Of a stretch of 64,000 bases of DNA, positions 1 through 64,000 are shown in pieces. Every line of letters starts with the position of its first letter. Position 1 is the first letter of the stretch. Made by a program: the position numbers and the translations under genes. Below the pieces are notes generated by a model. It had not been told where the DNA came from. It did no database searches and worked only from the letters and a program-made list of their open reading frames with translations. The stretch is from Desulfosporosinus sp. (GTDB lineage Bacteria > Bacillota > Desulfitobacteriia > Desulfitobacteriales > Desulfitobacteriaceae): the NCBI GenBank assembly GCA_020692355.1, contig JAIMKP010000003.1, positions 1 to 64,000 of the forward strand, read 5' to 3'.

Positions 1-3
1 TTC

Positions 4-151
4 TTATAAGGAAAGCTCTGAAAACAATTTTCGCAGTTCACCATCACCTGGCCCCCAAATGACAACAGGCAATACTCCACCTGCGGCCACTGAGAAAACT
101 GAAGCATCAGTAAAATAGCGGACACCTTGGAGACTAAATTTGCCAAAGCTC
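4..151 (-). pseudogene. C-terminal fragment of an M20-family peptidase/deacylase
   Basis: Reading the minus strand gives a stop-free stretch with GVRYFTDASVF, then LPVVIWGPGDGEL, ending at a TAA. TDAS and the GPGD block are the C-terminal zinc-peptidase signatures of the ArgE/DapE/M20 family. Only about 48 residues exist, no start or catalytic zinc domain precedes them, and after GPGDGEL the expected AHQPDE continuation is lost. I read it as the remnant of a deleted gene just downstream of the hydroxyacyl-CoA dehydrogenase. Family call is from motif memory only. Confidence 0.5.
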
Positions 152-155
152 TAGC

Positions 156-1007
156 TTAATATGGATAGAACCCCTTACCCGTTTTCCGGCCCAAGAAACC
201 GGCCCGAACCATTTTCTTTAACAAAGGACAAGGCCTATACTTCGGATCCCCAAACTCGCTATACAAGGTCTCCATGACCGCTAGGCAAACATCTAGACCG
301 ATCAGATCTCCAAGTGCCAACGGGCCTATCGGATGATTGGCTCCGAGTTTCATGGCCGTATCAATATCCTCTATGGAGGCAATTCCTTCCATATAGATAA
401 ATATCGCTTCATTGATTAAAGGAACGAGCATCCGATTGACAACAAAGCCCGGAGCCTCCTGAACCTGAACACCGGTTTTTCCCAACTTCGCCACAAACTC
501 GTTCGTCGCCTTTAAGGTTTCCTGACTGGTCGCCGCCCCAGTGATAACTTCTACAAGCTTCATGATGTTTGCGGGGTTAAAGAAATGCATACCAATCACC
601 CTGTCCGGACGGTTCGTCGCAGCGGCCAACTCGCTGATACTCAGAGCCGATGTATTAGAGGCTAGGACAGTCTCTTCCGGACACAGGTTATCTAGCTCTT
701 GATAGACTTTTTTCTTAATAGCCATATTCTCAATGATGGCTTCAATGACGACATCCGGCTTTCTCTTTTCGATAGCCTCCTCAATGCTCACAACACCTTG
801 AATATTTTGAAGTATTTCCGCCTGTCTCTCGGATGTTATCTTCCCTTTTTCTACTGCTTTATCCAAGTTCTTATGAATCACTTTCAATCCCCGCTCGATG
901 AGCTCTTGGCTCACATCACGAAGGATGACCTTGCACCCGGCCTCTGCCGCCACCTGGGCGATACCCGCCCCCATCGTGCCCGCTCCCAAAACGATTACAT
1001 TTTCCAC
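156..1007 (-). CDS. hbd: 3-hydroxybutyryl-CoA dehydrogenase
   Basis: Cytosolic NAD(P)-dependent enzyme that interconverts acetoacetyl-CoA and 3-hydroxybutyryl-CoA in butyrate-type fermentation or beta-oxidation. The 283-aa product, normal for the family, opens with a Rossmann GAGTMG motif (residues 8-13), carries the SNTSAL block and the HFFNP catalytic-histidine motif near residue 140, and ends with the C-terminal domain ([11 protein letters not shown]). I use the GTG at 1007 because a GGGGAGGGG ribosome site lies just upstream; longer reading into the thiolase gene is unlikely. It lies 19 bp downstream of the thiolase gene on the same strand, so the two are almost certainly co-transcribed and catalyse consecutive steps. 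Confidence 0.93.
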
Positions 1008-1026
1008 AGTGTCCCCTCCCCACATC

Positions 1027-2205
1027 CTATAGCATCTCGATAACGGTAGCCATGGACGGGCCTCCGCCGACACACAGGGATGCTACGCCATACTTTCCTC
1101 CGCGTCGCTGCATTTCGTGCAGCATTGTAACAATTATCCGGGTTCCAGTACAGCCAACCGGATGTCCAAGGGCAATGCCCGAACCATTGGCATTCACTCT
1201 ATCTAGATCAATGTTGAGTTCACGGTTAACGGCTAAGAACTGAGCGGCAAACGCTTCATTGATTTCGAAATAGTCGATGTCCTTGAGAGTGAGCCCTGCA
1301 TATTTCAGAGCTTTCGGGATCGAATACGCGGGACCAATTCCCATAATTTCCGGAGGAACACCATAGGAAGCCGTAGAAAGCACTTTGGCTAACGGTTTGA
1401 CTCCAAGTTCTTTGGCCTTGCTCGCCGCCATTAGCAAGAGCGAGGAAGCTCCATCGTTGAGGCCGGAGGCATTTCCCGCTGTCACCGTGCCATCTTGTTT
1501 GAAGGCGGGCTTCAACTTAGCCAGTCCTTCCCGGCTAATATCGGCTCTGGGATGTTCATCGACATCGACAACAACTATTCCTTTCCGGGTCTTGACCTCA
1601 ACCGGAATAATTTCCTCCTTGAACTTCCCTTGCTTGATGGCTGCAATAGCCCGTGCGTGGCTAAGATACGCGATCTCGTCTTGTTCCTCTCTCGAAATCC
1701 CGTATTTCTCCGCTAAGTTTTCCGCAGTAACACCCATATGGTATCCTTTGAACGCATCAATCAAGGCATCATAGAGCAGGTGATCTTGGACGGTATCCGA
1801 GCCAAGTCTTAGCCCCTGCCGGGCATTCAGCAGGAGGTGTGGGGCACGGGACATGTTCTCCATGCCAACCACCACACTCACGCTGGACTTACCGAGGAGA
1901 ATCTGCTGCGAAGCAATTTCTAAAGCCCGCATGGCCGAAGCGCACTGTTGATCGACCGTTGTCGCAGCCGCTTCCACCGGAATCCCTACGGCAAGCTGTA
2001 CTTGTCGCCCCGGATTACCTTTGGCTCCTGCTTTGTACACCATTCCGGCCACGACATCTTCAACAAGGCTGGCCTCAACGTCTGCCTTGTTGAGTGCCCC
2101 CTGCACCGCAATAATACCCAATTCTACAGCCGAAACATCCTTCAGAGACCCTTGAAAATCGCCAATGGGAGTCCGTGCTCCACTGACGATAACAACATCT
2201 TCCAC
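1027..2205 (-). CDS. thl: Acetyl-CoA acetyltransferase (thiolase)
   Basis: Condenses two acetyl-CoA to acetoacetyl-CoA, or cleaves it. The 392-aa protein shows the complete thiolase pattern: the acyl-accepting Cys in [10 protein letters not shown] (about residue 86), [15 protein letters not shown] with the catalytic His near residue 345, and the terminal CVGGGPS with the second active-site Cys. The GTG start at 2205 is preferred because AAAGGGAGGT sits 6 nt ahead of it; the further-upstream start lacks a site. It is the first gene of a two-gene unit with hbd. Confidence 0.93.
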
Positions 2206-2331
2206 TGAGCTACCTCCCTTTCCCAACCGCGCTTTTCTCCGAGTTTATAATTCTACAGTCTTCTGACAAATTCCTCTTCCGTGTTCCTTTGACCACAAGG
2301 AATTTGGGATTGGTTCATACTACTTTGTCGG

Positions 2332-2973
2332 CTAAAACAATGCCATTCCAATATAAATCGCTGCTCCCCACATGACAAGTGCAGAAACCTTATTCACGAT
2401 GAGCATGATGCGGCCGGTTTTATCCAGCGCACCCATGAACCGCCCGGCGATGGCTAGCGTAAAGAACCAGAACCAGGAGACGAAGATGCAGGCCAACGTA
2501 AAGGCCAGCTTATCCAAGCCTTCGTACTTCAAGGAACTGGTGCCAATAACCCCAACCGTATCCATTATCGCATGGGGATTCAAGAGAGAAACTGAGGCCG
2601 CAAAGAGAACCTGCTTCTTCGCAGAGAAAGCCTGGTTTACCTCATTCTCGCCGGCCTCGCCCTGGGCTGCTCCACCCTGGCCTATATTGGGTTTACTTCT
2701 CCAAGTGCTCCAGCCCATAAAGAGAAGAAAAAGAATCCCTACCGTCAAGAGCAAGGATTTTAGCCAAAACACGCTCAAGACGACAACAGACACGCCCATG
2801 ACGGCGAACGATATGAGCAAGGTGTCACTGAGCCCCGCCGTGATCACGACGGGCATTGTCCTGATGAATTTGGACTGTAAGGCCCCCTGATTAAAGACAA
2901 AGACATTCTGGGCCCCTAAGGGGACGATAAGCGGCATGGCCAGTAAAAACCCATGAATCGCTGCTGTGAGCAT
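2332..2973 (-). CDS. LysE/ArgO-family amino acid exporter
   Basis: Inner-membrane exporter of the LysE superfamily, usually for basic amino acids. The 213-aa protein has about six hydrophobic segments, starts with the typical reentrant block containing PLGAQNVFVFNQG (residues 18-30), and has a hydrophilic charged loop around residues 95-115 between the two three-helix halves. The length matches LysE. It stands alone, with 126 bp to the thiolase gene and about 265 bp to the SdpI gene. Substrate is not deducible from sequence; lysine or arginine is an inference from the family. Confidence 0.85.
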   Translation of the reverse strand: MLTAAIHGFLLAMPLIVPLGAQNVFVFNQGALQSKFIRTMPVVITAGLSDTLLISFAVMGVSVVVLSVFWLKSLLLTVGILFLLFMGWSTWRSKPNIGQGGAAQGEAGENEVNQAFSAKKQVLFAASVSLLNPHAIMDTVGVIGTSSLKYEGLDKLAFTLACIFVSWFWFFTLAIAGRFMGALDKTGRIMLIVNKVSALVMWGAAIYIGMALF

Positions 2974-3159
2974 GCTTCTCTATTCCATCCTCTTCTTTCT
3001 GCGAGCATATTCACAAATTCTCCAAAAGTCACTATTCTCTATCGTTCTTTTCATATACCCAGTTTTCCTTCCTCTAGTAACCATTTTTACGTCCTACACT
3101 TTTTTCGTCATTCTTCTGTCAAACCCTTTTTCTCACCACACCTATCTCGCCATCTTCTA

Positions 3160-3195
3160 AGCCAAGAAACGGCCTCTAGGGGCAGTTTCTTTGGC
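3160..3195 (-). terminator. Hairpin downstream of the SdpI gene
   Basis: AGCCAAGAAAC at 3160 pairs with GTTTCTTTGGCT ending at 3195, giving an 11-bp stem with a GC-rich loop. It lies just after the stop of the SdpI-like gene on the minus strand. The following tract is only weakly T-rich, so it is either a modest intrinsic terminator or an mRNA-end stabilising hairpin. Confidence 0.45.
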
Positions 3196-3238
3196 TCTTA
3201 ATACCTATGAAACATCAGTATTAAATCAGTGCCGTTGA

Positions 3239-3934
3239 CTACTGTACGATTTTGCGGTAAATCCAATACGAATAGACCGTCGTGACGACCAGCAACGCGA
3301 CCACTCCACCCATAAACAGTCCAAAGCGCAACATGGGATTAAGAAAAACGGAGATGATGCCCAGCACTCCCACGAGGACAAAGAGTTTTCCCCCGAGGCG
3401 GTGGGTCTTCTGCCAGACCTGCTCATTGGCTAATGTCCACGGATTGCGGATGCCGATGAAGTAGTTGTGACGAAAGCGCCCCATATAGTTACCGAGAATA
3501 ATAAACAACACGGAAACGCCGATGGGCACAAGACGAGAAACATCCAATGTCGGCTGCCCTTGGGTCAAACGTAGCGCACTGACTACGATCACAAGATAGA
3601 TGAGGATCAAAAAGACATGGATTGCCCAGCGAACCACGGTGTAGGAACTGGTGAAGAGAGCGTAGTTTTTGCGTTTGGGATCCAAGCGGGGAAGCACAAG
3701 AAAAAGGAAGTACATCCCCAAATTCAGGCCCGGAAAGAAAAGCGTGGCAAACGCTTTGCTGCTGTAGCCGTCCACCTGGCCGTAGACATTCCAATGACTC
3801 GGCATCCGTTCCGGAAGCTGCCCATACAAAACCAGTCCCGGAACGAAACTTAGGAGAATCAGAAGCAGCAGTAGGAGATCGGATTTCTTCATTTTCAGCG
3901 GCAGCTTTATCTTTTCCGTCTTTATCTTGTCCAT
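3239..3934 (-). CDS. sdpI: SdpI-family membrane protein (DUF1648)
   Basis: Integral membrane protein of 231 aa with about six hydrophobic segments. The first extracytoplasmic part contains LPERMPSHWNVYGQVDGY, the DUF1648 signature, and the second half has GNYMGRFRHNYFIGIRNPWTL, typical of the SdpI domain. In Bacillus subtilis SdpI gives immunity to the SdpC toxin and holds the SdpR repressor at the membrane. Here the ArsR-family gene ends 2 bp upstream, the same sdpRI arrangement. No sdpC-like toxin is visible in the window, so the role could be immunity against other strains or simply envelope-stress sensing. Confidence 0.8.
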   Translation of the reverse strand: MDKIKTEKIKLPLKMKKSDLLLLLLILLSFVPGLVLYGQLPERMPSHWNVYGQVDGYSSKAFATLFFPGLNLGMYFLFLVLPRLDPKRKNYALFTSSYTVVRWAIHVFLILIYLVIVVSALRLTQGQPTLDVSRLVPIGVSVLFIILGNYMGRFRHNYFIGIRNPWTLANEQVWQKTHRLGGKLFVLVGVLGIISVFLNPMLRFGLFMGGVVALLVVTTVYSYWIYRKIVQ

Positions 3935-3936
3935 GA

Positions 3937-4215
3937 TTACTCATCCTTTCCGGCAAAGCTTTTGAACCGCAATAGCCAAGCGATTAAATCCTGAAAAACA
4001 GTCGTATTCAGGGAATAGGAAATGAACTGACCTTGCCGTTGATCAATGATGATATCGGCCTGCTTTAAGATGTTCAGGTGGTGGGAAATACTCGGCTTGC
4101 TGATGTCAAAATGCTCTGCGATTTCGCCGGCTGTCAGGTCTCCCTCCCGCAAAAGGTTAATGATTTGTCGTCGCGTTGGGTCGGCCAACGCCTTAAACGT
4201 GTCATTCATGGCCAT
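3937..4215 (-). CDS. sdpR: ArsR-family repressor, SdpR-like
   Basis: A 92-aa winged-helix repressor. FKALADPTRRQIINLL (residues 6-21) and DISKPSISHHLNILKQADII (the recognition helix region) are the ArsR/SdpR hallmarks; there is no metal-binding CxC pair, as expected for SdpR rather than ArsR/SmtB metal sensors. It leads a two-gene unit with the SdpI-like protein. A palindromic operator overlaps the start region of its own promoter, which fits autorepression relieved when SdpI sequesters the repressor. Confidence 0.85.
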   Translation of the reverse strand: MAMNDTFKALADPTRRQIINLLREGDLTAGEIAEHFDISKPSISHHLNILKQADIIIDQRQGQFISYSLNTTVFQDLIAWLLRFKSFAGKDE

Positions 4216-4247
4216 CCCCCCTCTTTGAATTAAGATTTATTCCTTGT

Positions 4248-4271
4248 ATATTTAGTTAATTATCTAAATAT
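4248..4271. promoter_or_regulatory. Palindromic operator of the sdpR-like gene
   Basis: ATATTTAG (4248-4255) and CTAAATAT (4264-4271) form a perfect 8-bp inverted repeat around an 8-bp A+T centre. It sits directly downstream of the minus-strand -10 element, exactly where an ArsR-family dimer would block transcription. Confidence 0.65.
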
Positions 4272-4300
4272 AGTATAGCTCCTCCTGCATCGTTCGTCAA
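4272..4300 (-). promoter_or_regulatory. SigA-type promoter of the sdpR-sdpI unit
   Basis: On the minus strand TTGACG is followed by 17 nt and TATACT. Both hexamers are close to the sigma-A consensus with ideal spacing, and the palindromic operator follows at once. The sdpR start codon lies about 55 bp downstream. Confidence 0.75.
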
Positions 4301-4310
4301 TAGACTGCTT

Positions 4311-5087
4311 TTACCCCATTCCCCAAGCCAGCAAAGCGGCCCCTAAGGCTGCCGTAATCTGTGGATTTTCCGGAATCAACAAAGGATACCCAATTTGTTC
4401 GCTCAACGCTTTGGCTACGCCAGCGTTCTTGGCCACACCACCCGTAAAGACAACATCGGGTTCCAGACCCACCCGCTCCACTAAAGCCGATACCCGTGCC
4501 GCCACACTATCACAGACTCCCGCCAGGATATCCGGTTTAAGGGCTCCGGCCGACACATGTGAAATCACTTCCGATTCCGCAAATACAGTACAGAAAGAAG
4601 AGATCGCCTTGTGTTCCTCTGCCTTAACAGCCAATGCTCCCACTTCCTCCAGGGACACCTCCAAGGCTCCGGCCATAACCTCCAAGAAGCGCCCGGTGCC
4701 TGCGGCACACTTGTCATTCATGGCAAAATCAATCACCTTACCACCAGGCAACACCTTAATCACCTTGCTATCTTGCCCTCCGATATCGATCACCGTCCTC
4801 GCCCCGGGAAAGAAATGTGCGATTCCTTTGGCTTGACAGGTTATTTCCGACACTTCCCGCTCGGCCGGATAAGTCACACGCCCATATCCCGTGGCAACGG
4901 TCACCTTGATCTGCTCCACCTTAATGCCTTTTTCCTCAAGAATTTCTTGGGTCAACCGTTGCGCCACATCCCGGCCACTGTAGCCGGAGCGATCCACTGC
5001 CCAGGCGAGCGCTTGGCCCTGAGCATCCACCAGAACAACCTTGGCTGTCAGAGAACCAATATCCACACCGACAAAAAAATCTTCCAC
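4311..5087 (-). CDS. 2-hydroxyacyl-CoA dehydratase activase (BcrA/HgdC-type ATPase)
   Basis: ASKHA-fold ATPase that uses ATP to fire a low-potential electron into a 2-hydroxyacyl-CoA dehydratase or related reductase. The 258-aa protein starts with GVDIGSLTAKVVLVD (phosphate-binding loop), and has the two [4Fe-4S] ligand motifs NDKCAAGTGRF and SSFCTVFAESEV plus GGVAKN near the end. One subunit of this kind normally makes a homodimer bridged by a single cluster. Start GTG 5087 follows GGGAGGAGA. The next two upstream genes encode its dehydratase partners, so the three form one functional unit. Confidence 0.9.
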   Translation of the reverse strand: MEDFFVGVDIGSLTAKVVLVDAQGQALAWAVDRSGYSGRDVAQRLTQEILEEKGIKVEQIKVTVATGYGRVTYPAEREVSEITCQAKGIAHFFPGARTVIDIGGQDSKVIKVLPGGKVIDFAMNDKCAAGTGRFLEVMAGALEVSLEEVGALAVKAEEHKAISSFCTVFAESEVISHVSAGALKPDILAGVCDSVAARVSALVERVGLEPDVVFTGGVAKNAGVAKALSEQIGYPLLIPENPQITAALGAALLAWGMG

Positions 5088-5147
5088 TGCATTTTCTCCT
5101 CCCGTACCCCAGATCACATGTTTGACTTGTTCCAGGTATTCAGAATT

Positions 5148-5180
5148 CAGTAGTCAGTAGTCAGTAGTCAGTAGTCAGTC
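5148..5180. repeat. Heptanucleotide microrepeat (CAGTAGT)n
   Basis: Four consecutive copies of CAGTAGT followed by CAGTCAG lie in the 220-bp gap between the activase and the dehydratase subunit. This is a slippage-type array. The rest of the gap also has degenerate repeats of the form AATACTTCTG, and I see no gene in it. Confidence 0.8.
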
Positions 5181-5307
5181 AGAATACCCCGAGTCTGCTT
5201 TCAGCAACTCTTGCACAAGAGATTTGTATCGGAACTATCCATTAAGAATACTTCTGGGATTACTTCTGAGAATACTTCCGGACGAAATCGTCCCGATTTT
5301 CTCTTGC

Positions 5308-6534
5308 TCACAGGGCCTGAAGTGTTTCCAAAAATGCTTCCACCCGCGTGCGCACAGATTCCTCCGCATAAGCCCTGGGATCCGCCATATCCGCCTCCAC
5401 CATAAGACCCGGCACACCGGTTTTCTCCATCACTCGGCGTCGAATAACCTCCTGTACCAGAGAATAGGGCTTGCAGGAACGATTGGAATGCATAACAAAC
5501 CCATCCGCCTCATACGCTTCGACCAGTTCAATCATCTGCCGTGCCCGAAACTCCGGCGAGCGATTCAGAAAAATGTTCGTATAGGTCGCTGCCAGACTTT
5601 CCAGGGGATCACCCGAAGCCAGCTCGGCCGCCCAGCCGCCACTATAAGTATCCGTGACAAAACAAGCCCCACGCTCGGTAAACATTTTGGTAAAGTTAAA
5701 GAGTTTCGGCCAAATGGCAATGTTATCCCAAACCAGACGGGTCTTTTCCTCCAAGATCGCCCCCTCGCCCCGGCGAACCCGTTCCTCCGTCTCTGCTTTT
5801 AACTTCCGGTAGTAGTCGATTCCCTCCTGCGATCCTCGCACAGCCACAATGGGTGCCATCTGAATAAATAAATCCGGGCCATTGAGGGGAGAGGGATGGG
5901 CTTGAGCCAGTTCCCTGATCTCCCGCCAAAATTTCGTCATTTCCGCACTGCGCGCCATTTGCCGCTTCAGATCCTGCATATCCAGCTTTCTTCCGGTTAA
6001 GTTCTCCAATTGCCTAACCATGTTCTGCAGTTGTTCCAAAACATATTGGTGCGCATGTTCCGTCAATTCTCCCGGTAAGTATGGCGTGTCCAGCACCAAG
6101 AGAGGCACCTTCAAGAGATGAGCCAAGGCCTCATACCATTTAAGCACTGTCCCACAAATATTGTTGCAGGCCACCAAAAGATCCGGCTTCGGTAAACCCT
6201 GCATGGGAGCCAGATCCGGACGCAAGATGGACCCAATGTGCGAGCGGGCATAAGAACACAGATCCTGGGAATATCCCGCAGCCTCCGCAGCCTGACAGAG
6301 CTTTTCCGTCGCCTTGGCCGTACTGCAAATCGCCCCATACTGCTCCGGATAAACGGAATAAATTTTAAACGCCCGCAGCAGCTCCACAGGAGCCCCACTG
6401 GTAATCCAAGCCAGTTTCCGGTGCAAAGGCCTTCCCCAATAACGCTGGTAACGACCTAACGCATAATGTTTGGCCATGAGTCGTTTTAAATGCTTATTGA
6501 CCCGAAACTGGCGATATTTTTTTCCTTCAACCAT
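5308..6534 (-). CDS. 2-hydroxyacyl-CoA dehydratase family subunit (HgdA/BcrC-like)
   Basis: A 408-aa member of the HGD-D family. Conserved Cys-bearing motifs that could ligate an iron-sulfur cluster are AICSTAK, DLCSYARSHIG, CNNICG and the C-terminal HSNRSCKPYS. Such subunits pair with a second related chain and receive an electron from the activase to dehydrate 2-hydroxyacyl-CoA or reduce aromatic CoA esters by ketyl-radical chemistry. It follows the other subunit by 77 bp and precedes the activase, so all three are likely co-transcribed. Exact substrate is not readable; neighbouring acyl-CoA ligase and thiolase genes point to CoA-thioester metabolism. Confidence 0.85.
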   Translation of the reverse strand: MVEGKKYRQFRVNKHLKRLMAKHYALGRYQRYWGRPLHRKLAWITSGAPVELLRAFKIYSVYPEQYGAICSTAKATEKLCQAAEAAGYSQDLCSYARSHIGSILRPDLAPMQGLPKPDLLVACNNICGTVLKWYEALAHLLKVPLLVLDTPYLPGELTEHAHQYVLEQLQNMVRQLENLTGRKLDMQDLKRQMARSAEMTKFWREIRELAQAHPSPLNGPDLFIQMAPIVAVRGSQEGIDYYRKLKAETEERVRRGEGAILEEKTRLVWDNIAIWPKLFNFTKMFTERGACFVTDTYSGGWAAELASGDPLESLAATYTNIFLNRSPEFRARQMIELVEAYEADGFVMHSNRSCKPYSLVQEVIRRRVMEKTGVPGLMVEADMADPRAYAEESVRTRVEAFLETLQAL

Positions 6535-6611
6535 CTTTTATCCTCCATTTGGCATTTGACATTTGGCTTTATCATTTTACATTTTACATTTTGCAAAGCT
6601 CAAGCCTGAAT

Positions 6612-7943
6612 TCAATTGCCCAAACTCTCCAGGAAGGCCTGCAGACGCGTCCGCTCCTGCCCACCCAATTCCGAAGCTTCCAGTTCCAAGACCAGCGTAC
6701 GGATTCCTTTGGTTTCTAAACGTTCCCTCAGGGGCACCGAATCCCAGGCATGGGGTTCACAATATTTGCGAATCACGAGGATCGCCGCCTGCGCTCCGCG
6801 CTCTAACGCTAACGCTTCCAAGTAATCCAGCCTTTTCTCCAGACCTTGGCTGCGACAGGGACAGGGTGGCATGTTGACATAACGCTGGACAATCTGATTA
6901 ATTATTTTATACTGAGAATCCCGTAAATTCTCATCATCCTTAGAATCATCTAAATTTCTGGGATTCCCAGCATCTTTAGGTTTTTCCTCTGCAATCCTGT
7001 CGTTGACTCCCTCAACCGTATTCTGAGCGTAATGGCGGTAGCCCGTACAGGTGTCATCCGCCACTACCCGCCCATTGAGATCCTCGACCATCTGAAAGAG
7101 ACTGTCTGATTCCAAAACCGCTCCGCTCACCAGGACTCTGTACCGCCCTGAATTCTCCCGAGCCTTGGTATGCAGCAGTGGCAGCACCGTCTCCAAAGCC
7201 GTAATAAATCGCTCTTTGGGCAGAAGTTGTCCGGCACGCAGCAACGCTGCGACCAACGGTGAGGGCAAACGGGAACGCAATTCGTCCAACTCGGCAGCCA
7301 ATTGACGCGCCCTGGTGCAGACTTGCCAAGCTCGCTCTAACGCTTGCTCTCGTTGTCTTTCTCCGTCTCCTTCTCCGTCTCCTTCACTCTCGAAACGGTT
7401 TCCTTCGTTCTCAGCATCCTCTTGTTCAGTGCCATGGTTGTTGCTCGGTTCGTAACTCCGATCCTGTCCGCTCTTTTGAACCTCACTGAGACGGACCAAT
7501 TTCGCAGATAATGCTTCTATCTCGCTTTGGTAGTACCTCAGTCCGCCAGGAGCATTTAAGAGAACCGGGGGGACAATGGTCAGCACGTTTTCCCGACCGA
7601 ATCGATCGGCCCAAATCCCGTCCAGGCATTGCATCGTATCACAGGTGTGGGCCATCCCCACCCCCACAAGCCCGCTTTTTCCTTTCTTGGCCTCTGCCAG
7701 GGTTCCCCGGGCCAGGGAACAGCAATAAGACGGCAATTCGGCGGGAGTGGCTGGCCCTGAGCCTGGCAAAAGGCGCAAAGGTTCCAAACCGGCCGCCAAA
7801 ATGAGTTCCTCCGGATAATAACTGCACAGGTAACCAAAAAAGCGCTGTTCCGGATAACGTTCGGCAGCATTTTTTCCCCGCAAAGCTGCTTCCTCAAGTA
7901 AAAAGTCCAATTCTTTCTCTGCTGTCAGCATTGTTGAATCCAA
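6612..7943 (-). CDS. 2-hydroxyacyl-CoA dehydratase family second subunit with disordered inserts
   Basis: A 443-aa partner of the preceding subunit. N-terminal FFGYLCSYYPEELILAAGL, SYCCSLARG and MAHTCDTMQCLDG match the family, as does VADDTCTGYRHY and the late IRKYCEPHAWD. Two stretches do not belong to the fold: an acidic, Gly/Glu/Gln-rich segment about residues 158-200 and an Asn/Asp/Glu-rich one about 320-345. Both are low-complexity, in frame, and probably surface loops grown by repeat expansion. MLTAEKE at residue 5 is an equally good start. It is first in the dehydratase-activase unit. Confidence 0.82.
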   Translation of the reverse strand: MDSTMLTAEKELDFLLEEAALRGKNAAERYPEQRFFGYLCSYYPEELILAAGLEPLRLLPGSGPATPAELPSYCCSLARGTLAEAKKGKSGLVGVGMAHTCDTMQCLDGIWADRFGRENVLTIVPPVLLNAPGGLRYYQSEIEALSAKLVRLSEVQKSGQDRSYEPSNNHGTEQEDAENEGNRFESEGDGEGDGERQREQALERAWQVCTRARQLAAELDELRSRLPSPLVAALLRAGQLLPKERFITALETVLPLLHTKARENSGRYRVLVSGAVLESDSLFQMVEDLNGRVVADDTCTGYRHYAQNTVEGVNDRIAEEKPKDAGNPRNLDDSKDDENLRDSQYKIINQIVQRYVNMPPCPCRSQGLEKRLDYLEALALERGAQAAILVIRKYCEPHAWDSVPLRERLETKGIRTLVLELEASELGGQERTRLQAFLESLGN

Positions 7944-8154
7944 TATTCATCATTCTCCTTTACCACTTAAAACCCCCAGCTCCATTTTCGGGTTTCGTCC
8001 CCACCGTTCACTCCAGCTCCAGGTAGTTGATCCTTCCTTCGCGCTCTGATCCCTATCCGGGTTCCGCTCCCTATCCAGGCCGTGATCCTTCTTCACGGTC
8101 CAATCTCCCTCCGGGCATGGATCTTTCCTTCGTGATCATATTTCACACCGGGCG
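7944..8154. repeat. Intergenic spacer with degenerate 13-16-bp repeats
   Basis: Read on the minus strand, the gap between the acyl-CoA ligase and the dehydratase contains three imperfect copies of a GAAGGAARGATC-type unit with variations such as GTGAAGAAGGATCACG, interleaved with GGATAGGGA-type units. No ORF with a ribosome site is present apart from the start region of the dehydratase subunit. Confidence 0.45.
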
Positions 8155-9873
8155 TTAATCCTTCTTCTCTTCCCGTAAGGCCCGTTTTAGAACTTTGCCT
8201 ATGGCTGTCTTGGGCAACTCCTCCCGAAACTCGATCTCTACCGGAACTTTATAAGGCAAAAGGTGTTGACGGCAAAAAGCAAGGATCTCTGCCTGACTGG
8301 CTTCGGCACCCTCCCTGAGTACGATAAACGCCTTCACGCGCTCCCCTTTGTAGTCATCGGGCATCCCGAGCACAGAGGCCTCCCGCACGGCAGAATGATC
8401 GTACAGCACATCCTCGACCTCACGCGGATAGACGTTGAAGCCACCGGTAATAATCATGTCTTTTTTTCGATCCACAATGAAAAAATATCCCTCATCATCC
8501 CGATAGCCCAGATCGCCCGTGAAGAGCCACCCATCCCTCAAGGCGGCTGCCGTCTCTTGTGGGCGTTGATGGTAGCCCAGCATTAACTCCGGAGCCCGGA
8601 TAACCAGCTCACCCGTTTCACCGGAAGGAAGTTCGCGCTGTCCGGTTTCCACATCTCGGATCTGAATGGTTACATCCGGGAAAGGCAGACCAATACTGCC
8701 GGTTTTGTTCACTCCCCGGTAAGGGTTGGCGCACAGCGCTGTGACCGCTTCCGTCAAGCCGTAGCCCTCCATCAGACTGCTCCCGGTTAACTCCTCGAAA
8801 CGGCGCTTGACTTCCGGGGCCAGAGGAGCAGCCCCCACAAAGCAGCCCCGCAAGGAGGTGAGGGCATAGCGGGTCAGGCGCGGATGGTTGATCAGACCAA
8901 TGTACATGGTAGGAACTCCGGCAAAAAGCGTCGGCTGAAAACGATCGATCGCTTTCAACATGTCATCCACTGAAAAACGCGGAACGAGAACGGTTGCTGC
9001 CCCCGACATTAAGGGGGCATTCATGCAAACACTCATGCCAAAGCCATGAAAAATAGGCAACATGGTCAGAATGCTGTCGTCCCGGGTCATGCTCCCCCAA
9101 ACTGAACACTGCTTGGCATTGACAACCAACGCATAATGAGAAAGCATGACTCCTTTCGGCTTGCCGGTCGTCCCTCCGGTATAAATCAATACCGCGACAG
9201 TCTGATGCACATCCACTTTCGGAATCGAAACAAAACCATCCGTTTTCTCCAACTTCAGGTCAACGCGCTTATTCAAAAGTTCTGAAAACTTACCCGTCTC
9301 TGCTAACCGTGTTTTCCCTTCCGAGGACATCTTCTGACGCAAGGGATAGAGCACATTGAGCGGGAACGGCAGGAATTCCCGCAGCGAGGTGTAATACGTG
9401 TTCTTAAGCCACTCCTCCCCCGCCTCCCGACACACCTTGCGAACATTTTCCAGACGTACAACCAAAAGATCCAAGGCAATGGCCGTCTTGACTTGGCCAT
9501 CCCGCATAATATGTAAGAGTTCCGTCTCTGTACTCAAAGGATTGATCGGCACCACCGTTGCACCCAACCTGAGCAATGCGTAGTAACTCATCACGAATTG
9601 CGGGCAGTTGGGGAGGAGCAACGCCACCCGATCGCCCGGAACAACCCCTTCTCCCTGCAGCGCAGCGGCCAGTTTCTCAACGTATCCCCACAGCTCAGCA
9701 TAAGACAAGCGTTTCCCCATAAATACAAGGGCAACCCGCTGAGGAGCTTGTCGGACTGTTTGTTCCACCAAGTCATTTAAGCTTAATTCCGGGTAAGTCA
9801 AAGCCTTCGGTACTTCCTGATCATAATGCTCCAGCCAAGGCTTCTCTGCTCCATAAGCTGTAGAATTCACCAC
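8155..9873 (-). CDS. Long-chain acyl-CoA synthetase (AMP-forming)
   Basis: Activates a carboxylic acid to its CoA thioester via an acyl-adenylate. The 572-aa protein has the AMP-binding P-loop IYTGGTTGKPKG, the adenylate-binding block GYGLTEAV, the ATP-binding aspartate in GWLFTGDLGY, the hinge region VDRKKDMIITGGFNVYPREVED and the catalytic Lys region PKTAIGKVLKR at the C terminus. Start is the first of two consecutive GTG codons, 7 nt after GAGGGGGG. The FadR-like regulator lies 36 bp upstream on the same strand, and the dehydratase genes follow downstream, consistent with a fatty- or aryl-acid catabolic block. Confidence 0.92.
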   Translation of the reverse strand: MVNSTAYGAEKPWLEHYDQEVPKALTYPELSLNDLVEQTVRQAPQRVALVFMGKRLSYAELWGYVEKLAAALQGEGVVPGDRVALLLPNCPQFVMSYYALLRLGATVVPINPLSTETELLHIMRDGQVKTAIALDLLVVRLENVRKVCREAGEEWLKNTYYTSLREFLPFPLNVLYPLRQKMSSEGKTRLAETGKFSELLNKRVDLKLEKTDGFVSIPKVDVHQTVAVLIYTGGTTGKPKGVMLSHYALVVNAKQCSVWGSMTRDDSILTMLPIFHGFGMSVCMNAPLMSGAATVLVPRFSVDDMLKAIDRFQPTLFAGVPTMYIGLINHPRLTRYALTSLRGCFVGAAPLAPEVKRRFEELTGSSLMEGYGLTEAVTALCANPYRGVNKTGSIGLPFPDVTIQIRDVETGQRELPSGETGELVIRAPELMLGYHQRPQETAAALRDGWLFTGDLGYRDDEGYFFIVDRKKDMIITGGFNVYPREVEDVLYDHSAVREASVLGMPDDYKGERVKAFIVLREGAEASQAEILAFCRQHLLPYKVPVEIEFREELPKTAIGKVLKRALREEKKD

Positions 9874-9909
9874 CGTAATCCCCCCTCGTATAATGCTTTC
9901 TAACGCTTA

Positions 9910-10635
9910 TCAGCCCTTTCTTGTCCGAGAACTGTTAGCCAACATCGCCTTTAGCCCTCCTTTCAAATGCCTTGCCATTTCCCGCCCAGCTTCCTCTTCC
10001 TGCTGTTCTCGAATGACCGTGACAATGCGCCCATGTCCCTCCAGACAAAGCAAGCGTCTCTCGCGGGAAAGGTGCAGTACTTCTGCATATTTGTCCATCA
10101 CTTGCCACATCGTCGAAAGGATGGAAAAGAGAACGGGACTGTGCCCCATCTGTCCTACCGTCAAATGAAATTCCTTGTCCAAGGCCGTAAACGTGATAGC
10201 ATCATCCAAAGCACCTTCCATTCTGACCATCAATTCCGCTAAATGCGCCCCAGCTAACTCATCCTCCCGACGTGCGGCCATTTTCGCTAAATGTGTTTCC
10301 ACGATGAGAACGGCCTCATAGGTATCCTGCACAGACTCGTAATCCAACCCATCTTCCCACAACATCCTCTGGATCACCGCTTCCAGGCTGACCTCGCGTG
10401 CCGGATCGCGGACAAATACCCCCTCTCCCGCTCGCTTCTCAAGCACACGCATAAATTCCAGCACCCGTAAAGCCTCACGCAGTGAATTGCGGTTGACCCC
10501 CAGCTGCAGTGCCAGTTCCCGTTCCCCCGGCAATTGCTCTCCAGGCGCAAAATAGCCCTCATTCACCTTTTTGATCACCTGGGCTACAATATCTTCATAG
10601 AGATTTTTCTTCTTTATCGGCTCAAAATTTCCCAT
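9910..10635 (-). CDS. GntR-family regulator, FadR/FCD subfamily
   Basis: A 241-aa transcription factor. Residues 10-75 form the winged helix with LPGERELALQLGVNRNSLREALRVLE, and the rest is the all-helical FCD effector domain, with the metal-binding Asp and His residues implied by DKEFHLTVGQMGHS. FCD regulators sense small acids or acyl-CoAs. It directly precedes the acyl-CoA synthetase gene, which is its likely target. The ATG at 10635 is taken over the TTG one codon earlier; neither has a strong ribosome site. Confidence 0.88.
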   Translation of the reverse strand: MGNFEPIKKKNLYEDIVAQVIKKVNEGYFAPGEQLPGERELALQLGVNRNSLREALRVLEFMRVLEKRAGEGVFVRDPAREVSLEAVIQRMLWEDGLDYESVQDTYEAVLIVETHLAKMAARREDELAGAHLAELMVRMEGALDDAITFTALDKEFHLTVGQMGHSPVLFSILSTMWQVMDKYAEVLHLSRERRLLCLEGHGRIVTVIREQQEEEAGREMARHLKGGLKAMLANSSRTRKG

Positions 10636-10736
10636 CAATTATCTGTCCCGGTTGCTCCGGATGACCGGGGTCTTCCCTCCTTTAGCAGAACTTTTTTAAC
10701 AAGAAAATACCTAGAAGCGTTACGAAAACTTGCCGC

Positions 10737-10772
10737 GTGGCTGCAGAGATACTTTGCCGGTATCCCTGCAGC
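10737..10772 (-). terminator. Strong hairpin after the penicillin acylase gene
   Basis: GGCTGCAG plus GATAC pair with GGTATC plus CTGCAGCC, a stem of about 14 bp with one mismatch and a six-base loop. On the minus strand it lies 20 bp beyond the penicillin acylase stop and is followed by a short T-containing stretch, so it is a probable terminator for that gene. Confidence 0.6.
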
Positions 10773-10792
10773 CATATTGCTTGTCTAACAGG

Positions 10793-13201
10793 TTACTTTT
10801 CTTTGGGAACGAGATGCAGTAAAGTCTTAGCCCTTTGATAGTCTTTCTCTTCTAGACTGGTCGTATGATACTGACCCGTTGTCCATGCTTGTACCTGGTC
10901 CGCATACCAGGGACTCAACACCTGCCCGGACTGGCCCGGCCCCACGATGCTAGCACTTTTACTCATATCGGCTACGTCAACCACAGTGCGCCAAGGCGCT
11001 GCATGATCCACTTCACCGGTTGCTTTATTTCCTGCGGCTGCTACAGTCAGTGCACTTCCACCCATGGGCTTAGTAACAGGATTGAATAAAAGGTTGAGCG
11101 GCTTAACCGCAGCAAGTGGATGGGCAAACGTCACTTTGTGAAATCCCCCCCAATTCCATTGGCTGGGCTTGTTTCCCTGCAAGGTAACAATTCCGTCGAT
11201 GGTTGCCTGAAATGAGATTCGGGTTACCTCTGCCAATCCCCCTTTTTCTTTGATCCACGGCCCTGGATTCCCCTGAGCAGCATGACGCAATAGCTGATCA
11301 ACCACCTGGCCCTTTCCCTCAAACAATTTATACATTTTGGGATCGATCACTTTCCCGAACAGGTAATCAGGCAGCTGCTCCATCCACTGATGGAACACAA
11401 ACGGCGCACCAAGATTCGTCCGGTCCACAAAATCCCACTGCTTGAGCAAATTGAGGGCTTCCAGATCAACCGGCCGGAGTACTGACTTCTGCGCTTCCAG
11501 TTGCTTTAACAATATCGGTACAAATTCTTCCGCTTGCATGCTCTTCTGGTCAAACTGCAAATTTTTCAGATCTTCAACTGATAGAATTTGTTTACTCGTA
11601 AGAACCTGACGAATCCTAGCTTCCCGATACGGTTGAGCCCACACGTTGGAAATATGATAGGGATAACGATCATCCACCACCTTATTATTGGCAGTGGCAA
11701 TGAATCCTTCCTCCGGATTTACCACCGTTGGCAGTTGCTCCCAGGGAATAAAGCCTTGCCACTCATATTCATCCGTCCAACCGGGTACGGGAACTATGCT
11801 ATCCCCTTTTTTCCGGATGGGTATCAATCCATTAGCCCGGTAGGCAATCGTACCATCCTGTGAGGCAAAAACAAAGTTCTGAGCAGGCGTATGGAAATAC
11901 GTCAGCGCTTGTTTGAACTCCTCCCAATTTTTTGCTTGGTCAAATCGCAAAACTCCCTCCAGTTCTGGCGATGGATCGAACGCCGTCCAACGCAACGCCA
12001 GTGCTGTATCTGCTTTGTTGTCATATGCAAATTCAGAGATAAGCGGGCCATGCCGCGTTATTTTCACTTCATAGGGAATGGGTTGACTGTTTTTTACTTG
12101 AATCTCCTCTTTAACAACCTTAACCGGTTCCCATTTCCCCATGTATTCAAATTCGTTCTCATTCTGAGGGTTTCTCTTCTCAATATACAAATCTTGGACA
12201 TCCGGTCCTACATTGGTAACTCCCCAGGCAATATCACGGTTATGTCCTACGATGATGCCAGGTATTCCGGCAAAAATGACACCACTTACATCCGTATCCG
12301 GCGATTTCAGGTGTACTTCATACCAGATCGATGGGGTAGCAAGGCCAAGATGGGGATCATTGGCCAGCATCGGCTTACCCGACGCACTTTTCGCACCCGA
12401 CACTACCCAGTTATTGCTTCCGTTCGCTTCATTAGGGATGACGACCGACGAAAAGCTCGTCGCCACATCGATTTTATTCGCCTTCAAGGTTTGTACAATG
12501 GTAGGTGCATTTTCCGGATAGGAAGGAAAGAGATCGAAGGCCTTCTCTTGGTCAAACTTTTGCACTAGATAATAACGAAAAGCTTGCCCTTCCCAGTGTC
12601 CCCCTAAATCATAAGCCATATATTTCCCAATCGTCAGAGAATCAATCGGGTTCCACGGCTTCGGCTGATAGCCTAGAATGCGAAACTCAATCGGCAAGTT
12701 CGCCCCTTTTTCCGCCGCCTGAATATAGGCATTCACACCTTGGGCATACCAGTCCAGCACTTGTTTAGCTTCCGGAGAATATATAGCGAGAGAAGCCTCA
12801 GCGGCTCGTCTTAACCCCAACGTGCGAAAGAATTTATCCCGCTCAATCGTCTTGTCCCCAATCACCTCGCTCAACTGTCCGGACGCCTGCCGCCTGCTGA
12901 GATCCATTTGAAAAAGACGGTCCTGAGCCACAACATATCCTTGCGCAAGATAGAGATCATGCTGATTTTGGGCCTCAATATGCGGAACTCCGACAGCATC
13001 TCGCCAAACCGATACCGCTTGATTCAGACCATCCAGAACCAGTTCCCCTTTGGTCATTGGCAAGCTCTTCTCTAATACCCAATACCCATAGGTTAGTATA
13101 GATCCTGAGAGAAGCACCAAAATAGCCAATCCAATGAGTGGGATTCTCCACCCTCTGCCTTTCTGCCAGCGCGTTTTCCTGGAAATTATGGGTGTACTCA
13201 T
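10793..13201 (-). CDS. Penicillin acylase family protein (Ntn hydrolase, exported)
   Basis: An 802-aa precursor of the penicillin amidase family, which cleaves amide bonds (beta-lactams, acyl-homoserine lactones or other acylamides) after autocatalytic splitting into alpha and beta chains. A positively charged start and a hydrophobic stretch (residues about 18-40) act as export signal or anchor. The alpha-chain motif AQGYVVAQDRLFQMD is present, and the nucleophile Ser opening the beta chain is in ANGSNNWVVSG near residue 265, followed by LANDPHLGL. ATG 13201 is chosen because a GGGGGA site precedes it; the upstream Met codons would extend into promoter sequence. Monocistronic. Confidence 0.9.
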   Translation of the reverse strand: MSTPIISRKTRWQKGRGWRIPLIGLAILVLLSGSILTYGYWVLEKSLPMTKGELVLDGLNQAVSVWRDAVGVPHIEAQNQHDLYLAQGYVVAQDRLFQMDLSRRQASGQLSEVIGDKTIERDKFFRTLGLRRAAEASLAIYSPEAKQVLDWYAQGVNAYIQAAEKGANLPIEFRILGYQPKPWNPIDSLTIGKYMAYDLGGHWEGQAFRYYLVQKFDQEKAFDLFPSYPENAPTIVQTLKANKIDVATSFSSVVIPNEANGSNNWVVSGAKSASGKPMLANDPHLGLATPSIWYEVHLKSPDTDVSGVIFAGIPGIIVGHNRDIAWGVTNVGPDVQDLYIEKRNPQNENEFEYMGKWEPVKVVKEEIQVKNSQPIPYEVKITRHGPLISEFAYDNKADTALALRWTAFDPSPELEGVLRFDQAKNWEEFKQALTYFHTPAQNFVFASQDGTIAYRANGLIPIRKKGDSIVPVPGWTDEYEWQGFIPWEQLPTVVNPEEGFIATANNKVVDDRYPYHISNVWAQPYREARIRQVLTSKQILSVEDLKNLQFDQKSMQAEEFVPILLKQLEAQKSVLRPVDLEALNLLKQWDFVDRTNLGAPFVFHQWMEQLPDYLFGKVIDPKMYKLFEGKGQVVDQLLRHAAQGNPGPWIKEKGGLAEVTRISFQATIDGIVTLQGNKPSQWNWGGFHKVTFAHPLAAVKPLNLLFNPVTKPMGGSALTVAAAGNKATGEVDHAAPWRTVVDVADMSKSASIVGPGQSGQVLSPWYADQVQAWTTGQYHTTSLEEKDYQRAKTLLHLVPKEK

Positions 13202-13326
13202 CACATTATCCCCCATTCTAAAAGGTACTTGACTCTTGCTTATCGCCTTATGTAGCACTTCCGGGGCTTAACAAATCGCTGAATCAAGGCAACCGGTATG
13301 CTGGTTCAACCATCCCTTTTATCTGA

Positions 13327-13355
13327 AAATTAACATAGTTCTTACTACCTGTCAA
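13327..13355 (-). promoter_or_regulatory. Putative promoter of the penicillin acylase gene
   Basis: Minus strand TTGACA, 17-nt spacer, TAATTT. The -35 is perfect and the spacing ideal; it lies about 125 bp upstream of the chosen start codon. The remaining 13360-13542 stretch has no convincing gene; a short palindrome CGGATATATCCG lies at about 13507. Confidence 0.55.
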
Positions 13356-13551
13356 TGACTTTTCAGCCTCCGCCTCGGCGCTCACGACCAGCGCCGGGCA
13401 GCGCGTAACAGTAGCAATTATCGAGGCCACGATCGTGTGCAAGGGTTGCAATAGGTGTATAAATCTTTCTGCTACAGTGCAAAGTAGCACTAGATATTAA
13501 GTCCCACGGATATATCCGAGGGCATCCCCCCGCGCATGATCAGTGGAAGGA

Positions 13552-15237
13552 ATGATAACCATTCAGAACGACACTACGCCCCGGAGAAAAATGGAACGCA
13601 CTTACGAGCATCTTAGCCCTTTTGAACTCAAGGACAAATTAATCAGCCTCGCCCATAAACATGGAGATACCAGTCTTTGGGCGATGCTCAATGCCGGAAG
13701 AGGCAACCCCAACTGGATTGCGGCAACACCACGGGAAGCATTCTTTACCCTGGGCCACTTTGCCATGGAGGAAACCCGCAGCGTATGGCAAGATAACGAC
13801 CTCGCCGGCATGCCAAAGCAAGCAGGGATTGCCGCACGTCTAGAGGCTTACCTTGCAAAGCATCACGACGCACCGGGAGTTGATTTTCTCAAGGCCATCC
13901 TCAATTATGGTGTAACAAGTTTGGGATTTAACCGCGATGCCTGGATCCATGAACTTGTGGACGGGATCGTCGGGGATAACTACCCTGTACCGGATCGCAT
14001 GCTCGTACACCTTGAACAGGTTGTTCACGCTTATCTCATTCAGGAAATGTGTGATAACGTTTCACCCCCGGGCAAATTCCATTTATTCGCTGTTGAAGGC
14101 GGCACGGCTGCCATGTGTTACATTTTCGATTCCCTGATGGCGAATCATTTACTGACCGTTGGGGATAAGATTGCCCTTATGGTGCCCACCTTTACCCCTT
14201 ATCTCGAGATTCCGCATTTATCACGCTATCAGTTTGAAGTCATTCGCATCAACGCCAGTGAAATGGATGAACAAGGTATCCCAACTTGGCAATATCCGAA
14301 CTCGGAGATTGATAAACTAACTGATCCCAGCATCAAAGCTTTATTTGTTGTTAATCCTAGCAATCCACCCTCTGTAGCCATAAACACTGAAGCGAAAGAG
14401 CATCTAATCGATGTTATTAAAAAACATCATCCGAAATTAATGATCATTACGGATGATGTGTACGGCACGTTTGTCAATCACTTCCGGTCATTCATGGCTG
14501 ATTTACCCTTCAACACGCTCGGAGTATACTCATTCTCCAAGTATTTTGGGTCTACGGGTTGGCGTCTGGGAGTGATCGCCATTCATGAACACAATATCTT
14601 TGATCAATGGCTGCAAGAACTACCGCGCGAGAGCGTGGAAACACTGACTGAGCGCTATGGAACCATTACTTTGCATCCCGAACACCTTCGTTTTATCGAT
14701 CGCATAGTGGCCGACAGTCGTCAAGTCGCGTTAAATCATACGGCAGGTTTATCAACACCTCAGCAAGTACAAATGGGTCTTTTTGCGCTTTTTGCGTTGC
14801 TTGATCAGGAGAACCGTTATAAAAAATTAACCCAGCGAATTTGTCACCATCGGCAAAAATTATTGTACGCTGGCTTCGGACTTGAGTTGCGAACGGATGT
14901 ATATGACGCCGCGTACTACAGTCAAATTGATCTATTAGTATGGGCAAAAATGAAATACGGTGACGAATTCGGAGAATACCTACAGGAAAACTACGAGCCC
15001 ACCGACATCCTTTTTCGTTTAGCCGAGGAATCTTCCATTGTGCTCCTAAACGGCGGCGGTTTTGGCGGTCCGGAGTGGTCCATTCGCACCTCTCTGGCTA
15101 ACTTGGATGACGAAGCTTATCGCCGCATTGGTGAAACCGTCCAGAAGACTTTTGAAGAGTATGTCACCACATCAGCTCCCTATAGCAAGATTCTAACCAG
15201 AGTACCTACGCGAACGACAAAAAACGACAGACCTTAA
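13552..15237 (+). CDS. aspD: Aspartate 4-decarboxylase / aspartate aminotransferase
   Basis: PLP-dependent fold-type I enzyme that beta-decarboxylates aspartate to alanine. About 561 aa, which is the long length typical of AspD rather than of the 400-aa aminotransferases. NAGRGNPNW near the N terminus, VVNPSNPPSVA, ITDDVYGTF and the Schiff-base lysine in SFSKYFGSTGWRLG are visible. Start is uncertain: GTG 13543, ATG 13552 and ATG 13591 (GGAG 4 nt ahead) are all possible. Aspartate decarboxylation can drive an aspartate-alanine antiport for energy, but no antiporter gene is adjacent. A rearranged copy of two of its segments follows directly downstream. Confidence 0.9.
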   Translation: MITIQNDTTPRRKMERTYEHLSPFELKDKLISLAHKHGDTSLWAMLNAGRGNPNWIAATPREAFFTLGHFAMEETRSVWQDNDLAGMPKQAGIAARLEAYLAKHHDAPGVDFLKAILNYGVTSLGFNRDAWIHELVDGIVGDNYPVPDRMLVHLEQVVHAYLIQEMCDNVSPPGKFHLFAVEGGTAAMCYIFDSLMANHLLTVGDKIALMVPTFTPYLEIPHLSRYQFEVIRINASEMDEQGIPTWQYPNSEIDKLTDPSIKALFVVNPSNPPSVAINTEAKEHLIDVIKKHHPKLMIITDDVYGTFVNHFRSFMADLPFNTLGVYSFSKYFGSTGWRLGVIAIHEHNIFDQWLQELPRESVETLTERYGTITLHPEHLRFIDRIVADSRQVALNHTAGLSTPQQVQMGLFALFALLDQENRYKKLTQRICHHRQKLLYAGFGLELRTDVYDAAYYSQIDLLVWAKMKYGDEFGEYLQENYEPTDILFRLAEESSIVLLNGGGFGGPEWSIRTSLANLDDEAYRRIGETVQKTFEEYVTTSAPYSKILTRVPTRTTKNDRP

Positions 15238-15249
15238 CCATGTTCTGCC

Positions 15250-15345
15250 GCGTAAAAGTCGTTCGCATCAACACCAGTGAAAACTACCGCACGAGAGCGT
15301 GGAAACACTGACCGAACGCTGTGGAACCATTGCTTTGCATCCTGA
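15250..15345 (+). pseudogene. Shuffled duplicate fragment of aspD
   Basis: Two pieces of aspD recur here, fused: GTCRTTCGCATCAACRCCAGTGAAA (as at about 14240-14264) runs straight into AACTACCGC followed by the segment encoding the RESVETLTERYGTI region (as at about 14620-14685). Several point differences separate the copies, so it is an old tandem duplication with an internal deletion of about 350 bp. No ORF is maintained. Confidence 0.8.
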
Positions 15346-15388
15346 TTCTTTATATTAGAATCATTTCACCATATTTCAAATATATCTT

Positions 15389-16135
15389 TCAATTTAATTG
15401 GGCTAAATCAGTAAATACTTTTGAGGCTATGGCCTCATCCTCACCAAGGATATACATTTCCGGCTTAGCAAACATTCCTTGTTCATTTAACACATAGCTC
15501 ACAATGGTTTCCGTCTCAGGGGTAACTATCCAATATTCCTTGACGCCTGCTCGTTCGAACTGGCTTACCTTTATCCAATCGTAAGACTCCCACTTCTACA
15601 AGTGGGAGTGGGTCCCCCGTACTCTGCTTCGGTGACGATAGTCTCCAGTGGAGAGTATCGCCGAGCCGCCTTTCCCAATAGAAACACTTAGCGGCGACGG
15701 AGGTAGACTCCCCCACCGAAGTCTCGATGTTCAGCTTGAGCTGAACGAGTTCACTATATTATCCCGTTTCGCAGAACTCTTGGAAACAATTTCAACCAGG
15801 AAAATTGGAGCCCCGCTTTAACCATTTTTATCCAATCTGCTCTTGTCGCAGATAACCGCCAAATCAGGTTCAACAATATTTTTGTTCTTCTTCTCGTCAG
15901 ACTCTACATTTTCCATCGGCAGTCTAACCGTAAATGGAGCCGCAAAAACTCTACACTCCTTATCCAAAAAATGGTTGGATAGAATGCGACTCAAATTCAT
16001 CGAGATAGTTTGGTGAACAGGTGAAGGGGTGGCCTGATTATAGGCAATACCATCAATAATTTCCCATCGTTCATCGTCCGGCCAATTCAAATAATCTTCA
16101 TAAGTATATTCTCTTTGTTCGTTAGGTAACGGCAT
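15389..16135 (-). pseudogene. Uma2-family (DUF820) nuclease gene, interrupted by a mobile element
   Basis: The N-terminal part (from ATG 16135) has YTYEDYLNWPDDERWEIIDG and the PDLAVICD block of Uma2 proteins. An in-frame TAA interrupts it after DKNG, but the frame continues with GAPIFLVEIVSKSSAKRDNI. At 15754 a 180-bp element begins; after it the same frame resumes with IKVSQFERAGVKEYWIV and ends at TGA 15389. Joining the two flanks gives AKRDNIIKVSQFERAGVKEYW, a normal Uma2 core. So this gene was hit first or later by a nonsense mutation and by a clean insertion. Function of the family is uncertain (PD-(D/E)XK-like fold). Confidence 0.85.
15575..15754 (-). mobile_element. IS200/IS605-like non-coding element, copy A (180 bp)
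   Basis: On its own strand it begins GTGAACTCGTTC, has a left-end hairpin GTTCAGCT-CA-AGCTGAAC, an internal hairpin CGATACTCTCCACTGGAG..., and a right-end hairpin ACTCCCACTT-GTAG-AAGTGGGAGT followed by CTTACGATTGG. Subterminal palindromes without terminal inverted repeats or target duplication are the IS200/IS605 pattern. The ends are fixed because removing exactly this stretch restores the surrounding Uma2 reading frame. It has no transposase and must have been moved in trans. Confidence 0.85.
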
Positions 16136-16170
16136 TGTTTTACCACCTTTCCCATCGGATTATGTGTGGA

Positions 16171-16266
16171 GTCTAATTCAGGATTAGTCTTTGCTGTTGA
16201 CGGTGAGGTTATTTCAATGATCAGTTCTGGAAAACCCCAACTTGGTGCCTCTCCTGCCGGAGACAT
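16171..16266 (-). pseudogene. Second Uma2 fragment
   Basis: The minus strand encodes MSPAGEAPSWGFPELIIEI followed by TSPSTAKTNPELD, the conserved catalytic block of Uma2 proteins (compare ELIIEITSPSTAK in the family). Neither the N-terminal nor the C-terminal part is attached in frame. With the neighbouring broken Uma2 gene this suggests that a small array of such genes has decayed. The rest of 16270-16570 holds no gene I can support. Confidence 0.7.
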
Positions 16267-16572
16267 GATCACCCAGGAGAGCAGGTCAATGCATCGTATC
16301 GTCCAGGATAAAAGCGGACTTGTCAGCAAGTTCTTTTTCCGGATTCACCAAATGTTGAAACTGTTTAATCATCACGGATAGGAGGGATCTCCACGGCATT
16401 TTCGATCGATACTTAATTATACCAAAAAACCAATGTTCATGCGGATTTTTCTTGTCTCATTGTTTACTCATCATGGTAGATGCCAAACTGTCCGATATCG
16501 TAGATTACGCCATCTCTTCGTCAACCCATCCGAAAAATATGCCTTTCCTCTTGTCGAGTCAATGCGGGCCTC

Positions 16573-18660
16573 TCAGGCCTTCGGAGACATAGCAACCATC
16601 CGTTCCCAGTCTTCCAATCGGGAATATTGTCCTCCCAAGCTTCTGGCCAGTTTCAACGCCAGCCCCAATCGGATAAAGCCCTGCTCGCTGTCGATCACCC
16701 AAGCCGGAATCCCTGCCTGGCCGATGCGCCCGGCGATAGCTAACGCTTCCTCTGCCGGATCGGTTCCATGCAAGGACACATTCGCCCGACCATCGGAAAT
16801 GATAACGAGCAGAGGAGCCAGATCCGCATCCTGGGCCCTGGCCGCCTGTAAGAACTCATAGCTGAGAGAAAGTCCCTGCGCCAAGGGCGTTTTGCCCCCG
16901 GTGGGCAGCACTTGCAGCTTTTTGCGCGCCCGTTCCACACTGCGCGTGATGCCGAGGATGAGTTCCGCCGAATTCCCGCGAAAAGCAATCAGAGCAACCT
17001 TGTCTCTTTTCTGGTAAGCATCCTCCAGTAAAGAGAAAATCGCTCCTTTCACGACCTTGATCCGTCTCTCGACTCCCATCGAGCCGCTGAGATCCACGAG
17101 GAAAAGAATCGTGTGGCCTATCCGCTTCTCCCTCACCTTTTCCCTTAGGTCTTCCGGCAGTACCTTCACAGCCGAACCCGTGCCCTCCCGGCTAAACCGT
17201 TCTTGCGGTCGGGAAGCAGCAGCCCGCAGGATTGCGACCAGGGCAATATCCCGGGCCTTTCCCTGGGGCCGGGCCGCGCGCACAAATCTTCCCTGTCCGG
17301 TCTGACTTCGGGTTCTGCTGCGTTTGCCGCTCCCCTTGCGCGCTTTACGGACCAAAGGCGGAAACGTAAACCTAATAGCAAACCTTTCCTCCGCCCCCTC
17401 GATCCGCTCGGCAGCTGTACCACCCCAGGTGGGTTGCACCGCCGAACGTCCTTGGCGCTCCGATCCTTCCGAGCGGTCATCAGCCCCCCCTTCGCCTTCG
17501 TCACTTGAGGGCACGCTTCCTGTTTCCGCCAGTGAGCCCTCTGAACTTTCGTTGTCCTCCGGCGCAGCCTTCGACCTTTGTCCGTTCCCGGATCCCTCCC
17601 CAGAGGATTTCCCATCCTTTGTCCCATATTTCGCGCCGACGCCGTCTTCCGGCTCTTCTCCTGCTGACGGATCATCCGCTTGCCGGTGCTCTCTGTTTCT
17701 CTGTTCCGCCCGCTTCCGCTCCTCCGGGTGTTTCTTCTGCCCGAAGTCCTGATGATCCTCCGGACGCTGTTGAGCCCCAGTCTCCGTCCCCTGTGCCCCC
17801 GTCTCCGCTGTCCGCATCCGATGGGGCAGTGCTAAATGCGCAGCCTCCTGAAGATCCTTCAGGGTAATCAATGTGCGTCCGCCCCAGGCCGCCAGCGCTC
17901 TGGCCGCTTCGATCAACACAAGTTCCGCCCTGTTCCCGGCACAATGCCCGGCAGCTGTCAGATCCACCGCCAATTTAAGATTATCCTCCGTGACTTCGAC
18001 CTGAACAAGGTGGGTCCTGGCTTCCTGGACCCTCCGGGACAATTCCTCCATAGACGGCTTCCATTTCCTGACACAAGCCTGGGGATCCGCCTCAAAGGCC
18101 AAATACCTGCGGATGATTTCCTTGCGTTCTTCCGCTTCCCTGCAGCCATCAACCTCCACAAAGAGGCCAAAACGCTCCAACAGTTGGGGACGCAGTGCCC
18201 CTTCTTCGGGATTCATCGTCCCCACGAGGACAAAGCGGGTCGGGTGCAGGAAAGATATTCCCTCCTGCTCGACAACATTCATGCCTGAGGCCGCGGCCTG
18301 AGCTAGAATATTGGCAATCGGTTCATTCAAAAGATTAACCTCATCCACATAGAGTATCTGTCCATCGGCCCTCTGCAATAACCCCGGCTCAAAACGTCTC
18401 TGCCCTGAAGCAATGGCGTATTCAAAGTCCAGAGAACCCACCAAGCGATCTGCGCTGATGTTCAGCGGTAGATCCACGACTTCCCGGTCAGGTAACAGAG
18501 CCGCCAGCCCGCGCACCAGGGTGGATTTCGCCGTTCCTTTTTCCCCGCTGATTAAGACCCCGCCGATCGCCGGATTTATTACTCCCAAGATCAAGGCTTT
18601 TTTCACGCTCTCCTGTCCCGTGACCGCCGGAAACGGAAAGATCGGTGAACGAGCCTTCAC
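16573..18660 (-). CDS. chlD: ChlD/BchD-like AAA+ and VWA chelatase subunit (system 1)
   Basis: Works with ChlI as the ATP-driven motor of a Mg/Co-chelatase. The 695-aa protein has an AAA+ N-terminal module with GEKGTAKST (Walker A) and [10 protein letters not shown] (Walker B), a charged Gly/Glu/Arg-rich linker around residues 300-430, and a C-terminal VWA domain with the MIDAS motif LVDLSGSMG and later ISDGRANVS. Start GTG 18660 overlaps the stop of chlI (GTGA), showing translational coupling; the upstream-extended reading is only the overlapping chlI frame. It is the last gene of the riboswitch-controlled operon. Metal and tetrapyrrole substrate are unknown. Confidence 0.9.
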
Positions 18661-19751
18661 CCGGATACCTGCACTGACCCTTGCTGCGCCGGCCGTTCCT
18701 CCGCCGCTTCGGTAAACTGGCGTACAAACTTCTCCACTTCCGCCCATTCCAACACTCCCTCTTCAAACGGTCTGCGCCGCATGCGGTGGGGCAAGGCCAG
18801 TTTCGCCGCAGTCAAAACATCCTGGACACTCACGCTCGCCCGGCCTTCATACGCAGCCAAGGTCACTGCTGTCTTGACCAAGCTCAGGTCAGCCCGGTGT
18901 CCATCCACCTCCAAATGAATGGCCAGACGAGCCACCAGCTCCAAAATCTGCTCATTCCAACGGACATAAGGCAGAAATTCCTGGGCCGCCCGAATCCGGC
19001 GTCTTAACTTTTCCTGTTCCGGAGCGTAACGCACTTGAAACGCCTCCGGATCCTGTTCAAACTCCAAGCGTCTGCGCACCACTTCCATTCGCAAAACCGG
19101 ATCGCGTTCTCCGATGACATCGACCACGAGGCCAAAACGATCCAAAAGCTGGGGCCGCAGATCCCCTTCCTCCGGATTCATCGTCCCCACGAGCACGAAC
19201 CGGGCCGGGTGGCTGAAAGAAACACCTTCCCGCTCCACCGTATTGACCCCCATAGCGGCTGCATCCAAGAGCAGATCGACCAAGTGATCCTCTAGCAGGT
19301 TGACTTCATCCACATACAGGATATTGCGATTGGCCTGAGCCAGAATCCCCGCTTCAAACTTTTTCGTCCCGGTTTTCAGCGCCTGTTCGATATCCAACGT
19401 ACCGACCACCCGGTCTTCGGTGGCGCTTACGGGCAGCTCGATTACCCGCATCTTCCCTGACTCTGTGACTAAAGTCTCCCCCGCAGCCAGCCTTTCCCTG
19501 CAGGCTGCACAAAGATGTGCCATGTCCAAAGGATCGCAGGCATAGAGACACCCCTTGACCTGGTTTCTTGCCGGCAACAGGTCGGCCAAGGCCCGCACCG
19601 CCGTCGACTTGGCCGTACCCTTTTCTCCCCTAATCAAAACCCCGCCCAAACCCGGATTGATCCCGTTAAGAATGAGTGCCTGCTTCATTCTCTCCTGACC
19701 GACCAGAGCGGTAAAGGGATACGCTCTCCCTTGTATTTCCATAGCGTTCAA
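18657..19751 (-). CDS. chlI: ChlI/BchI-like AAA+ chelatase subunit (system 1)
   Basis: AAA+ ATPase, 364 aa, forming the hexameric motor with ChlD. Walker [15 protein letters not shown] is near residue 40, followed by a four-cysteine knuckle ([10 protein letters not shown], then LCAACRERL) of the kind that binds zinc or a cluster, then [15 protein letters not shown], Walker [14 protein letters not shown] and [23 protein letters not shown] start at 19751 lies 8 nt after GGAGG and is preferred over the ATG three codons later. It lies downstream of the ABC-2 exporter genes and overlaps chlD. There is no histidine tail, unlike its system-2 paralogue. Confidence 0.9.
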
Positions 19752-19766
19752 TAAGTCACCCTCCTT

Positions 19767-19875
19767 CGCGTCGCCCGGGGTCCGCGTCGCCCGGGGTCTG
19801 ACCCCAACACAATTTAGACACAGTTTAGTAGGACTAGCACCAAAAATGTGGAAGCACAAGAACCGTCCCTTTGCT
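19767..19875. repeat. Tandem 16-bp repeat and REP-like fragment
   Basis: CGCGTCGCCCGGGGTC is present twice back to back (19767-19798), running into the palindrome GGGGTCTGACCCC. About 50 bp further, GAAGCACAAGAACCGTCCC resembles the REP-type sequences that accompany RAYT transposases in some Clostridia (from memory). They fill the gap between the ABC-2 permease and chlI inside the operon. Confidence 0.55.
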
Positions 19876-19890
19876 TACATTCCTGTCTCC

Positions 19891-20634
19891 TTAGCCAATC
19901 GTCTCCGCCTTGGTACACGTTCTGACGCCGACCACAAACAGAACCACAAAATAAAGCGCCAGGACCACCACGTTCAGCCCCAGCATCCTCAGATCTCCTC
20001 CGCTGTTGCGCAGGCCCTGGCTGGTATGCGTCAACGGCAAGAGCCCAATGAATCCTTTGAGCAGCCAGGGCATCTTTTCCAGAGGGAAAAACGTGCCACA
20101 TAAGAAAGCCATCGGCGTGATCACAAAGTTGGTGAATTTGGCCATATCGGCATGGGAATCGATCAACACCCCGGCCGTAAAACCCAGAGCGGCGAACACC
20201 AGACAGTTAAGCATCAGGATCAGGAGGAAAAAGCCATTGATCTTCAGCCCCGCCGGAAAGAGGAGGGAAATCAGCAGGATGAGCACTCCGGAATAGAACC
20301 CTCGCAAAGCACCGGCGCTGATCTTGCCGGCCGCATACACCGTCATTGTGACCGGAGCCACCATAAACTCCTCAAACGTCTTATCATAAATCCGTGAAAG
20401 ATTAACGGCATTGCCGACCGTGCTGAAGCTGACCATCATGGTCGTCAGAGCCACAATTCCAGGGATGACAAACTGTAAATAGTTCTGCCCGCCGACCGTC
20501 ATCCCTCCCCCCAGGCCCCAGCCAAAGGCAATCAGGTAGAGAACCGGAGAAATCATCGCCCCTAAGGTAATGCTGCGAAACTTCCGCTTGAATAAAACAA
20601 ATTCCTGCCAGAGAATCGCCAGATAACTCCTCAT
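19891..20634 (-). CDS. ABC-2 type exporter permease
   Basis: A 247-aa membrane protein with six hydrophobic segments and the ABC-2 block around AFLCGTFFPLEKMPWLLKG, typical of DrrB-like exporters. Its start overlaps the end of the ATPase gene (ATGA). It sits in the middle of the chelatase operon, between cobN and chlI, which suggests export of the metallated product or of a precursor, or regulation of metal load. Substrate is not readable from sequence. Confidence 0.87.
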   Translation of the reverse strand: MRSYLAILWQEFVLFKRKFRSITLGAMISPVLYLIAFGWGLGGGMTVGGQNYLQFVIPGIVALTTMMVSFSTVGNAVNLSRIYDKTFEEFMVAPVTMTVYAAGKISAGALRGFYSGVLILLISLLFPAGLKINGFFLLILMLNCLVFAALGFTAGVLIDSHADMAKFTNFVITPMAFLCGTFFPLEKMPWLLKGFIGLLPLTHTSQGLRNSGGDLRMLGLNVVVLALYFVVLFVVGVRTCTKAETIG

Positions 20635-21470
20635 TCAGACACCCTCCTCTTCGTGAGCCGGATAAAAACATCCTCCAGATTAGCCGGACGGATGTTTACA
20701 CTTCCTTCCAAAGAGGCTGCCCGGCTCAAGGCTTCCTCCCGCGTGGCAAAAAACTCGCTCATCGTCACCCCTTGGGTAAAGTATTCCAGTACGATGGTAC
20801 CGCTTTTGGCGATCAGGTTTAGCGGCGTATCCAGTTCGATCAAAACGCCTTCGTGCATCAGCGCCACCCGGTCACAGAGAATTTCGGCCTCTTCGATATA
20901 GTGCGTTGTCAACAGAACGGTTAGCCCTTCGGCTTTCAAGGTTTTCAGAAGATCCCACATCTTGCGGCGAACCGCAGGATCCAGCCCCACCGTTGGTTCG
21001 TCCAGCAGAAGCACGACAGGCCGGTGCATGAGCGCACGAGCAATCATCAGCTTGCGCTTCATGCCGCCGGAGAAGGTCCTGACCAGATCATGGGCACGCT
21101 CTTCCAGTTCCGTGAAGATCAGCAGTTCCTTAATCCTCCCCCGCCGCTCCTCTTTCCCCAGGCCAAAAAGACGCCCATGCAGTTCAAGATTCTCCCAGGC
21201 CGTCATCTCACCGTCCAGGTTATTATGCTGGGGAACAACTCCAATGGTGCGTTTTATGTCCGTCAGGTTGCGATCCAGCCGCCGACCAGCAATGCTCACC
21301 GATCCAGAGCTTGGAGGAGTCAGAGTGCTCAGCATGCGCACGGTCGTCGATTTACCCGCCCCGTTCGGCCCCAATAACCCAAAGAACTCTCCCCGGCGGA
21401 TCGCCAAGCTGAGCCCAGCCACGGCTGTCACTTTGCCATAGGTCTTTTTCAGATCTTCGATGATTAACAT
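20631..21470 (-). CDS. ABC-2 type exporter ATP-binding subunit (DrrA-like)
   Basis: A 279-aa ATPase with Walker A LLGPNGAGKSTTVRML, signature TFSGGMKRKLMIARAL, Walker B VVLLLDEPTVGLDP and the IGVVPQHNNLD block of the DrrA group. The C-terminal about 60 residues form the usual extension. It begins 22 bp after the end of cobN and is co-transcribed with its permease. A decayed homologue of the same protein survives beside the second chelatase cluster, so the exporter was probably an ancestral part of both systems. Confidence 0.9.
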   Translation of the reverse strand: MLIIEDLKKTYGKVTAVAGLSLAIRRGEFFGLLGPNGAGKSTTVRMLSTLTPPSSGSVSIAGRRLDRNLTDIKRTIGVVPQHNNLDGEMTAWENLELHGRLFGLGKEERRGRIKELLIFTELEERAHDLVRTFSGGMKRKLMIARALMHRPVVLLLDEPTVGLDPAVRRKMWDLLKTLKAEGLTVLLTTHYIEEAEILCDRVALMHEGVLIELDTPLNLIAKSGTIVLEYFTQGVTMSEFFATREEALSRAASLEGSVNIRPANLEDVFIRLTKRRVSE

Positions 21471-21492
21471 GATGTTCTATAGACTCCTTCCT

Positions 21493-24400
21493 TTAAGCCC
21501 CTTCCATATCCCCTTCACTCTCCAGGTAGATTCTCCGGAGTGCCTGGAGTGCCTCCGGCCCGGCCTCCCACATCCCCCGCTGGGCGGCCTCCAGCAAACG
21601 TTCGCTGATCTGGTGCAGGGCCCAGGGATTGACCTCCCGGATCCACTCTCTCCGTTCTTCATTTAATAGGTAGAAAGCCGCCATCTGATCATACATCCAG
21701 TTTTGGAGCACCTGAGCCGTGGCATCCCAGCCAAACGCGATATCAACCATGGCCGCGATCTCCTGCGCGCCTTTATACCCATGCTGCTGCAGCCCGGCAA
21801 ACCACTTGGGATTAAAAATCCGCGCCCGCATAATCCGAGCCGTCTCTTCCCTGATATCCCTCACTTTGGGACGCTCCGGATCGCTCGCATCCCCAGAGTA
21901 TGAACGGGGAGCTTTCCCAGAATGCGTCGTGATGCCGGCAATCAAGCCACCGTGGTAAATATAATAGCAATCATCCTCCAACATATCGATCTCCTGAGAG
22001 GACTCGTTCTTGATCGTCGCTTCCGCCTCCGCCAGCCTGCGGGCAAACACTTCCATCACCTGACGCCCGTGCAGCTTCCGTCCATAAGCATACCCGCTCC
22101 ACAGCGTATAGACATTCCCCAAATCCTCCTGACTCTGCCAATTGCGGCTGTTGATCAGCACGTCCACGCCGCCGCCATACGTTCCCGGAGGACACCCGAA
22201 AACACGCATTCCGGCTTCCTCCTCGGCTTGCGCGCGGGAGTGCCCTTTCTCTTCCAGCTGGCGAATCTCCTCCAAAATATGTTTCCTGATATGGTTTTCC
22301 TCTCCCGGCTCATCCAACCCGGCCGCCAATTGAACCGCTTCGTCAAAGCGTTCGATCAGGTTGGGAAACGTGTCCCGGAAAAGTCCGGTAATCCTGAGCG
22401 TCACATCCAGCCGGGGACGCCCCAGCTCGCCCAGGGGAATCACTTCCAGTCCGATGACTCGTTCCGTATCCCCCAGCCATTTCGGCTTCAGTCCCATAAG
22501 ATATAAGGCCTCAGCCAAGTCGTCCCCACCCGTTTTCATGGTCTCCCCGGCATAGACCACCATCACGCTGTTTTCCGGGTATTTCCCCTCTTCAGCCAAA
22601 TGCCGCTCCAGCAAACGCTGGCCCAACAGACACCCCACTTCCCAGGAAGCCCGGGAAGGAATGGTCGCCGGATCCAACGCATAAAAATTACGCCCGGTCG
22701 GTAGGATGGAGACTCTCCCACGCGTCGGGGAACCGGATCCGCCTGGCGGGACAAATCTCCCCCGGATCCCCTCGCGGAAGTACCTAAGCTCATCCTTAGT
22801 GCCCTCCAGTCTTTTCTTAACCATGGTCGCAGCATAGGTCAGACACTGTTCCAGCGGCTTCAGGTGCAACGGTTCCTGCGGTTGCGCTAATTCCTGCCGT
22901 TCCATTTGTGCCATCGATTCCGCCTGTTGTAGCAGTTCCTGGGGATCCGGCTTAGCCGGCAATTCCGGGAATTCCAACGGATCCGACAGGCTCAAAAAAT
23001 CCAATGGATCAGGCATGTTCGAGGCTTCCCGCACCGGTATGCCCTCCTGGATAATCCCTTTAATCCGTTCCGGGTGATACTCTGCCTCATGTAATGCCCA
23101 CAGAAGCTCTTCCCCTTTCTCATCAATAAGGTCCAAAAGCCGCAGATGACTCTGTCCATTCGCCGCACGCTCTGTCAGTTTCGCGTACAATTCATGATGG
23201 TCAAACCCCAGCGCCGCGGCCACCGCCTGCGGTAAGGAAGGCACTTCCCCGTTGGGCAAACGCAGGAGCGCCTGCATGAGGTGAATAAAGCGATCCCCCT
23301 CCGGAACCTGGCCAAACACATGCAAGCCATCCTTGATCAGGGAACTCTTGATCTCCTCCAGCCAGACATGCAGGCGCTTAACAAAGGCCGGAAAATCCCT
23401 GCTCGGCCTCTCGTTCCGAGCTAATTTGGTTTGAACTAATTTATATCGATCGGCTTCATCCAACGCCACTTCTGATTGGCGTTGGAGTTCACTCCCCTGA
23501 AAATTTTGCTGAAGATCCTCATCTAAATGCTGGCTCTGCACCAACTCCCACAAACGCTCTTCCAGATAGGGAAGCTTGGCTGGGTCTTGCCGCTCAGCCT
23601 GCTCGTAGTCCTGGATCAGTTCATCAATAACCGCCAGTTCCTCGTACACGCCACTGCGGGTCAGAGACGGGATCAAATGATCCAGAAGCACGCCGTAAGA
23701 ACGCCGCTTAACCTGGATTCCCTCGCCGGTCACGTCGATGATATAGGGATAAAGGTGGGGCAGATCCGCAATGGCAGCATCCGGGAAGCAGTCCTGGGAA
23801 AGCCCCACTTCCTTGCCCGGAAGCCACTCCAGGGACCCGTGCGTGCCGACATGGACGATCACCTGGGCTCCAAACACCTCCCGCAGCCAACGGTAATAGG
23901 CCAGATAGGCATGAGGCGGGGCAATGTCGGTGCTGTGATAAACCGCCTCCGCCTGTTCTTCATACCCACGGGCCGGCTGCAGGCCAATAAAAAGATGCCC
24001 ATTGAGAATGCCCGGCACAGGCAGCTGATCCTCATAAACCATAAACTGCCCCGGCGCTTTTCCCCAATCTTTTTCCAGCTTCTCCTGAATCCGGGGGCTC
24101 AATTCCCCATTCCAGAGCTGAAACGTCTCTCCTGAAATCCTGGCAACGCTTTTCTTCAGGGCTTCTTCCGGCATCAGCCAACGTGTATCATTGCTCACCG
24201 CCTGGATGATGCGCTGAATAATCTCGTCCCCATCTTGAAAATCATAGTCCAGTTTTAGGCCCTCTTCTTTGAGGAGTTGCACCATGTACCAAACACTAGC
24301 CGGGGTATCCAGACCAAAGGCACAGCCGATGCGGTCATTGCGTGGCGGCATATTGTGAAAAAGAATTGCCACCCGCTTAGCGGCAGGCGGAGTTCGTCGC

Positions 24401-25500
24401 AGCTTCGCCCAATTCAACGCCAGAGAAGTTACGCGACGCACCCTCTCCGGAATCGGCCGGAAAATATTTCTCTCCCCAAACCTGTCGCTTACATGATCGA
24501 GATAAGCAATCGGGGCGGTGATGATTTGCCCATCAAATTCCGGATAATACACACTGGTCACGAGGGACATCCCATCCAACCCATTCACAGAGCCTTCCCA
24601 GCGCTCCAAGGACTGCAGCATGGGCATCGCCTGCAGCACCGGCACCGCCAAAGGTGCAAAGACGCTCTCCTCCACGACATGCCTGCCATCGCCCGGACGG
24701 CTGACAATACTCTGCGCAAAACCCATGGTATTGATCAGCGCGTCCACGCGCGCTTCACGCGCATCCAGGAAAAAATGCTTCAGCGTCCAGCTCAGTCCCT
24801 TGCTGCCGAGGAGCGGATTGGCTGTGGACTCCGTGAAAACCGGCAGAACCTCCCCACCCAGAGCTTGAATTTCCCGAATCAAAGCCTCGATGTGCTCAAG
24901 ATTTTGCTCCTGCAGGTAATGGGAATGAAAGAGGATGCCAATAACGGGCTTGCCCGAACGTTTTAGGTTTGCCAGATAGGACGTCTCATCCTCGATGCGT
25001 TCCTCCGGCAAGCCTGGAGCATAGATCCCTTCCCAGACACGCCCCTGCACCGGATGATAATTATAGCGTTTTCGACCCAGCGTAGTCGCCAGATAGAGCA
25101 AGAGATTCCGGTGATTTTCCAAACCGCTAAGGAGAAAATAGCTGAGAATTTCCTGGTGCTGTCCTGCGGTTAAACCGGATTTTTTCTTGAGTTCCTCGTT
25201 CTCTTCCTCCACTCCGGAGTGTACAAAGAATTTCAGGGTTTCTCTTTCCTGGACGATTTCTACGATCGATTCCAATTTTTTGAAAAAAGTCAGCCCGCTA
25301 TGCGCCACCAGAAACACGAGATCCGCTTCGGCCAAAACCCTTTGGCAACTCAGCCACTCGTTTGGATCTCCATCGATCTGCGACGTTTTCCAGAAGTCCA
25401 GGGAGATTTCTCCGGGATAATCCTGACAAACCGCGTGGTACGCCTCTTTCATGGAGTAAGACGAATCGTGGTCGGAAAACAGGCAGACCATCTTAAACAT
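21493..25500 (-). CDS. cobN: CobN/BchH-type large chelatase subunit (system 1)
   Basis: The tetrapyrrole-binding subunit of a three-part chelatase, 1335 aa. The central HVGTHGSLEWLPGKEVGLSQ with the following DLPHLYPYIIDV is the family core, and FVPPGGSGSPTRGR plus LPTGRNFYALDP mark the C-terminal half. Start ATG 25500 follows GGAGGA by 7 nt and overlaps the end of a 59-aa ORF. CobN of the aerobic B12 pathway inserts cobalt with CobST; this organism's context is anaerobic and it sits with ChlI/ChlD motors and a BtuFCD importer under a cobalamin riboswitch, so a cobalt or corrinoid-linked role is likely but the true substrate is unknown. Confidence 0.9.
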   Translation of the reverse strand: MFKMVCLFSDHDSSYSMKEAYHAVCQDYPGEISLDFWKTSQIDGDPNEWLSCQRVLAEADLVFLVAHSGLTFFKKLESIVEIVQERETLKFFVHSGVEEENEELKKKSGLTAGQHQEILSYFLLSGLENHRNLLLYLATTLGRKRYNYHPVQGRVWEGIYAPGLPEERIEDETSYLANLKRSGKPVIGILFHSHYLQEQNLEHIEALIREIQALGGEVLPVFTESTANPLLGSKGLSWTLKHFFLDAREARVDALINTMGFAQSIVSRPGDGRHVVEESVFAPLAVPVLQAMPMLQSLERWEGSVNGLDGMSLVTSVYYPEFDGQIITAPIAYLDHVSDRFGERNIFRPIPERVRRVTSLALNWAKLRRTPPAAKRVAILFHNMPPRNDRIGCAFGLDTPASVWYMVQLLKEEGLKLDYDFQDGDEIIQRIIQAVSNDTRWLMPEEALKKSVARISGETFQLWNGELSPRIQEKLEKDWGKAPGQFMVYEDQLPVPGILNGHLFIGLQPARGYEEQAEAVYHSTDIAPPHAYLAYYRWLREVFGAQVIVHVGTHGSLEWLPGKEVGLSQDCFPDAAIADLPHLYPYIIDVTGEGIQVKRRSYGVLLDHLIPSLTRSGVYEELAVIDELIQDYEQAERQDPAKLPYLEERLWELVQSQHLDEDLQQNFQGSELQRQSEVALDEADRYKLVQTKLARNERPSRDFPAFVKRLHVWLEEIKSSLIKDGLHVFGQVPEGDRFIHLMQALLRLPNGEVPSLPQAVAAALGFDHHELYAKLTERAANGQSHLRLLDLIDEKGEELLWALHEAEYHPERIKGIIQEGIPVREASNMPDPLDFLSLSDPLEFPELPAKPDPQELLQQAESMAQMERQELAQPQEPLHLKPLEQCLTYAATMVKKRLEGTKDELRYFREGIRGRFVPPGGSGSPTRGRVSILPTGRNFYALDPATIPSRASWEVGCLLGQRLLERHLAEEGKYPENSVMVVYAGETMKTGGDDLAEALYLMGLKPKWLGDTERVIGLEVIPLGELGRPRLDVTLRITGLFRDTFPNLIERFDEAVQLAAGLDEPGEENHIRKHILEEIRQLEEKGHSRAQAEEEAGMRVFGCPPGTYGGGVDVLINSRNWQSQEDLGNVYTLWSGYAYGRKLHGRQVMEVFARRLAEAEATIKNESSQEIDMLEDDCYYIYHGGLIAGITTHSGKAPRSYSGDASDPERPKVRDIREETARIMRARIFNPKWFAGLQQHGYKGAQEIAAMVDIAFGWDATAQVLQNWMYDQMAAFYLLNEERREWIREVNPWALHQISERLLEAAQRGMWEAGPEALQALRRIYLESEGDMEGA

Positions 25501-25672
25501 GACGCATTCCTCCTGCCACGGCCCCGCTAAACAGAGCGACAAATTCCGCCGCCAAAGAGCGGATTAGATCCGAAGTGCTCAAGACCTTCCGAGAACCCTG
25601 AAATACCGCCACCAAACTACGGTTATAACGGTGTACCACATCGCCATTGGCAAACGTATAGATCCGCATCAT
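25493..25672 (-). CDS. 59-aa ORF, possible CbiZ remnant
   Basis: Starts at ATG ATG 5 nt after GAGGGG and ends 8 nt inside cobN, so it is placed as a translated, coupled gene. The sequence MMRIYTFANGDVVHRYNRSL continues with VAVFQGSRKVLSTSDL. From memory the N terminus of adenosylcobinamide amidohydrolase (CbiZ) has a similar RSLVV...RVLSTS block, and CbiZ genes often follow btuD. If so, only about 35 of more than 200 residues remain and the tail is unrelated. Otherwise it is an unknown small protein whose translation feeds cobN. Confidence 0.6.
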   Translation of the reverse strand: MMRIYTFANGDVVHRYNRSLVAVFQGSRKVLSTSDLIRSLAAEFVALFSGAVAGGMRHV

Positions 25673-25713
25673 CTTTTCCCCTCTTCATCGACTACGCCGG
25701 TAGCAGAACCACC

Positions 25714-27039
25714 CTACGTCTGCAACAGAACCGCCCTTTCCGACCCAAATACTTCTGCTGCATCTGCCTCTTTTTCGCCATCCACCCGGTCGCCCTGGGC
25801 CAAAACTTCCTCCACCGTCGTGATCAGTCCAGCCGAAGTCGTCACCCGGGCCCTCTTCCGCAACGTCCGGTAAAGCGCCAGAGCCTTTCCGTTCGTAAAG
25901 TCACGTGCTTGGGGAAAATCGTCTTCCACCAGGATGAGCCGGGGAGCCTGCAGCGCAGCTTCCAAGTTCCGTAAATTACTCTCTCCAAAATAAATATTTC
26001 CCAAAACCGTCAACTGAGCCTTCTGGATTTTGCGGACATTGTGCTCAAGCACCGCTTCCGAAATCCCGGAAAAAGGGGGTGCAGAGACACAATCAATGCC
26101 AAAAAACTGAGCACATTTAAAATCACTGTCCTCTTCGCTCAGTACTCCGGCAGACACTTCATAGCCGTGTTCCACCAAAGACCGCATGATATCCGAACCA
26201 CTTCCGCCACCGCCAATGACGTGAAGCCGTATCCGCTTCGCGGCCTGCTTGGGTACGGGAAGGTAAACATCCATAAGCCCGGTCATGGCATTACGATAAA
26301 CCAAAGCCCGCACTCCGTACGCCTCGGAAACATTTTCAGAGGTCAGAACCCCTTCCGGCACGCCGTCAGCCAGAATCTCCCCGTCTTTAAGCAGTACCAA
26401 CCGCGTACAATAACGGGCCGCAATCTTCAGATCGTGCACGGCGGCAATGACCGTCTTCCCCTGCGCCGCCAGCACCCCGGCGTATTGAAAGATCTGTTCC
26501 TGATGCCTGATATCCAGGCTGGCCGTCGGTTCATCCAGTAAAATTATCTCCGGTTCCTGGGCCAGAACCTTGGCAAACAAGACCCGCTGCCTTTCCCCGC
26601 CTGAAAGTTCGGAGATCGGCCGCTGTGCAAACTGCAGGGTATCCGTGTATTCCATGCTCTCTCTGGCAATGCGGTAATCTTGACCGCTTTCCCGCTGCAA
26701 CCGTTTCAGATGCGGATACCTGCCCATCAGGACCACTTCCCCGGCGGGAAAAGGAAACGTCACCTGCACATTCTGATGCATTACACCGATCCTGACCGCG
26801 ATTTCTTTCTCGGTCAGGTTCTTTAAGTCAACACCCTGGAGCCAGATTTTCCCCTGAGACGGATAAATACCATTGAGGCACTTCAAAAGCGTCGTCTTTC
26901 CTGCGCCATTGGGGCCAATCAGACCCAGAAACTCCCCTGCTCTGACCGTCAAATCGATCCCTTTAAGCACAGGTTTCCCCTGGAAAGCCAGCGTTAATTT
27001 CTCCGTCTTCAGCCTGGGTATAGCCTCTGCTCCTGCCAT
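25714..27039 (-). CDS. btuD: BtuD-type ABC ATPase with an extra C-terminal domain
   Basis: A 441-aa ATPase of the cobalamin/siderophore importer family. Walker A GPNGAGKTTLLKCL, signature SELSGGERQRVLFAKVLA and Walker B IILLDEPTASLD lie within the first 180 residues; a standard BtuD/FhuC would end near residue 255. The remaining about 185 residues form an added domain beginning RLHVIGGGGSGSDIMRSL, a Rossmann-like GGGGSGS turn, and later LVEDDFPQARDF. Its function is unknown to me. Start ATG follows GGAGGGTTATC. It is third in the riboswitch operon and pairs with the permease upstream. Confidence 0.88.
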   Translation of the reverse strand: MAGAEAIPRLKTEKLTLAFQGKPVLKGIDLTVRAGEFLGLIGPNGAGKTTLLKCLNGIYPSQGKIWLQGVDLKNLTEKEIAVRIGVMHQNVQVTFPFPAGEVVLMGRYPHLKRLQRESGQDYRIARESMEYTDTLQFAQRPISELSGGERQRVLFAKVLAQEPEIILLDEPTASLDIRHQEQIFQYAGVLAAQGKTVIAAVHDLKIAARYCTRLVLLKDGEILADGVPEGVLTSENVSEAYGVRALVYRNAMTGLMDVYLPVPKQAAKRIRLHVIGGGGSGSDIMRSLVEHGYEVSAGVLSEEDSDFKCAQFFGIDCVSAPPFSGISEAVLEHNVRKIQKAQLTVLGNIYFGESNLRNLEAALQAPRLILVEDDFPQARDFTNGKALALYRTLRKRARVTTSAGLITTVEEVLAQGDRVDGEKEADAAEVFGSERAVLLQT

Positions 27040-27102
27040 GATAACCCTCCAATCGCCATAGAATTGGACACTTCTTATGAATTCTGAGTACCTAAAAAAC
27101 TC

Positions 27103-28182
27103 TTATAAAGAAACCCCCTCTTTTTTCGCCCGATACAATAGGAAAAGAAAATACGGTGCCCCCAAGAGAGATGTGACGATCCCCACCTCGATCTCTAAAG
27201 GCATCACCACGATGCGGGCTACAAGATCGCAGATGACAAGGAATAACGCTCCGGCCAAGGCACTGGCCGGCAGGAGAACCCGGTGATCCGGACCCACCAA
27301 AAGCCGCATCACATGGGGCACGATCAGGCCGACAAACGCAATATGCCCACTGACGCTCACCGCCAGAGCCGTAGTAACTGAGGCAAAAAAGAGCAGCCAC
27401 TTTCTCGTCTTGGCTGGATTCAAGCCGACCGACTGTGCCTCCTCCTCTCCCAAAAGGAGGACATTCAAATCCCGGGCAAACAACATGAGCATCAGCATAC
27501 TGATGAGCACAGGTAGAGCCACCAGGCGCACATGCTCCCAGCGGCGTCCGCTTAAACTGCCCACAGACCAGAACAGATACTCTCTCACTTGGTACTCATT
27601 GAGAAAGGTCAGGGTTAAAGAGGTCAGGGCTCCGATAAAGGTGCTCACCGCAATGCCAGCCAAGACGAGCGTCAGCACCGAGAACTTGCCACCCCTGGCG
27701 GACAGCCCATAGATGACGAGAGCGGCCATAAAAGCACCCGCCGTCGCCAAAAGCGGCATGAAATAAAGACTTTTGGCAGTCAGCCCCCAGGCGATCGCCA
27801 GCACCGCACCCAGACTAGCCCCGCTTGATATGCCGATGATCCCCGGATCAGCCAGCGGATTGCGAAACATCCCCTGCATCACGGCCCCCGCCAAGGCCAA
27901 GGCTGCTCCAACCAGCACCGCCACTACGACCCGCGGAAAACGAACGAAAAAGATGATCGCCTCCTGACTGGCAGAAAAGGGAGCCTGTTCAAACTTTACG
28001 ACGCCCAAGTCTTTCAGGATGATCTCCACAGTCTTGTTTAGGGGCACGGTTACGGCACCCAGAGCCGTCGCCACCACAACCACCAGCAAAAGGCCCAGCA
28101 CAAGCAACACGATCACTTTCTTCTCGTGGCTATGGGCCTTAATATTCTGCATGACCCTCCTTTTATCTCCTTCCGCTAACAT
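27103..28182 (-). CDS. btuC: BtuC-type FecCD permease
   Basis: A 359-aa integral membrane subunit of a corrinoid/tetrapyrrole importer with nine to ten hydrophobic segments. Family motifs are ALAGAVMQGMFRNPLADP, IGISSGASLGAVLA and the coupling-helix region SVSGHIAFVGLIVPHVMRLL. The start ATG 28182 shares its A with the stop of btuF (TGATG), so translation is coupled; an alternative ATG at 28152 behind AGGAGG is possible. Confidence 0.9.
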   Translation of the reverse strand: MLAEGDKRRVMQNIKAHSHEKKVIVLLVLGLLLVVVVATALGAVTVPLNKTVEIILKDLGVVKFEQAPFSASQEAIIFFVRFPRVVVAVLVGAALALAGAVMQGMFRNPLADPGIIGISSGASLGAVLAIAWGLTAKSLYFMPLLATAGAFMAALVIYGLSARGGKFSVLTLVLAGIAVSTFIGALTSLTLTFLNEYQVREYLFWSVGSLSGRRWEHVRLVALPVLISMLMLMLFARDLNVLLLGEEEAQSVGLNPAKTRKWLLFFASVTTALAVSVSGHIAFVGLIVPHVMRLLVGPDHRVLLPASALAGALFLVICDLVARIVVMPLEIEVGIVTSLLGAPYFLFLLYRAKKEGVSL

Positions 28183-29189
28183 CACTTAAACAGGTCGGGG
28201 TAAGCTGCCTTGGCCAGGTCTTCTACGCCCAATGCCATATATTGGGACACACTGATCACATGCTTGTCCGGCAACATGTAGACGCGATGGTTCTTGATCG
28301 CCTTGACCGTAGCCAGGCTTTGGTCCTTTTTTAAATCCTCCGCCAGATTTGCCGGATTCTGTTTCTTATCATAGGACCAGGAAGGCAAAATAATCACATC
28401 CGGATTCAGCTCCACGATCTTCTCCTTGGAAATCTTCGGGTATCCCGTCAGTCCGGCCTGAGCTGCCACATTGATCAGCCCTGCCCGTTGAGCCATATCA
28501 TCAAAACCGGTTCCCTTGCCCTTCGTGGAACCAAAAGAGTTATAGTCCAGCACCGTTAGCTTGGTTTCGGCTTTGATCCCTTTGACTTTATCCGCAACCC
28601 TCTGGAGTGTTTTATCCATTTCCGCAACCATAGTTTGTCCTTTCGTCGGCTCACCAACCAGGCGCGCGACCTCCTGGATGACCTTCTTCTGTTCATCCAG
28701 GTTTGTTGCTGTGCCATATAGATAGACCGGAATCTTGGCATCCAGGAGCTGCTGGATCTGCTCCTTTTTCATCCAACTGGCCGCAAAAACCAAATCAGGC
28801 TTGAGTGAAATAATGGTTTCAATATTGTTTTCCACTTTTCGAAAGGTCTTGGCCTCAGTGGCTACATTGGATATCCCTTCGTCCTCAGCAATCTTGCCTG
28901 AAAGCGCTTGGATCCGGCTGTGTTCCACTAAAGACAAAAGCATTTCATCCGTACCCAACGTCAGTGAGACGATCCGCTCCGGTTTTTGTGCCAGGGTCAG
29001 CTCATTTCCGCTGAAATCCTTAACCGTCAGGGGATACTGAACGTTCTCCCCTTTAGCACCAGTTTGAGCCGTTGGCGTTTTCGCACCCTCTGTCGAAGCG
29101 GTGGAGCTTGAACCACATCCCGCCAGAATTCCCAGCATCATCATTGCCACTACAAGCCAAGCAAGGCTTTTGCCTATCCGTTGTCTCAT
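28182..29189 (-). CDS. btuF: BtuF-type corrinoid-binding lipoprotein
   Basis: A 335-aa extracellular substrate-binding lipoprotein. The signal peptide ends in the lipobox LAGCG, so the mature protein is anchored at Cys; a Ser/Thr-rich linker follows, then a Peripla_BP_2 domain with PERIVSLTLGTDEMLLSL and NPDVIILPSWSY. Start ATG 29189 follows AGAAAGAGGG; the longer reading runs back into the riboswitch. It is the first gene after the cobalamin riboswitch and terminator, which supports a corrinoid (or corrinoid precursor) as ligand. Confidence 0.88.
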   Translation of the reverse strand: MRQRIGKSLAWLVVAMMMLGILAGCGSSSTASTEGAKTPTAQTGAKGENVQYPLTVKDFSGNELTLAQKPERIVSLTLGTDEMLLSLVEHSRIQALSGKIAEDEGISNVATEAKTFRKVENNIETIISLKPDLVFAASWMKKEQIQQLLDAKIPVYLYGTATNLDEQKKVIQEVARLVGEPTKGQTMVAEMDKTLQRVADKVKGIKAETKLTVLDYNSFGSTKGKGTGFDDMAQRAGLINVAAQAGLTGYPKISKEKIVELNPDVIILPSWSYDKKQNPANLAEDLKKDQSLATVKAIKNHRVYMLPDKHVISVSQYMALGVEDLAKAAYPDLFK

Positions 29190-29244
29190 CAAACATCCCT
29201 CTTTCTCAAATGATTGAATCGTTACTCCTCTTTTGGATTGCCGC

Positions 29245-29281
29245 CCAAAACAAAAACCCTCTACAGAAATCCTGTAAAGGG
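29245..29281 (-). terminator. Intrinsic terminator of the btuF cobalamin riboswitch
   Basis: On the minus strand CCCTTTACAG-GATTT-CTGTAGAGGG is followed by TTTTTGTTTT. It stands between the aptamer and btuF and is almost identical to the hairpin after the second riboswitch, so it is the expression platform: with cobalamin bound, transcription ends here. Confidence 0.85.
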
Positions 29282-29284
29282 TAT

Positions 29285-29545
29285 AATTCGTCCGGCTAGC
29301 CAGATAACATTTCCTGGTTGCAAGGCATCGCAACATTCCCCCTATCCTGCGTAGGTTCCTGTGTGGCTTCGAAGCGAGCAGGTCTCCTGGCTTAAGTTCA
29401 TCGCCGCCTTACGTCTTCCCGGTTTCCCAGTGACATTTTGTAAGGCCGCTCACTATCACAGTGGCGGGACCGCGTCAGATTCGCTGACTTCCCTTTTCAA
29501 TACTTCTCCTTGAGAAAGTATACTCGCTTACGCATATGAAGTTTT
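29285..29545 (-). ncRNA. Cobalamin riboswitch upstream of the btuF-chlD operon
   Basis: The minus strand contains the conserved core GCGGTCCCGCCACTGTGA, then CACTGGGAAACCGGGAAG and the B12 box GCCAGGAGACCTGC, all in the right order and spacing for a class-I cobalamin riboswitch. A variable 3' part leads into the terminator. It predicts repression of the whole importer-chelatase operon when cobalamin is plentiful. Confidence 0.93.
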
Positions 29546-29553
29546 TCACTATT

Positions 29554-29582
29554 AGGCTAGCAGATAAAGACTAGCCTGTCAA
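29554..29582 (-). promoter_or_regulatory. Possible promoter of the btuF riboswitch operon
   Basis: TTGACA on the minus strand (29582-29577) is followed 17 nt later by TAGCCT, a poor -10. The same TTGACA and neighbouring sequence recur at the second riboswitch, which supports a shared promoter. GGCTAG/CTAGCC inverted repeats lie within the spacer. Confidence 0.4.
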
Positions 29583-29588
29583 GGTTTA

Positions 29589-29690
29589 ATGATGAGCTAT
29601 ATTTCCACCATCGGTAAGAAACGAGCGGCACAAGCGTTGGGCATAAGCTTGTCTACGCTTTACCGTCACTTAAAAAACGCCGAATCATAA
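29589..29690 (+). pseudogene. C-terminal HTH fragment of a sigma-54 activator
   Basis: Thirty-three codons read TIGKKRAAQALGISLSTLYR then HLKNAES and stop. KKRAAQALGISLSTLYRHLK is the Fis-type helix-turn-helix that ends NtrC-family, sigma-54-dependent regulators. The AAA+ and sensor domains are missing, so this is the tail of a deleted gene. Confidence 0.65.
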
Positions 29691-29759
29691 AGAATCCGTA
29701 TACCCCCTTGCATTTGTTGCATAATAAGGATAAAATGGCGTTCAAAGGAAGGTGGTCCA

Positions 29760-31250
29760 ATGAAAATCCTCCTGCTCTATCCTCAATATCCCATTACATA
29801 TTGGGGGTTTCAGTATGCTCTAAAATTTGTATCCAAGAAAGCCGGTTTTCCGCCACTGGGTCTGCTAACCGTTGCAGCGTTACTTCCTGCTCATTATGAA
29901 AAAAAGCTAATTGATCTGAATGTGACAACCTTAAAAGATAAAGATCTCTTATGGGCTGATTACGTATTTGTCAGTGCTATGGTTGTTCAGAAGGAATCCG
30001 CCAGAGAGGTAATCAACCGCTGTAAAAAACTTGGTGTTAAGACAGTCGCCGGAGGGCCGCTCTTCACTTCCGAATATGAGGAATTCGACGATGTGGACCA
30101 TCTTCTCCTGAACGAAGGAGAATTATCCGTGCCAACGTTTGTCAGCGATATTGAGAATGGAACGACTGCACACCTTTATACATCCGAGAAATGGGCTGAT
30201 TTGAGAACAACCCCGGTGCCCCTATGGAATCTCATCAACACCAAAAAGTATGCCACGATGAATATTCAATACTCCCGCGGCTGCCCTTTTAATTGCGAAT
30301 TTTGCAATATCACCAGTTTATACGGCCATATTCCTAGGACAAAGGATGTCTCCCAACTGCTTGAGGAATTAGATGCCATTTATAATTCGGGTTGGAGAGA
30401 AGCCATCTTTTTTGTCGATGACAATTTTATCGGTAATAAAAGAAAGCTGACGGAAGAAATATTACCTGCGCTGATTGAATGGATGGCCCAAAGAAAATAT
30501 CCTTTTACATTTCTCACGGAGGCATCCATCAACCTTTCAGATGATGAGAAGTTAATGAAGTTGATGGTAAAAGCCGGTTTCAATACCGTATTTATCGGCA
30601 TAGAAACACCCAATGAGGATAGTTTGGTAGAATGCAACAAGATACAGAACAAAAACCGCGATTTGATTTCATGCGTAAAAAAAATCCAGAGGTTTGGACT
30701 GCAGGTTCAGGGGGGATTCATTGTCGGATTTGATAACGATACGGCAAGCATTTTTGATAGCTTGATCAGCTTTATCCAGGAAAGCGGTATCGTCACCGCC
30801 ATGGTAGGGTTACTGAATGCCCCCAAAGGAACGAAACTGTATCAACGTTTAGCCGGGGAGGGCCGCCTGATCGAGGACTTTTCCGGAGATAATACAAACT
30901 TCACCATGAACTTCATGCCTAAAATGGATAGTGGAATGCTCGTTAACGGCTATAAGAGAATCGTTGATACCATTTATTCACCGAAAAAATATTATGAGCG
31001 GGTGTTGACGTTTTTAAAGGAATACAATCCTACAAAAGCCGAAACGGTCCCTGTAAATCTAAGTAATATCAAGGCGTTTTTCAAATCTATCATCCGTTTG
31101 GGAATCATCGGAAAAGAAAGGCGTTATTACTGGAAACTGATTTTCTGGTCTTTATTTAAACGTCCTAAGGTATTTCCATTGGCCGTGACCTTATCCATCT
31201 ATGGGTTTCATTTCAGGAAAGTATTCAAAAGAACGGTTTTGCAGCCGTAA
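29760..31250 (+). CDS. B12-binding radical SAM protein (DUF4070 type)
   Basis: A 496-aa enzyme with an N-terminal cobalamin-binding-type Rossmann domain (LLYPQYPITYWGF, GGPLFTSEYEEFDD), the radical SAM cluster motif RGCPFNCEFCNI around residue 180, and the C-terminal region typical of DUF4070 proteins such as the hopanoid C-methylase HpnR and other B12-dependent methylases. The lack of the base-off DxHxxG motif is normal in this group. AAGGAAGGTGG gives a good ribosome site. It stands alone ahead of a terminator; substrate is unknown. Its B12 dependence fits the surrounding corrinoid genes. Confidence 0.87.
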   Translation: MKILLLYPQYPITYWGFQYALKFVSKKAGFPPLGLLTVAALLPAHYEKKLIDLNVTTLKDKDLLWADYVFVSAMVVQKESAREVINRCKKLGVKTVAGGPLFTSEYEEFDDVDHLLLNEGELSVPTFVSDIENGTTAHLYTSEKWADLRTTPVPLWNLINTKKYATMNIQYSRGCPFNCEFCNITSLYGHIPRTKDVSQLLEELDAIYNSGWREAIFFVDDNFIGNKRKLTEEILPALIEWMAQRKYPFTFLTEASINLSDDEKLMKLMVKAGFNTVFIGIETPNEDSLVECNKIQNKNRDLISCVKKIQRFGLQVQGGFIVGFDNDTASIFDSLISFIQESGIVTAMVGLLNAPKGTKLYQRLAGEGRLIEDFSGDNTNFTMNFMPKMDSGMLVNGYKRIVDTIYSPKKYYERVLTFLKEYNPTKAETVPVNLSNIKAFFKSIIRLGIIGKERRYYWKLIFWSLFKRPKVFPLAVTLSIYGFHFRKVFKRTVLQP

Positions 31251-31371
31251 ACGCTGCTGAATCAACCTCTGTAGGGTTTTCCCAGGATTGAATTGCCTAT
31301 TTTCCATCTCAAAGTGGTTCCAGGCACGCGAAAAAATCGCATAAACTTAAAAGGAGTATCCTACTCCCCCC

Positions 31372-31425
31372 CTCGATGGCTCTTGTACTTAACTGCAAGA
31401 ACCATCTTTTTTTGCTTTTATCCTT
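31372..31425 (+). terminator. Intrinsic terminator
   Basis: GATGGCTCTTG pairs with CAAGAACCATC around a ten-base loop and is followed by seven T residues and TTGCTTTT. It ends transcription from the radical SAM gene about 120 bp upstream. Confidence 0.85.
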
Positions 31426-31719
31426 GATTATTTAATTGATGTCCCGAAAACCATCATCTTCTCCAATACCTCGGCCCTACCGCTTCCTGAAATGCTGCCT
31501 TGGTTTAGGCCGCAGCAGTTTTTCATCTGCCATTATTTTAACCCGCCAGAGATCATACCAGTGGTGGAAATCGTTAGGAGTGAGCGCACGGAGGAACGGG
31601 TGGTTCAGTGGGTCGCCGAAGCTCACGACCGTGCGCTTGGTGAATCTGTCTCCCATATCGTAGCTGCTCTTCATGCGATAATTATATTAATTAATGATAA
31701 TCATGAGAATATATCATAG
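31426..31719 (+). pseudogene. Fragment of a 3-hydroxyacyl-CoA dehydrogenase
   Basis: The plus-strand frame from 31426 reads PKTIIFSNTSALPLPEM, then FICHYFNPPEIIPVVEIVRS and SERTEERVVQWV. The SNTSA and H-FNPP blocks are those of the NAD-binding domain of 3-hydroxyacyl-CoA dehydrogenases, about 65 residues with both the Rossmann start and the C-terminal domain missing. It is a relic unrelated in sequence detail to hbd at the window start. Confidence 0.7.
31691..31712. promoter_or_regulatory. Fur-box-like palindrome
   Basis: AATGATAATCAT matches 12 consecutive positions of the Fur consensus, centred on the palindrome ATGATAATCAT; the 3' part (GAGAAT) is weaker. It lies about 20 bp upstream of the promoter of the rhodanese lipoprotein, suggesting iron (or related metal) control. 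Confidence 0.4.
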
Positions 31720-31727
31720 AATAGTTA

Positions 31728-31756
31728 TTGACTGCATAATTTTATGGTGATAAATT
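31728..31756 (+). promoter_or_regulatory. Promoter of the rhodanese lipoprotein gene
   Basis: TTGACT, a 17-nt spacer and TAAATT. Close to the sigma-A consensus, about 115 bp upstream of the start codon. Confidence 0.6.
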
Positions 31757-31870
31757 TAGTAAGGGGTTTACGTTCTTGGTAAAGGATGGTATCGGAAAGG
31801 ATGAGTTTAGCAACCCAAAGCCCATTTGTTTAGTTCTAAAAGATTAGTTGTTTAAGAAGGGAGAAGATTC

Positions 31871-32386
31871 ATGAAGAAACAATCAGTAGTTCTTATCTCA
31901 TTAACCTTAGGATTGACGCTGGCTCTTACAGGGTGCGGTACAAGTAGCACCCGTCATGCTGGATCCGAGTCTAAGCCGGCCGCAGTAAGCGATTCTGCCA
32001 ATCAAGCCAGTAAGCCGGCACCTAAAGTCATTACGGAGTTTAAATACTACAAGGCTGACCAACTCAAGCAAGCCATAGAATCAAAAGCCCCGATTCAGAT
32101 TGTGGACATCCAGGTTGAAAACGAATACAAAGCCCATCATATCAAAAGAGTTATCCCTACTTACGCTTTCCCAGTCAAAACAGACGAAGACAAAGCCAAA
32201 CTGGCAAAAGTTCTTCCCCAGTTACAATCATCAAAAGATCCTATCGTTATTATCTGTCCGCGGGGAGCGAGCGGCGCCAAAAATACCTATCAATATCTCT
32301 ATGATCAAGGTATTGATGAATCCAGACTCTTTATTTTGGAGAAAGGCCAAGCAGGCTGGCCATATGGCGAACTTCTGGAAAAGTAG
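31871..32386 (+). CDS. Rhodanese-domain lipoprotein
   Basis: A 171-aa exported lipoprotein: basic N terminus, hydrophobic core and lipobox ALTGCG, then a Ser/Ala/Lys-rich linker to about residue 55. The remainder is one rhodanese domain with IQIVDIQVENEYKAHHIK (the usual DVR...E-HI start) and the catalytic Cys in IICPRGASGAKNTYQYL. It would handle sulfane sulfur or related thiol chemistry on the outer face of the membrane. A ribosome site GAAGGGAGAAG precedes it and a terminator follows, so it is monocistronic. Confidence 0.88.
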   Translation: MKKQSVVLISLTLGLTLALTGCGTSSTRHAGSESKPAAVSDSANQASKPAPKVITEFKYYKADQLKQAIESKAPIQIVDIQVENEYKAHHIKRVIPTYAFPVKTDEDKAKLAKVLPQLQSSKDPIVIICPRGASGAKNTYQYLYDQGIDESRLFILEKGQAGWPYGELLEK

Positions 32387-32391
32387 GACCG

Positions 32392-32428
32392 AGAACCCTT
32401 CCAGCCTAAAGTGGAGGGGTTCTTCTTT
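32392..32428 (+). terminator. Intrinsic terminator after the rhodanese gene
   Basis: AGAACCCTTCCA pairs with TGGAGGGGTTCT, loop of eight, followed by TCTTTG. It separates this gene from the following cluster. Confidence 0.75.
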
Positions 32429-32459
32429 GCGGGGTACCGAAAGGAAAGGGTGAATAGGA

Positions 32460-33464
32460 TTGAACGGACAGAGAACGAGAAAAAACTATATTCTCCCTTT
32501 GAAAATCCTCGTGTCCCTCGTTTTATTAAGCTGGATGTTTAGACAGATCAAGTGGTCAGAAATTGTTTTTACCCTTAGCCATGCCCATCTTGTCTGGGTT
32601 ACCGCGGCTTTTGGCTGGGTAGTCGTATCTGTCTTAGTGAGCGCTTACAAGTGGCAACTGATTCTCAAGGCATCGAGTCTGGAGTTACCCTTTAAGGTGC
32701 TGTGGAAAAGTTATTGGGCCGGACTATTCTTTAACAATTTTTTGCCTTCTAGTATTGGAGGGGATGGTCTGCGAATCTATTGGATCGGAAAACATACCCA
32801 GGATCTGGCTGGAGCTACAGCTTCAGTGGTGGTTGAAAGAGTCTTGGCTACTGCCGGGCTTTGCTTGGCTGCGTTGTTGGCTGCCCCCTTTTCTAATACG
32901 GTTATTCCCCAGTTAATTGGTTTTTTTCTTATCATACTGGCTCTAAGTTCAGTTTTAATCCTTCTGATCCTATTCCCCAAATTGACCGAAATGCTTCAAA
33001 GCCGCTTGAACTCCTGGCCAAAAACACAACGTTTTATAGAAGGGTTAAGTATGCATGGAAACCGGTTACGGAAGCAACCCGGCTTATTGGTTAAGGCTTT
33101 AATAGGATCAATTATCTTTCAGTTCTGTGTTGTCACGGTCAACTGGAGCCTTTTTCGAGCTCTGGCAGTGACCCAGATTACTCCATTCCAAGCCGCCTTT
33201 TTAATCCCTGCGACTTCGGTAGCGGCCATGATTCCAATTGGAATCAACGGTTATGGTGTCAGGGAGGGAGCATATATGGCTCTATTTGCTCAAATAGGGA
33301 TTGCAAGTTCAGTAGCTGTTACGGTTTCTGTTTTATTTGCACTCATTGTTAGTTTCTCGAGTCTTTGGGGAGGCTGGATATGGATAAAGGAAGGGCGACG
33401 TATTCATGGTAAGGAGAGAGTTGAAATCGATACTAGAGAGCCGGGCCGCTCATTATTTCAGTGA
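32460..33464 (+). CDS. Flippase-like membrane protein (LPG synthase TM domain, UPF0104)
   Basis: A 334-aa protein with about eight transmembrane segments, including FFNNFLPSSIGGDGLRIYWI and PIGINGYGVREGAYMALF, the signature blocks of the lysylphosphatidylglycerol-synthase transmembrane/flippase-like family. There is no aminoacyl-transfer domain, so it is probably a lipid or glycolipid translocator. TTG is the only start behind GAAAGGGTGAA. Its 3' end overlaps the next gene by 59 bp, and it leads a five-gene glycosyltransferase/radical SAM cluster. Confidence 0.83.
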   Translation: MNGQRTRKNYILPLKILVSLVLLSWMFRQIKWSEIVFTLSHAHLVWVTAAFGWVVVSVLVSAYKWQLILKASSLELPFKVLWKSYWAGLFFNNFLPSSIGGDGLRIYWIGKHTQDLAGATASVVVERVLATAGLCLAALLAAPFSNTVIPQLIGFFLIILALSSVLILLILFPKLTEMLQSRLNSWPKTQRFIEGLSMHGNRLRKQPGLLVKALIGSIIFQFCVVTVNWSLFRALAVTQITPFQAAFLIPATSVAAMIPIGINGYGVREGAYMALFAQIGIASSVAVTVSVLFALIVSFSSLWGGWIWIKEGRRIHGKERVEIDTREPGRSLFQ

Positions 33465-33870
33465 AGGGTATAACTGTTGCCAGAGTGTGCTTCTCGCTGC
33501 CAATGATACTTGGGATCTGAGCATTAGTCGGGATCTGATCACGGCTGGGCGCTTTTTTGAGCACGGTATGGGGAGCGGCTCAACCTGTGGGGCGCTTGTT
33601 GGAGCACAAATGGCCTTAGGGATCCTGAATGAACGTATGGGAACAAACCTCACTAACAAATCGGCCCACCAACTCTATGCGGAGTTCGTCAAAACCTTTG
33701 CGAGCTGTCAGTGTCGTGAGCTGCGAAAAAAGCAAAGTTTTGCCGATAGAATCGGCTATAAAGGCTGTAAACGAATTACCCTGGTTACAGCCGGAATCTT
33801 ATATGAGCTTTGGGAGAAGATGAATGGTAAAGAATACCCGGGTATCGGTTATTATTCCGACCTTAAATGA
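33406..33870 (+). CDS. C_GCAxxG_C_C family redox-type protein
   Basis: A 154-aa protein with the spaced cysteines that define the C_GCAxxG_C_C family: YNCCQSVLLAA near residue 23, GSTCGALVGAQMALG (the GCAxxG-like block) near residue 60, FASCQCREL near residue 100 and GCKRITLVTA near residue 120. The family is thought to bind a metal or to be redox-active; function is unproven. GTAAGGAGAGAG gives a ribosome site inside the upstream gene. It overlaps the following glycosyltransferase by 47 bp, so the cluster is very compact. Confidence 0.82.
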   Translation: MVRRELKSILESRAAHYFSEGYNCCQSVLLAANDTWDLSISRDLITAGRFFEHGMGSGSTCGALVGAQMALGILNERMGTNLTNKSAHQLYAEFVKTFASCQCRELRKKQSFADRIGYKGCKRITLVTAGILYELWEKMNGKEYPGIGYYSDLK

Positions 33871-34519
33871 AGAAGCGTTCATTGAAGCGTTGCTTTTACA
33901 ACTCAATGAATTGAAGGCGCACTATCCCTTAGAACTTATTGTAGTAGACGGCCAAAGTACGGATAGAACCCGGGAAATAGCTTCTAAATATTGTCAGCAC
34001 GTTTTGCCGGCATACCCCGGGCGAGGAGGACAATTGAATTTAGGAGCACGGAGAGCTTCGGGGGATATCCTGTGGTTTTTGCACGCAGACTCTCAGTTGC
34101 AGCCCGATTCCTTTCCCAGACTCGTTAGCTCGATTGCCGCCGGCGCAACCGGTGGTTGTTTTAAGTTAAAGTTTGCTGATGAGCGCTTAATCTACCGATT
34201 CATTGCCTTTGGTTCCAATTTAAGGGCCAAGTGGCTGAACAGCTTCTATGGAGATCAAGGGATTTTTGTGCATCGGGATGTTTTTTACCAACTCGGCGGC
34301 TTTCGGGAAATTCCGCTTATGGAAGATGTGGAGTTTTCCCGAAGATTAAAGAAAAAAGCCCGGGTGCAGGTTGTCGATGCATACCTTGTGACTAGCCCGC
34401 GACGGTTCAGAAAAGGAGTTTTAAGAACTCTGTTCTTGATGCAGGCTCTAAAGTTAGCCTTTCTCCTTAAGGTGGATCCGAAAATACTAGCCAGAATCTA
34501 TGGACTCGGCAGAGAATGA
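33824..34519 (+). CDS. GT2 glycosyltransferase, TIGR04283 type
   Basis: A 231-aa family-2 glycosyltransferase: VSVIIPTLNEEAFIEALL at the start, VVDGQSTDRTREIA, PGRGGQLNLGA, and the metal-binding FLHADSQLQPD around residue 85; MEDVEFSRRL gives the acceptor-side ED. This short form is the TIGR04283 group often paired with TIGR04282 proteins in arsenosugar-like clusters. Here the partner gene follows 21 bp later. Cytosolic or membrane-peripheral. Confidence 0.87.
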   Translation: MVKNTRVSVIIPTLNEEAFIEALLLQLNELKAHYPLELIVVDGQSTDRTREIASKYCQHVLPAYPGRGGQLNLGARRASGDILWFLHADSQLQPDSFPRLVSSIAAGATGGCFKLKFADERLIYRFIAFGSNLRAKWLNSFYGDQGIFVHRDVFYQLGGFREIPLMEDVEFSRRLKKKARVQVVDAYLVTSPRRFRKGVLRTLFLMQALKLAFLLKVDPKILARIYGLGRE

Positions 34520-34540
34520 GTAATGAGGTTAGGGGAGAAC

Positions 34541-35209
34541 ATGGACAGAGCACTGATTGTCATGACTCGCGTACCGGTACCAGGAGAAACAAAAACAAGA
34601 CTTATGCCTTACCTATCCGGCAAAGAATGCGCTGAGTTTCACGAAGCGTGTTTGCAAGATGTAATTCAAATACAAAAGATGTTAGGCATCCCTACCTATG
34701 TTTTTTATTCCGGAAACGTTACAAAGGACTTTATTCATTTGTTTCCGATTCAAACTCAGTTCCTGCCTCAAACGGGTCAGGATTTGGGCTATAGAATGGC
34801 TAATGCTTTCGCTCATTGTTTAACTCTTCACCGACGGGTAGTGATGATAGGTTCAGATTTACCCAACTTGACCGTCGGTTTTCTAGACCAAGCTTTTAAT
34901 GACTTAGAACTCAACGATGTTGTTCTTGGTCCGGCTTTGGATGGAGGTTACTATTTGTTCGGAGTCAAAAAACTCTATCCTGCACTGTTTTCAGGAATCG
35001 CATGGGGGAGCAGCCAGGTCCTGGAGAGGACGTTACAGATTATGAAGCGGGAAAAGTTGGCTTATGCGTTGTTAGAGTTTATGCAAGACCTGGACAGGAT
35101 AGAAGACTTGGTTACCTTTAGGAAAAACCCGGAAAACAAGGATACTCACGCCTGGCAGTACATTCATAAGATTTATACGCAGAGATTGGAGGAGGATTAC
35201 CATGGCTAA
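34541..35209 (+). CDS. TIGR04282-type nucleotidyl/glycosyltransferase (DUF2064)
   Basis: A 222-aa protein with MTRVPVPGETKTRLMPYL at the N terminus (the phosphate-binding loop of the CofC/DUF2064 fold), IGSDLPNLTVGFL and GPALDGGYYLFG, which are the diagnostic TIGR04282 blocks. ATG 34541 follows AGGGGAGAAC and is preferred to the ATG six codons upstream. In other bacteria TIGR04282 and TIGR04283 genes sit together in arsenosugar-type clusters. It overlaps the next radical SAM gene by 8 bp. Confidence 0.85.
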   Translation: MDRALIVMTRVPVPGETKTRLMPYLSGKECAEFHEACLQDVIQIQKMLGIPTYVFYSGNVTKDFIHLFPIQTQFLPQTGQDLGYRMANAFAHCLTLHRRVVMIGSDLPNLTVGFLDQAFNDLELNDVVLGPALDGGYYLFGVKKLYPALFSGIAWGSSQVLERTLQIMKREKLAYALLEFMQDLDRIEDLVTFRKNPENKDTHAWQYIHKIYTQRLEEDYHG

Positions 35210-36212
35210 ATCCAAAGTCTTTGATATTGTGGAAAAAGCCCTATCAGGCATCTTGATCGACAAAGAGGAGATTGACCTGCTTTTTCGGGTACCGCTTAAA
35301 ACCGAGGAAGCAATGGTTATACAATATGGATCACGAAAAATGAGTGAACACCTATCCCGGGGTAAAGCAGAGATCCACGGCCAAGTCGGCATCAATATTG
35401 GCCCTTGCCCCAAAAACTGCCAATTTTGCTCTTTTGCAAGCTCCAACAAGGTTTTCCCTACAAACTCAGTTCTCTCGCTGGAAGATATTATCGCTCGCTG
35501 TCAAGACTTTGAAGACGTCGGTGCTAACGCCATCTATTTGATGTCTACTGCAAACTTTAGCTTTGCTCGCTACGTTGAAATCGCCCAGGAAGTTAGAAAG
35601 AATCTCAAGCCAGAAACCGTTTTGGTCGCCAATGTGGGGGATTTTACTTATGAACAAGCGCTGGCGTTAAAACAAGCCGGAGTCAATGGAGTTTATCATG
35701 CGTTGCGACTTGGCGAAGGAACGGTCACGGGGATTGATCCTTCTCTCCGCTTAAATACCTTCAAAGCGGCTAAAGAGGCCGGGTTGGCTTTAGGGACCTG
35801 TGTGGAGCCGGTCGGACCGGAACATTCCGTCGAAGAGCTGGTAGAAAAAACCCTGATTGCCCGGGAATCGAATCCGGTTTTTAGTGGAGCTATGCGGCGG
35901 ATTACGCTACCGGGAACCCCATTAAGCAAGTATGGAATGATGAGTGAAGCCAAAATGGCCCACATCTTGGCCGTGGTCAGGTTAGCTATGGGGCCTGATA
36001 TCCTTGGTAATTGTACGCATGAGCCTAATGTCTATGGTGCAGCGGCTGGGGCAAACCTTATTTGGGCGGAAGTTGGGTCTAATCCTCGCGATATTGCGGG
36101 TGAAACTCAGAAAAACCGTGGTTTCAGTGTGGAAAAATGCCGGGAAATCTTTTGGGAGGCTGATTGGGAAGTGCTTTCAGGGCCGTCACAGTTTTTTCTA
36201 AGTGCTATATAG
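35202..36212 (+). CDS. BioB-like radical SAM protein
   Basis: A 336-aa radical SAM enzyme of the BioB/HydE type. The cluster motif CPKNCQFCSFAS is near residue 70; before it comes HGQVGINIGP, and after it AIYLMSTANFSFARY and VYHALRLGEGTVTGIDP, giving a full TIM barrel. The C-terminal part has CTHEPNVYGAAAGANLIWAE instead of the BioB SGRE block, so it is not biotin synthase. It ends the glycosyltransferase cluster and likely acts on the same product; its reaction is unknown. The gene start lies inside the end of the DUF2064 gene. Confidence 0.83.
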   Translation: MAKSKVFDIVEKALSGILIDKEEIDLLFRVPLKTEEAMVIQYGSRKMSEHLSRGKAEIHGQVGINIGPCPKNCQFCSFASSNKVFPTNSVLSLEDIIARCQDFEDVGANAIYLMSTANFSFARYVEIAQEVRKNLKPETVLVANVGDFTYEQALALKQAGVNGVYHALRLGEGTVTGIDPSLRLNTFKAAKEAGLALGTCVEPVGPEHSVEELVEKTLIARESNPVFSGAMRRITLPGTPLSKYGMMSEAKMAHILAVVRLAMGPDILGNCTHEPNVYGAAAGANLIWAEVGSNPRDIAGETQKNRGFSVEKCREIFWEADWEVLSGPSQFFLSAI

Positions 36213-36229
36213 GCACTTAGAGCATGTTA

Positions 36230-36477
36230 GTGAACTCGTTCAGCTCAAGCTGAACACAGAGACTTCGGTGACGAAAGTGTCCAGTGGACACTTTCGCCGA
36301 AAGCGCTTAGCCTTTAACGAACGCTATCGCGCTGAAGGATGGAGTCTACCTCCGTCGCCGCTAAGTGTTTCTATTGGGAAAGGCGGCTCGGCGATACTCT
36401 CCACTGGAGACTATCGTCACCGAAGCACAGTACGGGGGACCCACTCCCACTTGTAGAAGTGGGAGTCTTACGATTGG
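36230..36477 (+). mobile_element. IS200/IS605-like non-coding element, copy B (248 bp)
   Basis: Begins GTGAACTCGTTC and ends CTTACGATTGG as in copies A and C. It is the longest copy and carries two additional perfect hairpins (CGAAAGTGTC-CAGT-GGACACTTTCG, and CGATACTCTC-CA-CTGGAGACTATCG). Left flank TTA precedes the first G. It inserted 18 bp after the radical SAM stop codon and separates the cluster from the VTT gene. No coding capacity. Confidence 0.85.
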
Positions 36478-36565
36478 ATAAATCGAAATTTCCAGGACGC
36501 TAAAAATCAATGTTCACCTCTTAAAATCGGAGCGGATGAAACCGAAAAACGGAGGGATGCTTTTG

Positions 36566-37282
36566 ATGTCTCTTACAAAAAAGAAACTAAACACCCTGGT
36601 CATTACCCTAATCTTGCTGGTCCTGGTGCTTTTGTACTTTGCAATCCCCTCTTTTGCACTTCAGGTCAATACAGCAGTGCGTATATTATCTCAGGCCGAT
36701 ATTAAAGGTCTGAGAACTTACCTAGCGGGCTTTGGTATCTTGGCACCAATCGTCTCTATGGCTCTGATGGTCTTGCAGGCTTTGGCCTCACCTTTGCCCG
36801 CTTTCGTGATTACTTTCGCCAATTCCTGGATATTCGGTTGGTTTTGGGGTGCGGTGTACTCCTGGACCGGAGCTATGATCGGTGCCTCGCTCTGTTATTG
36901 GATCGCTAAAGCTTATGGTCACCCTGTAGTTGAAAAATTCGTAGGAAATAAGAGTTTGGAAATGACGGATCAATTTTTTGAAACGTACGGCGAGTATTCT
37001 ATTATTGTTGCCCGCTTGATTCCAGTTGTTCCCTTCGATATCATTTCCTATGCGGCAGGTCTCACGCGAATCGGTTTCTGGAGTTTTTTCTGGGCTACCG
37101 GTGTTGGACAATTGCCGGCAACTCTCCTTTATTCATGGTTGGGTGAGAACATGACCCCTTCTGCCAAGTACGCTTTCTGGGCTGTCAGCGGCTTCCTGAT
37201 TCTTTTTGTTCTAAGCCTGGCGATAAAGAAAGGATTAAAAACGAAGTTAGACCGGAAAAAAGATACGTATGAGGGTCGATAA
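36566..37282 (+). CDS. TVP38/TMEM64-family (VTT domain) membrane protein
   Basis: A 238-aa membrane protein with about six hydrophobic segments. The VTT/SNARE-associated core is visible in ASPLPAFVITFANSWIFGWF, AMIGASLCYWIAKAYG and ARLIPVVPFDIISYAAGLT. ATG 36566 lies 9 nt after GGAGGG; an ATG 10 codons earlier is less well supported. The family is linked to lipid scrambling and frequently accompanies TIGR04282/TIGR04283 genes, so it was probably the last gene of the preceding cluster before the mobile element inserted. Confidence 0.87.
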   Translation: MSLTKKKLNTLVITLILLVLVLLYFAIPSFALQVNTAVRILSQADIKGLRTYLAGFGILAPIVSMALMVLQALASPLPAFVITFANSWIFGWFWGAVYSWTGAMIGASLCYWIAKAYGHPVVEKFVGNKSLEMTDQFFETYGEYSIIVARLIPVVPFDIISYAAGLTRIGFWSFFWATGVGQLPATLLYSWLGENMTPSAKYAFWAVSGFLILFVLSLAIKKGLKTKLDRKKDTYEGR

Positions 37283-37383
37283 AGAACATGAGCGTAAAGA
37301 AATCAAGAGAAAGACTGCCAAAAAACGAGATTTTATTTGATTTCGTAATCCTTAACCTTGAAGCTACTTGTAAAAACTCACAA

Positions 37384-37402
37384 AGGTCAATAAAGGTCAA
37401 AG
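37384..37402 (+). promoter_or_regulatory. CtsR operator of the hsp20 gene
   Basis: AGGTCAATAAAGGTCAAAG contains the CtsR heptad direct repeat GGTCAA-N4-GGTCAAA. It overlaps the -35 region of a promoter whose -10 is TATAAT at 37418-37423. Confidence 0.8.
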
Positions 37403-37439
37403 ATCGCCTTTGCATCCTATAATCGCAAGCGGTATATTA

Positions 37440-37457
37440 AGGTCAGAAAAGGTCAGT
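37440..37457 (+). promoter_or_regulatory. Second, weaker CtsR box
   Basis: AGGTCAGAAAAGGTCAGT repeats the GGTCA half-site with the same 10-bp periodicity, 20 bp downstream of the -10. Two boxes bracketing the promoter suggest tight heat-shock repression. The rest of 37283-37520 has no gene. Confidence 0.6.
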
Positions 37458-37527
37458 GACCGAATCCGGAAATTATCCCCAGAGTGGGCCATTGACACGA
37501 ACAAAAAATATACTGGAGGTGCGAGAT

Positions 37528-37971
37528 ATGTTTGGTTTAACACCCTATCGCAAAAATGCAATTCAAATTTCACAGCCTGTTTTCGACATTGGACGTCTGT
37601 TTGAGGATTTCTTTTCCGACGCTTTCCTCCCTGCGGCTTTTCACCAAATGGGGGGAATAAAAGTTGACATCAAGGATACAGAGAAGGCCTATGTGCTTGA
37701 GGCTGACCTTCCGGGTGTTAACAAGGAGGATCTAAAACTTGAATTCGAGGATGGCCGCCTGACCATCATGGTTGAACGCGATGAACGGCTGGAATCAGAC
37801 AAGGAAAATTACCTGCACCGTGAACGCCGGTTCTACTCTACATCCAGAAGTTTTAGTTTTGAAGATGTTAATCAAGATCAGATCAGTGCCAAGTACGAAA
37901 ACGGCGTTCTGAGCGTGACCCTGCCAAAAAGCGAAATCCCCTCACGCAACAAACGCATTCAAATTTCCTAA
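37528..37971 (+). CDS. Small heat-shock protein, Hsp20/alpha-crystallin family
   Basis: ATP-independent chaperone, 147 aa. Residues about 40-140 form the alpha-crystallin domain with KVDIKDTEKAYVLEADLPGV, YSTSRSFSFED and the diagnostic NGVLSVTLPK; the C-terminal IQIS is the IxI oligomerisation tail. ATG 37528 follows TGGAGGT. It is preceded by CtsR boxes and followed by a 20-bp palindromic hairpin. Confidence 0.95.
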   Translation: MFGLTPYRKNAIQISQPVFDIGRLFEDFFSDAFLPAAFHQMGGIKVDIKDTEKAYVLEADLPGVNKEDLKLEFEDGRLTIMVERDERLESDKENYLHRERRFYSTSRSFSFEDVNQDQISAKYENGVLSVTLPKSEIPSRNKRIQIS

Positions 37972-37993
37972 ATAAGAATTTGACCCGACTTTA

Positions 37994-38040
37994 ACACGAA
38001 GAGACACACCTTCTCTCAAGGAAGGTGTGTCTCTTCGTGT
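37994..38040. terminator. 20-bp perfect hairpin after hsp20
   Basis: ACACGAAGAGACACACCTTC is exactly complementary to the arm ending at 38040, with a 7-nt loop. There is no T-tract, but the location 22 bp after the stop of hsp20 and between convergent genes suggests a bidirectional terminator or mRNA stabiliser. Confidence 0.65.
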
Positions 38041-38085
38041 GATCAACCATCTACGGAACCACATGCTAACCTATGCCTGACTGCT

Positions 38086-38274
38086 TTATACTCCGCTGAA
38101 TTGCTGGAAGACCAACGGTTCCCATCCGGAAGTTTTGGCGGAACCATTATGGCAAAAGGGGCAGCTAAAGTTACATCCGCCGAGAAAAAGCGTGCTGCAT
38201 AGCTTGCCAGGGTAATCCACCGCCGAGGTCAACTGCACTCCTGCTAAGGTGTCTTCAAATTCAGCGGGCGGCAT
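38086..38274 (-). pseudogene. Truncated NrdG (anaerobic RNR activase) fragment
   Basis: Sixty-two codons from ATG 38274 read through AGVQLTSAVDYPGKLCSTLF and GGCNFSCPFCHNG, the start of the anaerobic ribonucleotide reductase-activating protein, including the radical SAM CxxxCxxC. It then diverges and stops after only 25 more residues, against about 170-230 aa in the intact family, so the barrel is missing. It lies downstream of a cobalamin riboswitch, the usual control for class III RNR genes in organisms that also own a B12-dependent RNR. Confidence 0.75.
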
Positions 38275-38367
38275 AGACAAATTCCTGCCTCTCCTGGAAA
38301 ACAGCCATATCTCCTCTTCCTTTCCGCGCATGATCCAGTCCACAGACATGATACTCGCCATCGATGA

Positions 38368-38646
38368 CTAAGCCCGCTTTTCCCCAGGCGACAGGATAAA
38401 GACAACGCCCCGCGTGCGCCCTGACTTCATTCCTCCCCCCTGTTCAGGCTTTTGAATTTTTCCCATTCTCGCGCTACCTTTAACCTTGTCTATGATTCTC
38501 ATCTTGTCGTGTCCCTCAAGCTCTTCAAGCTCATCGTCGATATCCATAAGCTGTACCAACCACTTGACACGATGTTCCTGATCGGTCACAAGTTGGCCTA
38601 AAACTTCTTCCCGCGCCCGGCGCAACGATTTGACATACGTCCCCAT
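38368..38646 (-). CDS. Hypothetical 92-aa protein behind the second cobalamin riboswitch
   Basis: Start ATG 38646 follows AAGAAAGGATGGAGAAAA. The sequence is charged and helical (YVKSLRRAREEVLGQLV, LMDIDDELEELEGHDKM) with a basic tail ending SPGEKRA. I do not recognise it. It is the first ORF after the riboswitch terminator and precedes the NrdG fragment by about 90 bp, so it would be cobalamin-controlled. A frame shift just past its stop would open a further 40 codons, so it might itself be the remains of a longer gene. Confidence 0.5.
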   Translation of the reverse strand: MGTYVKSLRRAREEVLGQLVTDQEHRVKWLVQLMDIDDELEELEGHDKMRIIDKVKGSARMGKIQKPEQGGGMKSGRTRGVVFILSPGEKRA

Positions 38647-38705
38647 TTTTCTCCATCCTTTCTTCAAACTCAACGATCCATACTCATTAATAATCCATAG
38701 GATAG

Positions 38706-38743
38706 TCCATAAAGAAAACCCTCTACAGAAATCCTGTAAAGGG
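38706..38743 (-). terminator. Terminator of the second cobalamin riboswitch
   Basis: CCCTTTACAG-GATTT-CTGTAGAGGG followed by TTTTCTTTATGG on the minus strand; identical in stem and loop to the terminator in front of btuF. Confidence 0.85.
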
Positions 38744-38746
38744 TTT

Positions 38747-39000
38747 TTGCTCTTCCGGCTAGCCGGATAATAGCTTCCGGTTGCAGGGCATCGCAACATT
38801 CCCCCTATCCTCCGTAGGTTCCTGTGTAGCTTCGAAGCGAGCAGGTCTCCTGGCTTAAGTTCATCGCCGCCTCACGTCTTCCCGGTTTCCCAGTGACATT
38901 TTGTAAGGCCGCTCACTATCACAGTGGCGGGACCGCGTCAGATTTGCTGACTTCCCTTTTCAATACTTTTCCGAAGGAAAAGTATACTCGCTCTCCCATA
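38747..39000 (-). ncRNA. Second cobalamin riboswitch
   Basis: Carries the same core as the btuF riboswitch: GCGGTCCCGCCACTGTGA, CACTGGGAAACCGGGAAG and GCCAGGAGACCTGC, with nearly identical peripheral parts. It controls the 92-aa ORF and the NrdG fragment. High identity to the copy 9.4 kb away indicates a recent duplication. Confidence 0.93.
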
Positions 39001-39049
39001 TGAAGTTTTCTTATGCACCATGAAAGTTATACTTTCTGAATAGCCAAGT

Positions 39050-39080
39050 ATAGGCTAGCAGATAAGAACCAGCCTGTCAA
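39050..39080 (-). promoter_or_regulatory. Possible promoter of the second riboswitch
   Basis: TTGACA (39080-39075, minus strand) is followed after 17 nt by TAGCCT and then TATACT a few bases later. Same arrangement as at the first riboswitch; the exact -10 is uncertain. Confidence 0.4.
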
Positions 39081-39166
39081 TAGCAAAGGTTTATGCTAAT
39101 TTCAGGCCCAATTTGCGTCAGTATTTCTTTATGCAATTCATACCAAGTTTGCCCTTGCTGCGCCTG

Positions 39167-40180
39167 CTATCCCTTCTTTTTACGCCAAATACGCTGGAGC
39201 GGCCAGGCGATGAGCGCGATCAGAATCAGCCCGAGAAGCGCTGACAGTAGATAGCCCAATGCCTGCTGCCAGAAACTCTGATCAAATCCTGCAATTCCAT
39301 AATCGGGCAGAAGAACATGCTTCCAAAACTCTCCCAACTTACCCAATCCCTGAGGGACAAATCCCAGCTGAGACTGCAGATCTTCTCCGCCCCATTCACC
39401 CCAGGCCGTACCGGAAGCCAAAAGTCCCAGAGGACTCAGCACAACCAAAACCGCCAGCCAGGGAAGGAAACGTTTCCAGCTCAAAGGAGCCTTATCCCGT
39501 GCCGATTGATCATCCTCCAGAAAAGCTGGATTGGACTGCTGCAGATAACGCAAAACGAGCACTGTAACTACGCCCTCAATGGGTCCGGCCACCGTCAAAT
39601 GCGCAAAGAGCATCGCGGGAACCGCCTGACTGAGCCCATATGGGCAATACAAGGGCACCCCGGTCACCGAATGAAAGAGTAATGGCTGCAAACCGAATTC
39701 GATTCCCGCCATCACGGCAGCCGCAGTTATTCCGATATATCCGGCTATCGCAGCCGCGATCCAGCGACGCTTGGATCCGGCCGGACTTTTTGTGGCAACA
39801 AGCTTATATACAAAGTAGCTGATAAAGGGAAGAACGATACCCATATTAAAAATATTGGCTCCCAGCGCCAGAATCCCGCCGTCGCCAAAGAACACCGCTT
39901 GAATGATCAACGCAATTGAGATGCTGAGCATCGCCGCCCAAGGACCCAGTAGAATGGCCAGCAGTGACCCTCCTACCGCATGCGCTGTCGTACCGTCTGG
40001 CACGGGCACATTAAACATCATGATGGTAAAGGAAAATGCCGCCCCAATCGCTAACAGCGGGACATCCTTGGCACGTACGCTTTGGGAAGCCTTACGCGCA
40101 CCCACAGAAAGACCCAGCGCACTTACGAGCCCAAGAACCGCATCCGTTTGTGGACTTAAATACCCGTCCGGTATATGCAT
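39167..40180 (-). CDS. cbiM: CbiM energy-coupling cobalt (or nickel) importer subunit
   Basis: The metal-binding S component of an ECF Co/Ni importer. MHIPDGYLSP at the very N terminus supplies the Met-His amine ligands for the metal; PDGTTAHAVGGSLLAILLGPW and GANIFNMG are family blocks. At 337 aa it is longer than minimal CbiM because a CbiN/PDGLE-like C-terminal part (SPLGLLASGTAWGEWG plus a final membrane helix) is fused. ATG 40180 follows AAAGGAG; the upstream in-frame extension belongs to a decayed methyltransferase. CbiQ and CbiO genes are not present nearby. Confidence 0.9.
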   Translation of the reverse strand: MHIPDGYLSPQTDAVLGLVSALGLSVGARKASQSVRAKDVPLLAIGAAFSFTIMMFNVPVPDGTTAHAVGGSLLAILLGPWAAMLSISIALIIQAVFFGDGGILALGANIFNMGIVLPFISYFVYKLVATKSPAGSKRRWIAAAIAGYIGITAAAVMAGIEFGLQPLLFHSVTGVPLYCPYGLSQAVPAMLFAHLTVAGPIEGVVTVLVLRYLQQSNPAFLEDDQSARDKAPLSWKRFLPWLAVLVVLSPLGLLASGTAWGEWGGEDLQSQLGFVPQGLGKLGEFWKHVLLPDYGIAGFDQSFWQQALGYLLSALLGLILIALIAWPLQRIWRKKKG

Positions 40181-40191
40181 AGCAAACAACT

Positions 40192-40604
40192 CCTTTTTAA
40201 ACTTTATAATTTTCTTCCCGTCAAAAGAATATTGAGACGTATCTTCAATGACAACATCCGTAAAACCTACTTCTGAAAAAATAGCGAGCATCGTGCTTCC
40301 CTCCGGTAACAAATCGTTACCCACGGCACCTCCGAGAGAGACATGAATTAGGCCAATGATACTTTTTCTTCGCTTCTGCCAGCATCTGAGGAGCAAAATC
40401 CAGTGTCACTACGGCTCCTGATGCACCTACAGCTTCGACCAACATTGGAATGAGTACTCCTGTCCCAGTCCCGACATCAAGCACTTTACTACCCCTGGAC
40501 AGCGCCAGTTTCCGCACAATATCGCGCAACCGATCGATGACCTCATTCGTGATAAGTCCATCTCATTGAGCAGCCTTTTCATCGAAATAGTCTCGTAACT
40601 GCAT
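40192..40604 (-). pseudogene. Broken class I SAM-dependent methyltransferase
   Basis: From ATG 40604 the frame reads MQLRDYFDEKAAQ, an in-frame TGA, then DGLITNEVIDRLRDIVRKL and SKVLDVGTGTGVLIPML, the SAM-binding glycine loop, and VVTLDFAPQML. After an internal deletion and frame shift the typical C-terminal EVGFTDVVIEDTSQYSF appears, whose frame runs without a stop into cbiM. At least three lesions make it non-functional. Confidence 0.8.
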
Positions 40605-40622
40605 GCTCTAGCACCTCACCTT

Positions 40623-41115
40623 CTACAAAGGCATAACCACAGGCCGATTCTCTACTCGCCCGATCCTAACCTTTACGTCATATGCTCTCGCGATATTTTC
40701 CTCTGTCATCACCTCCATGCCTCCCACGGCAAATACCTTTCTGTCTTTGATCAGGAGAAAACGGTTGGCAAATCGTAGCGCCAGATTTAGATCATGCATG
40801 ACCGCGATCACCGCCAGATTTCGCTCCTTGGCTGTTTCCCGTACCGCCCGCAACACTTCGAGTTGATTTTTCAGGTCCAGATTACTGGTTGGCTCATCCA
40901 GGAGCAGCACATCCGGCTCCTGCGCCAAAGACATTTCCTGCTCCGTCCGTCGGCGTTGCGGACGATCGATGCCGCGGTGAGTCACCTGTTGCCAATTCCC
41001 CCAAAGCAATCTGCACCGCTTTGTAACCAATCGCCAATCCGGGACAGACATGCCCATGAAAAGCCACACAACGCTGCCAATCGTCATTCACCACAGTATT
41101 TTCCTCCATCATCAT
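40623..41115 (-). pseudogene. FmdE N terminus fused by deletion to an ABC-ATPase C terminus
   Basis: The 5' part (from ATG 41115) encodes WQRCVAFHGHVCPGLAIGYK, the FmdE/FwdE metal-binding start. Within about 45 codons the reading is lost and another frame supplies EPDVLLLDEPTSNLDLKNQL, VIAVMHDLNLALRFANRF and a normal BtuD/FecE end. Walker A and the signature motif are absent. A large deletion therefore joined the first gene of an fmdE-importer operon to its last one, removing lipoprotein and permease genes. It retains its leader RNA. Confidence 0.8.
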
Positions 41116-41575
41116 TCACCCCATTTAATTTTTATTATTAGAAAATCTGTTCCAAAAAAATAACCGCCTGCCGCAACCCTGGCCTCGGACTGACCTATTT
41201 ACAACAGGCGGTAAAGAGGAGGTAATCTATTATTAGATTCATGCCAAATCTAATAAACTAAGAAAAGATAATCCCTATAGAAAAGACCATGGCATCATCC
41301 AGCGCCATCTTGCCGCTGAAAGACCTCCATGGTCTCATCAAACAATTCTTCTATTTTGCATTGAACGAGTTCACTGACTATTGACGAGCTATAATTAGTG
41401 TCCCCTGAAAAAGTCCCTTGAATTGCGTTCGAATTTTCCGCTTACCGCAGTCCCTGCTCCACAGAAAAAGACCATGGAGCAACCGTATCTGGTCAAGACC
41501 TCCATGGTCTTATTATTTCAGTATTTACTTCTTGCTATTTATATTCTCCATTCAATTCAGATTTCCTGCTAGCAG
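41116..41575 (-). promoter_or_regulatory. Multi-hairpin terminator leader L1 (candidate regulatory RNA)
   Basis: On the minus strand, in order: hairpin H1 (41511-41468; AGACCATGGAG with CTCCATGGTCT, then TTTTTC), a spacer with TGTGGAGCAGGGACTG, hairpin H2 (41335-41284; outer stem AGACCATGG/CCATGGTCT, inner CAGCG/CGCTG), a short hairpin with a GGCATG loop, and H3 (41211-41164; CCGCCTG/CAGGCGG, then TTATTTTTTT) directly before the fmdE relic. The same array recurs as L2. Each hairpin ends in T residues only on the minus strand. A 12-bp piece of the mobile-element left end lies at about 41363-41374. No gene overlaps this stretch on the plus strand before 41608. Confidence 0.65.
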
Positions 41576-41607
41576 CCTAAAAGAATTTGCTGCTGGGATA
41601 AATAAAT

Positions 41608-41635
41608 TTGCGATAGGACAAATTAATGGTAGAAT
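41608..41635 (+). promoter_or_regulatory. Promoter of the 77-aa ORF
   Basis: TTGCGA, 16-nt spacer, TAGAAT, about 25 bp ahead of the start codon; plausible sigma-A promoter. Confidence 0.45.
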
Positions 41636-41660
41636 GTCTATCCATAAGGAGGAAAGGTAT

Positions 41661-41894
41661 ATGAGTTGTTCCAGTATCAAACGCCATTTTGAAGAAGAAA
41701 GACAACGGGGTCTTCATTTCGAGCGGGTCATAGAACTGCACCACGAACTGGAGGGATCCCTGGCCGCCCATCGGCTGGAACTGGAAGATCTAAAGCAGAC
41801 CAATGCCGACCCGAGCCGTATTACCCACTTGCAAGCACATATAAATGACGGTGATCAACTGCTTCAGGAAATAAAACAGCTTCACCTGCATTAA
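41661..41894 (+). CDS. Small coiled-coil protein, unknown function
   Basis: A 77-aa, Glu/His/Leu-rich protein; AAGGAGGAAAGGTAT gives a near-ideal ribosome site and a promoter is readable upstream. Heptad-like spacing in ERVIELHHELEGSLAAHRLE and in LQAHINDGDQLLQEIKQL suggests a two-helix hairpin. One Cys near the N terminus and seven His, two of them at the very C terminus (QLHLH), could bind metal. Not recognised. It runs opposite to the surrounding metal genes. Confidence 0.65.
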   Translation: MSCSSIKRHFEEERQRGLHFERVIELHHELEGSLAAHRLELEDLKQTNADPSRITHLQAHINDGDQLLQEIKQLHLH

Positions 41895-41924
41895 GGAAGG
41901 GGGGGCTGCTGCTGATCAATGATC

Positions 41925-42195
41925 TAGGTAGACCCAAGCTCCTTTGGCTTCTAAACCGTGAAAACGGGCCCACTCGAACCGGAGCATCTTGTGTAGCAAA
42001 GCGTGCAGAACCAGGTTTTCCCGTCCACTCAGTTCCCGCTCCATATTGTTCTACTGGGGCACAACCCCGATGCTCCGTTTGACCTCCACCGAGTTGCCGT
42101 TCACCGGATAACCAGCCACATAAATAATTCGCCGGCCGTGGGTCTGGTCAGAGTGGTGAGCATGCGAATACTGATGGTCTTCACGACCACCAGCG
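41925..42195 (-). pseudogene. Decayed ABC-2 exporter ATPase
   Basis: Minus-strand fragments read IRMLTTLTRPTAGEL in one frame, then in another VAGYPVNGNSVEVKRSIGVV with PQ, a TAG stop and NNMERELSGRENLVLHALLH. These match the region just after Walker A in DrrA-like ATPases, including the intact one in the first chelatase operon (SIAGRRLDRNLTDIKRTIGV). A frame shift, a stop and missing ends show it is dead. It follows the importer permease, where the first operon also has its exporter after the chelatase. Confidence 0.75.
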
Positions 42196-43302
42196 CTTTC
42201 TTTTCTTGAGCAGCAAGTAGAGGAAGAAGGGGGCACCAATCAATGAGGTAATGATTCCCACCGGGATTTCGGTGGGCGCAATGATGGTACGGGCTAGAGT
42301 GTCGGAAACCAGCAGCAGCGCTGCCCCCACCAGGGAAGAGCAGGGGATCAAAAACCGATTATCACTGCCAATGAGCATGCGGCAGATGTGTGGCGATACC
42401 AGGCCAATAAACCCGATCACTCCAGTAAAAGCCACGGTGGCCGAGGCGGCCAGTGCGGATACGGTCAGACCGATCAGGCGCAACCGATTTACATTGACCC
42501 CGAGGTTTACGGCCACTTCTTCTCCGGCAGAGAGCGCGTTCATGTCCCAGGCGTAGTGCATTAAAACAACCATGCAGGCCAGCACCAAGGGAGTCAGTAA
42601 TCCGACCTGCTGCCAGGTGGCTCCCCACATACCCCCCATCAGCCAGACCACAAGTTCTTTCAAAGCCTCGTTATTGGAAAAGTATTTCAGTGCTGAAACC
42701 CCGGCGGAAAACAGGTAGCCAAGAGCTACGCCGGCCAGGATGAGCGTCTCGGGTGCCGTACCTTTCAGGCGAGCAATTCCATACACCAGCAGAATGGTCA
42801 AAAAGCCGAAAACAAAGGCGTTGACAGCGATAAAATAAGGACCGACCACATTGAAGGAGGGTCCCAGAAAACTAGTACCCAGGACAATGGCCAGAGCGGC
42901 ACCGAAGGAAGCTCCACCGGACATGCCCAGGGTGTAGGGGCTGACCAAGGGATTGCGCAAGATTCCCTGCATCACCGTCCCAGCCCCGGCCAGGCTGATC
43001 CCGGTAATTAAGGCCAGTAAAATACGTGGCAGGCGCAGTTGCAAAACGACTGTTTCAGCTAAAGTATTTACTGTACCCTGGTAAGCAGGCACCACATTGG
43101 CAGCAATCACCCGGAAGACGTCGCTGACACTGACCGCTGCCGCGCCGACCACAGTAGCCAGCAGCGTCACCGCAACCAGAAACAAAACCAGGGCAATCAA
43201 CAAGCATGCTTTTCTGGCAGTATGACGCGTGTATATTTCCTGGATCTCCCCCAGACTACCGCCAACGCCGACAGAATCTACTTTCGCTCTGAATAAACCC
43301 AC
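42181..43302 (-). CDS. FecCD-type importer permease (system 2)
   Basis: A 373-aa permease with about ten hydrophobic segments and the family blocks SLAGAGTVMQGILRNPLVSP, LGMSGGASFGAALAIVLG and VAFTGVIGFIGLVSPHICRM. GTG 43302 is the first usable start; a hydrophilic 30-residue N terminus precedes the first helix. It is the third importer gene after lipoprotein and ATPase and belongs to the second chelatase operon. Substrate: metal chelate or tetrapyrrole, unproven. Confidence 0.88.
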   Translation of the reverse strand: MGLFRAKVDSVGVGGSLGEIQEIYTRHTARKACLLIALVLFLVAVTLLATVVGAAAVSVSDVFRVIAANVVPAYQGTVNTLAETVVLQLRLPRILLALITGISLAGAGTVMQGILRNPLVSPYTLGMSGGASFGAALAIVLGTSFLGPSFNVVGPYFIAVNAFVFGFLTILLVYGIARLKGTAPETLILAGVALGYLFSAGVSALKYFSNNEALKELVVWLMGGMWGATWQQVGLLTPLVLACMVVLMHYAWDMNALSAGEEVAVNLGVNVNRLRLIGLTVSALAASATVAFTGVIGFIGLVSPHICRMLIGSDNRFLIPCSSLVGAALLLVSDTLARTIIAPTEIPVGIITSLIGAPFFLYLLLKKRKRWWS

Positions 43303-43338
43303 ACTCCCTACAACTCCTCAGCATAGAATTTTGGCAAT

Positions 43339-44217
43339 TCACTCATTACCCCCCTGTGCTTCGGGATAAGCCCATTTGCCTTTGAAGGGCACCTTGAGCC
43401 ACTTCAATATTTCAGGAAGCTGTCGCGCTTGCTGGGGAACCGTCCCGGCTGCCACAGGCCTTAAGGGTAAGACATAAGGGCCCCGAGCGCTGTCCGTGAT
43501 AGAGGCCTCCACCCCGTAGACGGCACCGACATTTTCCGGCGTCAACACCTCTCTCGGTTGCCCAGCGGCAAATATCAGCCCATCTTTAAGCATGACCATC
43601 CGGTCCGAGAAGCGGGCAGCTAGGTTCAGATCATGCAGTACCATGACCACCTGGCATCTCTTCTGCCGGGCTAGTTTTCCGACTAGTTCCAGCACTTCCA
43701 GCTGGTGCCTGATGTCCAGGCTACTCGTTGGCTCATCGAAAAGGAAAACTTTCGGCTCCTGAGCCAGAGCCCGGGCAATAAAAACTTTTTGCTTCTGACC
43801 GCCGCTCAGCTGATCCATTGGCCGTTGGGCCATTTCAGCCAGACCCATAAATTGCATCACCTGCGCGACAACATCCAGATCTTTTTGGGCGACCCCCCAG
43901 TTCAGGTGCGGTTTGCGACCCATGAGCACCGTTTCCAGCACCGTAAAAGGAAACGCTTCCGCACCCGCCTGGGGGACATAGCCCAACAGCCGGGCCAGTT
44001 CCCGGGAACTGATCTGGGCTGTTTCCCGACCGTCGAAAAACACGGCTCCGCCCTGCGGCTTTAATACCCGGGTCAGACAGCGCAGAAACGTGCTCTTCCC
44101 GGAACCGTTAGGCCCGACGATACTCAAAACCTGCCCTGGCACCACTTCCATGCTGACGCCTTTCAGCACGGAGCAACTTCCATAAGCAAAGAAGATATCT
44201 TGAATGACCAGCTGCAT
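43339..44217 (-). CDS. Importer ATPase with a substrate-binding-protein-like tail (system 2)
   Basis: A 292-aa BtuD/FecE-type ATPase: Walker A VGPNGSGKSTFLRCL, signature MDQLSGGQKQKVFIARAL, Walker B VFLFDEPTSSLD. After the ordinary end near residue 255 comes a tail LPEILKWLKVPFKGKWAYPE. The last 10 residues of the adjacent lipoprotein are almost the same (VPFKGKWAYP), and the DNA is similar too, so this tail looks like a captured piece of a lipoprotein gene end. Ribosome site AAAGGAG lies 9 nt ahead of ATG. Confidence 0.88.
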   Translation of the reverse strand: MQLVIQDIFFAYGSCSVLKGVSMEVVPGQVLSIVGPNGSGKSTFLRCLTRVLKPQGGAVFFDGRETAQISSRELARLLGYVPQAGAEAFPFTVLETVLMGRKPHLNWGVAQKDLDVVAQVMQFMGLAEMAQRPMDQLSGGQKQKVFIARALAQEPKVFLFDEPTSSLDIRHQLEVLELVGKLARQKRCQVVMVLHDLNLAARFSDRMVMLKDGLIFAAGQPREVLTPENVGAVYGVEASITDSARGPYVLPLRPVAAGTVPQQARQLPEILKWLKVPFKGKWAYPEAQGGNE

Positions 44218-44236
44218 GTTCGTTCATCTCCTTTCT

Positions 44237-45301
44237 TTATCCCGGGTAGGCCCATTTTCCTTTGAACGGCACCCCGACCCACTGCTCAAAGTACTCCTTC
44301 AGTACCTGTTCCGGGTTGATATCCTTAAACCGATCTGGATAAAACCATTTCCCTAAGTAAAGCGCCCCGAGATATGTTTTGTCACCGCCCAGAAGTTTGG
44401 TATGGATAACATAGACGCGACCGTTTTTAACCGCCTCCGTCTGGCTTAAAACCTCGCTTTTAATTGCCTTCTCCTTTAATTTGCCTGCATTTGAGTTATC
44501 GTTTACGCCGTAACCCAGATCCTCATCGCTATAAGTACCCAGAACAATGGCAGCCGGATTTTGCTGCAGAATCCACTCCGGGTTCACCTGCGGGTAGTCT
44601 TTCAATGCGCCGGCCACATTGATGCCGCCGGCCAACTCGATACCCTGGTGGACAGAAGTGCCCTGAGCAAATGTTTTCCAGTTACCCTTCAAGAAATTGC
44701 TTGACCACACGCTGAAAACTCTCAACTTTTGCTCCGGCTGCAAACCCTGCAAGCTGTTGGCCACGACGGCGGTCTTTTCAGCCTTCCATTTGATAAAATC
44801 TTCCGCCCCTTTTTCCTTGCCGAACATCACAGCCAGGGAACGTAAGTCACTGTTGTAAGTTTCTGGTTTAAACAAATCGAGCCGTACTACCTTAATCCCA
44901 GCTGGTTCCAGTTTTTGTGTCAATTCTTCACCGGGCGACTTGCTGTAGGCTATCACCACCTGCGGTTTTAATTCCACTATTTTCTCATAACTGGGCTCAT
45001 TCCATTTTCCCACGACAGTCTTATCCTGTAGACCGAGGTATGGGTTTTTTTGTACGGTATCTCCGACCCCAATCACTGCGTCCTGGGCTTTTAAAATGCG
45101 AATGGCTTCGGCAGCGTCAGAGTTCAGCACCACCACCCTGTTCAAGGGCTGAGGTAAGGTCAAACTTTTCCCCGTCGAATCAGTAATGGTGACTCCACCG
45201 GCCCGCAGTCCTTCTTTTTGCTGACCACATCCTGCCAGCAAAATTTGATTCAGGATAAAAACAGCTATAAGACCTAACCAGACACTTTTTCTCAATCCCA
45301 T
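44237..45301 (-). CDS. Peripla_BP_2 lipoprotein (system 2)
   Basis: A 354-aa substrate-binding lipoprotein with signal sequence ending LLAGCG (lipobox), followed by TITDSTGKSLTLPQPLNRVV and PQVVIAYSKSPGEELTQKL, as in cobalamin, siderophore or metal-chelate receptors. The C terminus FEQWVGVPFKGKWAYPG is the part echoed in the ATPase. It starts 85 bp after cobN and leads the importer trio. Ligand unknown; genomic partners suggest a metal-tetrapyrrole. Confidence 0.87.
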   Translation of the reverse strand: MGLRKSVWLGLIAVFILNQILLAGCGQQKEGLRAGGVTITDSTGKSLTLPQPLNRVVVLNSDAAEAIRILKAQDAVIGVGDTVQKNPYLGLQDKTVVGKWNEPSYEKIVELKPQVVIAYSKSPGEELTQKLEPAGIKVVRLDLFKPETYNSDLRSLAVMFGKEKGAEDFIKWKAEKTAVVANSLQGLQPEQKLRVFSVWSSNFLKGNWKTFAQGTSVHQGIELAGGINVAGALKDYPQVNPEWILQQNPAAIVLGTYSDEDLGYGVNDNSNAGKLKEKAIKSEVLSQTEAVKNGRVYVIHTKLLGGDKTYLGALYLGKWFYPDRFKDINPEQVLKEYFEQWVGVPFKGKWAYPG

Positions 45302-45385
45302 TTTTTTATCTCCTTTTTCGCATCTTATATAATTTAGAAAGCAGCAGCTCGCGAGGGAGGATACCCGGCGGCATGGATAGCTAGT

Positions 45386-48300
45386 TCAGCTTCCCAATTT
45401 CGCTTTAATCTCCTGCATCCTGGCTCCCCAATCAGCTACTTCCTCGGTAGTGAGAATGTCGATCGCGCCGCCCTGGAACTCGCCTTTGACCTCACCCATT
45501 TTTTCCTCCAGCCAGCCTTCAATTTCCAGGTAGGTATCCTTCAAACCCTCCAGAACTTCCGGGTCAGCCTGCCACAGACCGCGCTGATTGGCTTCCATGA
45601 GCCGACGGGCAATTTCTTCTAAGGCCCAGGGGTTATGCTCTTCAAAGAACTGGCGGTTTTCCTCATCCATGATAAAGGTTCTGGTAATGTCGTCAAAGAC
45701 CCAGTCATCCACTTCCCGAGTGGTAGCCTCCCAGCCGTAGACCCGGCCGACCCGCTTAGAAATGTCCCCGGCACCCTTGTAACCGTGCCTTTTCTGTCCC
45801 TCGATCCACTTGGGATTCAAAAGCTTCGTCCGTACCACGCGACGCACTTCGTCAGCCAGTGTGCGTACTTCCACATGCTCCGGCTCTCTGGTGTCGCCGT
45901 AATAGGTCTTTACTTCCTGACCAGAAGCCACCCGCGCAGCAGCAGTCATGCCGCCATGGGTTCCGAAATAACCACAGCAGCCGAAGAGATCGGACTCGTC
46001 GGTGATCACCTTGTTGTAGGTGACATCCACCGTTTTCAGATTGGCCTGGAGCTGGCGGAAGGCTTCCTGACCGAAGACATTTTTGCCGTAAGCGTAGCCA
46101 TTCCAGTAAACGAAGATATCGGCCAGATCCTTTTCTTCTTTCCAGGCGGAGGCGTAAACAGCCAGATTCACGCCGGCCTGGTAAGTTCCGGGCTTGGAAG
46201 CAAATATACGCAGGGTAGCATCCCGCCAGGCCTGTGCGTCGTTCTGTCCGTCCAGTTGGGCCAGGGTGTGCTTGCGGACGTAGTTTTGTTCGACTGGCTC
46301 GTCCAAGGCAGCCACGATCTGGACAGCCTCGTCCAGGAGTTCCACGCAGTTGGGGAAATTATCCCGGGTGATGCCGGAAACCCGCACGGTCAGGTCAATG
46401 CGGGGTCGCCCTAAGTCTTCCGGCGGGATCACCTCCACGCCAGCCACCCGCCCGTTGGGCAGCCAAGTCGGTCTTACGCCGAGCAGGTAAAACATCTGGC
46501 CCAGTCCTTCTCCGTCCGCCCACATAATGTCGTTACTCATCCAGTACAGGGCCACGTTTTCCGGATAACGCCCTTCTTCATCCAAATGCTTGGTCAGGAC
46601 TTTTTCAGCCAGGCGCCTACCCACCTCCCAGGCCGCTCGGGTGGGCACCCGGTGGGGATCCAAGGAATAGAAATTTCGACCGGTGGGCAACACGTCATCC
46701 CGGCCCCTGGTGATTAGCCCGGAGGGTCCGGCGGGAATATATTCTCCGGCAAAGCCAGAGAGAAGGGATTCGATTTCCTGGGAAGCCTCAATACGGGCAT
46801 CAAGATCCAGCACCCTGGGCAGTACGGCGTTCAGCGTTGGCAAAGCTTCAGCACCACAAAACGTATCTCCCAAGACCTCCCGAACCAGGCCGATGTCCAC
46901 CTCCTGTCCTTTCAGGAAACGGGCGATGAAGGCCTTGGACGCTGTATTGATGTCCTCCAAAAGCGCACCGTAAGCTTTGCCGTGGCGAGCGGAAATGCGC
47001 TCCTGGCCGGCCAGCAATTCGGCCAAATCCAAATCCATGAGAGCAGCCACGGCGCGGCGCAGGGATGTTTCCTTCCCGGCATCGAAGCGCAAAATCGAGT
47101 TAATGAATTCCACCCGGCGTTCGCCTTTTGGCAAATCCCCAAAGATATGCTGACCGTCCTGGATCTGGGTGTTGCGGATGACGGAAAGCACAGCATGGGC
47201 TTTTTCGGCAATGGCAACAAAGAACTCATGACCGTCCTCCACATTGATCTGTTTATCCAGGTTGGTTTTTTGGATTTCTTCAATAATCAAGTGCTCCAGC
47301 ATATGCGCCCGGCCCGGGTCGGTCACTTTGGCCTTTTCGTATTCCTCCAGGTAGCGATCCAGTTCGGCCAACTCGTCGTAAAGTCCGCCTCCGATCATGA
47401 CCGTCTGCATGTGGTCCACCAGGGTGGCATAGCTTCTTCTCTTGGCTATGGTTCCTTCCGGCGGGTTGTCAGCGTTGTAGATATAAAGGTGCGGCATGGC
47501 GCCAATGGCCAAATCCGGGTAACAGTCGCCGGAGAGGCCCACTCCCTTGCCAGGCAGAAACTCCAGATTACCGTGAGTGCCGACATGTACCACTGCATCC
47601 ACACCGAAGTCCCGCTCCAGAAAGCGGTAGGTAGCTAGGTACTGGTGGGGCGGCGGGATGTCTGGGTCGTGCAGAATTTTGCAGACCTGTCCGTCGCACC
47701 GCGCGCCGGCGCAGCCCCGCTTCGGCTGCACGCAGACCACGGCATTCCCATACTGTACACCGGTGATGATAATCTTTCCCTCATGCACCATCGCCGCGGG
47801 AACACCATTCATCGCCTCCCCCGGCGGGATGCCCCAGGCACCGGTGATACGCTCCTTAACCTGGGCAGATAACGTATCAAACCACTCCCGGTACTCCTCC
47901 ACCGGCATAAGTTTTAAAGCCCCGCCTTTGCCGATGATCTCGTCCGTCGTGGTCCAACGGAATTCGGAAATGGCCTTCCGGTTCATGATGGTGTCAATGA
48001 GTTCCTTGCCACTTCCCGGTACCACCACACTGTAACCCGCCTCCCGCATGCGGCGCAATATCTGAGCTACGCTCTCCAGCGTATCCAGATTGGCCGCACC
48101 GCCTACGGTGGCCTCCACCGAAGCGCAGGGATCATTGTTGAGAACAAAGGCCACCCTCCTCTCGGCTGCGGGCTTTTGAGCTAACTCGATCCACTTCGTC
48201 ACCCGTTTTACCAAGTGTTGGCAGCGTTCTTCCACAGGCACACGAACTTCCAGATCGCCTTCCCGTTTGACCCCGGCAATGAAGATGGGCTCGATAACCC

Positions 48301-49318
48301 CTTCAAACTCCGGCATGGCAACAGACCAGGCAATATCCTGGCTCAGACCCTGCGGATCTTCAGCCCATTCCTCCACCGTGCGGTAAAAGGAGGTTACCGG
48401 CTGAAAGACAGGAACGTTGAGCTTTTGTAAGAGCGTTACGCCGGAAGAAGCCACATTCTCTTTTAAAAAGTCGTCGCTTCTGGTCCGAGCTTCAAGAAAG
48501 AAGGAAATCAGCTTGACCAAAGCCTTGATGCGCGATCGGCCATCACGATCAAAGAAAAATTGCCGCACCACCTCCCCGGAACCTTTCGTACCCAGTTCGG
48601 CGTCTTTTAACGAATAGCAGAAGGCGGGAATAACATTGAAGCCCTTCGCTTCCAGCAGGCGAATCAGGGCATTTTCTACCGCCAGATTGTCGTTAACCCA
48701 ATTGCTGCGGGCAAAGAGCAGTCCCACGACCGGAACATTTGGAGTAAAAGAAGTAGCTGTTTGGGAGGCGTCCAATAACTCATCCGGCTGCAGATCGTTT
48801 TTAAGATCGCACCGATACGAACCATACCACTTAAGGTAACTTTCCCCCGATGTAAAATACTCCGGCGCCGCCGGGTGATAAATCCCCTCCCAAGGTAATA
48901 TCACTGGTTCCGCGTATTCCAACTGCTCGCCCAGTACCTTCGCAGCCAGGTAACGGAGCATCCGGGCAAAGTTTTCCTCACCGCCTTGTACAACGTAGCT
49001 TTGGCAGCGAGCGATTATTTCCAGACCCACGGTAGATAGAGCCCACAGAGCGGGGTCATGGGCAACGCAGACCACAGGCTTGCCCAGTTTTTTGACTTTC
49101 TCTTCCAGCTCATCCCATATTGTCTCGGCGGTAGAGCGGTAAAAGAAGATCAAATCTGCCTGCTCCATATCGGCCAGCGCCGCGTCCAAGTTCTCTTTCT
49201 CTTCGTCCAGGAAACGGGCCGAGTAAACATTTACCGCAAGGACATCCTTCACCAATTCCTTGGCCCGCCGCATGGGGGTGGTATGGCTATGCCAGAGTAT
49301 AGTAGTAATTTTTTTCAC
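45386..49318 (-). CDS. cobN: CobN/BchH-type large chelatase subunit (system 2)
   Basis: A 1310-aa paralogue of the first CobN. Core VVHVGTHGNLEFLPGKGVGL and PHLYIYNADNPPEGTIAKRR; C-terminal half with FAGEYIPAGPSGLITRGRDD and VLPTGRNFYSLDPHRVP. Unlike system 1 it has a Cys-rich insertion VQPKRGCAGARCDGQVCK just before ILHDPDIPPPHQY, giving a C-x4-C-x4-C pattern that could hold a cluster or metal. The last residues include EEVADWGARMQEIKAKLGS. GTG 49318 lies 7 nt after GGAGGG. It follows chlI by 20 bp and precedes the importer genes. Confidence 0.9.
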   Translation of the reverse strand: MKKITTILWHSHTTPMRRAKELVKDVLAVNVYSARFLDEEKENLDAALADMEQADLIFFYRSTAETIWDELEEKVKKLGKPVVCVAHDPALWALSTVGLEIIARCQSYVVQGGEENFARMLRYLAAKVLGEQLEYAEPVILPWEGIYHPAAPEYFTSGESYLKWYGSYRCDLKNDLQPDELLDASQTATSFTPNVPVVGLLFARSNWVNDNLAVENALIRLLEAKGFNVIPAFCYSLKDAELGTKGSGEVVRQFFFDRDGRSRIKALVKLISFFLEARTRSDDFLKENVASSGVTLLQKLNVPVFQPVTSFYRTVEEWAEDPQGLSQDIAWSVAMPEFEGVIEPIFIAGVKREGDLEVRVPVEERCQHLVKRVTKWIELAQKPAAERRVAFVLNNDPCASVEATVGGAANLDTLESVAQILRRMREAGYSVVVPGSGKELIDTIMNRKAISEFRWTTTDEIIGKGGALKLMPVEEYREWFDTLSAQVKERITGAWGIPPGEAMNGVPAAMVHEGKIIITGVQYGNAVVCVQPKRGCAGARCDGQVCKILHDPDIPPPHQYLATYRFLERDFGVDAVVHVGTHGNLEFLPGKGVGLSGDCYPDLAIGAMPHLYIYNADNPPEGTIAKRRSYATLVDHMQTVMIGGGLYDELAELDRYLEEYEKAKVTDPGRAHMLEHLIIEEIQKTNLDKQINVEDGHEFFVAIAEKAHAVLSVIRNTQIQDGQHIFGDLPKGERRVEFINSILRFDAGKETSLRRAVAALMDLDLAELLAGQERISARHGKAYGALLEDINTASKAFIARFLKGQEVDIGLVREVLGDTFCGAEALPTLNAVLPRVLDLDARIEASQEIESLLSGFAGEYIPAGPSGLITRGRDDVLPTGRNFYSLDPHRVPTRAAWEVGRRLAEKVLTKHLDEEGRYPENVALYWMSNDIMWADGEGLGQMFYLLGVRPTWLPNGRVAGVEVIPPEDLGRPRIDLTVRVSGITRDNFPNCVELLDEAVQIVAALDEPVEQNYVRKHTLAQLDGQNDAQAWRDATLRIFASKPGTYQAGVNLAVYASAWKEEKDLADIFVYWNGYAYGKNVFGQEAFRQLQANLKTVDVTYNKVITDESDLFGCCGYFGTHGGMTAAARVASGQEVKTYYGDTREPEHVEVRTLADEVRRVVRTKLLNPKWIEGQKRHGYKGAGDISKRVGRVYGWEATTREVDDWVFDDITRTFIMDEENRQFFEEHNPWALEEIARRLMEANQRGLWQADPEVLEGLKDTYLEIEGWLEEKMGEVKGEFQGGAIDILTTEEVADWGARMQEIKAKLGS

Positions 49319-49338
49319 TTTTATCCCTCCAGAACTTC

Positions 49339-50433
49339 TCACAGGTGAGCATGGGCGTGAGTATGGGAATGAACATCAGTATGGGTATGGGTATGCGAAT
49401 GGCTATGTTGCTGCCCTCCGAGCACCTCCTGCAGCTTCTTTCTGTCCATGGACAGATCCTGAAAAGGCTTGCGGCGCATGCGGTGGAGCAAAGTCAAGTC
49501 TACCGACTGGCGTATGTCCTCCTCCGTTACTTCTTCCTTACCGTTGAATGCCGCCACGGTCTTGGCCGCTTTCATCATAATTAAATCAGCCCGATGCCCG
49601 TCTACTTCCATCTCGATAGCAATACTGGCAATTAAAAAGAGCATCTCGTCTGAAATCTGCACCTTGGGAAGTAGTGCTTTCGCTGCGCTTATTTGCTGAC
49701 GAAGCTTATCCTGTTCTGTTTCCCAAAGTGCTGCCAAACTTTCTGGATCTTCTTCAAAAAGAGCCCGCCTTTTGACCACCTCTACCCGCAACTCCGGGTC
49801 AAGAATTCCAGAAATATTTACAGAAAAACCAAAACGGTCCAGGAGCTGGGGCCGCAATTCTCCTTCCTCAGGATTCATGGTTCCCACCAGAATGAAATTA
49901 GCCGGATGGGTAAAAGATACCCCTTCACGCTCTACAGTATTAACCCCCATGGCTGCCGAATCTAAAAGCACATCGACAATATGGTCATCCAGGAGATTAA
50001 CCTCATCCACATAAAGGATACCCCTGTTGGCCTGGGCCAGAACCCCAGGTTCAAACCGTTTTTCTCCTTTTTTAATGGCCTGTTCGAGATCAAGAGTTCC
50101 CACGACCCGATCTTCGGTGGCTGAGACAGGCAAATCCACCACCCGCATCTTCCGCCGCGTCCGGGGCAGTTTCTCCCCTTTAGCCAGCCGTTCCCGGCAA
50201 TTCAGGCACATCGTCGTTATATCATCAGGGTCACACCCGTAAAAACAATCTGCCACAACTTCAATCTCCGGAAGCAGCTCTGCCAAAGCCCTGACCGCAG
50301 TCGATTTAGCGGTTCCCTTTTCTCCGCGGATCAGTATCCCGGAAAGTTTAGGATTAATCGCATTAAGAAGCAGCCCCCTTTTCATTTCTTCCTGTCCTAC
50401 GATTGCCGCAAAAGGATATGTTTTTCTTTTCAT
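49339..50433 (-). CDS. chlI: ChlI/BchI-like AAA+ subunit with a His-rich tail (system 2)
   Basis: A 364-aa AAA+ motor subunit: Walker [16 protein letters not shown], a four-cysteine knuckle (DCFYGCDPDD, then MCLNCRERL), [16 protein letters not shown], Walker [14 protein letters not shown] and [19 protein letters not shown]. The last 23 residues alternate His with Ser/Thr/Ala (QQHSHSHTHTHTDVHSHTHA), eleven histidines in all, as in nickel- and cobalt-handling proteins such as HypB or SlyD. The first-system ChlI lacks it. Start ATG follows AGGAAGGGG. It lies 20 bp before cobN. Confidence 0.92.
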   Translation of the reverse strand: MKRKTYPFAAIVGQEEMKRGLLLNAINPKLSGILIRGEKGTAKSTAVRALAELLPEIEVVADCFYGCDPDDITTMCLNCRERLAKGEKLPRTRRKMRVVDLPVSATEDRVVGTLDLEQAIKKGEKRFEPGVLAQANRGILYVDEVNLLDDHIVDVLLDSAAMGVNTVEREGVSFTHPANFILVGTMNPEEGELRPQLLDRFGFSVNISGILDPELRVEVVKRRALFEEDPESLAALWETEQDKLRQQISAAKALLPKVQISDEMLFLIASIAIEMEVDGHRADLIMMKAAKTVAAFNGKEEVTEEDIRQSVDLTLLHRMRRKPFQDLSMDRKKLQEVLGGQQHSHSHTHTHTDVHSHTHAHAHL

Positions 50434-50556
50434 TTATTTTCCCCTTCCTATTCCATTCTCACGAGAAACCATTTAAGGCTTGGTTGTATAAGCTTTTTCC
50501 GAGCAATCAACTCTTAAAGAACGTTCTAGGCGCTTGATGGTCCATTTCATATGTAA

Positions 50557-52629
50557 TTAGGCCAGCAACCCACTGACTCTATCATCACGGTTCCGCCTCA
50601 CGGCCTGAACCAGAGTATCTGCTTTCAACTCATCGATTTTATAGTACTCAGCTTCAAGCGTATTAGCTAACTCCCGGGCCAACCCAAAGGTAAGCAAACC
50701 CTCCTTTTCCACATCAATAACAATAGATTTGATCCGAGCTTCTTCCATGATGATTTCACCTATTCTCCGTGCTTCTTTTGCAGGTTTTTCAGAACCGATA
50801 CTCACATTCCCTTTTCCATCAGAAATAATAATTAATAATGGTGAGACATTGGGGTCTTTTAGAAGCTGAGCTTTAGCTACCTCATAAGCTTTGGCTAATC
50901 CAGCAGATAATGGCGTTTTCCCACCGGTGGGCAGTTCTTCGAGAAGTTTGTGGGCCATTTCCACACTGTTAGTAGGCGGAAGAAGCAGTTCAGCTGTATT
51001 TCCTTTAAAGGCGATCATTCCTATCCGATCCCGTTTTTGGTAAGCATCAAGCAGTAACGATAAGATTGCGCCCTTCGTTGCGCTCATACGTTGCTGGGCA
51101 CCCATTGACCCACTGGCATCAACAACAAAAAGCAAAAAGTTTCCGATGCGCTTTTCGCGTACTTTTTCCCGAATATCACTAGTCTCAATGGTAATCGCTA
51201 CTTTTTCATGCTTACGATATATCTGATATAGAGCTGCAACCCGCAGAGTAGCATCGAAGGCTAGGTCGTTATTTTTTCTCTGCATGGTGCTCCGTATATA
51301 GCGCCCTACCTTAGAGGCCGTATTTGTCCGCGAGCGCCGACCAGAGCCTTTCCGTAAAATCCTGTCTCGGTTATGCGTTATACGTTTAACCTGAAACGGT
51401 TGTCCAACCGCAAAAACGGTTTCCCCATTCTCGCTCTGTTCATCCTTGCCTCCCTCTTGTTCTTCCAGTTCAGAGCCTGCCTGTGCGGAAGAGGGCTGCT
51501 CCGATTCAGATTCGGCCTGAGATTCTTCTTTTGAATCCTCTTTTTCTTCTTCCTCCGGAGTTTCTGTTTTTTCCGGTTCTTCTTCTGGAGATTCAGGCTC
51601 TTCCGGCGGTGGCGGAGGTGCTTGCCGCACCCTGTGAAATAAGACTAGATCCGCGGCTTCATAAATATCCTCTTCCACTACCTCTGTCCGTCCGTGCCAG
51701 GACGCAATCGTCCGGGCGCCTGCCTCCATGATAATATCGGCACGGTGACCGGCCACAAAAGCTTCTAAACTAAGCTTAGCAATTAAAGCAAGCAGTTCTG
51801 GAGAGACATAAACCCTTGGAAGAAGTTGACGGGCAGCGGTTATTCTATCTCGTAAAACCTGTTCTTCCCCAGCCCACTGGTTAATAAAGCCTAAGGGGTC
51901 GGCATCAAAAGCTTCCCGCCGTTTGACAATCTCCACCCGCTGTCCGGGATCTTTAACTCCTTCCACTTCTACACAGAGCCCGAAACGATCCATCAATTGC
52001 GGCCGCAAATCCCCCTCTTCAGGGTTCATGGTTCCCACGAGGATAAACTCTGCCGGATGAATGTAGGAAATGCTTTCCCTCTCTACCACATTCAACCCTG
52101 TAGCCGCTGCATCCAGTAGTACGTCCACAATATGGTCGTCAAGTAGATTAACTTCATCTACGTAAATAATCCTTCGGTTGGCCTTAGCCAGGATTCCCGG
52201 TTCGAACCGCCGTATCCCGTATTTGATAGCGTGTTCGAAATCTAGATTTCCCACTACCCGGTCTTCCGTAGCTGATATCGGCAGATCAATAACTGATACC
52301 CGCTGTGAAATGGTTGCCAGTTTTTCTCCGGCTTCCAGTCGAATACGACATGAGTCACAAAGCTGAGCACTGTTTTTAAGATCACAATAATATGGACATC
52401 CTTTAACCCCCTCTATTTCGGGCAATAAAGTTGCCAGAGCCCGCACCGCAGTTGATTTGGCCGTTCCTTTTTCACCACGGATCAGGATGCCTCCTAATCG
52501 TAGGTTAATGGCATTTAATATCAGGCCCTTTTTCATTTTTTCTTGTCCGATAATCGCTGAAAAAGGATACACAGCCCGGCGAATTCCCCCCATTTTCGCA
52601 CCCCAATCTGCAACTTCATTTTGTGCCAT
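50557..52629 (-). CDS. chlD: ChlD-like AAA+ and VWA subunit (system 2)
   Basis: A 690-aa motor subunit that, unlike many ChlD proteins, keeps a complete AAA+ site: Walker [16 protein letters not shown], the four-cysteine knuckle (GCPYYCDLKN, LCDSCRIRL) and [14 protein letters not shown] Glu/Pro/Ser-rich acidic linker (about residues 350-425) leads to a VWA domain with MIDAS FVVDASGSMGAQ and ISDGKGNVS. ATG 52629 is chosen because AGGAAACT precedes it and because upstream sequence is a terminator hairpin. The first residues, NEVADWGAKM, resemble the C terminus of the system-2 CobN. First gene of its operon. Confidence 0.9.
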   Translation of the reverse strand: MAQNEVADWGAKMGGIRRAVYPFSAIIGQEKMKKGLILNAINLRLGGILIRGEKGTAKSTAVRALATLLPEIEGVKGCPYYCDLKNSAQLCDSCRIRLEAGEKLATISQRVSVIDLPISATEDRVVGNLDFEHAIKYGIRRFEPGILAKANRRIIYVDEVNLLDDHIVDVLLDAAATGLNVVERESISYIHPAEFILVGTMNPEEGDLRPQLMDRFGLCVEVEGVKDPGQRVEIVKRREAFDADPLGFINQWAGEEQVLRDRITAARQLLPRVYVSPELLALIAKLSLEAFVAGHRADIIMEAGARTIASWHGRTEVVEEDIYEAADLVLFHRVRQAPPPPPEEPESPEEEPEKTETPEEEEKEDSKEESQAESESEQPSSAQAGSELEEQEGGKDEQSENGETVFAVGQPFQVKRITHNRDRILRKGSGRRSRTNTASKVGRYIRSTMQRKNNDLAFDATLRVAALYQIYRKHEKVAITIETSDIREKVREKRIGNFLLFVVDASGSMGAQQRMSATKGAILSLLLDAYQKRDRIGMIAFKGNTAELLLPPTNSVEMAHKLLEELPTGGKTPLSAGLAKAYEVAKAQLLKDPNVSPLLIIISDGKGNVSIGSEKPAKEARRIGEIIMEEARIKSIVIDVEKEGLLTFGLARELANTLEAEYYKIDELKADTLVQAVRRNRDDRVSGLLA

Positions 52630-52636
52630 AGTTTCC

Positions 52637-53275
52637 TGTACTCGTAAAAAAGTAGCCGCCTGCCGCATATCGGCCTCGGGTAGCACAGTTGAGGCAGACG
52701 GCAAAGAGGAGGTAATTTATCCAATTGTGAGACTCCCACTTCTACAAGTGGGAGTGGTACCTCGTACTTTGCTTCGGTGGGGGTAGACTCCCCCACCGAA
52801 GTCTCGATGTTCAACTTTAGTTGAACGAGTTCACTATTAGATCCATGCCGAATCTAATAAACATCAGAAAAGAAATCCTTGAACAGACAATCCTTATAGA
52901 AAAACCATGGTGTCATCCAGCGCCATCTTGCCGCTGAAAGACCTCCATGGTCTCATCCGTTATTAACCTATTGACCTGTTTGATAGGAATTTTATCTATT
53001 GACTCAGATTATCGGGCCCATAATAATACCATTAGCCCAGGGTGGAGTCACCACCGTCTCGCGTGCTGAGCGCACCTGATCCAAAAAATATACACTGTCA
53101 CACTCTCTCAAACCAAAGAATATTGCGGCTTACCACAAGCCCCGCTCCACAGAAAAAAGGCCATGGAGCAACCGTATCCGGTCAAGACCTCCATGGCCTT
53201 TTCAATTTCAGTATTTACTTCTTGTTATTTATATTCTCCATTCAATTTAGATTTCCTGCTAGTATCGGAAAATTT
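52637..53275 (-). promoter_or_regulatory. Multi-hairpin terminator leader L2 with an inserted mobile element
   Basis: Same order as L1 on the minus strand: conserved A+T block, H1 (53200-53158; GGCCATGGAG with CTCCATGGCC, then TTTTTT), a spacer starting TGTGGAGCGGGGCTTG, H2 (52953-52903), the short GGCATG-loop hairpin, and H3 (52702-52655; GCCGTCTGCC/GGCAGGCGGC, then TACTTTTTT). H3 ends about 20 nt before the chlD start codon. Element copy C sits between the GGCATG hairpin and H3. H1 and H2 keep pairing despite base changes against L1. 53276-53412 has one more hairpin (53306-53339) and no gene. Confidence 0.65.
52721..52834 (-). mobile_element. IS200/IS605-like non-coding element, copy C (114 bp)
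   Basis: On its own strand GTGAACTCGTTC ... CTCACAATTGG, with left hairpin GTTCAACT-AA-AGTTGAAC, a middle hairpin GGTGGGGGAGTCTACCCCCACC-like and the right hairpin ACTCCCACTT-GTAG-AAGTGGGAGT. It lacks the interior of copies A and B. The L1 leader carries the uninterrupted target (GGTAATCTAT joined to TATTAGATT), proving both ends. Confidence 0.85.
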
Positions 53276-53412
53276 TATGCTGCCAACTCCAATTATTTTT
53301 TCGCTTGACACGGGGATGGTTCATTCCATCCTGTGTGTCCTCGCTAACGCAAATGTCATTGTCAGTATGCTATAGCTCACCCTACTCAGCAAGGGGCTTG
53401 TTCCTAAGCTTT

Positions 53413-54153
53413 TCAGGCCAATAAGGCTGCTCCCAAGGCAGCCGTAAGCTCCGGCTGAGGCGGGATCAGAATTTCGACCTTTAACTCTTCTTTGAGATAG
53501 CGGGCCAACTGAGCATAATGTGCTCCTCCACCGGAAAGGATCAACTGCTGTGGTTGCCCCAGTGTTTCCACAAAACGAGCCAAACGTTTAGCCGTACTTT
53601 TAAAAAGCCCGGCTACAACTTCTTCTTTCGGATTGCCTTTGGCCAAGAGGCTGATCACTTCCGACTCCGCAAATACGGTACACATGGAATTGATCGTTAA
53701 CGGTTCTGCCTCCTGGGCCTGAACAACTTCTTGCGGACTTAAGTCCATCCCTTTCAGGATAACATCCAGAAAGCGTCCCGTTCCTGCTGCACACTTGTCA
53801 TTCATGACAAACCGGACAACTTTGCCCTCTGCATTCTTACAGATGACTTTGGCGTCCTGGCCCCCGACATCCAAAATATACACCGCCTCCGGATAATAGT
53901 GGTGACAGCCCCGTGCCTGGCAGGTGATCTCCGTCACCACTCGCCCCTCAGGAAAGCTCACCCGCCCGTACCCGGTCACCACAAGTTCTTCAGGCTTTCC
54001 GCCCTCAGCCTGCAGATAATCTTCCAAAAGCAGTTTCCCTGCTTTCACAGAATCAAAACGGGAAGGCAGGGCTTGGCGATAGATCATCTCCAGGCCCTCC
54101 AGGACAACCAGTTTGGCATTGACAGAGCCTAAATCCAGACCGGCTCTCCTCAC
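53413..54153 (-). CDS. Activase of the double-cubane reductase (BcrA/HgdC-type ATPase)
   Basis: ASKHA-fold ATPase of 246 aa. AGLDLGSVNAKLVVLEG gives the phosphate loop; cluster ligand Cys residues are in MNDKCAAGTGRFLDVIL and INSMCTVFAESEVISLL; GGGAHYAQLARYL and the ending PELTAALGAALLA are typical. GTG 54153 overlaps the stop of the upstream reductase gene (GTGA), so the two are translated together. It should pass low-potential electrons to that reductase at the cost of ATP. It is a paralogue of the activase at 4.3-5.1 kb. Confidence 0.9.
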   Translation of the reverse strand: MRRAGLDLGSVNAKLVVLEGLEMIYRQALPSRFDSVKAGKLLLEDYLQAEGGKPEELVVTGYGRVSFPEGRVVTEITCQARGCHHYYPEAVYILDVGGQDAKVICKNAEGKVVRFVMNDKCAAGTGRFLDVILKGMDLSPQEVVQAQEAEPLTINSMCTVFAESEVISLLAKGNPKEEVVAGLFKSTAKRLARFVETLGQPQQLILSGGGAHYAQLARYLKEELKVEILIPPQPELTAALGAALLA

Positions 54154-55418
54154 GACCTGATCATCTCCAGGAGGGCTTCGATCCGGGTGAGAAGCTGGCC
54201 CTGATCTTCTTCCGAAAAATCCGTCTCCAGGTGTAAATACGGAATGCCCCGTTCTTCCATCTCTCGGCCAATAAAGTAACTCTCGACGCCATACGTTTGA
54301 CAAAACTGCAGATTAAACTCCAGCACAGCGTCGGCCTGCAAGTCCTTGGCCATTCTGGTGATATCCTCTACTCGTCCATGATTAGGCGTGAAACAAGCGC
54401 AGTTGACATGCATGGGGCGCCGGGCTATGTTCTGCAGCATCTCCTCTACGGTCGCCGCTTCTTCCGTCAAATCCTTGTAGTACCGTTCTCCCGTACAGGT
54501 CTCTTCTCCGACCACAATCCCCCCAGCTTGTTCTACCAGAGCATGGATCTTCCAGGCTGGTAGCGGCTGTGGTGTACCCGTGATCAGAATCCTCGGTGCC
54601 TCGGCCGATACGACACCGATTCCCTGACATACGCGCTCTTCCAATTCATCGCAGAGTACATTCACTTTCTCGGCAAAGCGTTCTGGATCATCAAAGAAGG
54701 CCAGTTGATTAATGAGCAAAACATCCAGTCCATGGATCGGAGCGGGTCTGTGCCGACGGAGTTCCGCCAAGCGTTTTAAAGCTTGACGCCGTTCGTTAAC
54801 CTTCTTGACCCCCGACTTCAAGTTTTCTGCCGTTAAGCTTACCCCGGTTTCCCGTTCCACTAAGCGCGCAAACTCCCGCACCTCGTCTTCCCAAAAGCGG
54901 TTGTCCCTCTCCCCTTTGCGCTGTGGAAGTTCCATGACATAGGTTGGAATATGCTCGCTTAGGATCTCCCAAGCTTTCTTTTTCCCGTCACAGGTTGTCT
55001 CCCCAATGACCCAGTCTGAAACCTGAAAATAAGGACAGATGCGATCCAGTTTAAAGCCCATACTAGACTTGACCAGTGGGCAGGTGTTACGCGGCAGAAC
55101 CTTTTCCCCCGAAGGCACCGTATACTGGGCTCCGGCACACAGACCGATGCTCGCACTCCCCGTGGCCAAGACAATTTCATCCGGAACATAGACACAAAAG
55201 GTGGCAAACACCTTTCCCCCACCCAACTTCAGGTTATAGAGTTCATGTATCCGTGCTCCATGTACGTCGCCAACCACCTGATCAAAGTAGTCCATTCCAG
55301 CTGGACGACCCGGTCGATTCAAGAAGAGTTCCGTGTAAACTCCGGGAAGCGGCGCCAAAAAATCATCGTGTTTTTCCAGATCCATATTGAGTATTGTCCA
55401 GAGCTCGCGGTTATCCAT
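54150..55418 (-). CDS. Double-cubane-cluster protein (anaerobic reductase, HgdB family)
   Basis: A 422-aa single-chain member of the 2-hydroxyacyl-CoA dehydratase family whose order of motifs matches the double-cubane-cluster proteins that reduce small molecules such as acetylene or azide with an activase. Cysteines at 75, 94 (IGLCAGAQ), 113 (NTCPLVKSS), 128 (RICPYF), 143 (ETTCDGKKK), 308 (EETCTGERYY), 340/342 (NCACF) and 373 (QFCQTYG) provide ligands for an Fe8S9-type cluster. There is no second subunit, and the activase gene overlaps, as in known pairs. Physiological substrate is unknown. The SelC-like tRNA gene lies about 90 bp upstream. Confidence 0.85.
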   Translation of the reverse strand: MDNRELWTILNMDLEKHDDFLAPLPGVYTELFLNRPGRPAGMDYFDQVVGDVHGARIHELYNLKLGGGKVFATFCVYVPDEIVLATGSASIGLCAGAQYTVPSGEKVLPRNTCPLVKSSMGFKLDRICPYFQVSDWVIGETTCDGKKKAWEILSEHIPTYVMELPQRKGERDNRFWEDEVREFARLVERETGVSLTAENLKSGVKKVNERRQALKRLAELRRHRPAPIHGLDVLLINQLAFFDDPERFAEKVNVLCDELEERVCQGIGVVSAEAPRILITGTPQPLPAWKIHALVEQAGGIVVGEETCTGERYYKDLTEEAATVEEMLQNIARRPMHVNCACFTPNHGRVEDITRMAKDLQADAVLEFNLQFCQTYGVESYFIGREMEERGIPYLHLETDFSEEDQGQLLTRIEALLEMIRS

Positions 55419-55507
55419 TCTTTTCCCTTCCTCTTTTATGTTTTTCTGTTTTTCCTTCTTTTTTCCTTAATCAACGAAGTTCTAGGCTTGGTGGCCCTCT
55501 GTTCTTT

Positions 55508-55602
55508 TGGAGGGGGCGGGTGAGAATCGAACTCACTCCCGATTAGGTCATAATCCGGCCAACAGGTTTGCAGCCTGCGGGGAACCCAGCTCCAACGCCC
55601 CC
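55508..55602 (-). tRNA. SelC-like tRNA-Cys (anticodon GCA), 95 nt
   Basis: On the minus strand: acceptor GGGGGCG/CGCCCCC, discriminator T, encoded CCA; D arm GGAG-CTGGG-TTCC; anticodon arm GCAGG-CTGCAAA-CCTGT, giving GCA; a 25-nt variable region with stem GATTA/TAATC extended by CC/GG; T arm GTGAG-TTCGATT-CTCAC with one unpaired C before the acceptor. Long variable arm, short D loop and the TTGGAGCTGG start are those of selenocysteine tRNA, but anticodon GCA and U at the discriminator are the cysteinyl-tRNA synthetase identity elements. A canonical tRNA-Cys has no long arm and is about 74 nt. Confidence 0.85.
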
Positions 55603-55697
55603 ACTTGCAACTTCGTGTCCATATTATCATTATTTTAGAATTAAGTCCATAACCAATTAATGATGTACATTCTTATCAAAGTTCCCTTGGACATAAT

Positions 55698-55725
55698 TAA
55701 GACCTGTGGACTACCACAGGTCTCC
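55698..55725 (-). terminator. Terminator of the GGDEF/EAL gene
   Basis: GACCTGTGG-TAGT-CCACAGGTC on the minus strand, about 35 bp after the stop codon, then TTAATTAT. A compact 9-bp stem with a modest T-tract. Confidence 0.6.
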
Positions 55726-55754
55726 ATGGTCGTTACGCAACATTGCCAATACGT

Positions 55755-58700
55755 TTAAAGAAGTTTCTCCACTTCAGCTAAAGGCAAGGGCTTGCTAAAG
55801 AGAAACCCTTGCATCCCGTCACAGTGCTCTGCCTTGAGAAAGGCCATCTGCTCCTCGGTTTCAACCCCTTCAGCGATAACTTCTAATTGAAGCTTTTTCG
55901 CCAACTGGATGATCCCGGCGATCACGGCTTCCCCGTTGCGATCCGAGCCTATATCCCTCACAAAGGATTGATCGATCTTTAAGACATCGATGGGCAATCT
56001 TCTCAAGTAGTTGAGCGAAGAAAAGCCTATCCCAAAGTCATCGATGGCAATCCGAACGCCGAGTTCCTTCAATCTTCGCAGTTGATTGATCGAAGCTTCC
56101 CCGTTCTCCATGGCGATGCTCTCCGTAATTTCCAGTTCCAGCCACCACGGCGCTAGTCCACATTCCGCTAAGATCGCGGCTACCCTCTCAATAAACTGCG
56201 GCTGGCGAAACTGACGCGTCGAAATATTCACGGCGATGCGTCGGGATGAATATCCTTTTTGTTGCCAGCGCCGGTTCTGAATGCAGGCATTTCGGATCAC
56301 GCGTTCCCCGATCGGAACAATAAGGCTAGTTTCCTCGGCGATCGGAATAAAGATGCCCGGGAAGACAAGCCCCCGCTCAGGGGATTGCCAGCGAATCAAG
56401 GCTTCCAGTCCGATGATTTTGCCGCTCGTCAAATCCACCTGGGGTTGATAATGAAAGAGGAACTCCCTTCGCTCTAGGGCTTGGCGCAATTGATTTTCGA
56501 CAGCCAAACGCTCATGCACCCTGGCATTCAGTTCCTCCGTAAAGAATTGATAATTGTTCCGGCCCTGCTCTTTCGCATGATACATCGCCGTATCGGCTTG
56601 TTTAACCAAGGTCTCCAGATCGGCACCGTCTGTGGGATACAGGCTGATACCGATACTCGGAGTCATGAACACGGTGTTTTCATTAAGGTAAAAAGGCACA
56701 GTAAAAAGCCGCAATATCTTTTCAGCAACGACGGCTGCATCCTCTTCCTGATTCAGGTTCGGCAGGAGAAGCAAAAATTCATCCCCACCTTGCCGCCCAA
56801 TGGTGTCTCCTTCGCGTAAACCTTGACGCAGGCGCTCTGTTACCCGCTTAAGGAGCAGATCCCCGCTATTATGCCCCATGGTATCATTAATGAGTTTGAA
56901 GCGATCGAGATCGAGAAAGAGCACCGCCAATTTTCCCTGTTTCCACTTGGCTTGAGCCAAAGCCTGGCTCAAATGCTCATTGAACAAGAGCCGATTAGGC
57001 AGACCTGTTAAGGCATCATGGTGAGCCTGATGATGAAGTTGTCGCATCAGGCTCCGTTTTTCACTGACATCGTGAAAGACTAAGACCACACCAATAATAG
57101 TGCCCCTACGATCCAGAATGGGGGCGGCTGAATCCTCTATCGCGATCCTTTCCCCGTCCCGATGGATGAGGACGGTATGATTGGCCAGCCCCACAATACC
57201 TCCTTCTTTCAGACAGCGAAGCACCGGATTCACGGCGGTTTCGCCGCTGCTTTCACTAACGATCCGAAAAGCTTTTTCCAGAGGATCCCCTTGAACCTCA
57301 GCTTGTTTCCAGCCTGTCAACTCCTCAGCCACTGGATTTAAGTACTCAATCCTTCCTTGGACATCCGTGGTCAGGACCGCATCTCCGATAGAATCCAAAG
57401 TCACCTGAGCCCGTTCCTTGGCGAGCCAAATCTCTTCCTCAGCTCGTTTCCGCTCCGTAATGTCCCGAATGATACCCAGAATCAGGGGTTGCTCGGAGAG
57501 AACCGCCCCTTTCGAACTGACCTCCACAGGAAAGACTTGTCCATCTTTTGTCAAATGGAGCGATTCAAAATGAAGCCCCCCTTCAGCCTTTGGTAATAGA
57601 GAAGCCACCTCGGGCCGAGCCTCGGGAACGTGCAGATCCCGAACATTCAAATTCAATAATTCCTGATACGTATAACCATACAGAGTGGTTGCTGCCTGAT
57701 TCACATCCTTGATTTGCCCATCGGAACCAATAAAGAGAATCGCTTCGTTAGCCTGTTTAGCTAAGATCCGAAAACGTTCCAAGTGTTCCCGGTTTTGGGC
57801 ATGGCTGAAGGCAAGGGCCAACTGTAAGGAAAAATGTTCGAAAAAAGCCATCCGTTTCGGCTCAAAAAAATCCGGCACATCAGAATATAAAACAAGGACT
57901 CCAAAAACATCTCCTTGCTTCAGGAGCGGAAAAGCAGCTACCGCTCGGATTTTGTGCTCAGCAAAAAAATCGGCCCAGGCCGTAAAATCGGGGTTCCCTT
58001 CCAGCGCGTAAGCGTGTGGAACTCCCGAACGGATCGTGCGACCCACGGCTCCTTGTCCATGCCAGGAATCATCCCAGCGTACTGTTTGCTTCATGATTTC
58101 CTCAGTCCCCGCCTGAGCGCGAACCGCCACGCTTCCATCTTCCTCTTTGGCTCCAACCCATACCAAAGGAAAGCCCAGTCGTGCGACGAGTTGATCACAC
58201 AAATCCTGCTGAATTTTCGCCAAAGGGATTTGGGCCAGAACCCCTTGGTCGATTTCTTTGAGGATCGCGGCATAGCTCTCAATCCTTCTTTCCTCGGTCC
58301 GGTCGATCAACGTGGTCACGACTTCTTCTTGTTCCAACTGAGCATTAAAAACAACGTCAGAATACGCTAAAAGCCAGCGACTCGGCTTTTCATTCTCTCC
58401 CAGCACCTCTATATCTTGATATCGGTGAAGTCCTTCTTCCTGAGTCAGATACTCCCTCAATTCTAGCCAAAGTAACTGATTCCCGTCCACCCGGTAGTGA
58501 GATGGGGCCTCTCCATCCAGGCGATCAGCGGACATAAGCTTTCGCTCCAGATTGAGTAAACGGCAGGCCGAATCGTTGGCCTGGATGCGTCGGGTGATTT
58601 GACCTGAACGCTCCTGCACGACAATGCCGCTGGAAACCCCTTCATAAATGCCGCGGAAGTAGGCCTCTCGTGCCTGTATTTCTTCAAACTGCCCTTTGAG

Positions 58701-59021
58701 TTCCTCCTCTGCTGCTACTAGTTCTTCATGCGTCGCTGCCAGTTCCTCATGCGTTGCCTCCAAATCAGAATAACTTTGCCGGAGATGTTGCTCTGAGACC
58801 CGCAGGGCACGCATTCCCTGGTTGACAAGTCCATACAGCAGCAGCGCTGAGAACCCCACAAAAATCCATCCCTTGACCGTCTGAATCCTCGTCAGCAAGT
58901 GGTGATCGGTCATCAACAGGTCCAACAAGCGATCGGAAAAGAGAATCCACAACCCTCCCGTCACTGCATAGAGGAGGGCAATGTGCAATGGAGTACTCTG
59001 CTTAAACCTGCTCCAAGCCAT
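55755..59021 (-). CDS. Membrane-bound PAS/GAF/GGDEF/EAL signalling protein
   Basis: A 1088-aa c-di-GMP enzyme. Two membrane helices (about residues 13-30 and 48-66) are followed by a coiled stretch with the repeat ATHEELAATHEELVAAEEEL, then a PAS domain, a GAF domain (about 260-420), two more PAS domains (about 425-545 and 550-670), a GGDEF domain with intact GRQGGDEFLLLLP and an EAL domain with intact GLEALIRW, ITESIAME, IDDFGIGFSSL and EGVETEEQM. Both catalytic domains appear active, so net activity is set by the sensors. Monocistronic. Confidence 0.92.
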   Translation of the reverse strand: MAWSRFKQSTPLHIALLYAVTGGLWILFSDRLLDLLMTDHHLLTRIQTVKGWIFVGFSALLLYGLVNQGMRALRVSEQHLRQSYSDLEATHEELAATHEELVAAEEELKGQFEEIQAREAYFRGIYEGVSSGIVVQERSGQITRRIQANDSACRLLNLERKLMSADRLDGEAPSHYRVDGNQLLWLELREYLTQEEGLHRYQDIEVLGENEKPSRWLLAYSDVVFNAQLEQEEVVTTLIDRTEERRIESYAAILKEIDQGVLAQIPLAKIQQDLCDQLVARLGFPLVWVGAKEEDGSVAVRAQAGTEEIMKQTVRWDDSWHGQGAVGRTIRSGVPHAYALEGNPDFTAWADFFAEHKIRAVAAFPLLKQGDVFGVLVLYSDVPDFFEPKRMAFFEHFSLQLALAFSHAQNREHLERFRILAKQANEAILFIGSDGQIKDVNQAATTLYGYTYQELLNLNVRDLHVPEARPEVASLLPKAEGGLHFESLHLTKDGQVFPVEVSSKGAVLSEQPLILGIIRDITERKRAEEEIWLAKERAQVTLDSIGDAVLTTDVQGRIEYLNPVAEELTGWKQAEVQGDPLEKAFRIVSESSGETAVNPVLRCLKEGGIVGLANHTVLIHRDGERIAIEDSAAPILDRRGTIIGVVLVFHDVSEKRSLMRQLHHQAHHDALTGLPNRLLFNEHLSQALAQAKWKQGKLAVLFLDLDRFKLINDTMGHNSGDLLLKRVTERLRQGLREGDTIGRQGGDEFLLLLPNLNQEEDAAVVAEKILRLFTVPFYLNENTVFMTPSIGISLYPTDGADLETLVKQADTAMYHAKEQGRNNYQFFTEELNARVHERLAVENQLRQALERREFLFHYQPQVDLTSGKIIGLEALIRWQSPERGLVFPGIFIPIAEETSLIVPIGERVIRNACIQNRRWQQKGYSSRRIAVNISTRQFRQPQFIERVAAILAECGLAPWWLELEITESIAMENGEASINQLRRLKELGVRIAIDDFGIGFSSLNYLRRLPIDVLKIDQSFVRDIGSDRNGEAVIAGIIQLAKKLQLEVIAEGVETEEQMAFLKAEHCDGMQGFLFSKPLPLAEVEKLL

Positions 59022-59289
59022 TAATAGTTCCTCCTTCCTAGAACTACTTTAGATACGCACATTTACTTCCAAATGCTAGTTATTCAATGTTAAGATTCTA
59101 CAATTTTCCTTGTAATTCCTGCCAGTCCCATAAAAAGGTTCAGAAAATGATGCGAATGGGCATTCAGCAGGATATTCGTTATTTATAGAGAATATAAAGC
59201 AATAATATTTTAATTTTTAATTTAAAAAATTCAAAATAATTTTTAGTCGAAAAAGCGCTGCATCAGGTAAGAGAAAGGAGACTTTGCTT
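59022..59289. other. A+T-rich intergenic region
   Basis: Divergent spacer between the GGDEF/EAL gene and the glucan synthase gene. It is strongly A+T-rich around 59190-59250 and must hold both promoters, but I cannot place a convincing -35/-10 pair. No gene is visible. Confidence 0.5.
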
Positions 59290-62200
59290 ATGCCAAAAAC
59301 GCTTGCTGATCCTAAGCATCCTCTAACGCCCCTCGCCCGTGAATTGGCTCTGAATCATCGTCTCCACCGACCGCCCCTGCGCGATCATACCTTGAAGCAT
59401 CTTCGTTATACTCTAAAGGAACTCAGTCAAGCTCACGCCTCGTTTCAGGCGGATGCCCTTAGGGGGACACTCATCGAACCCGCTGCTAATTGGTTGCTTG
59501 ATCATTGGGATTTTATCGAAACGCAAGTTCTGTGGATTCAAGATTCCTTAACGCGTCACTATCGACGCGCTTTACCCCGGCTGGATACCCATGAACACGA
59601 ACCACGCATGCTGACGATCTGTCAGACTTATCTCCACGATAGCCACACTTCGATTGACATTTCTTCTTTCTTGACCTATTTGAGTGCTTATCAGGAGGTC
59701 ACACCTCTGACCATCGCCGAGCTTTGGGCGGCTCCACTTCTCCTGAGCCTGACGCTTTTGCATCAGCTGGCTGCCTTGATGAAACGCAGCCTGAGTAATC
59801 AGGAAGCCGCTCATGTTGCCCGCTCTCAGGCTGAACTTTGGCTATCTTTGCTCGATCAGACCGACGATCTCCGCCGGGCGCTGAACCGGGCTGAACGTCG
59901 AACTGAGCTTTTCTCCCCCTCCAGCTTGGCCGCCTTGGCTGCTCTCTTGCGTGAGGCCCCGCCGGAAGCTACCTTCATCCTCACCTGGCTGGAAGAGCAC
60001 ACCGGCCACACTGGCCGCATGAGTGCCTTACTCGCTTTGGCGCATCAGGAACAAAATGACTCCCAAACCCAGGCCGGCACTCTGATTATGGGCTTGCATG
60101 AAATCAACCATTGGAACTGGCGTGAGTATTTTCTAAGTATCAGCAGAGTTGAAGACGAGCTTTTAAATGATCCTGCGGGAATCTACCCGCAAACGGGTAA
60201 AGCCAGCCAAGATTTTTTACGCCACCAAATTGAACACTTAGCCCGGCGTCTGCATCACCCTGAACCCTATGTCGCTGCCCAAGCCAACCGGGCGGCCCAT
60301 AATGCGCTGGAGAAGGGACAGCCCTTGCCCTTCACGCACAATGGGTATTATCTCTATGATCCGAAGGGTCAGGCCACGCTCGCGGCCAGCATCGTCTCTG
60401 ACACCGAAGGCGTATCTTTGCCCTGGACGAACACGCTGCTTCGCCACCCCTGCTCTACTTACTTCCTCGCCCTTCTCACCTTTTTCATTGGCTTTTTTAC
60501 CCTTTTTATAGGGCTCAGCCAGCTTCCCGGTGGATCGTCACCCTTCATAAAAATTGGCACGCTCCCTCTTTTCCTGCTACTGTTCTTGACTGCCTCGGAA
60601 TGGAGTACATCCCTGCTCCACCGCCTCCTCTCCATCCAAATACCTACCTATCCGCTCCTACGTCTTGACTATCGAGGAGGCATTCCTCCGGAAGCACGCA
60701 CGATGATCGTAGTTCCCATCCTGATCAGGGACTGTAGCGATATTCAAGACGCCCTGCACCGTTTGGAAATTCGCTATCTGGCCAATTGCGACCCAAACCT
60801 TCACTACGCCTTGCTGGCTGACTTTCCCGACGCCTCCGCCTCCACCTCCCCGGAAGATGAAGCGATCCTCAACGCCGCAAAAGCTGGTTCCGCTCGCCTG
60901 AATGCCCAATATCCGCGTTCCGGCCCACCCGCTTTCTATTTTTTCTGCCGCGAGCGCCGCTATAACCCCAGAGAAAAACGCTGGATGGGTTGGGAACGCA
61001 AACGCGGCAAGCTTGTTGAATTCAACGAACTTCTACGCGGAAACACGGCCACATCGTTTACCACCATTGTGGGGGATCCCTCACTTTTCCCACAGATCCG
61101 CTATGTCATCACCCTTGATGCCGATACGGAACTTCCTCCGGATACCGCCCGCCGCTTAGTAGCAACCATGGCCCACCCGATCAACACCCCCCTCTATGAT
61201 TCCCAACGCCAACGGGTGATTTCGGGCTATGCTTTGATTCAGCCACGCATCACAGTAACCTACCCATCAGCCCGTGCTTCCAGGTTCGCCCAGCTACTCA
61301 CAGGAACCGCTGGCTATGATCCCTACGTTTTCGCCCAATCCGATCCCTATCAGGATCTTTTCGGCTATGGGATTTTCGTGGGGAAAGGAATTTATGACGT
61401 CGATATCTTCCGTAAAGCACTCACGCATAAAATCCCCGAAAACCGCGTCCTCAGCCATGATCTACTGGAAGGCGGACTGTTGCGGGCCGGCCTGGCTACG
61501 GATGTCATCCTGCCGGAAGGGCATCCTGCCACATTCTTCTCCTATCTTCAACGCCTCAATCGCTGGACCCGAGGGGACTGGCAACTCTTACCCTGGCTTT
61601 TACCCTTCCAGCACAGCAATCATGAACTGAAACGCTTGAACCTGGCCGGAGTCACGCGTTGGCAAATCCTGGACAATCTACGCCGCAGCGTCTTGCCGAC
61701 AGCTCTCCTGTTTCTATTCGGAATCGCTCTCTCCAGCCCTGCCCCCTTACATTCCCCCTGGCTCTGGTTGGCGCTTTTAACGTTTCTCCTGCCTCACTTT
61801 CGTACCCTGCCATTTCATGCCCGTTCCGCCTATTTTCGGGCCACGCGCCTGACTCTCCGTCAAGCTCTGTTTTCCCTGGTTATCTGGCCTTACACTGCAG
61901 GTGTACAATTGGATGCTGGCTTGCGCACCCTTTTCCGCCTGTTCATTTCCCGCCGTCATTTGCTCCAGTGGGTTCCCTTCGCTCAGAGTGATCGTAAAGA
62001 TCTTTACACGCAAATGGCAGTTTATCTACCCGGTGCTTCCCTGAGCGTACTCTTATTCCTGTCCCTACACCTCGGGACTGCCTCTTGGTCATGGTTGCTT
62101 TTGCCACTTCTCTGGTTGAGTGGTCCCTTCGCGGCCCACTTTATGAGTCAGCCAACACTTCCCGTCGCCGGTTCAGGTACGCATCTCTCGCCTGAAGCCC

Positions 62201-64000
62201 GGGCGCTCTACCGCCAAGAGGCTTTGAAGATCTGGCAATTCTTCACTCGTTTCGTCACTGCAGAGGAGCATTATCTGCCCCCGGATAACGTCCAGTTCGC
62301 TCCACCCAATGGCATTGCGCACCGCACCTCTCCGACCAATATCGGTCTCTATCTGGTATGCATCGTCGCCGCCCGCGATCTAAACTTCATTCCTCAGACG
62401 GAGATGCTGGAACGTTTGGAACAAACGTTGACCACGTTGGAAACCCTTCCGCGTTGGCATGGCCATTTCTACAATTGGTATGACACCCAACACCTTTCCC
62501 CTTTACAACCGGCCTATGTTTCCACCGTCGACAGTGGAAATTTTGTGGCCTCCCTGCTCACTGTGCGTACAGCCTTGGCAGCTATCGATACGAGCAGGTC
62601 GAGCTGTAATCCACCCCTGGACGGCACACTCCCCTTACACTCAGCCTCCTTATCGCCTGCACCTTCCGACTCTCCATCCCCGCTTCTCCCTGCCCCTGAG
62701 TTACTAGCTCAGGCTTCTGCCCTGCTGGAACGCCTGGAGGCGCTAATTTTCAATACGGATTTTCGTTTTCTCTATGACAAAGAGAGCCATCTGCTCTCTT
62801 TGGGCTATAATCTATCTGCTGGACAGCTGGACAGCATCCGCTACGACCTCATGGCTTCCGAAGCCCGCCTTACGAGCTTTACCGCGATCGCACTCGGCCA
62901 ATTGCCTGCTGAACACTGGTATGCTCTAGGCCGCACCACCACAAAAATCAAGCACCACATTACCCTTTTAGCCTGGACAGGCACGATGTTTGAATATTTA
63001 TTACCCTACCTTTTCCTTCCCTCCTATCCCGAGACACTCTGGGACGATTCTTACCAGGGAGCCCTACACGCTCAAATCGATCATGCCAAGAAAAATTCCC
63101 TTCCCTGGGGTATTTCCGAATCAGGCTACTATGCTTTCGATTTTGCCATGAATTATCAGTACCAGGCCTTTGGTGTGCCTACGCTGGCCTTTAAACGCGG
63201 CCTGGAAGCCGAACGCGTCATAGCCCCTTATGCCACCCTAATGGCTGCCATGCTTGACCCAGAGTCTGCTTTGTCAAATCTTCAGCACCTCCGCACGCTC
63301 GGCGCGGACGGAGAGTATGGTTTCTACGAAGCCCTGGATTTCACCCCAGAACGTCTCACGGAGGGCACTTCTCATGCGGTCATTCAAAGCGTCATGAGCC
63401 ACCATCAGGGCATGAGTTTCCTCGCTCTGACCAATCTCCTGACCGATACCAACATTCAATCCTATTTTCTGGCCGACCCCCGCATCGAAAGTTGTCTTCA
63501 TCTCTTACAGGAGCGGCGTCCCGCCTACCCTACCCTAACTAAACGGCGTCTGCTCTCTCACCCGCATTCCCCATCCATTGCGGCACACGATTCTCTACGC
63601 CGCTTTATCCCCGGAACGTCCCCTTGGCCAGAATCCCGCCTACTCTCGAACGGTCACTATCATTTGCTGGTCACGGAGAGTGGCTCTTCACAAAGCCGAC
63701 TGAATCGCTGGACTCTGACCCGCTGGCGCGAAGATCCCGTGCAAGACAGCTATGGCACCTTCTTCTACATCCAAGACCTAACCACCGGTGTACTCTTTTC
63801 CCCGACCCGGCAACCTTGTGCTGTCCCTGGTAGCGCTGAAGAGATGGTATATGCTCTCGATCGAATCACGTTCAGACGCCACGATGCTTCCCTGCACACC
63901 ACACTGGATCTCTCGGTGATTCCAGATCGAGATGCTGAAGTTCGTCGCCTGACCTTCGAAAACAATGGGGATGAACCCCATATTTTACAGATTACAAGCT
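59290..64000 (+). CDS. Cyclic beta-1,2-glucan synthase-like protein (partial, 3' end outside window)
   Basis: An open frame of 1570 codons from ATG 59290 (ribosome site AGGAG 9 nt upstream) to the window end. The N-terminal about 350 residues are helical. Two hydrophobic segments near residues 400 and 425 precede a family-84 glycosyltransferase domain with TLDADTELPPDTARRLVATM, SHDLLEGGLLRAGLA and LNRWTRGDWQLLPWLLPF. More membrane helices follow, then a glycoamylase-like domain with NWYDT, STVDSGNFVASLL and GISESGYYAFDFAMNYQYQA, and the beginning of the GH94 phosphorylase part. This is the NdvB/ChvB order; total length should be about 2800 residues. Product: osmoregulatory or surface cyclic glucan. 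Confidence 0.88.
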   Translation, partial: MPKTLADPKHPLTPLARELALNHRLHRPPLRDHTLKHLRYTLKELSQAHASFQADALRGTLIEPAANWLLDHWDFIETQVLWIQDSLTRHYRRALPRLDTHEHEPRMLTICQTYLHDSHTSIDISSFLTYLSAYQEVTPLTIAELWAAPLLLSLTLLHQLAALMKRSLSNQEAAHVARSQAELWLSLLDQTDDLRRALNRAERRTELFSPSSLAALAALLREAPPEATFILTWLEEHTGHTGRMSALLALAHQEQNDSQTQAGTLIMGLHEINHWNWREYFLSISRVEDELLNDPAGIYPQTGKASQDFLRHQIEHLARRLHHPEPYVAAQANRAAHNALEKGQPLPFTHNGYYLYDPKGQATLAASIVSDTEGVSLPWTNTLLRHPCSTYFLALLTFFIGFFTLFIGLSQLPGGSSPFIKIGTLPLFLLLFLTASEWSTSLLHRLLSIQIPTYPLLRLDYRGGIPPEARTMIVVPILIRDCSDIQDALHRLEIRYLANCDPNLHYALLADFPDASASTSPEDEAILNAAKAGSARLNAQYPRSGPPAFYFFCRERRYNPREKRWMGWERKRGKLVEFNELLRGNTATSFTTIVGDPSLFPQIRYVITLDADTELPPDTARRLVATMAHPINTPLYDSQRQRVISGYALIQPRITVTYPSARASRFAQLLTGTAGYDPYVFAQSDPYQDLFGYGIFVGKGIYDVDIFRKALTHKIPENRVLSHDLLEGGLLRAGLATDVILPEGHPATFFSYLQRLNRWTRGDWQLLPWLLPFQHSNHELKRLNLAGVTRWQILDNLRRSVLPTALLFLFGIALSSPAPLHSPWLWLALLTFLLPHFRTLPFHARSAYFRATRLTLRQALFSLVIWPYTAGVQLDAGLRTLFRLFISRRHLLQWVPFAQSDRKDLYTQMAVYLPGASLSVLLFLSLHLGTASWSWLLLPLLWLSGPFAAHFMSQPTLPVAGSGTHLSPEARALYRQEALKIWQFFTRFVTAEEHYLPPDNVQFAPPNGIAHRTSPTNIGLYLVCIVAARDLNFIPQTEMLERLEQTLTTLETLPRWHGHFYNWYDTQHLSPLQPAYVSTVDSGNFVASLLTVRTALAAIDTSRSSCNPPLDGTLPLHSASLSPAPSDSPSPLLPAPELLAQASALLERLEALIFNTDFRFLYDKESHLLSLGYNLSAGQLDSIRYDLMASEARLTSFTAIALGQLPAEHWYALGRTTTKIKHHITLLAWTGTMFEYLLPYLFLPSYPETLWDDSYQGALHAQIDHAKKNSLPWGISESGYYAFDFAMNYQYQAFGVPTLAFKRGLEAERVIAPYATLMAAMLDPESALSNLQHLRTLGADGEYGFYEALDFTPERLTEGTSHAVIQSVMSHHQGMSFLALTNLLTDTNIQSYFLADPRIESCLHLLQERRPAYPTLTKRRLLSHPHSPSIAAHDSLRRFIPGTSPWPESRLLSNGHYHLLVTESGSSQSRLNRWTLTRWREDPVQDSYGTFFYIQDLTTGVLFSPTRQPCAVPGSAEEMVYALDRITFRRHDASLHTTLDLSVIPDRDAEVRRLTFENNGDEPHILQITS

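Follow-up and report, generated by a model that had tools for sequence, protein, structure and literature searches.

A Selenocysteine tRNA-Like Cysteine tRNA Gene from Desulfosporosinus and the Selenium Genes Around Its Relatives

The only tRNA gene in the 64-kb stretch of Desulfosporosinus sp. DNA analyzed here (contig JAIMKP010000003.1, hereafter the window) is a real and rare cysteine tRNA of SelC shape, and it belongs to the selC* tRNA-Cys family. It is probably a tRNA that is delivered by SelB and places cysteine (Cys) where selenocysteine (Sec) would otherwise be inserted, as a backup for low selenium.

Structure of the tRNA Gene

ARAGORN recognized the gene as tRNA-Cys(gca) on the minus strand at 55508-55602, 95 nt in length including the encoded CCA. 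The Rfam model for tRNA-Sec (RF01852) matched 55512-55602 with 48.6 bits, just above the gathering threshold of 47, and an E-value of 1e-6. The gene and all of its parts described below are on the minus strand. The acceptor stem has 8 positions, with the 5' strand GGGGGCGU at 55595-55602, supported by the alignment of relatives, and the 3' strand CCGCCCCC at 55512-55519. The first pair is G1-C72, and the stem consists of 7 bp followed by a mismatched 8th pair, in which C 55519 is opposite to U 55595. Among the relatives, the 8th pair is A-U in 81 of 95, and almost all have a full 8-bp acceptor.

The D loop is 3-5 nt. The anticodon GCA is at 55569-55571, which ARAGORN reports at position 32 of the tRNA. 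The segment 55537-55562 includes the 3' end of the anticodon arm and the long variable arm, and contains the UUGGCC motif, which the alignment shows to be common to the members from Bacillota. The T arm, GUGAG-UUCGAUU-CUCAC (55520-55536), has an unbulged stem of 5 bp, and includes the pairs G49-C65 and U50-A64, the positions for the discrimination between SelB and EF-Tu. The discriminator U73 (55511) is followed by the encoded CCA (55508-55510). G1-C72, GCA, U73, and CCA, carried here on a SelC-like body, are the established set used by cysteinyl-tRNA synthetase (CysRS) (PMC7609411).

These results agree with most of the preliminary description of the gene, made from the sequence. The SelC-type body with a long variable arm and a short D loop was recovered with ARAGORN, Rfam, and direct reading; the covariance model placed it within tRNA-Sec; and every element of the proposed CysRS identity set is present. 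The T arm had been described as separated from the acceptor by one unpaired C. The C at 55519 is indeed unpaired, but it is one side of the mismatched 8th acceptor pair rather than a separator. Neither a sigma-70 promoter nor a terminator match was seen around the gene, in a 400-bp stretch that is uninformative in this respect.

Relatives and Covariation

Another genome of the genus carries an identical gene with the same neighbors. These two genomes were the only carriers among 46 in the family sample, and the order added one more genome. In the phylum sample, 24 of 399 genomes carry a selC* gene, the matches being read by eye. A scan of named genomes with a stricter pattern revealed 108 stretches. 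Among the 80 of them that were listed, carriers belong to Bacillota (for example, Carboxydothermus islandicus, Desulforamulus, Desulfofundulus, Desulfoscipio, Ammonifex, and Desulforudis), Nitrospirota, and Actinomycetota, and are mostly anaerobic or subsurface metagenome-assembled genomes (MAGs). After the removal of duplicates, 95 distinct relatives were aligned or compared, so that at least 95 exist.

The relatives share a D stem of 4-5 bp and a 7-pair anticodon stem broken by one base, to which those from Bacillota add UUGGCC. When the structure was imposed on 23 relatives, 93% of the cells were paired, and 20 of the 31 pairs showed changes on both sides. The covariation score in these 23 relatives was 0.441, compared with 0.203 in shuffles (0/500), and was far above the slid controls as well. 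The window gene aligns with the members from Desulforamulus, Desulfofundulus, Carboxydothermus, and others, with shared motifs and a covarying structure. The earlier proposal that it belongs to the group of SelC-like cysteine tRNAs described by Mukai and colleagues is borne out. The identical copy in the second genome, the relatives numbering at least 95, and the covariation indicate that the window gene is more than a chance resemblance.

A T-stem bulge is present in 43 of the 95 relatives and absent in 52, and therefore this character varies within the selC* family; the window gene, with its 8 + 5 positions, is one without a bulge. Independent derivation of selC* from the selC gene of each genome was rejected, because the bodies of selC* and selC differ consistently.

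Several matches were set aside. The pattern matches L085-L088, L092-L094, L098, L099, L101, and L120 were judged from their sequences to be chance, and a long-armed GCA tRNA-like gene lacking the family motifs (L144 in genome G398) was excluded from the set. Extra tRNA-Sec matches in Desulfitobacterium- and Desulfosporosinus-like genomes were considered as UCA members of the family and rejected, since G73 is present in every one of them and marks a second, true tRNA-Sec gene. The genomes G003, G004, G029, G016, and G018 (L071-L075 with L042 and L047) thus carry a pair of true tRNA-Sec(UCA) genes that are unlike in sequence. Two selC* genes of differing sequence were observed in Desulfoscipio geothermicus (G414; L124 and L125), and likewise in Desulforamulus aquiferis (L170 and L215).

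Selenocysteine Machinery of the Host Genome

The host genome was searched family by family. It contains one copy of the ordinary tRNA-Cys(GCA) within a tRNA array, a true tRNA-Sec(UCA) gene, SelA (556 bits), one copy of SelB on a contig other than that of the window tRNA, and one full-length CysRS of 491 aa. The gene for the alpha subunit of formate dehydrogenase is interrupted by a single in-frame TGA, within the usual context DHCART-U-HAPTVAG, and a second molybdopterin oxidoreductase has an in-frame TGA in the context NEHQARI-U-HAPTVAS. From the true selC, SelA, SelB, and the UGA-containing formate dehydrogenases, it follows that the host uses Sec and that it has the window tRNA on top of the two normal ones. 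Of the genes that the preliminary description proposed to look for, selA, selB, and an ordinary tRNA-Cys are present. A second SelB or a CysRS without the anticodon-binding domain beside the window tRNA was not found in the host genome.

Association with SelB and the T-Stem Determinants

All 24 carriers in the phylum sample have SelB, compared with 242 of the 375 non-carriers among the same 399 genomes (Fisher P = 6e-5, uncorrected for kinship), and SelB is single-copy in nearly all of these carriers. SelB was also found in 25 of 26 carriers outside the phylum sample, and a true tRNA-Sec in about 46 of 50 carrier genomes searched. In a MAG from Nitrospirota (L167 in G475), selC*, LysR_Se, the double-cubane-cluster protein (DCCP), and the activase are present, while SelB and the true selC were not found in it; either the bin is incomplete, or the tRNA is used there without SelB.

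In Escherichia coli, three pairs at the junction of the acceptor and T stems direct tRNA-Sec to SelB and keep it from EF-Tu (PMC9976931). Among true selC genes, about 40 of 45 have G49-C65 with U50-A64, as do 95 of 95 selC* genes and only 3 of 28 other host tRNAs. For most loci, the search pattern prescribed A64 and C65; for the 24 carriers of the phylum sample it did not, and the opposing bases G49 and U50 were left free in both searches. The ordinary tRNA-Cys of the host has C-G and C-G at the same pairs. The T-stem positions read by SelB and EF-Tu therefore match tRNA-Sec, not ordinary tRNA-Cys. As a separate observation, the 8th acceptor pair of the true tRNA-Sec is mismatched (G-A, G-G, or C-A) in most of 45 carrier genomes (for example, L001, 1501-1598), including the host, and the selC* gene of the window shares a mismatch at this pair.

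Selenium Genes Around the selC* Loci

A selenium gene lies within 3 kb at 44 of 94 selC* loci, and none at the other 50. A LysR regulator is found near 19 of the 94 loci (all matching NCBIfam LysR_Sec_metab), YedE near 14 (all 13 scanned matching seleno_YedE), YedF near 12 (the member scanned being TIGR03527), DCCP near 9 (all matching double_cubane), SelB near 4, and SelD near 3. In most cases, LysR immediately precedes the tRNA and YedE immediately follows it, on the same strand. With the same profiles, no such gene was found at 41 loci of other tRNAs (0/41), a modest control because these loci overlap in part and come mostly from one genome. LysR_Se, YedE, and YedF are tied to selenium, and the top STRING partner of LysR_Se is a subunit of 2-hydroxyglutaryl-CoA dehydratase (Lin 2015, PMC5322559). 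The dicubane cluster protein has also been provisionally linked to selenium (PMC10418091).

The only selenium-linked neighbor in the window itself is DCCP, a double-cubane-cluster-containing anaerobic reductase (HGD-D) at 54150-55418 on the minus strand, identified with NCBIfam NF040772 (481.5 bits against a cut-off of 350) and Pfam HGD-D. The neighbor had already been described as an Fe8S9 reductase, and the double_cubane match upholds that assignment. Its start codon is 90 bp past the tRNA on the same strand, and no terminator-like site was found between them. The BadF/BadG/BcrA/BcrD-type ATPase, the partner of the DCCP reductase, is listed at 53413-54303 on the minus strand (Pfam PF01869); the domain begins near 54141, and the true start probably lies downstream of the listed TTG. 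Given the ties of DCCP to selenium genes in the literature, the neighbor in the window fits the same gene set.

The location of selC* genes among selenium-handling genes across three bacterial phyla suggests a backup for low selenium. This linkage across phyla was not found in the literature consulted, in which Mukai 2017 and Vargas-Rodriguez 2018 are represented by reviews, and its novelty is not certain. A protein of ~330 aa without an NCBIfam match is directly beside selC* at six loci from Nitrospirota (L151, L174, L175, L182, L193, and L206). By eye, it could be guessed to be transglutaminase-like; a transglutaminase-like enzyme is listed in the YedF column of Table 1 in Lin 2015 (PMC5322559).

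The window has other features related to metals and corrinoids. Two closely alike cobalamin riboswitches on the minus strand, at 29360-29542 and 38823-39006 (110 and 108 bits), are upstream of metal/corrinoid uptake genes, namely a periplasmic binding protein (28182-29336) and a CbiM-like protein (39167-40396). Two large subunits of the CobN/Mg-chelatase type and two ChlI/ChlD-like AAA subunits are encoded near FecCD-type uptake genes, on the minus strand at 21493-25542, 45386-49342, 49339-50433, and 50557-52704. A BchI-like ORF ~3.5 kb upstream of selC* in a distant genome from Bacillota (L123 in G358) closely resembles 49339-50433 of the window, which may be chance.

Second SelB in Nitrospirota

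In three genomes from Nitrospirota, the SelB that comes right after the selC* tRNA is a second copy, and one genome from Nitrospirota has two tRNA-SelB pairs. The loci with a second SelB behind a GCA selC* are L148 and L152 (G466), L156/L334 (G470), and L176/L320 (G476). The GTPase part is retained in these second copies, and so are the conserved DR and R, which are presumably the Sec-binding site. In the last winged helix, ALPFLEYLD is replaced with AITFLEYLD, AIHFLNYLD, or AIHFLEYFD. The possibility that the SelB adjacent to the tRNA lacks the Sec pocket was rejected, because the DR and R positions are kept and only this winged-helix motif differs. A second SelB beside selC* was already known from delta-proteobacteria (PMC7609411).

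A wider reading is tentative and has less than an even chance of being correct. The GCA SelC-like cysteine tRNAs might belong to a selenium-status regulon (LysR_Se, YedE, YedF, DCCP, and SelD) through which selenoproteins are switched between their Sec and Cys forms. The second SelB of some Nitrospirota, altered in its SECIS-binding domain, might have become dedicated to the tRNA, which would make two parallel recoding machines per cell.

Comparison with Known Systems

The GCA member from Desulfotomaculum nigrificans inserts Cys at the UGA codons for Sec, is delivered by SelB, and avoids EF-Tu (Vargas-Rodriguez 2018, as given in a 2024 JBC review, PMC11415595). The window gene is similar to it in the GCA anticodon, the tRNA-Sec-like body, the Cys identity, and a host from Bacillota with the canonical tRNA-Sec and SelB. 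It is distinguished by the unbulged T stem, the mismatched 8th acceptor pair, and the position before DCCP. The 2018 study by Vargas-Rodriguez reportedly named the group tRNA-ReC, demonstrated charging by CysRS, and described programmed codon-anticodon mispairing as well as a selenoprotein safeguard.

In PMC7609411, the selC* tRNA-Cys of Mukai 2017 is described with a modified 8/4 branch and a bulged A51a, the bulge being called dispensable. The window gene shares with that group the identity set and the anaerobic hosts (Firmicutes, Nitrospirae, and others), while its 3' side has 8 + 5 positions and no bulge. In Desulfobacterales, a CysRS*/SelC* pair was posited to serve under selenium scarcity (PMC9437257). 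The UCA selC*/SelB*/CysRS* system there also includes a SelC-like cysteine tRNA, and some GCA genes from Nitrospirota likewise precede a second SelB; however, that tRNA has UCA, A1-U72, and a dedicated CysRS*, whereas the window gene has GCA, G1-C72, and an ordinary CysRS in its genome. Bacterial tRNA-Sec (RF01852) has in common with the window gene the 8 + 5-position acceptor branch, the long variable arm, G49-C65, and U50-A64. The window gene differs from it in having GCA instead of UCA, U73 instead of G73, a D stem of 4-5 bp, and a single linker base after the acceptor.

Function of the tRNA

The ordinary CysRS would load Cys through GCA and U73. The tRNA-Sec-like acceptor branch and T stem would favor SelB over EF-Tu, as was reported for the relative from D. 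nigrificans. Anchored at the SECIS hairpin, SelB would deliver the Cys-tRNA to UGA codons in the mRNAs of selenoproteins, formate dehydrogenase among them, where Cys would enter in place of Sec despite the G34-A mismatch. Cys insertion at UGA despite this mismatch was reportedly observed by Vargas-Rodriguez in 2018. Selenoproteins would thereby be kept full-length when Sec-tRNA is short. The use of the tRNA is probably linked to the selenium supply, since its gene is part of the selenium gene set in the carriers. Against Cys-for-Sec insertion stand the normal pairing of GCA, which reads UGC and UGU so that UGA requires a mismatch, and the U-C mismatch at the 8th acceptor pair of the window gene. 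The 50 of 94 loci without a nearby selenium gene, the window with DCCP as its sole neighbor of this kind, and the MAG G475, which may be incomplete, also weigh against it.

The preliminary description had called the function of such tRNAs largely unknown, which is out of date since UGA recoding with Cys is stated for the D. nigrificans member in PMC11415595. Of the uses it proposed, the replacement of Sec is the best supported.

A regulatory role is unlikely. The tRNA would be part of the leader of selenium genes (DCCP, YedE, YedF, and selB), with its folding, processing, or charging state controlling the downstream message and translation being secondary. Such an arrangement would fit the gene order: of the 14 loci linked to YedE, 12 have it downstream on the same strand, mostly at a distance of 0-60 bp, SelB is downstream at 0-46 bp in 4 of 4, DCCP is downstream at 2-114 bp in 4, and the gap before DCCP in the window has no terminator-like site. 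However, half of the DCCP loci have DCCP on the opposite side and strand, every member retains all the tRNA features that charging and decoding require, through covariation where bases vary, and UGA recoding was reported for a GCA relative in PMC11415595.

It is quite improbable that the gene is a minor cysteine tRNA for ordinary translation with EF-Tu, kept for dosage or stress. GCA, U73, and the encoded CCA would suit that role, but the presence of SelB in 24 of 24 carriers, the tRNA-Sec-like T-stem box that is unlike the host tRNA-Cys, and the selenium neighborhood argue against it, as does the relative reported without EF-Tu interaction (PMC11415595).

Sense-codon tRNA-Sec exists (PMC11415595), and the SelC-like body would agree with a tRNA-Sec whose Cys anticodon directs Sec to selected UGC/UGU codons, like that of Aeromonas salmonicida. 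For the window gene, this is very improbable: U73 replaces G73, the main SerRS element of tRNA-Sec (PMC9976931), the D stem is shorter and the linker base single compared with the co-resident true selC, and a true selC is present in the genome.

A dedicated Cys supply for the neighboring Cys-rich DCCP, as first proposed, accords with the adjacency at 9 of 94 loci but can practically be dismissed, since the regulator (19), YedE (14), and YedF (12) are commoner neighbors, most selenium-linked neighbors are not Cys-rich cluster proteins, and DCCP and its activase are themselves tied to selenium genes (Table 1 of PMC5322559; PMC10418091). DCCP and the tRNA are probably both present because of selenium, neither feeding the other. 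The barely sufficient Rfam score and the patchy distribution, with matches only in the two genomes of this genus among 46 in the family, could hint at a pseudogene, phage relic, or assembly artefact, but the identical gene with the same neighbors in a second genome, the strong covariation, and the operon-like position shared with Carboxydothermus islandicus (L143/L154) leave hardly any room for this.

As far as the literature found indicates, a heterologous test is so far the only setting in which a tRNA of this type was seen to insert Cys at Sec codons. Culturable carriers are found in Desulforamulus, Carboxydothermus, Desulfofundulus, and Desulfoscipio. The linkage with the regulator, the transporter, SelD, the second SelB, and the double-cubane reductase suggests that the signal is the supply of selenium.
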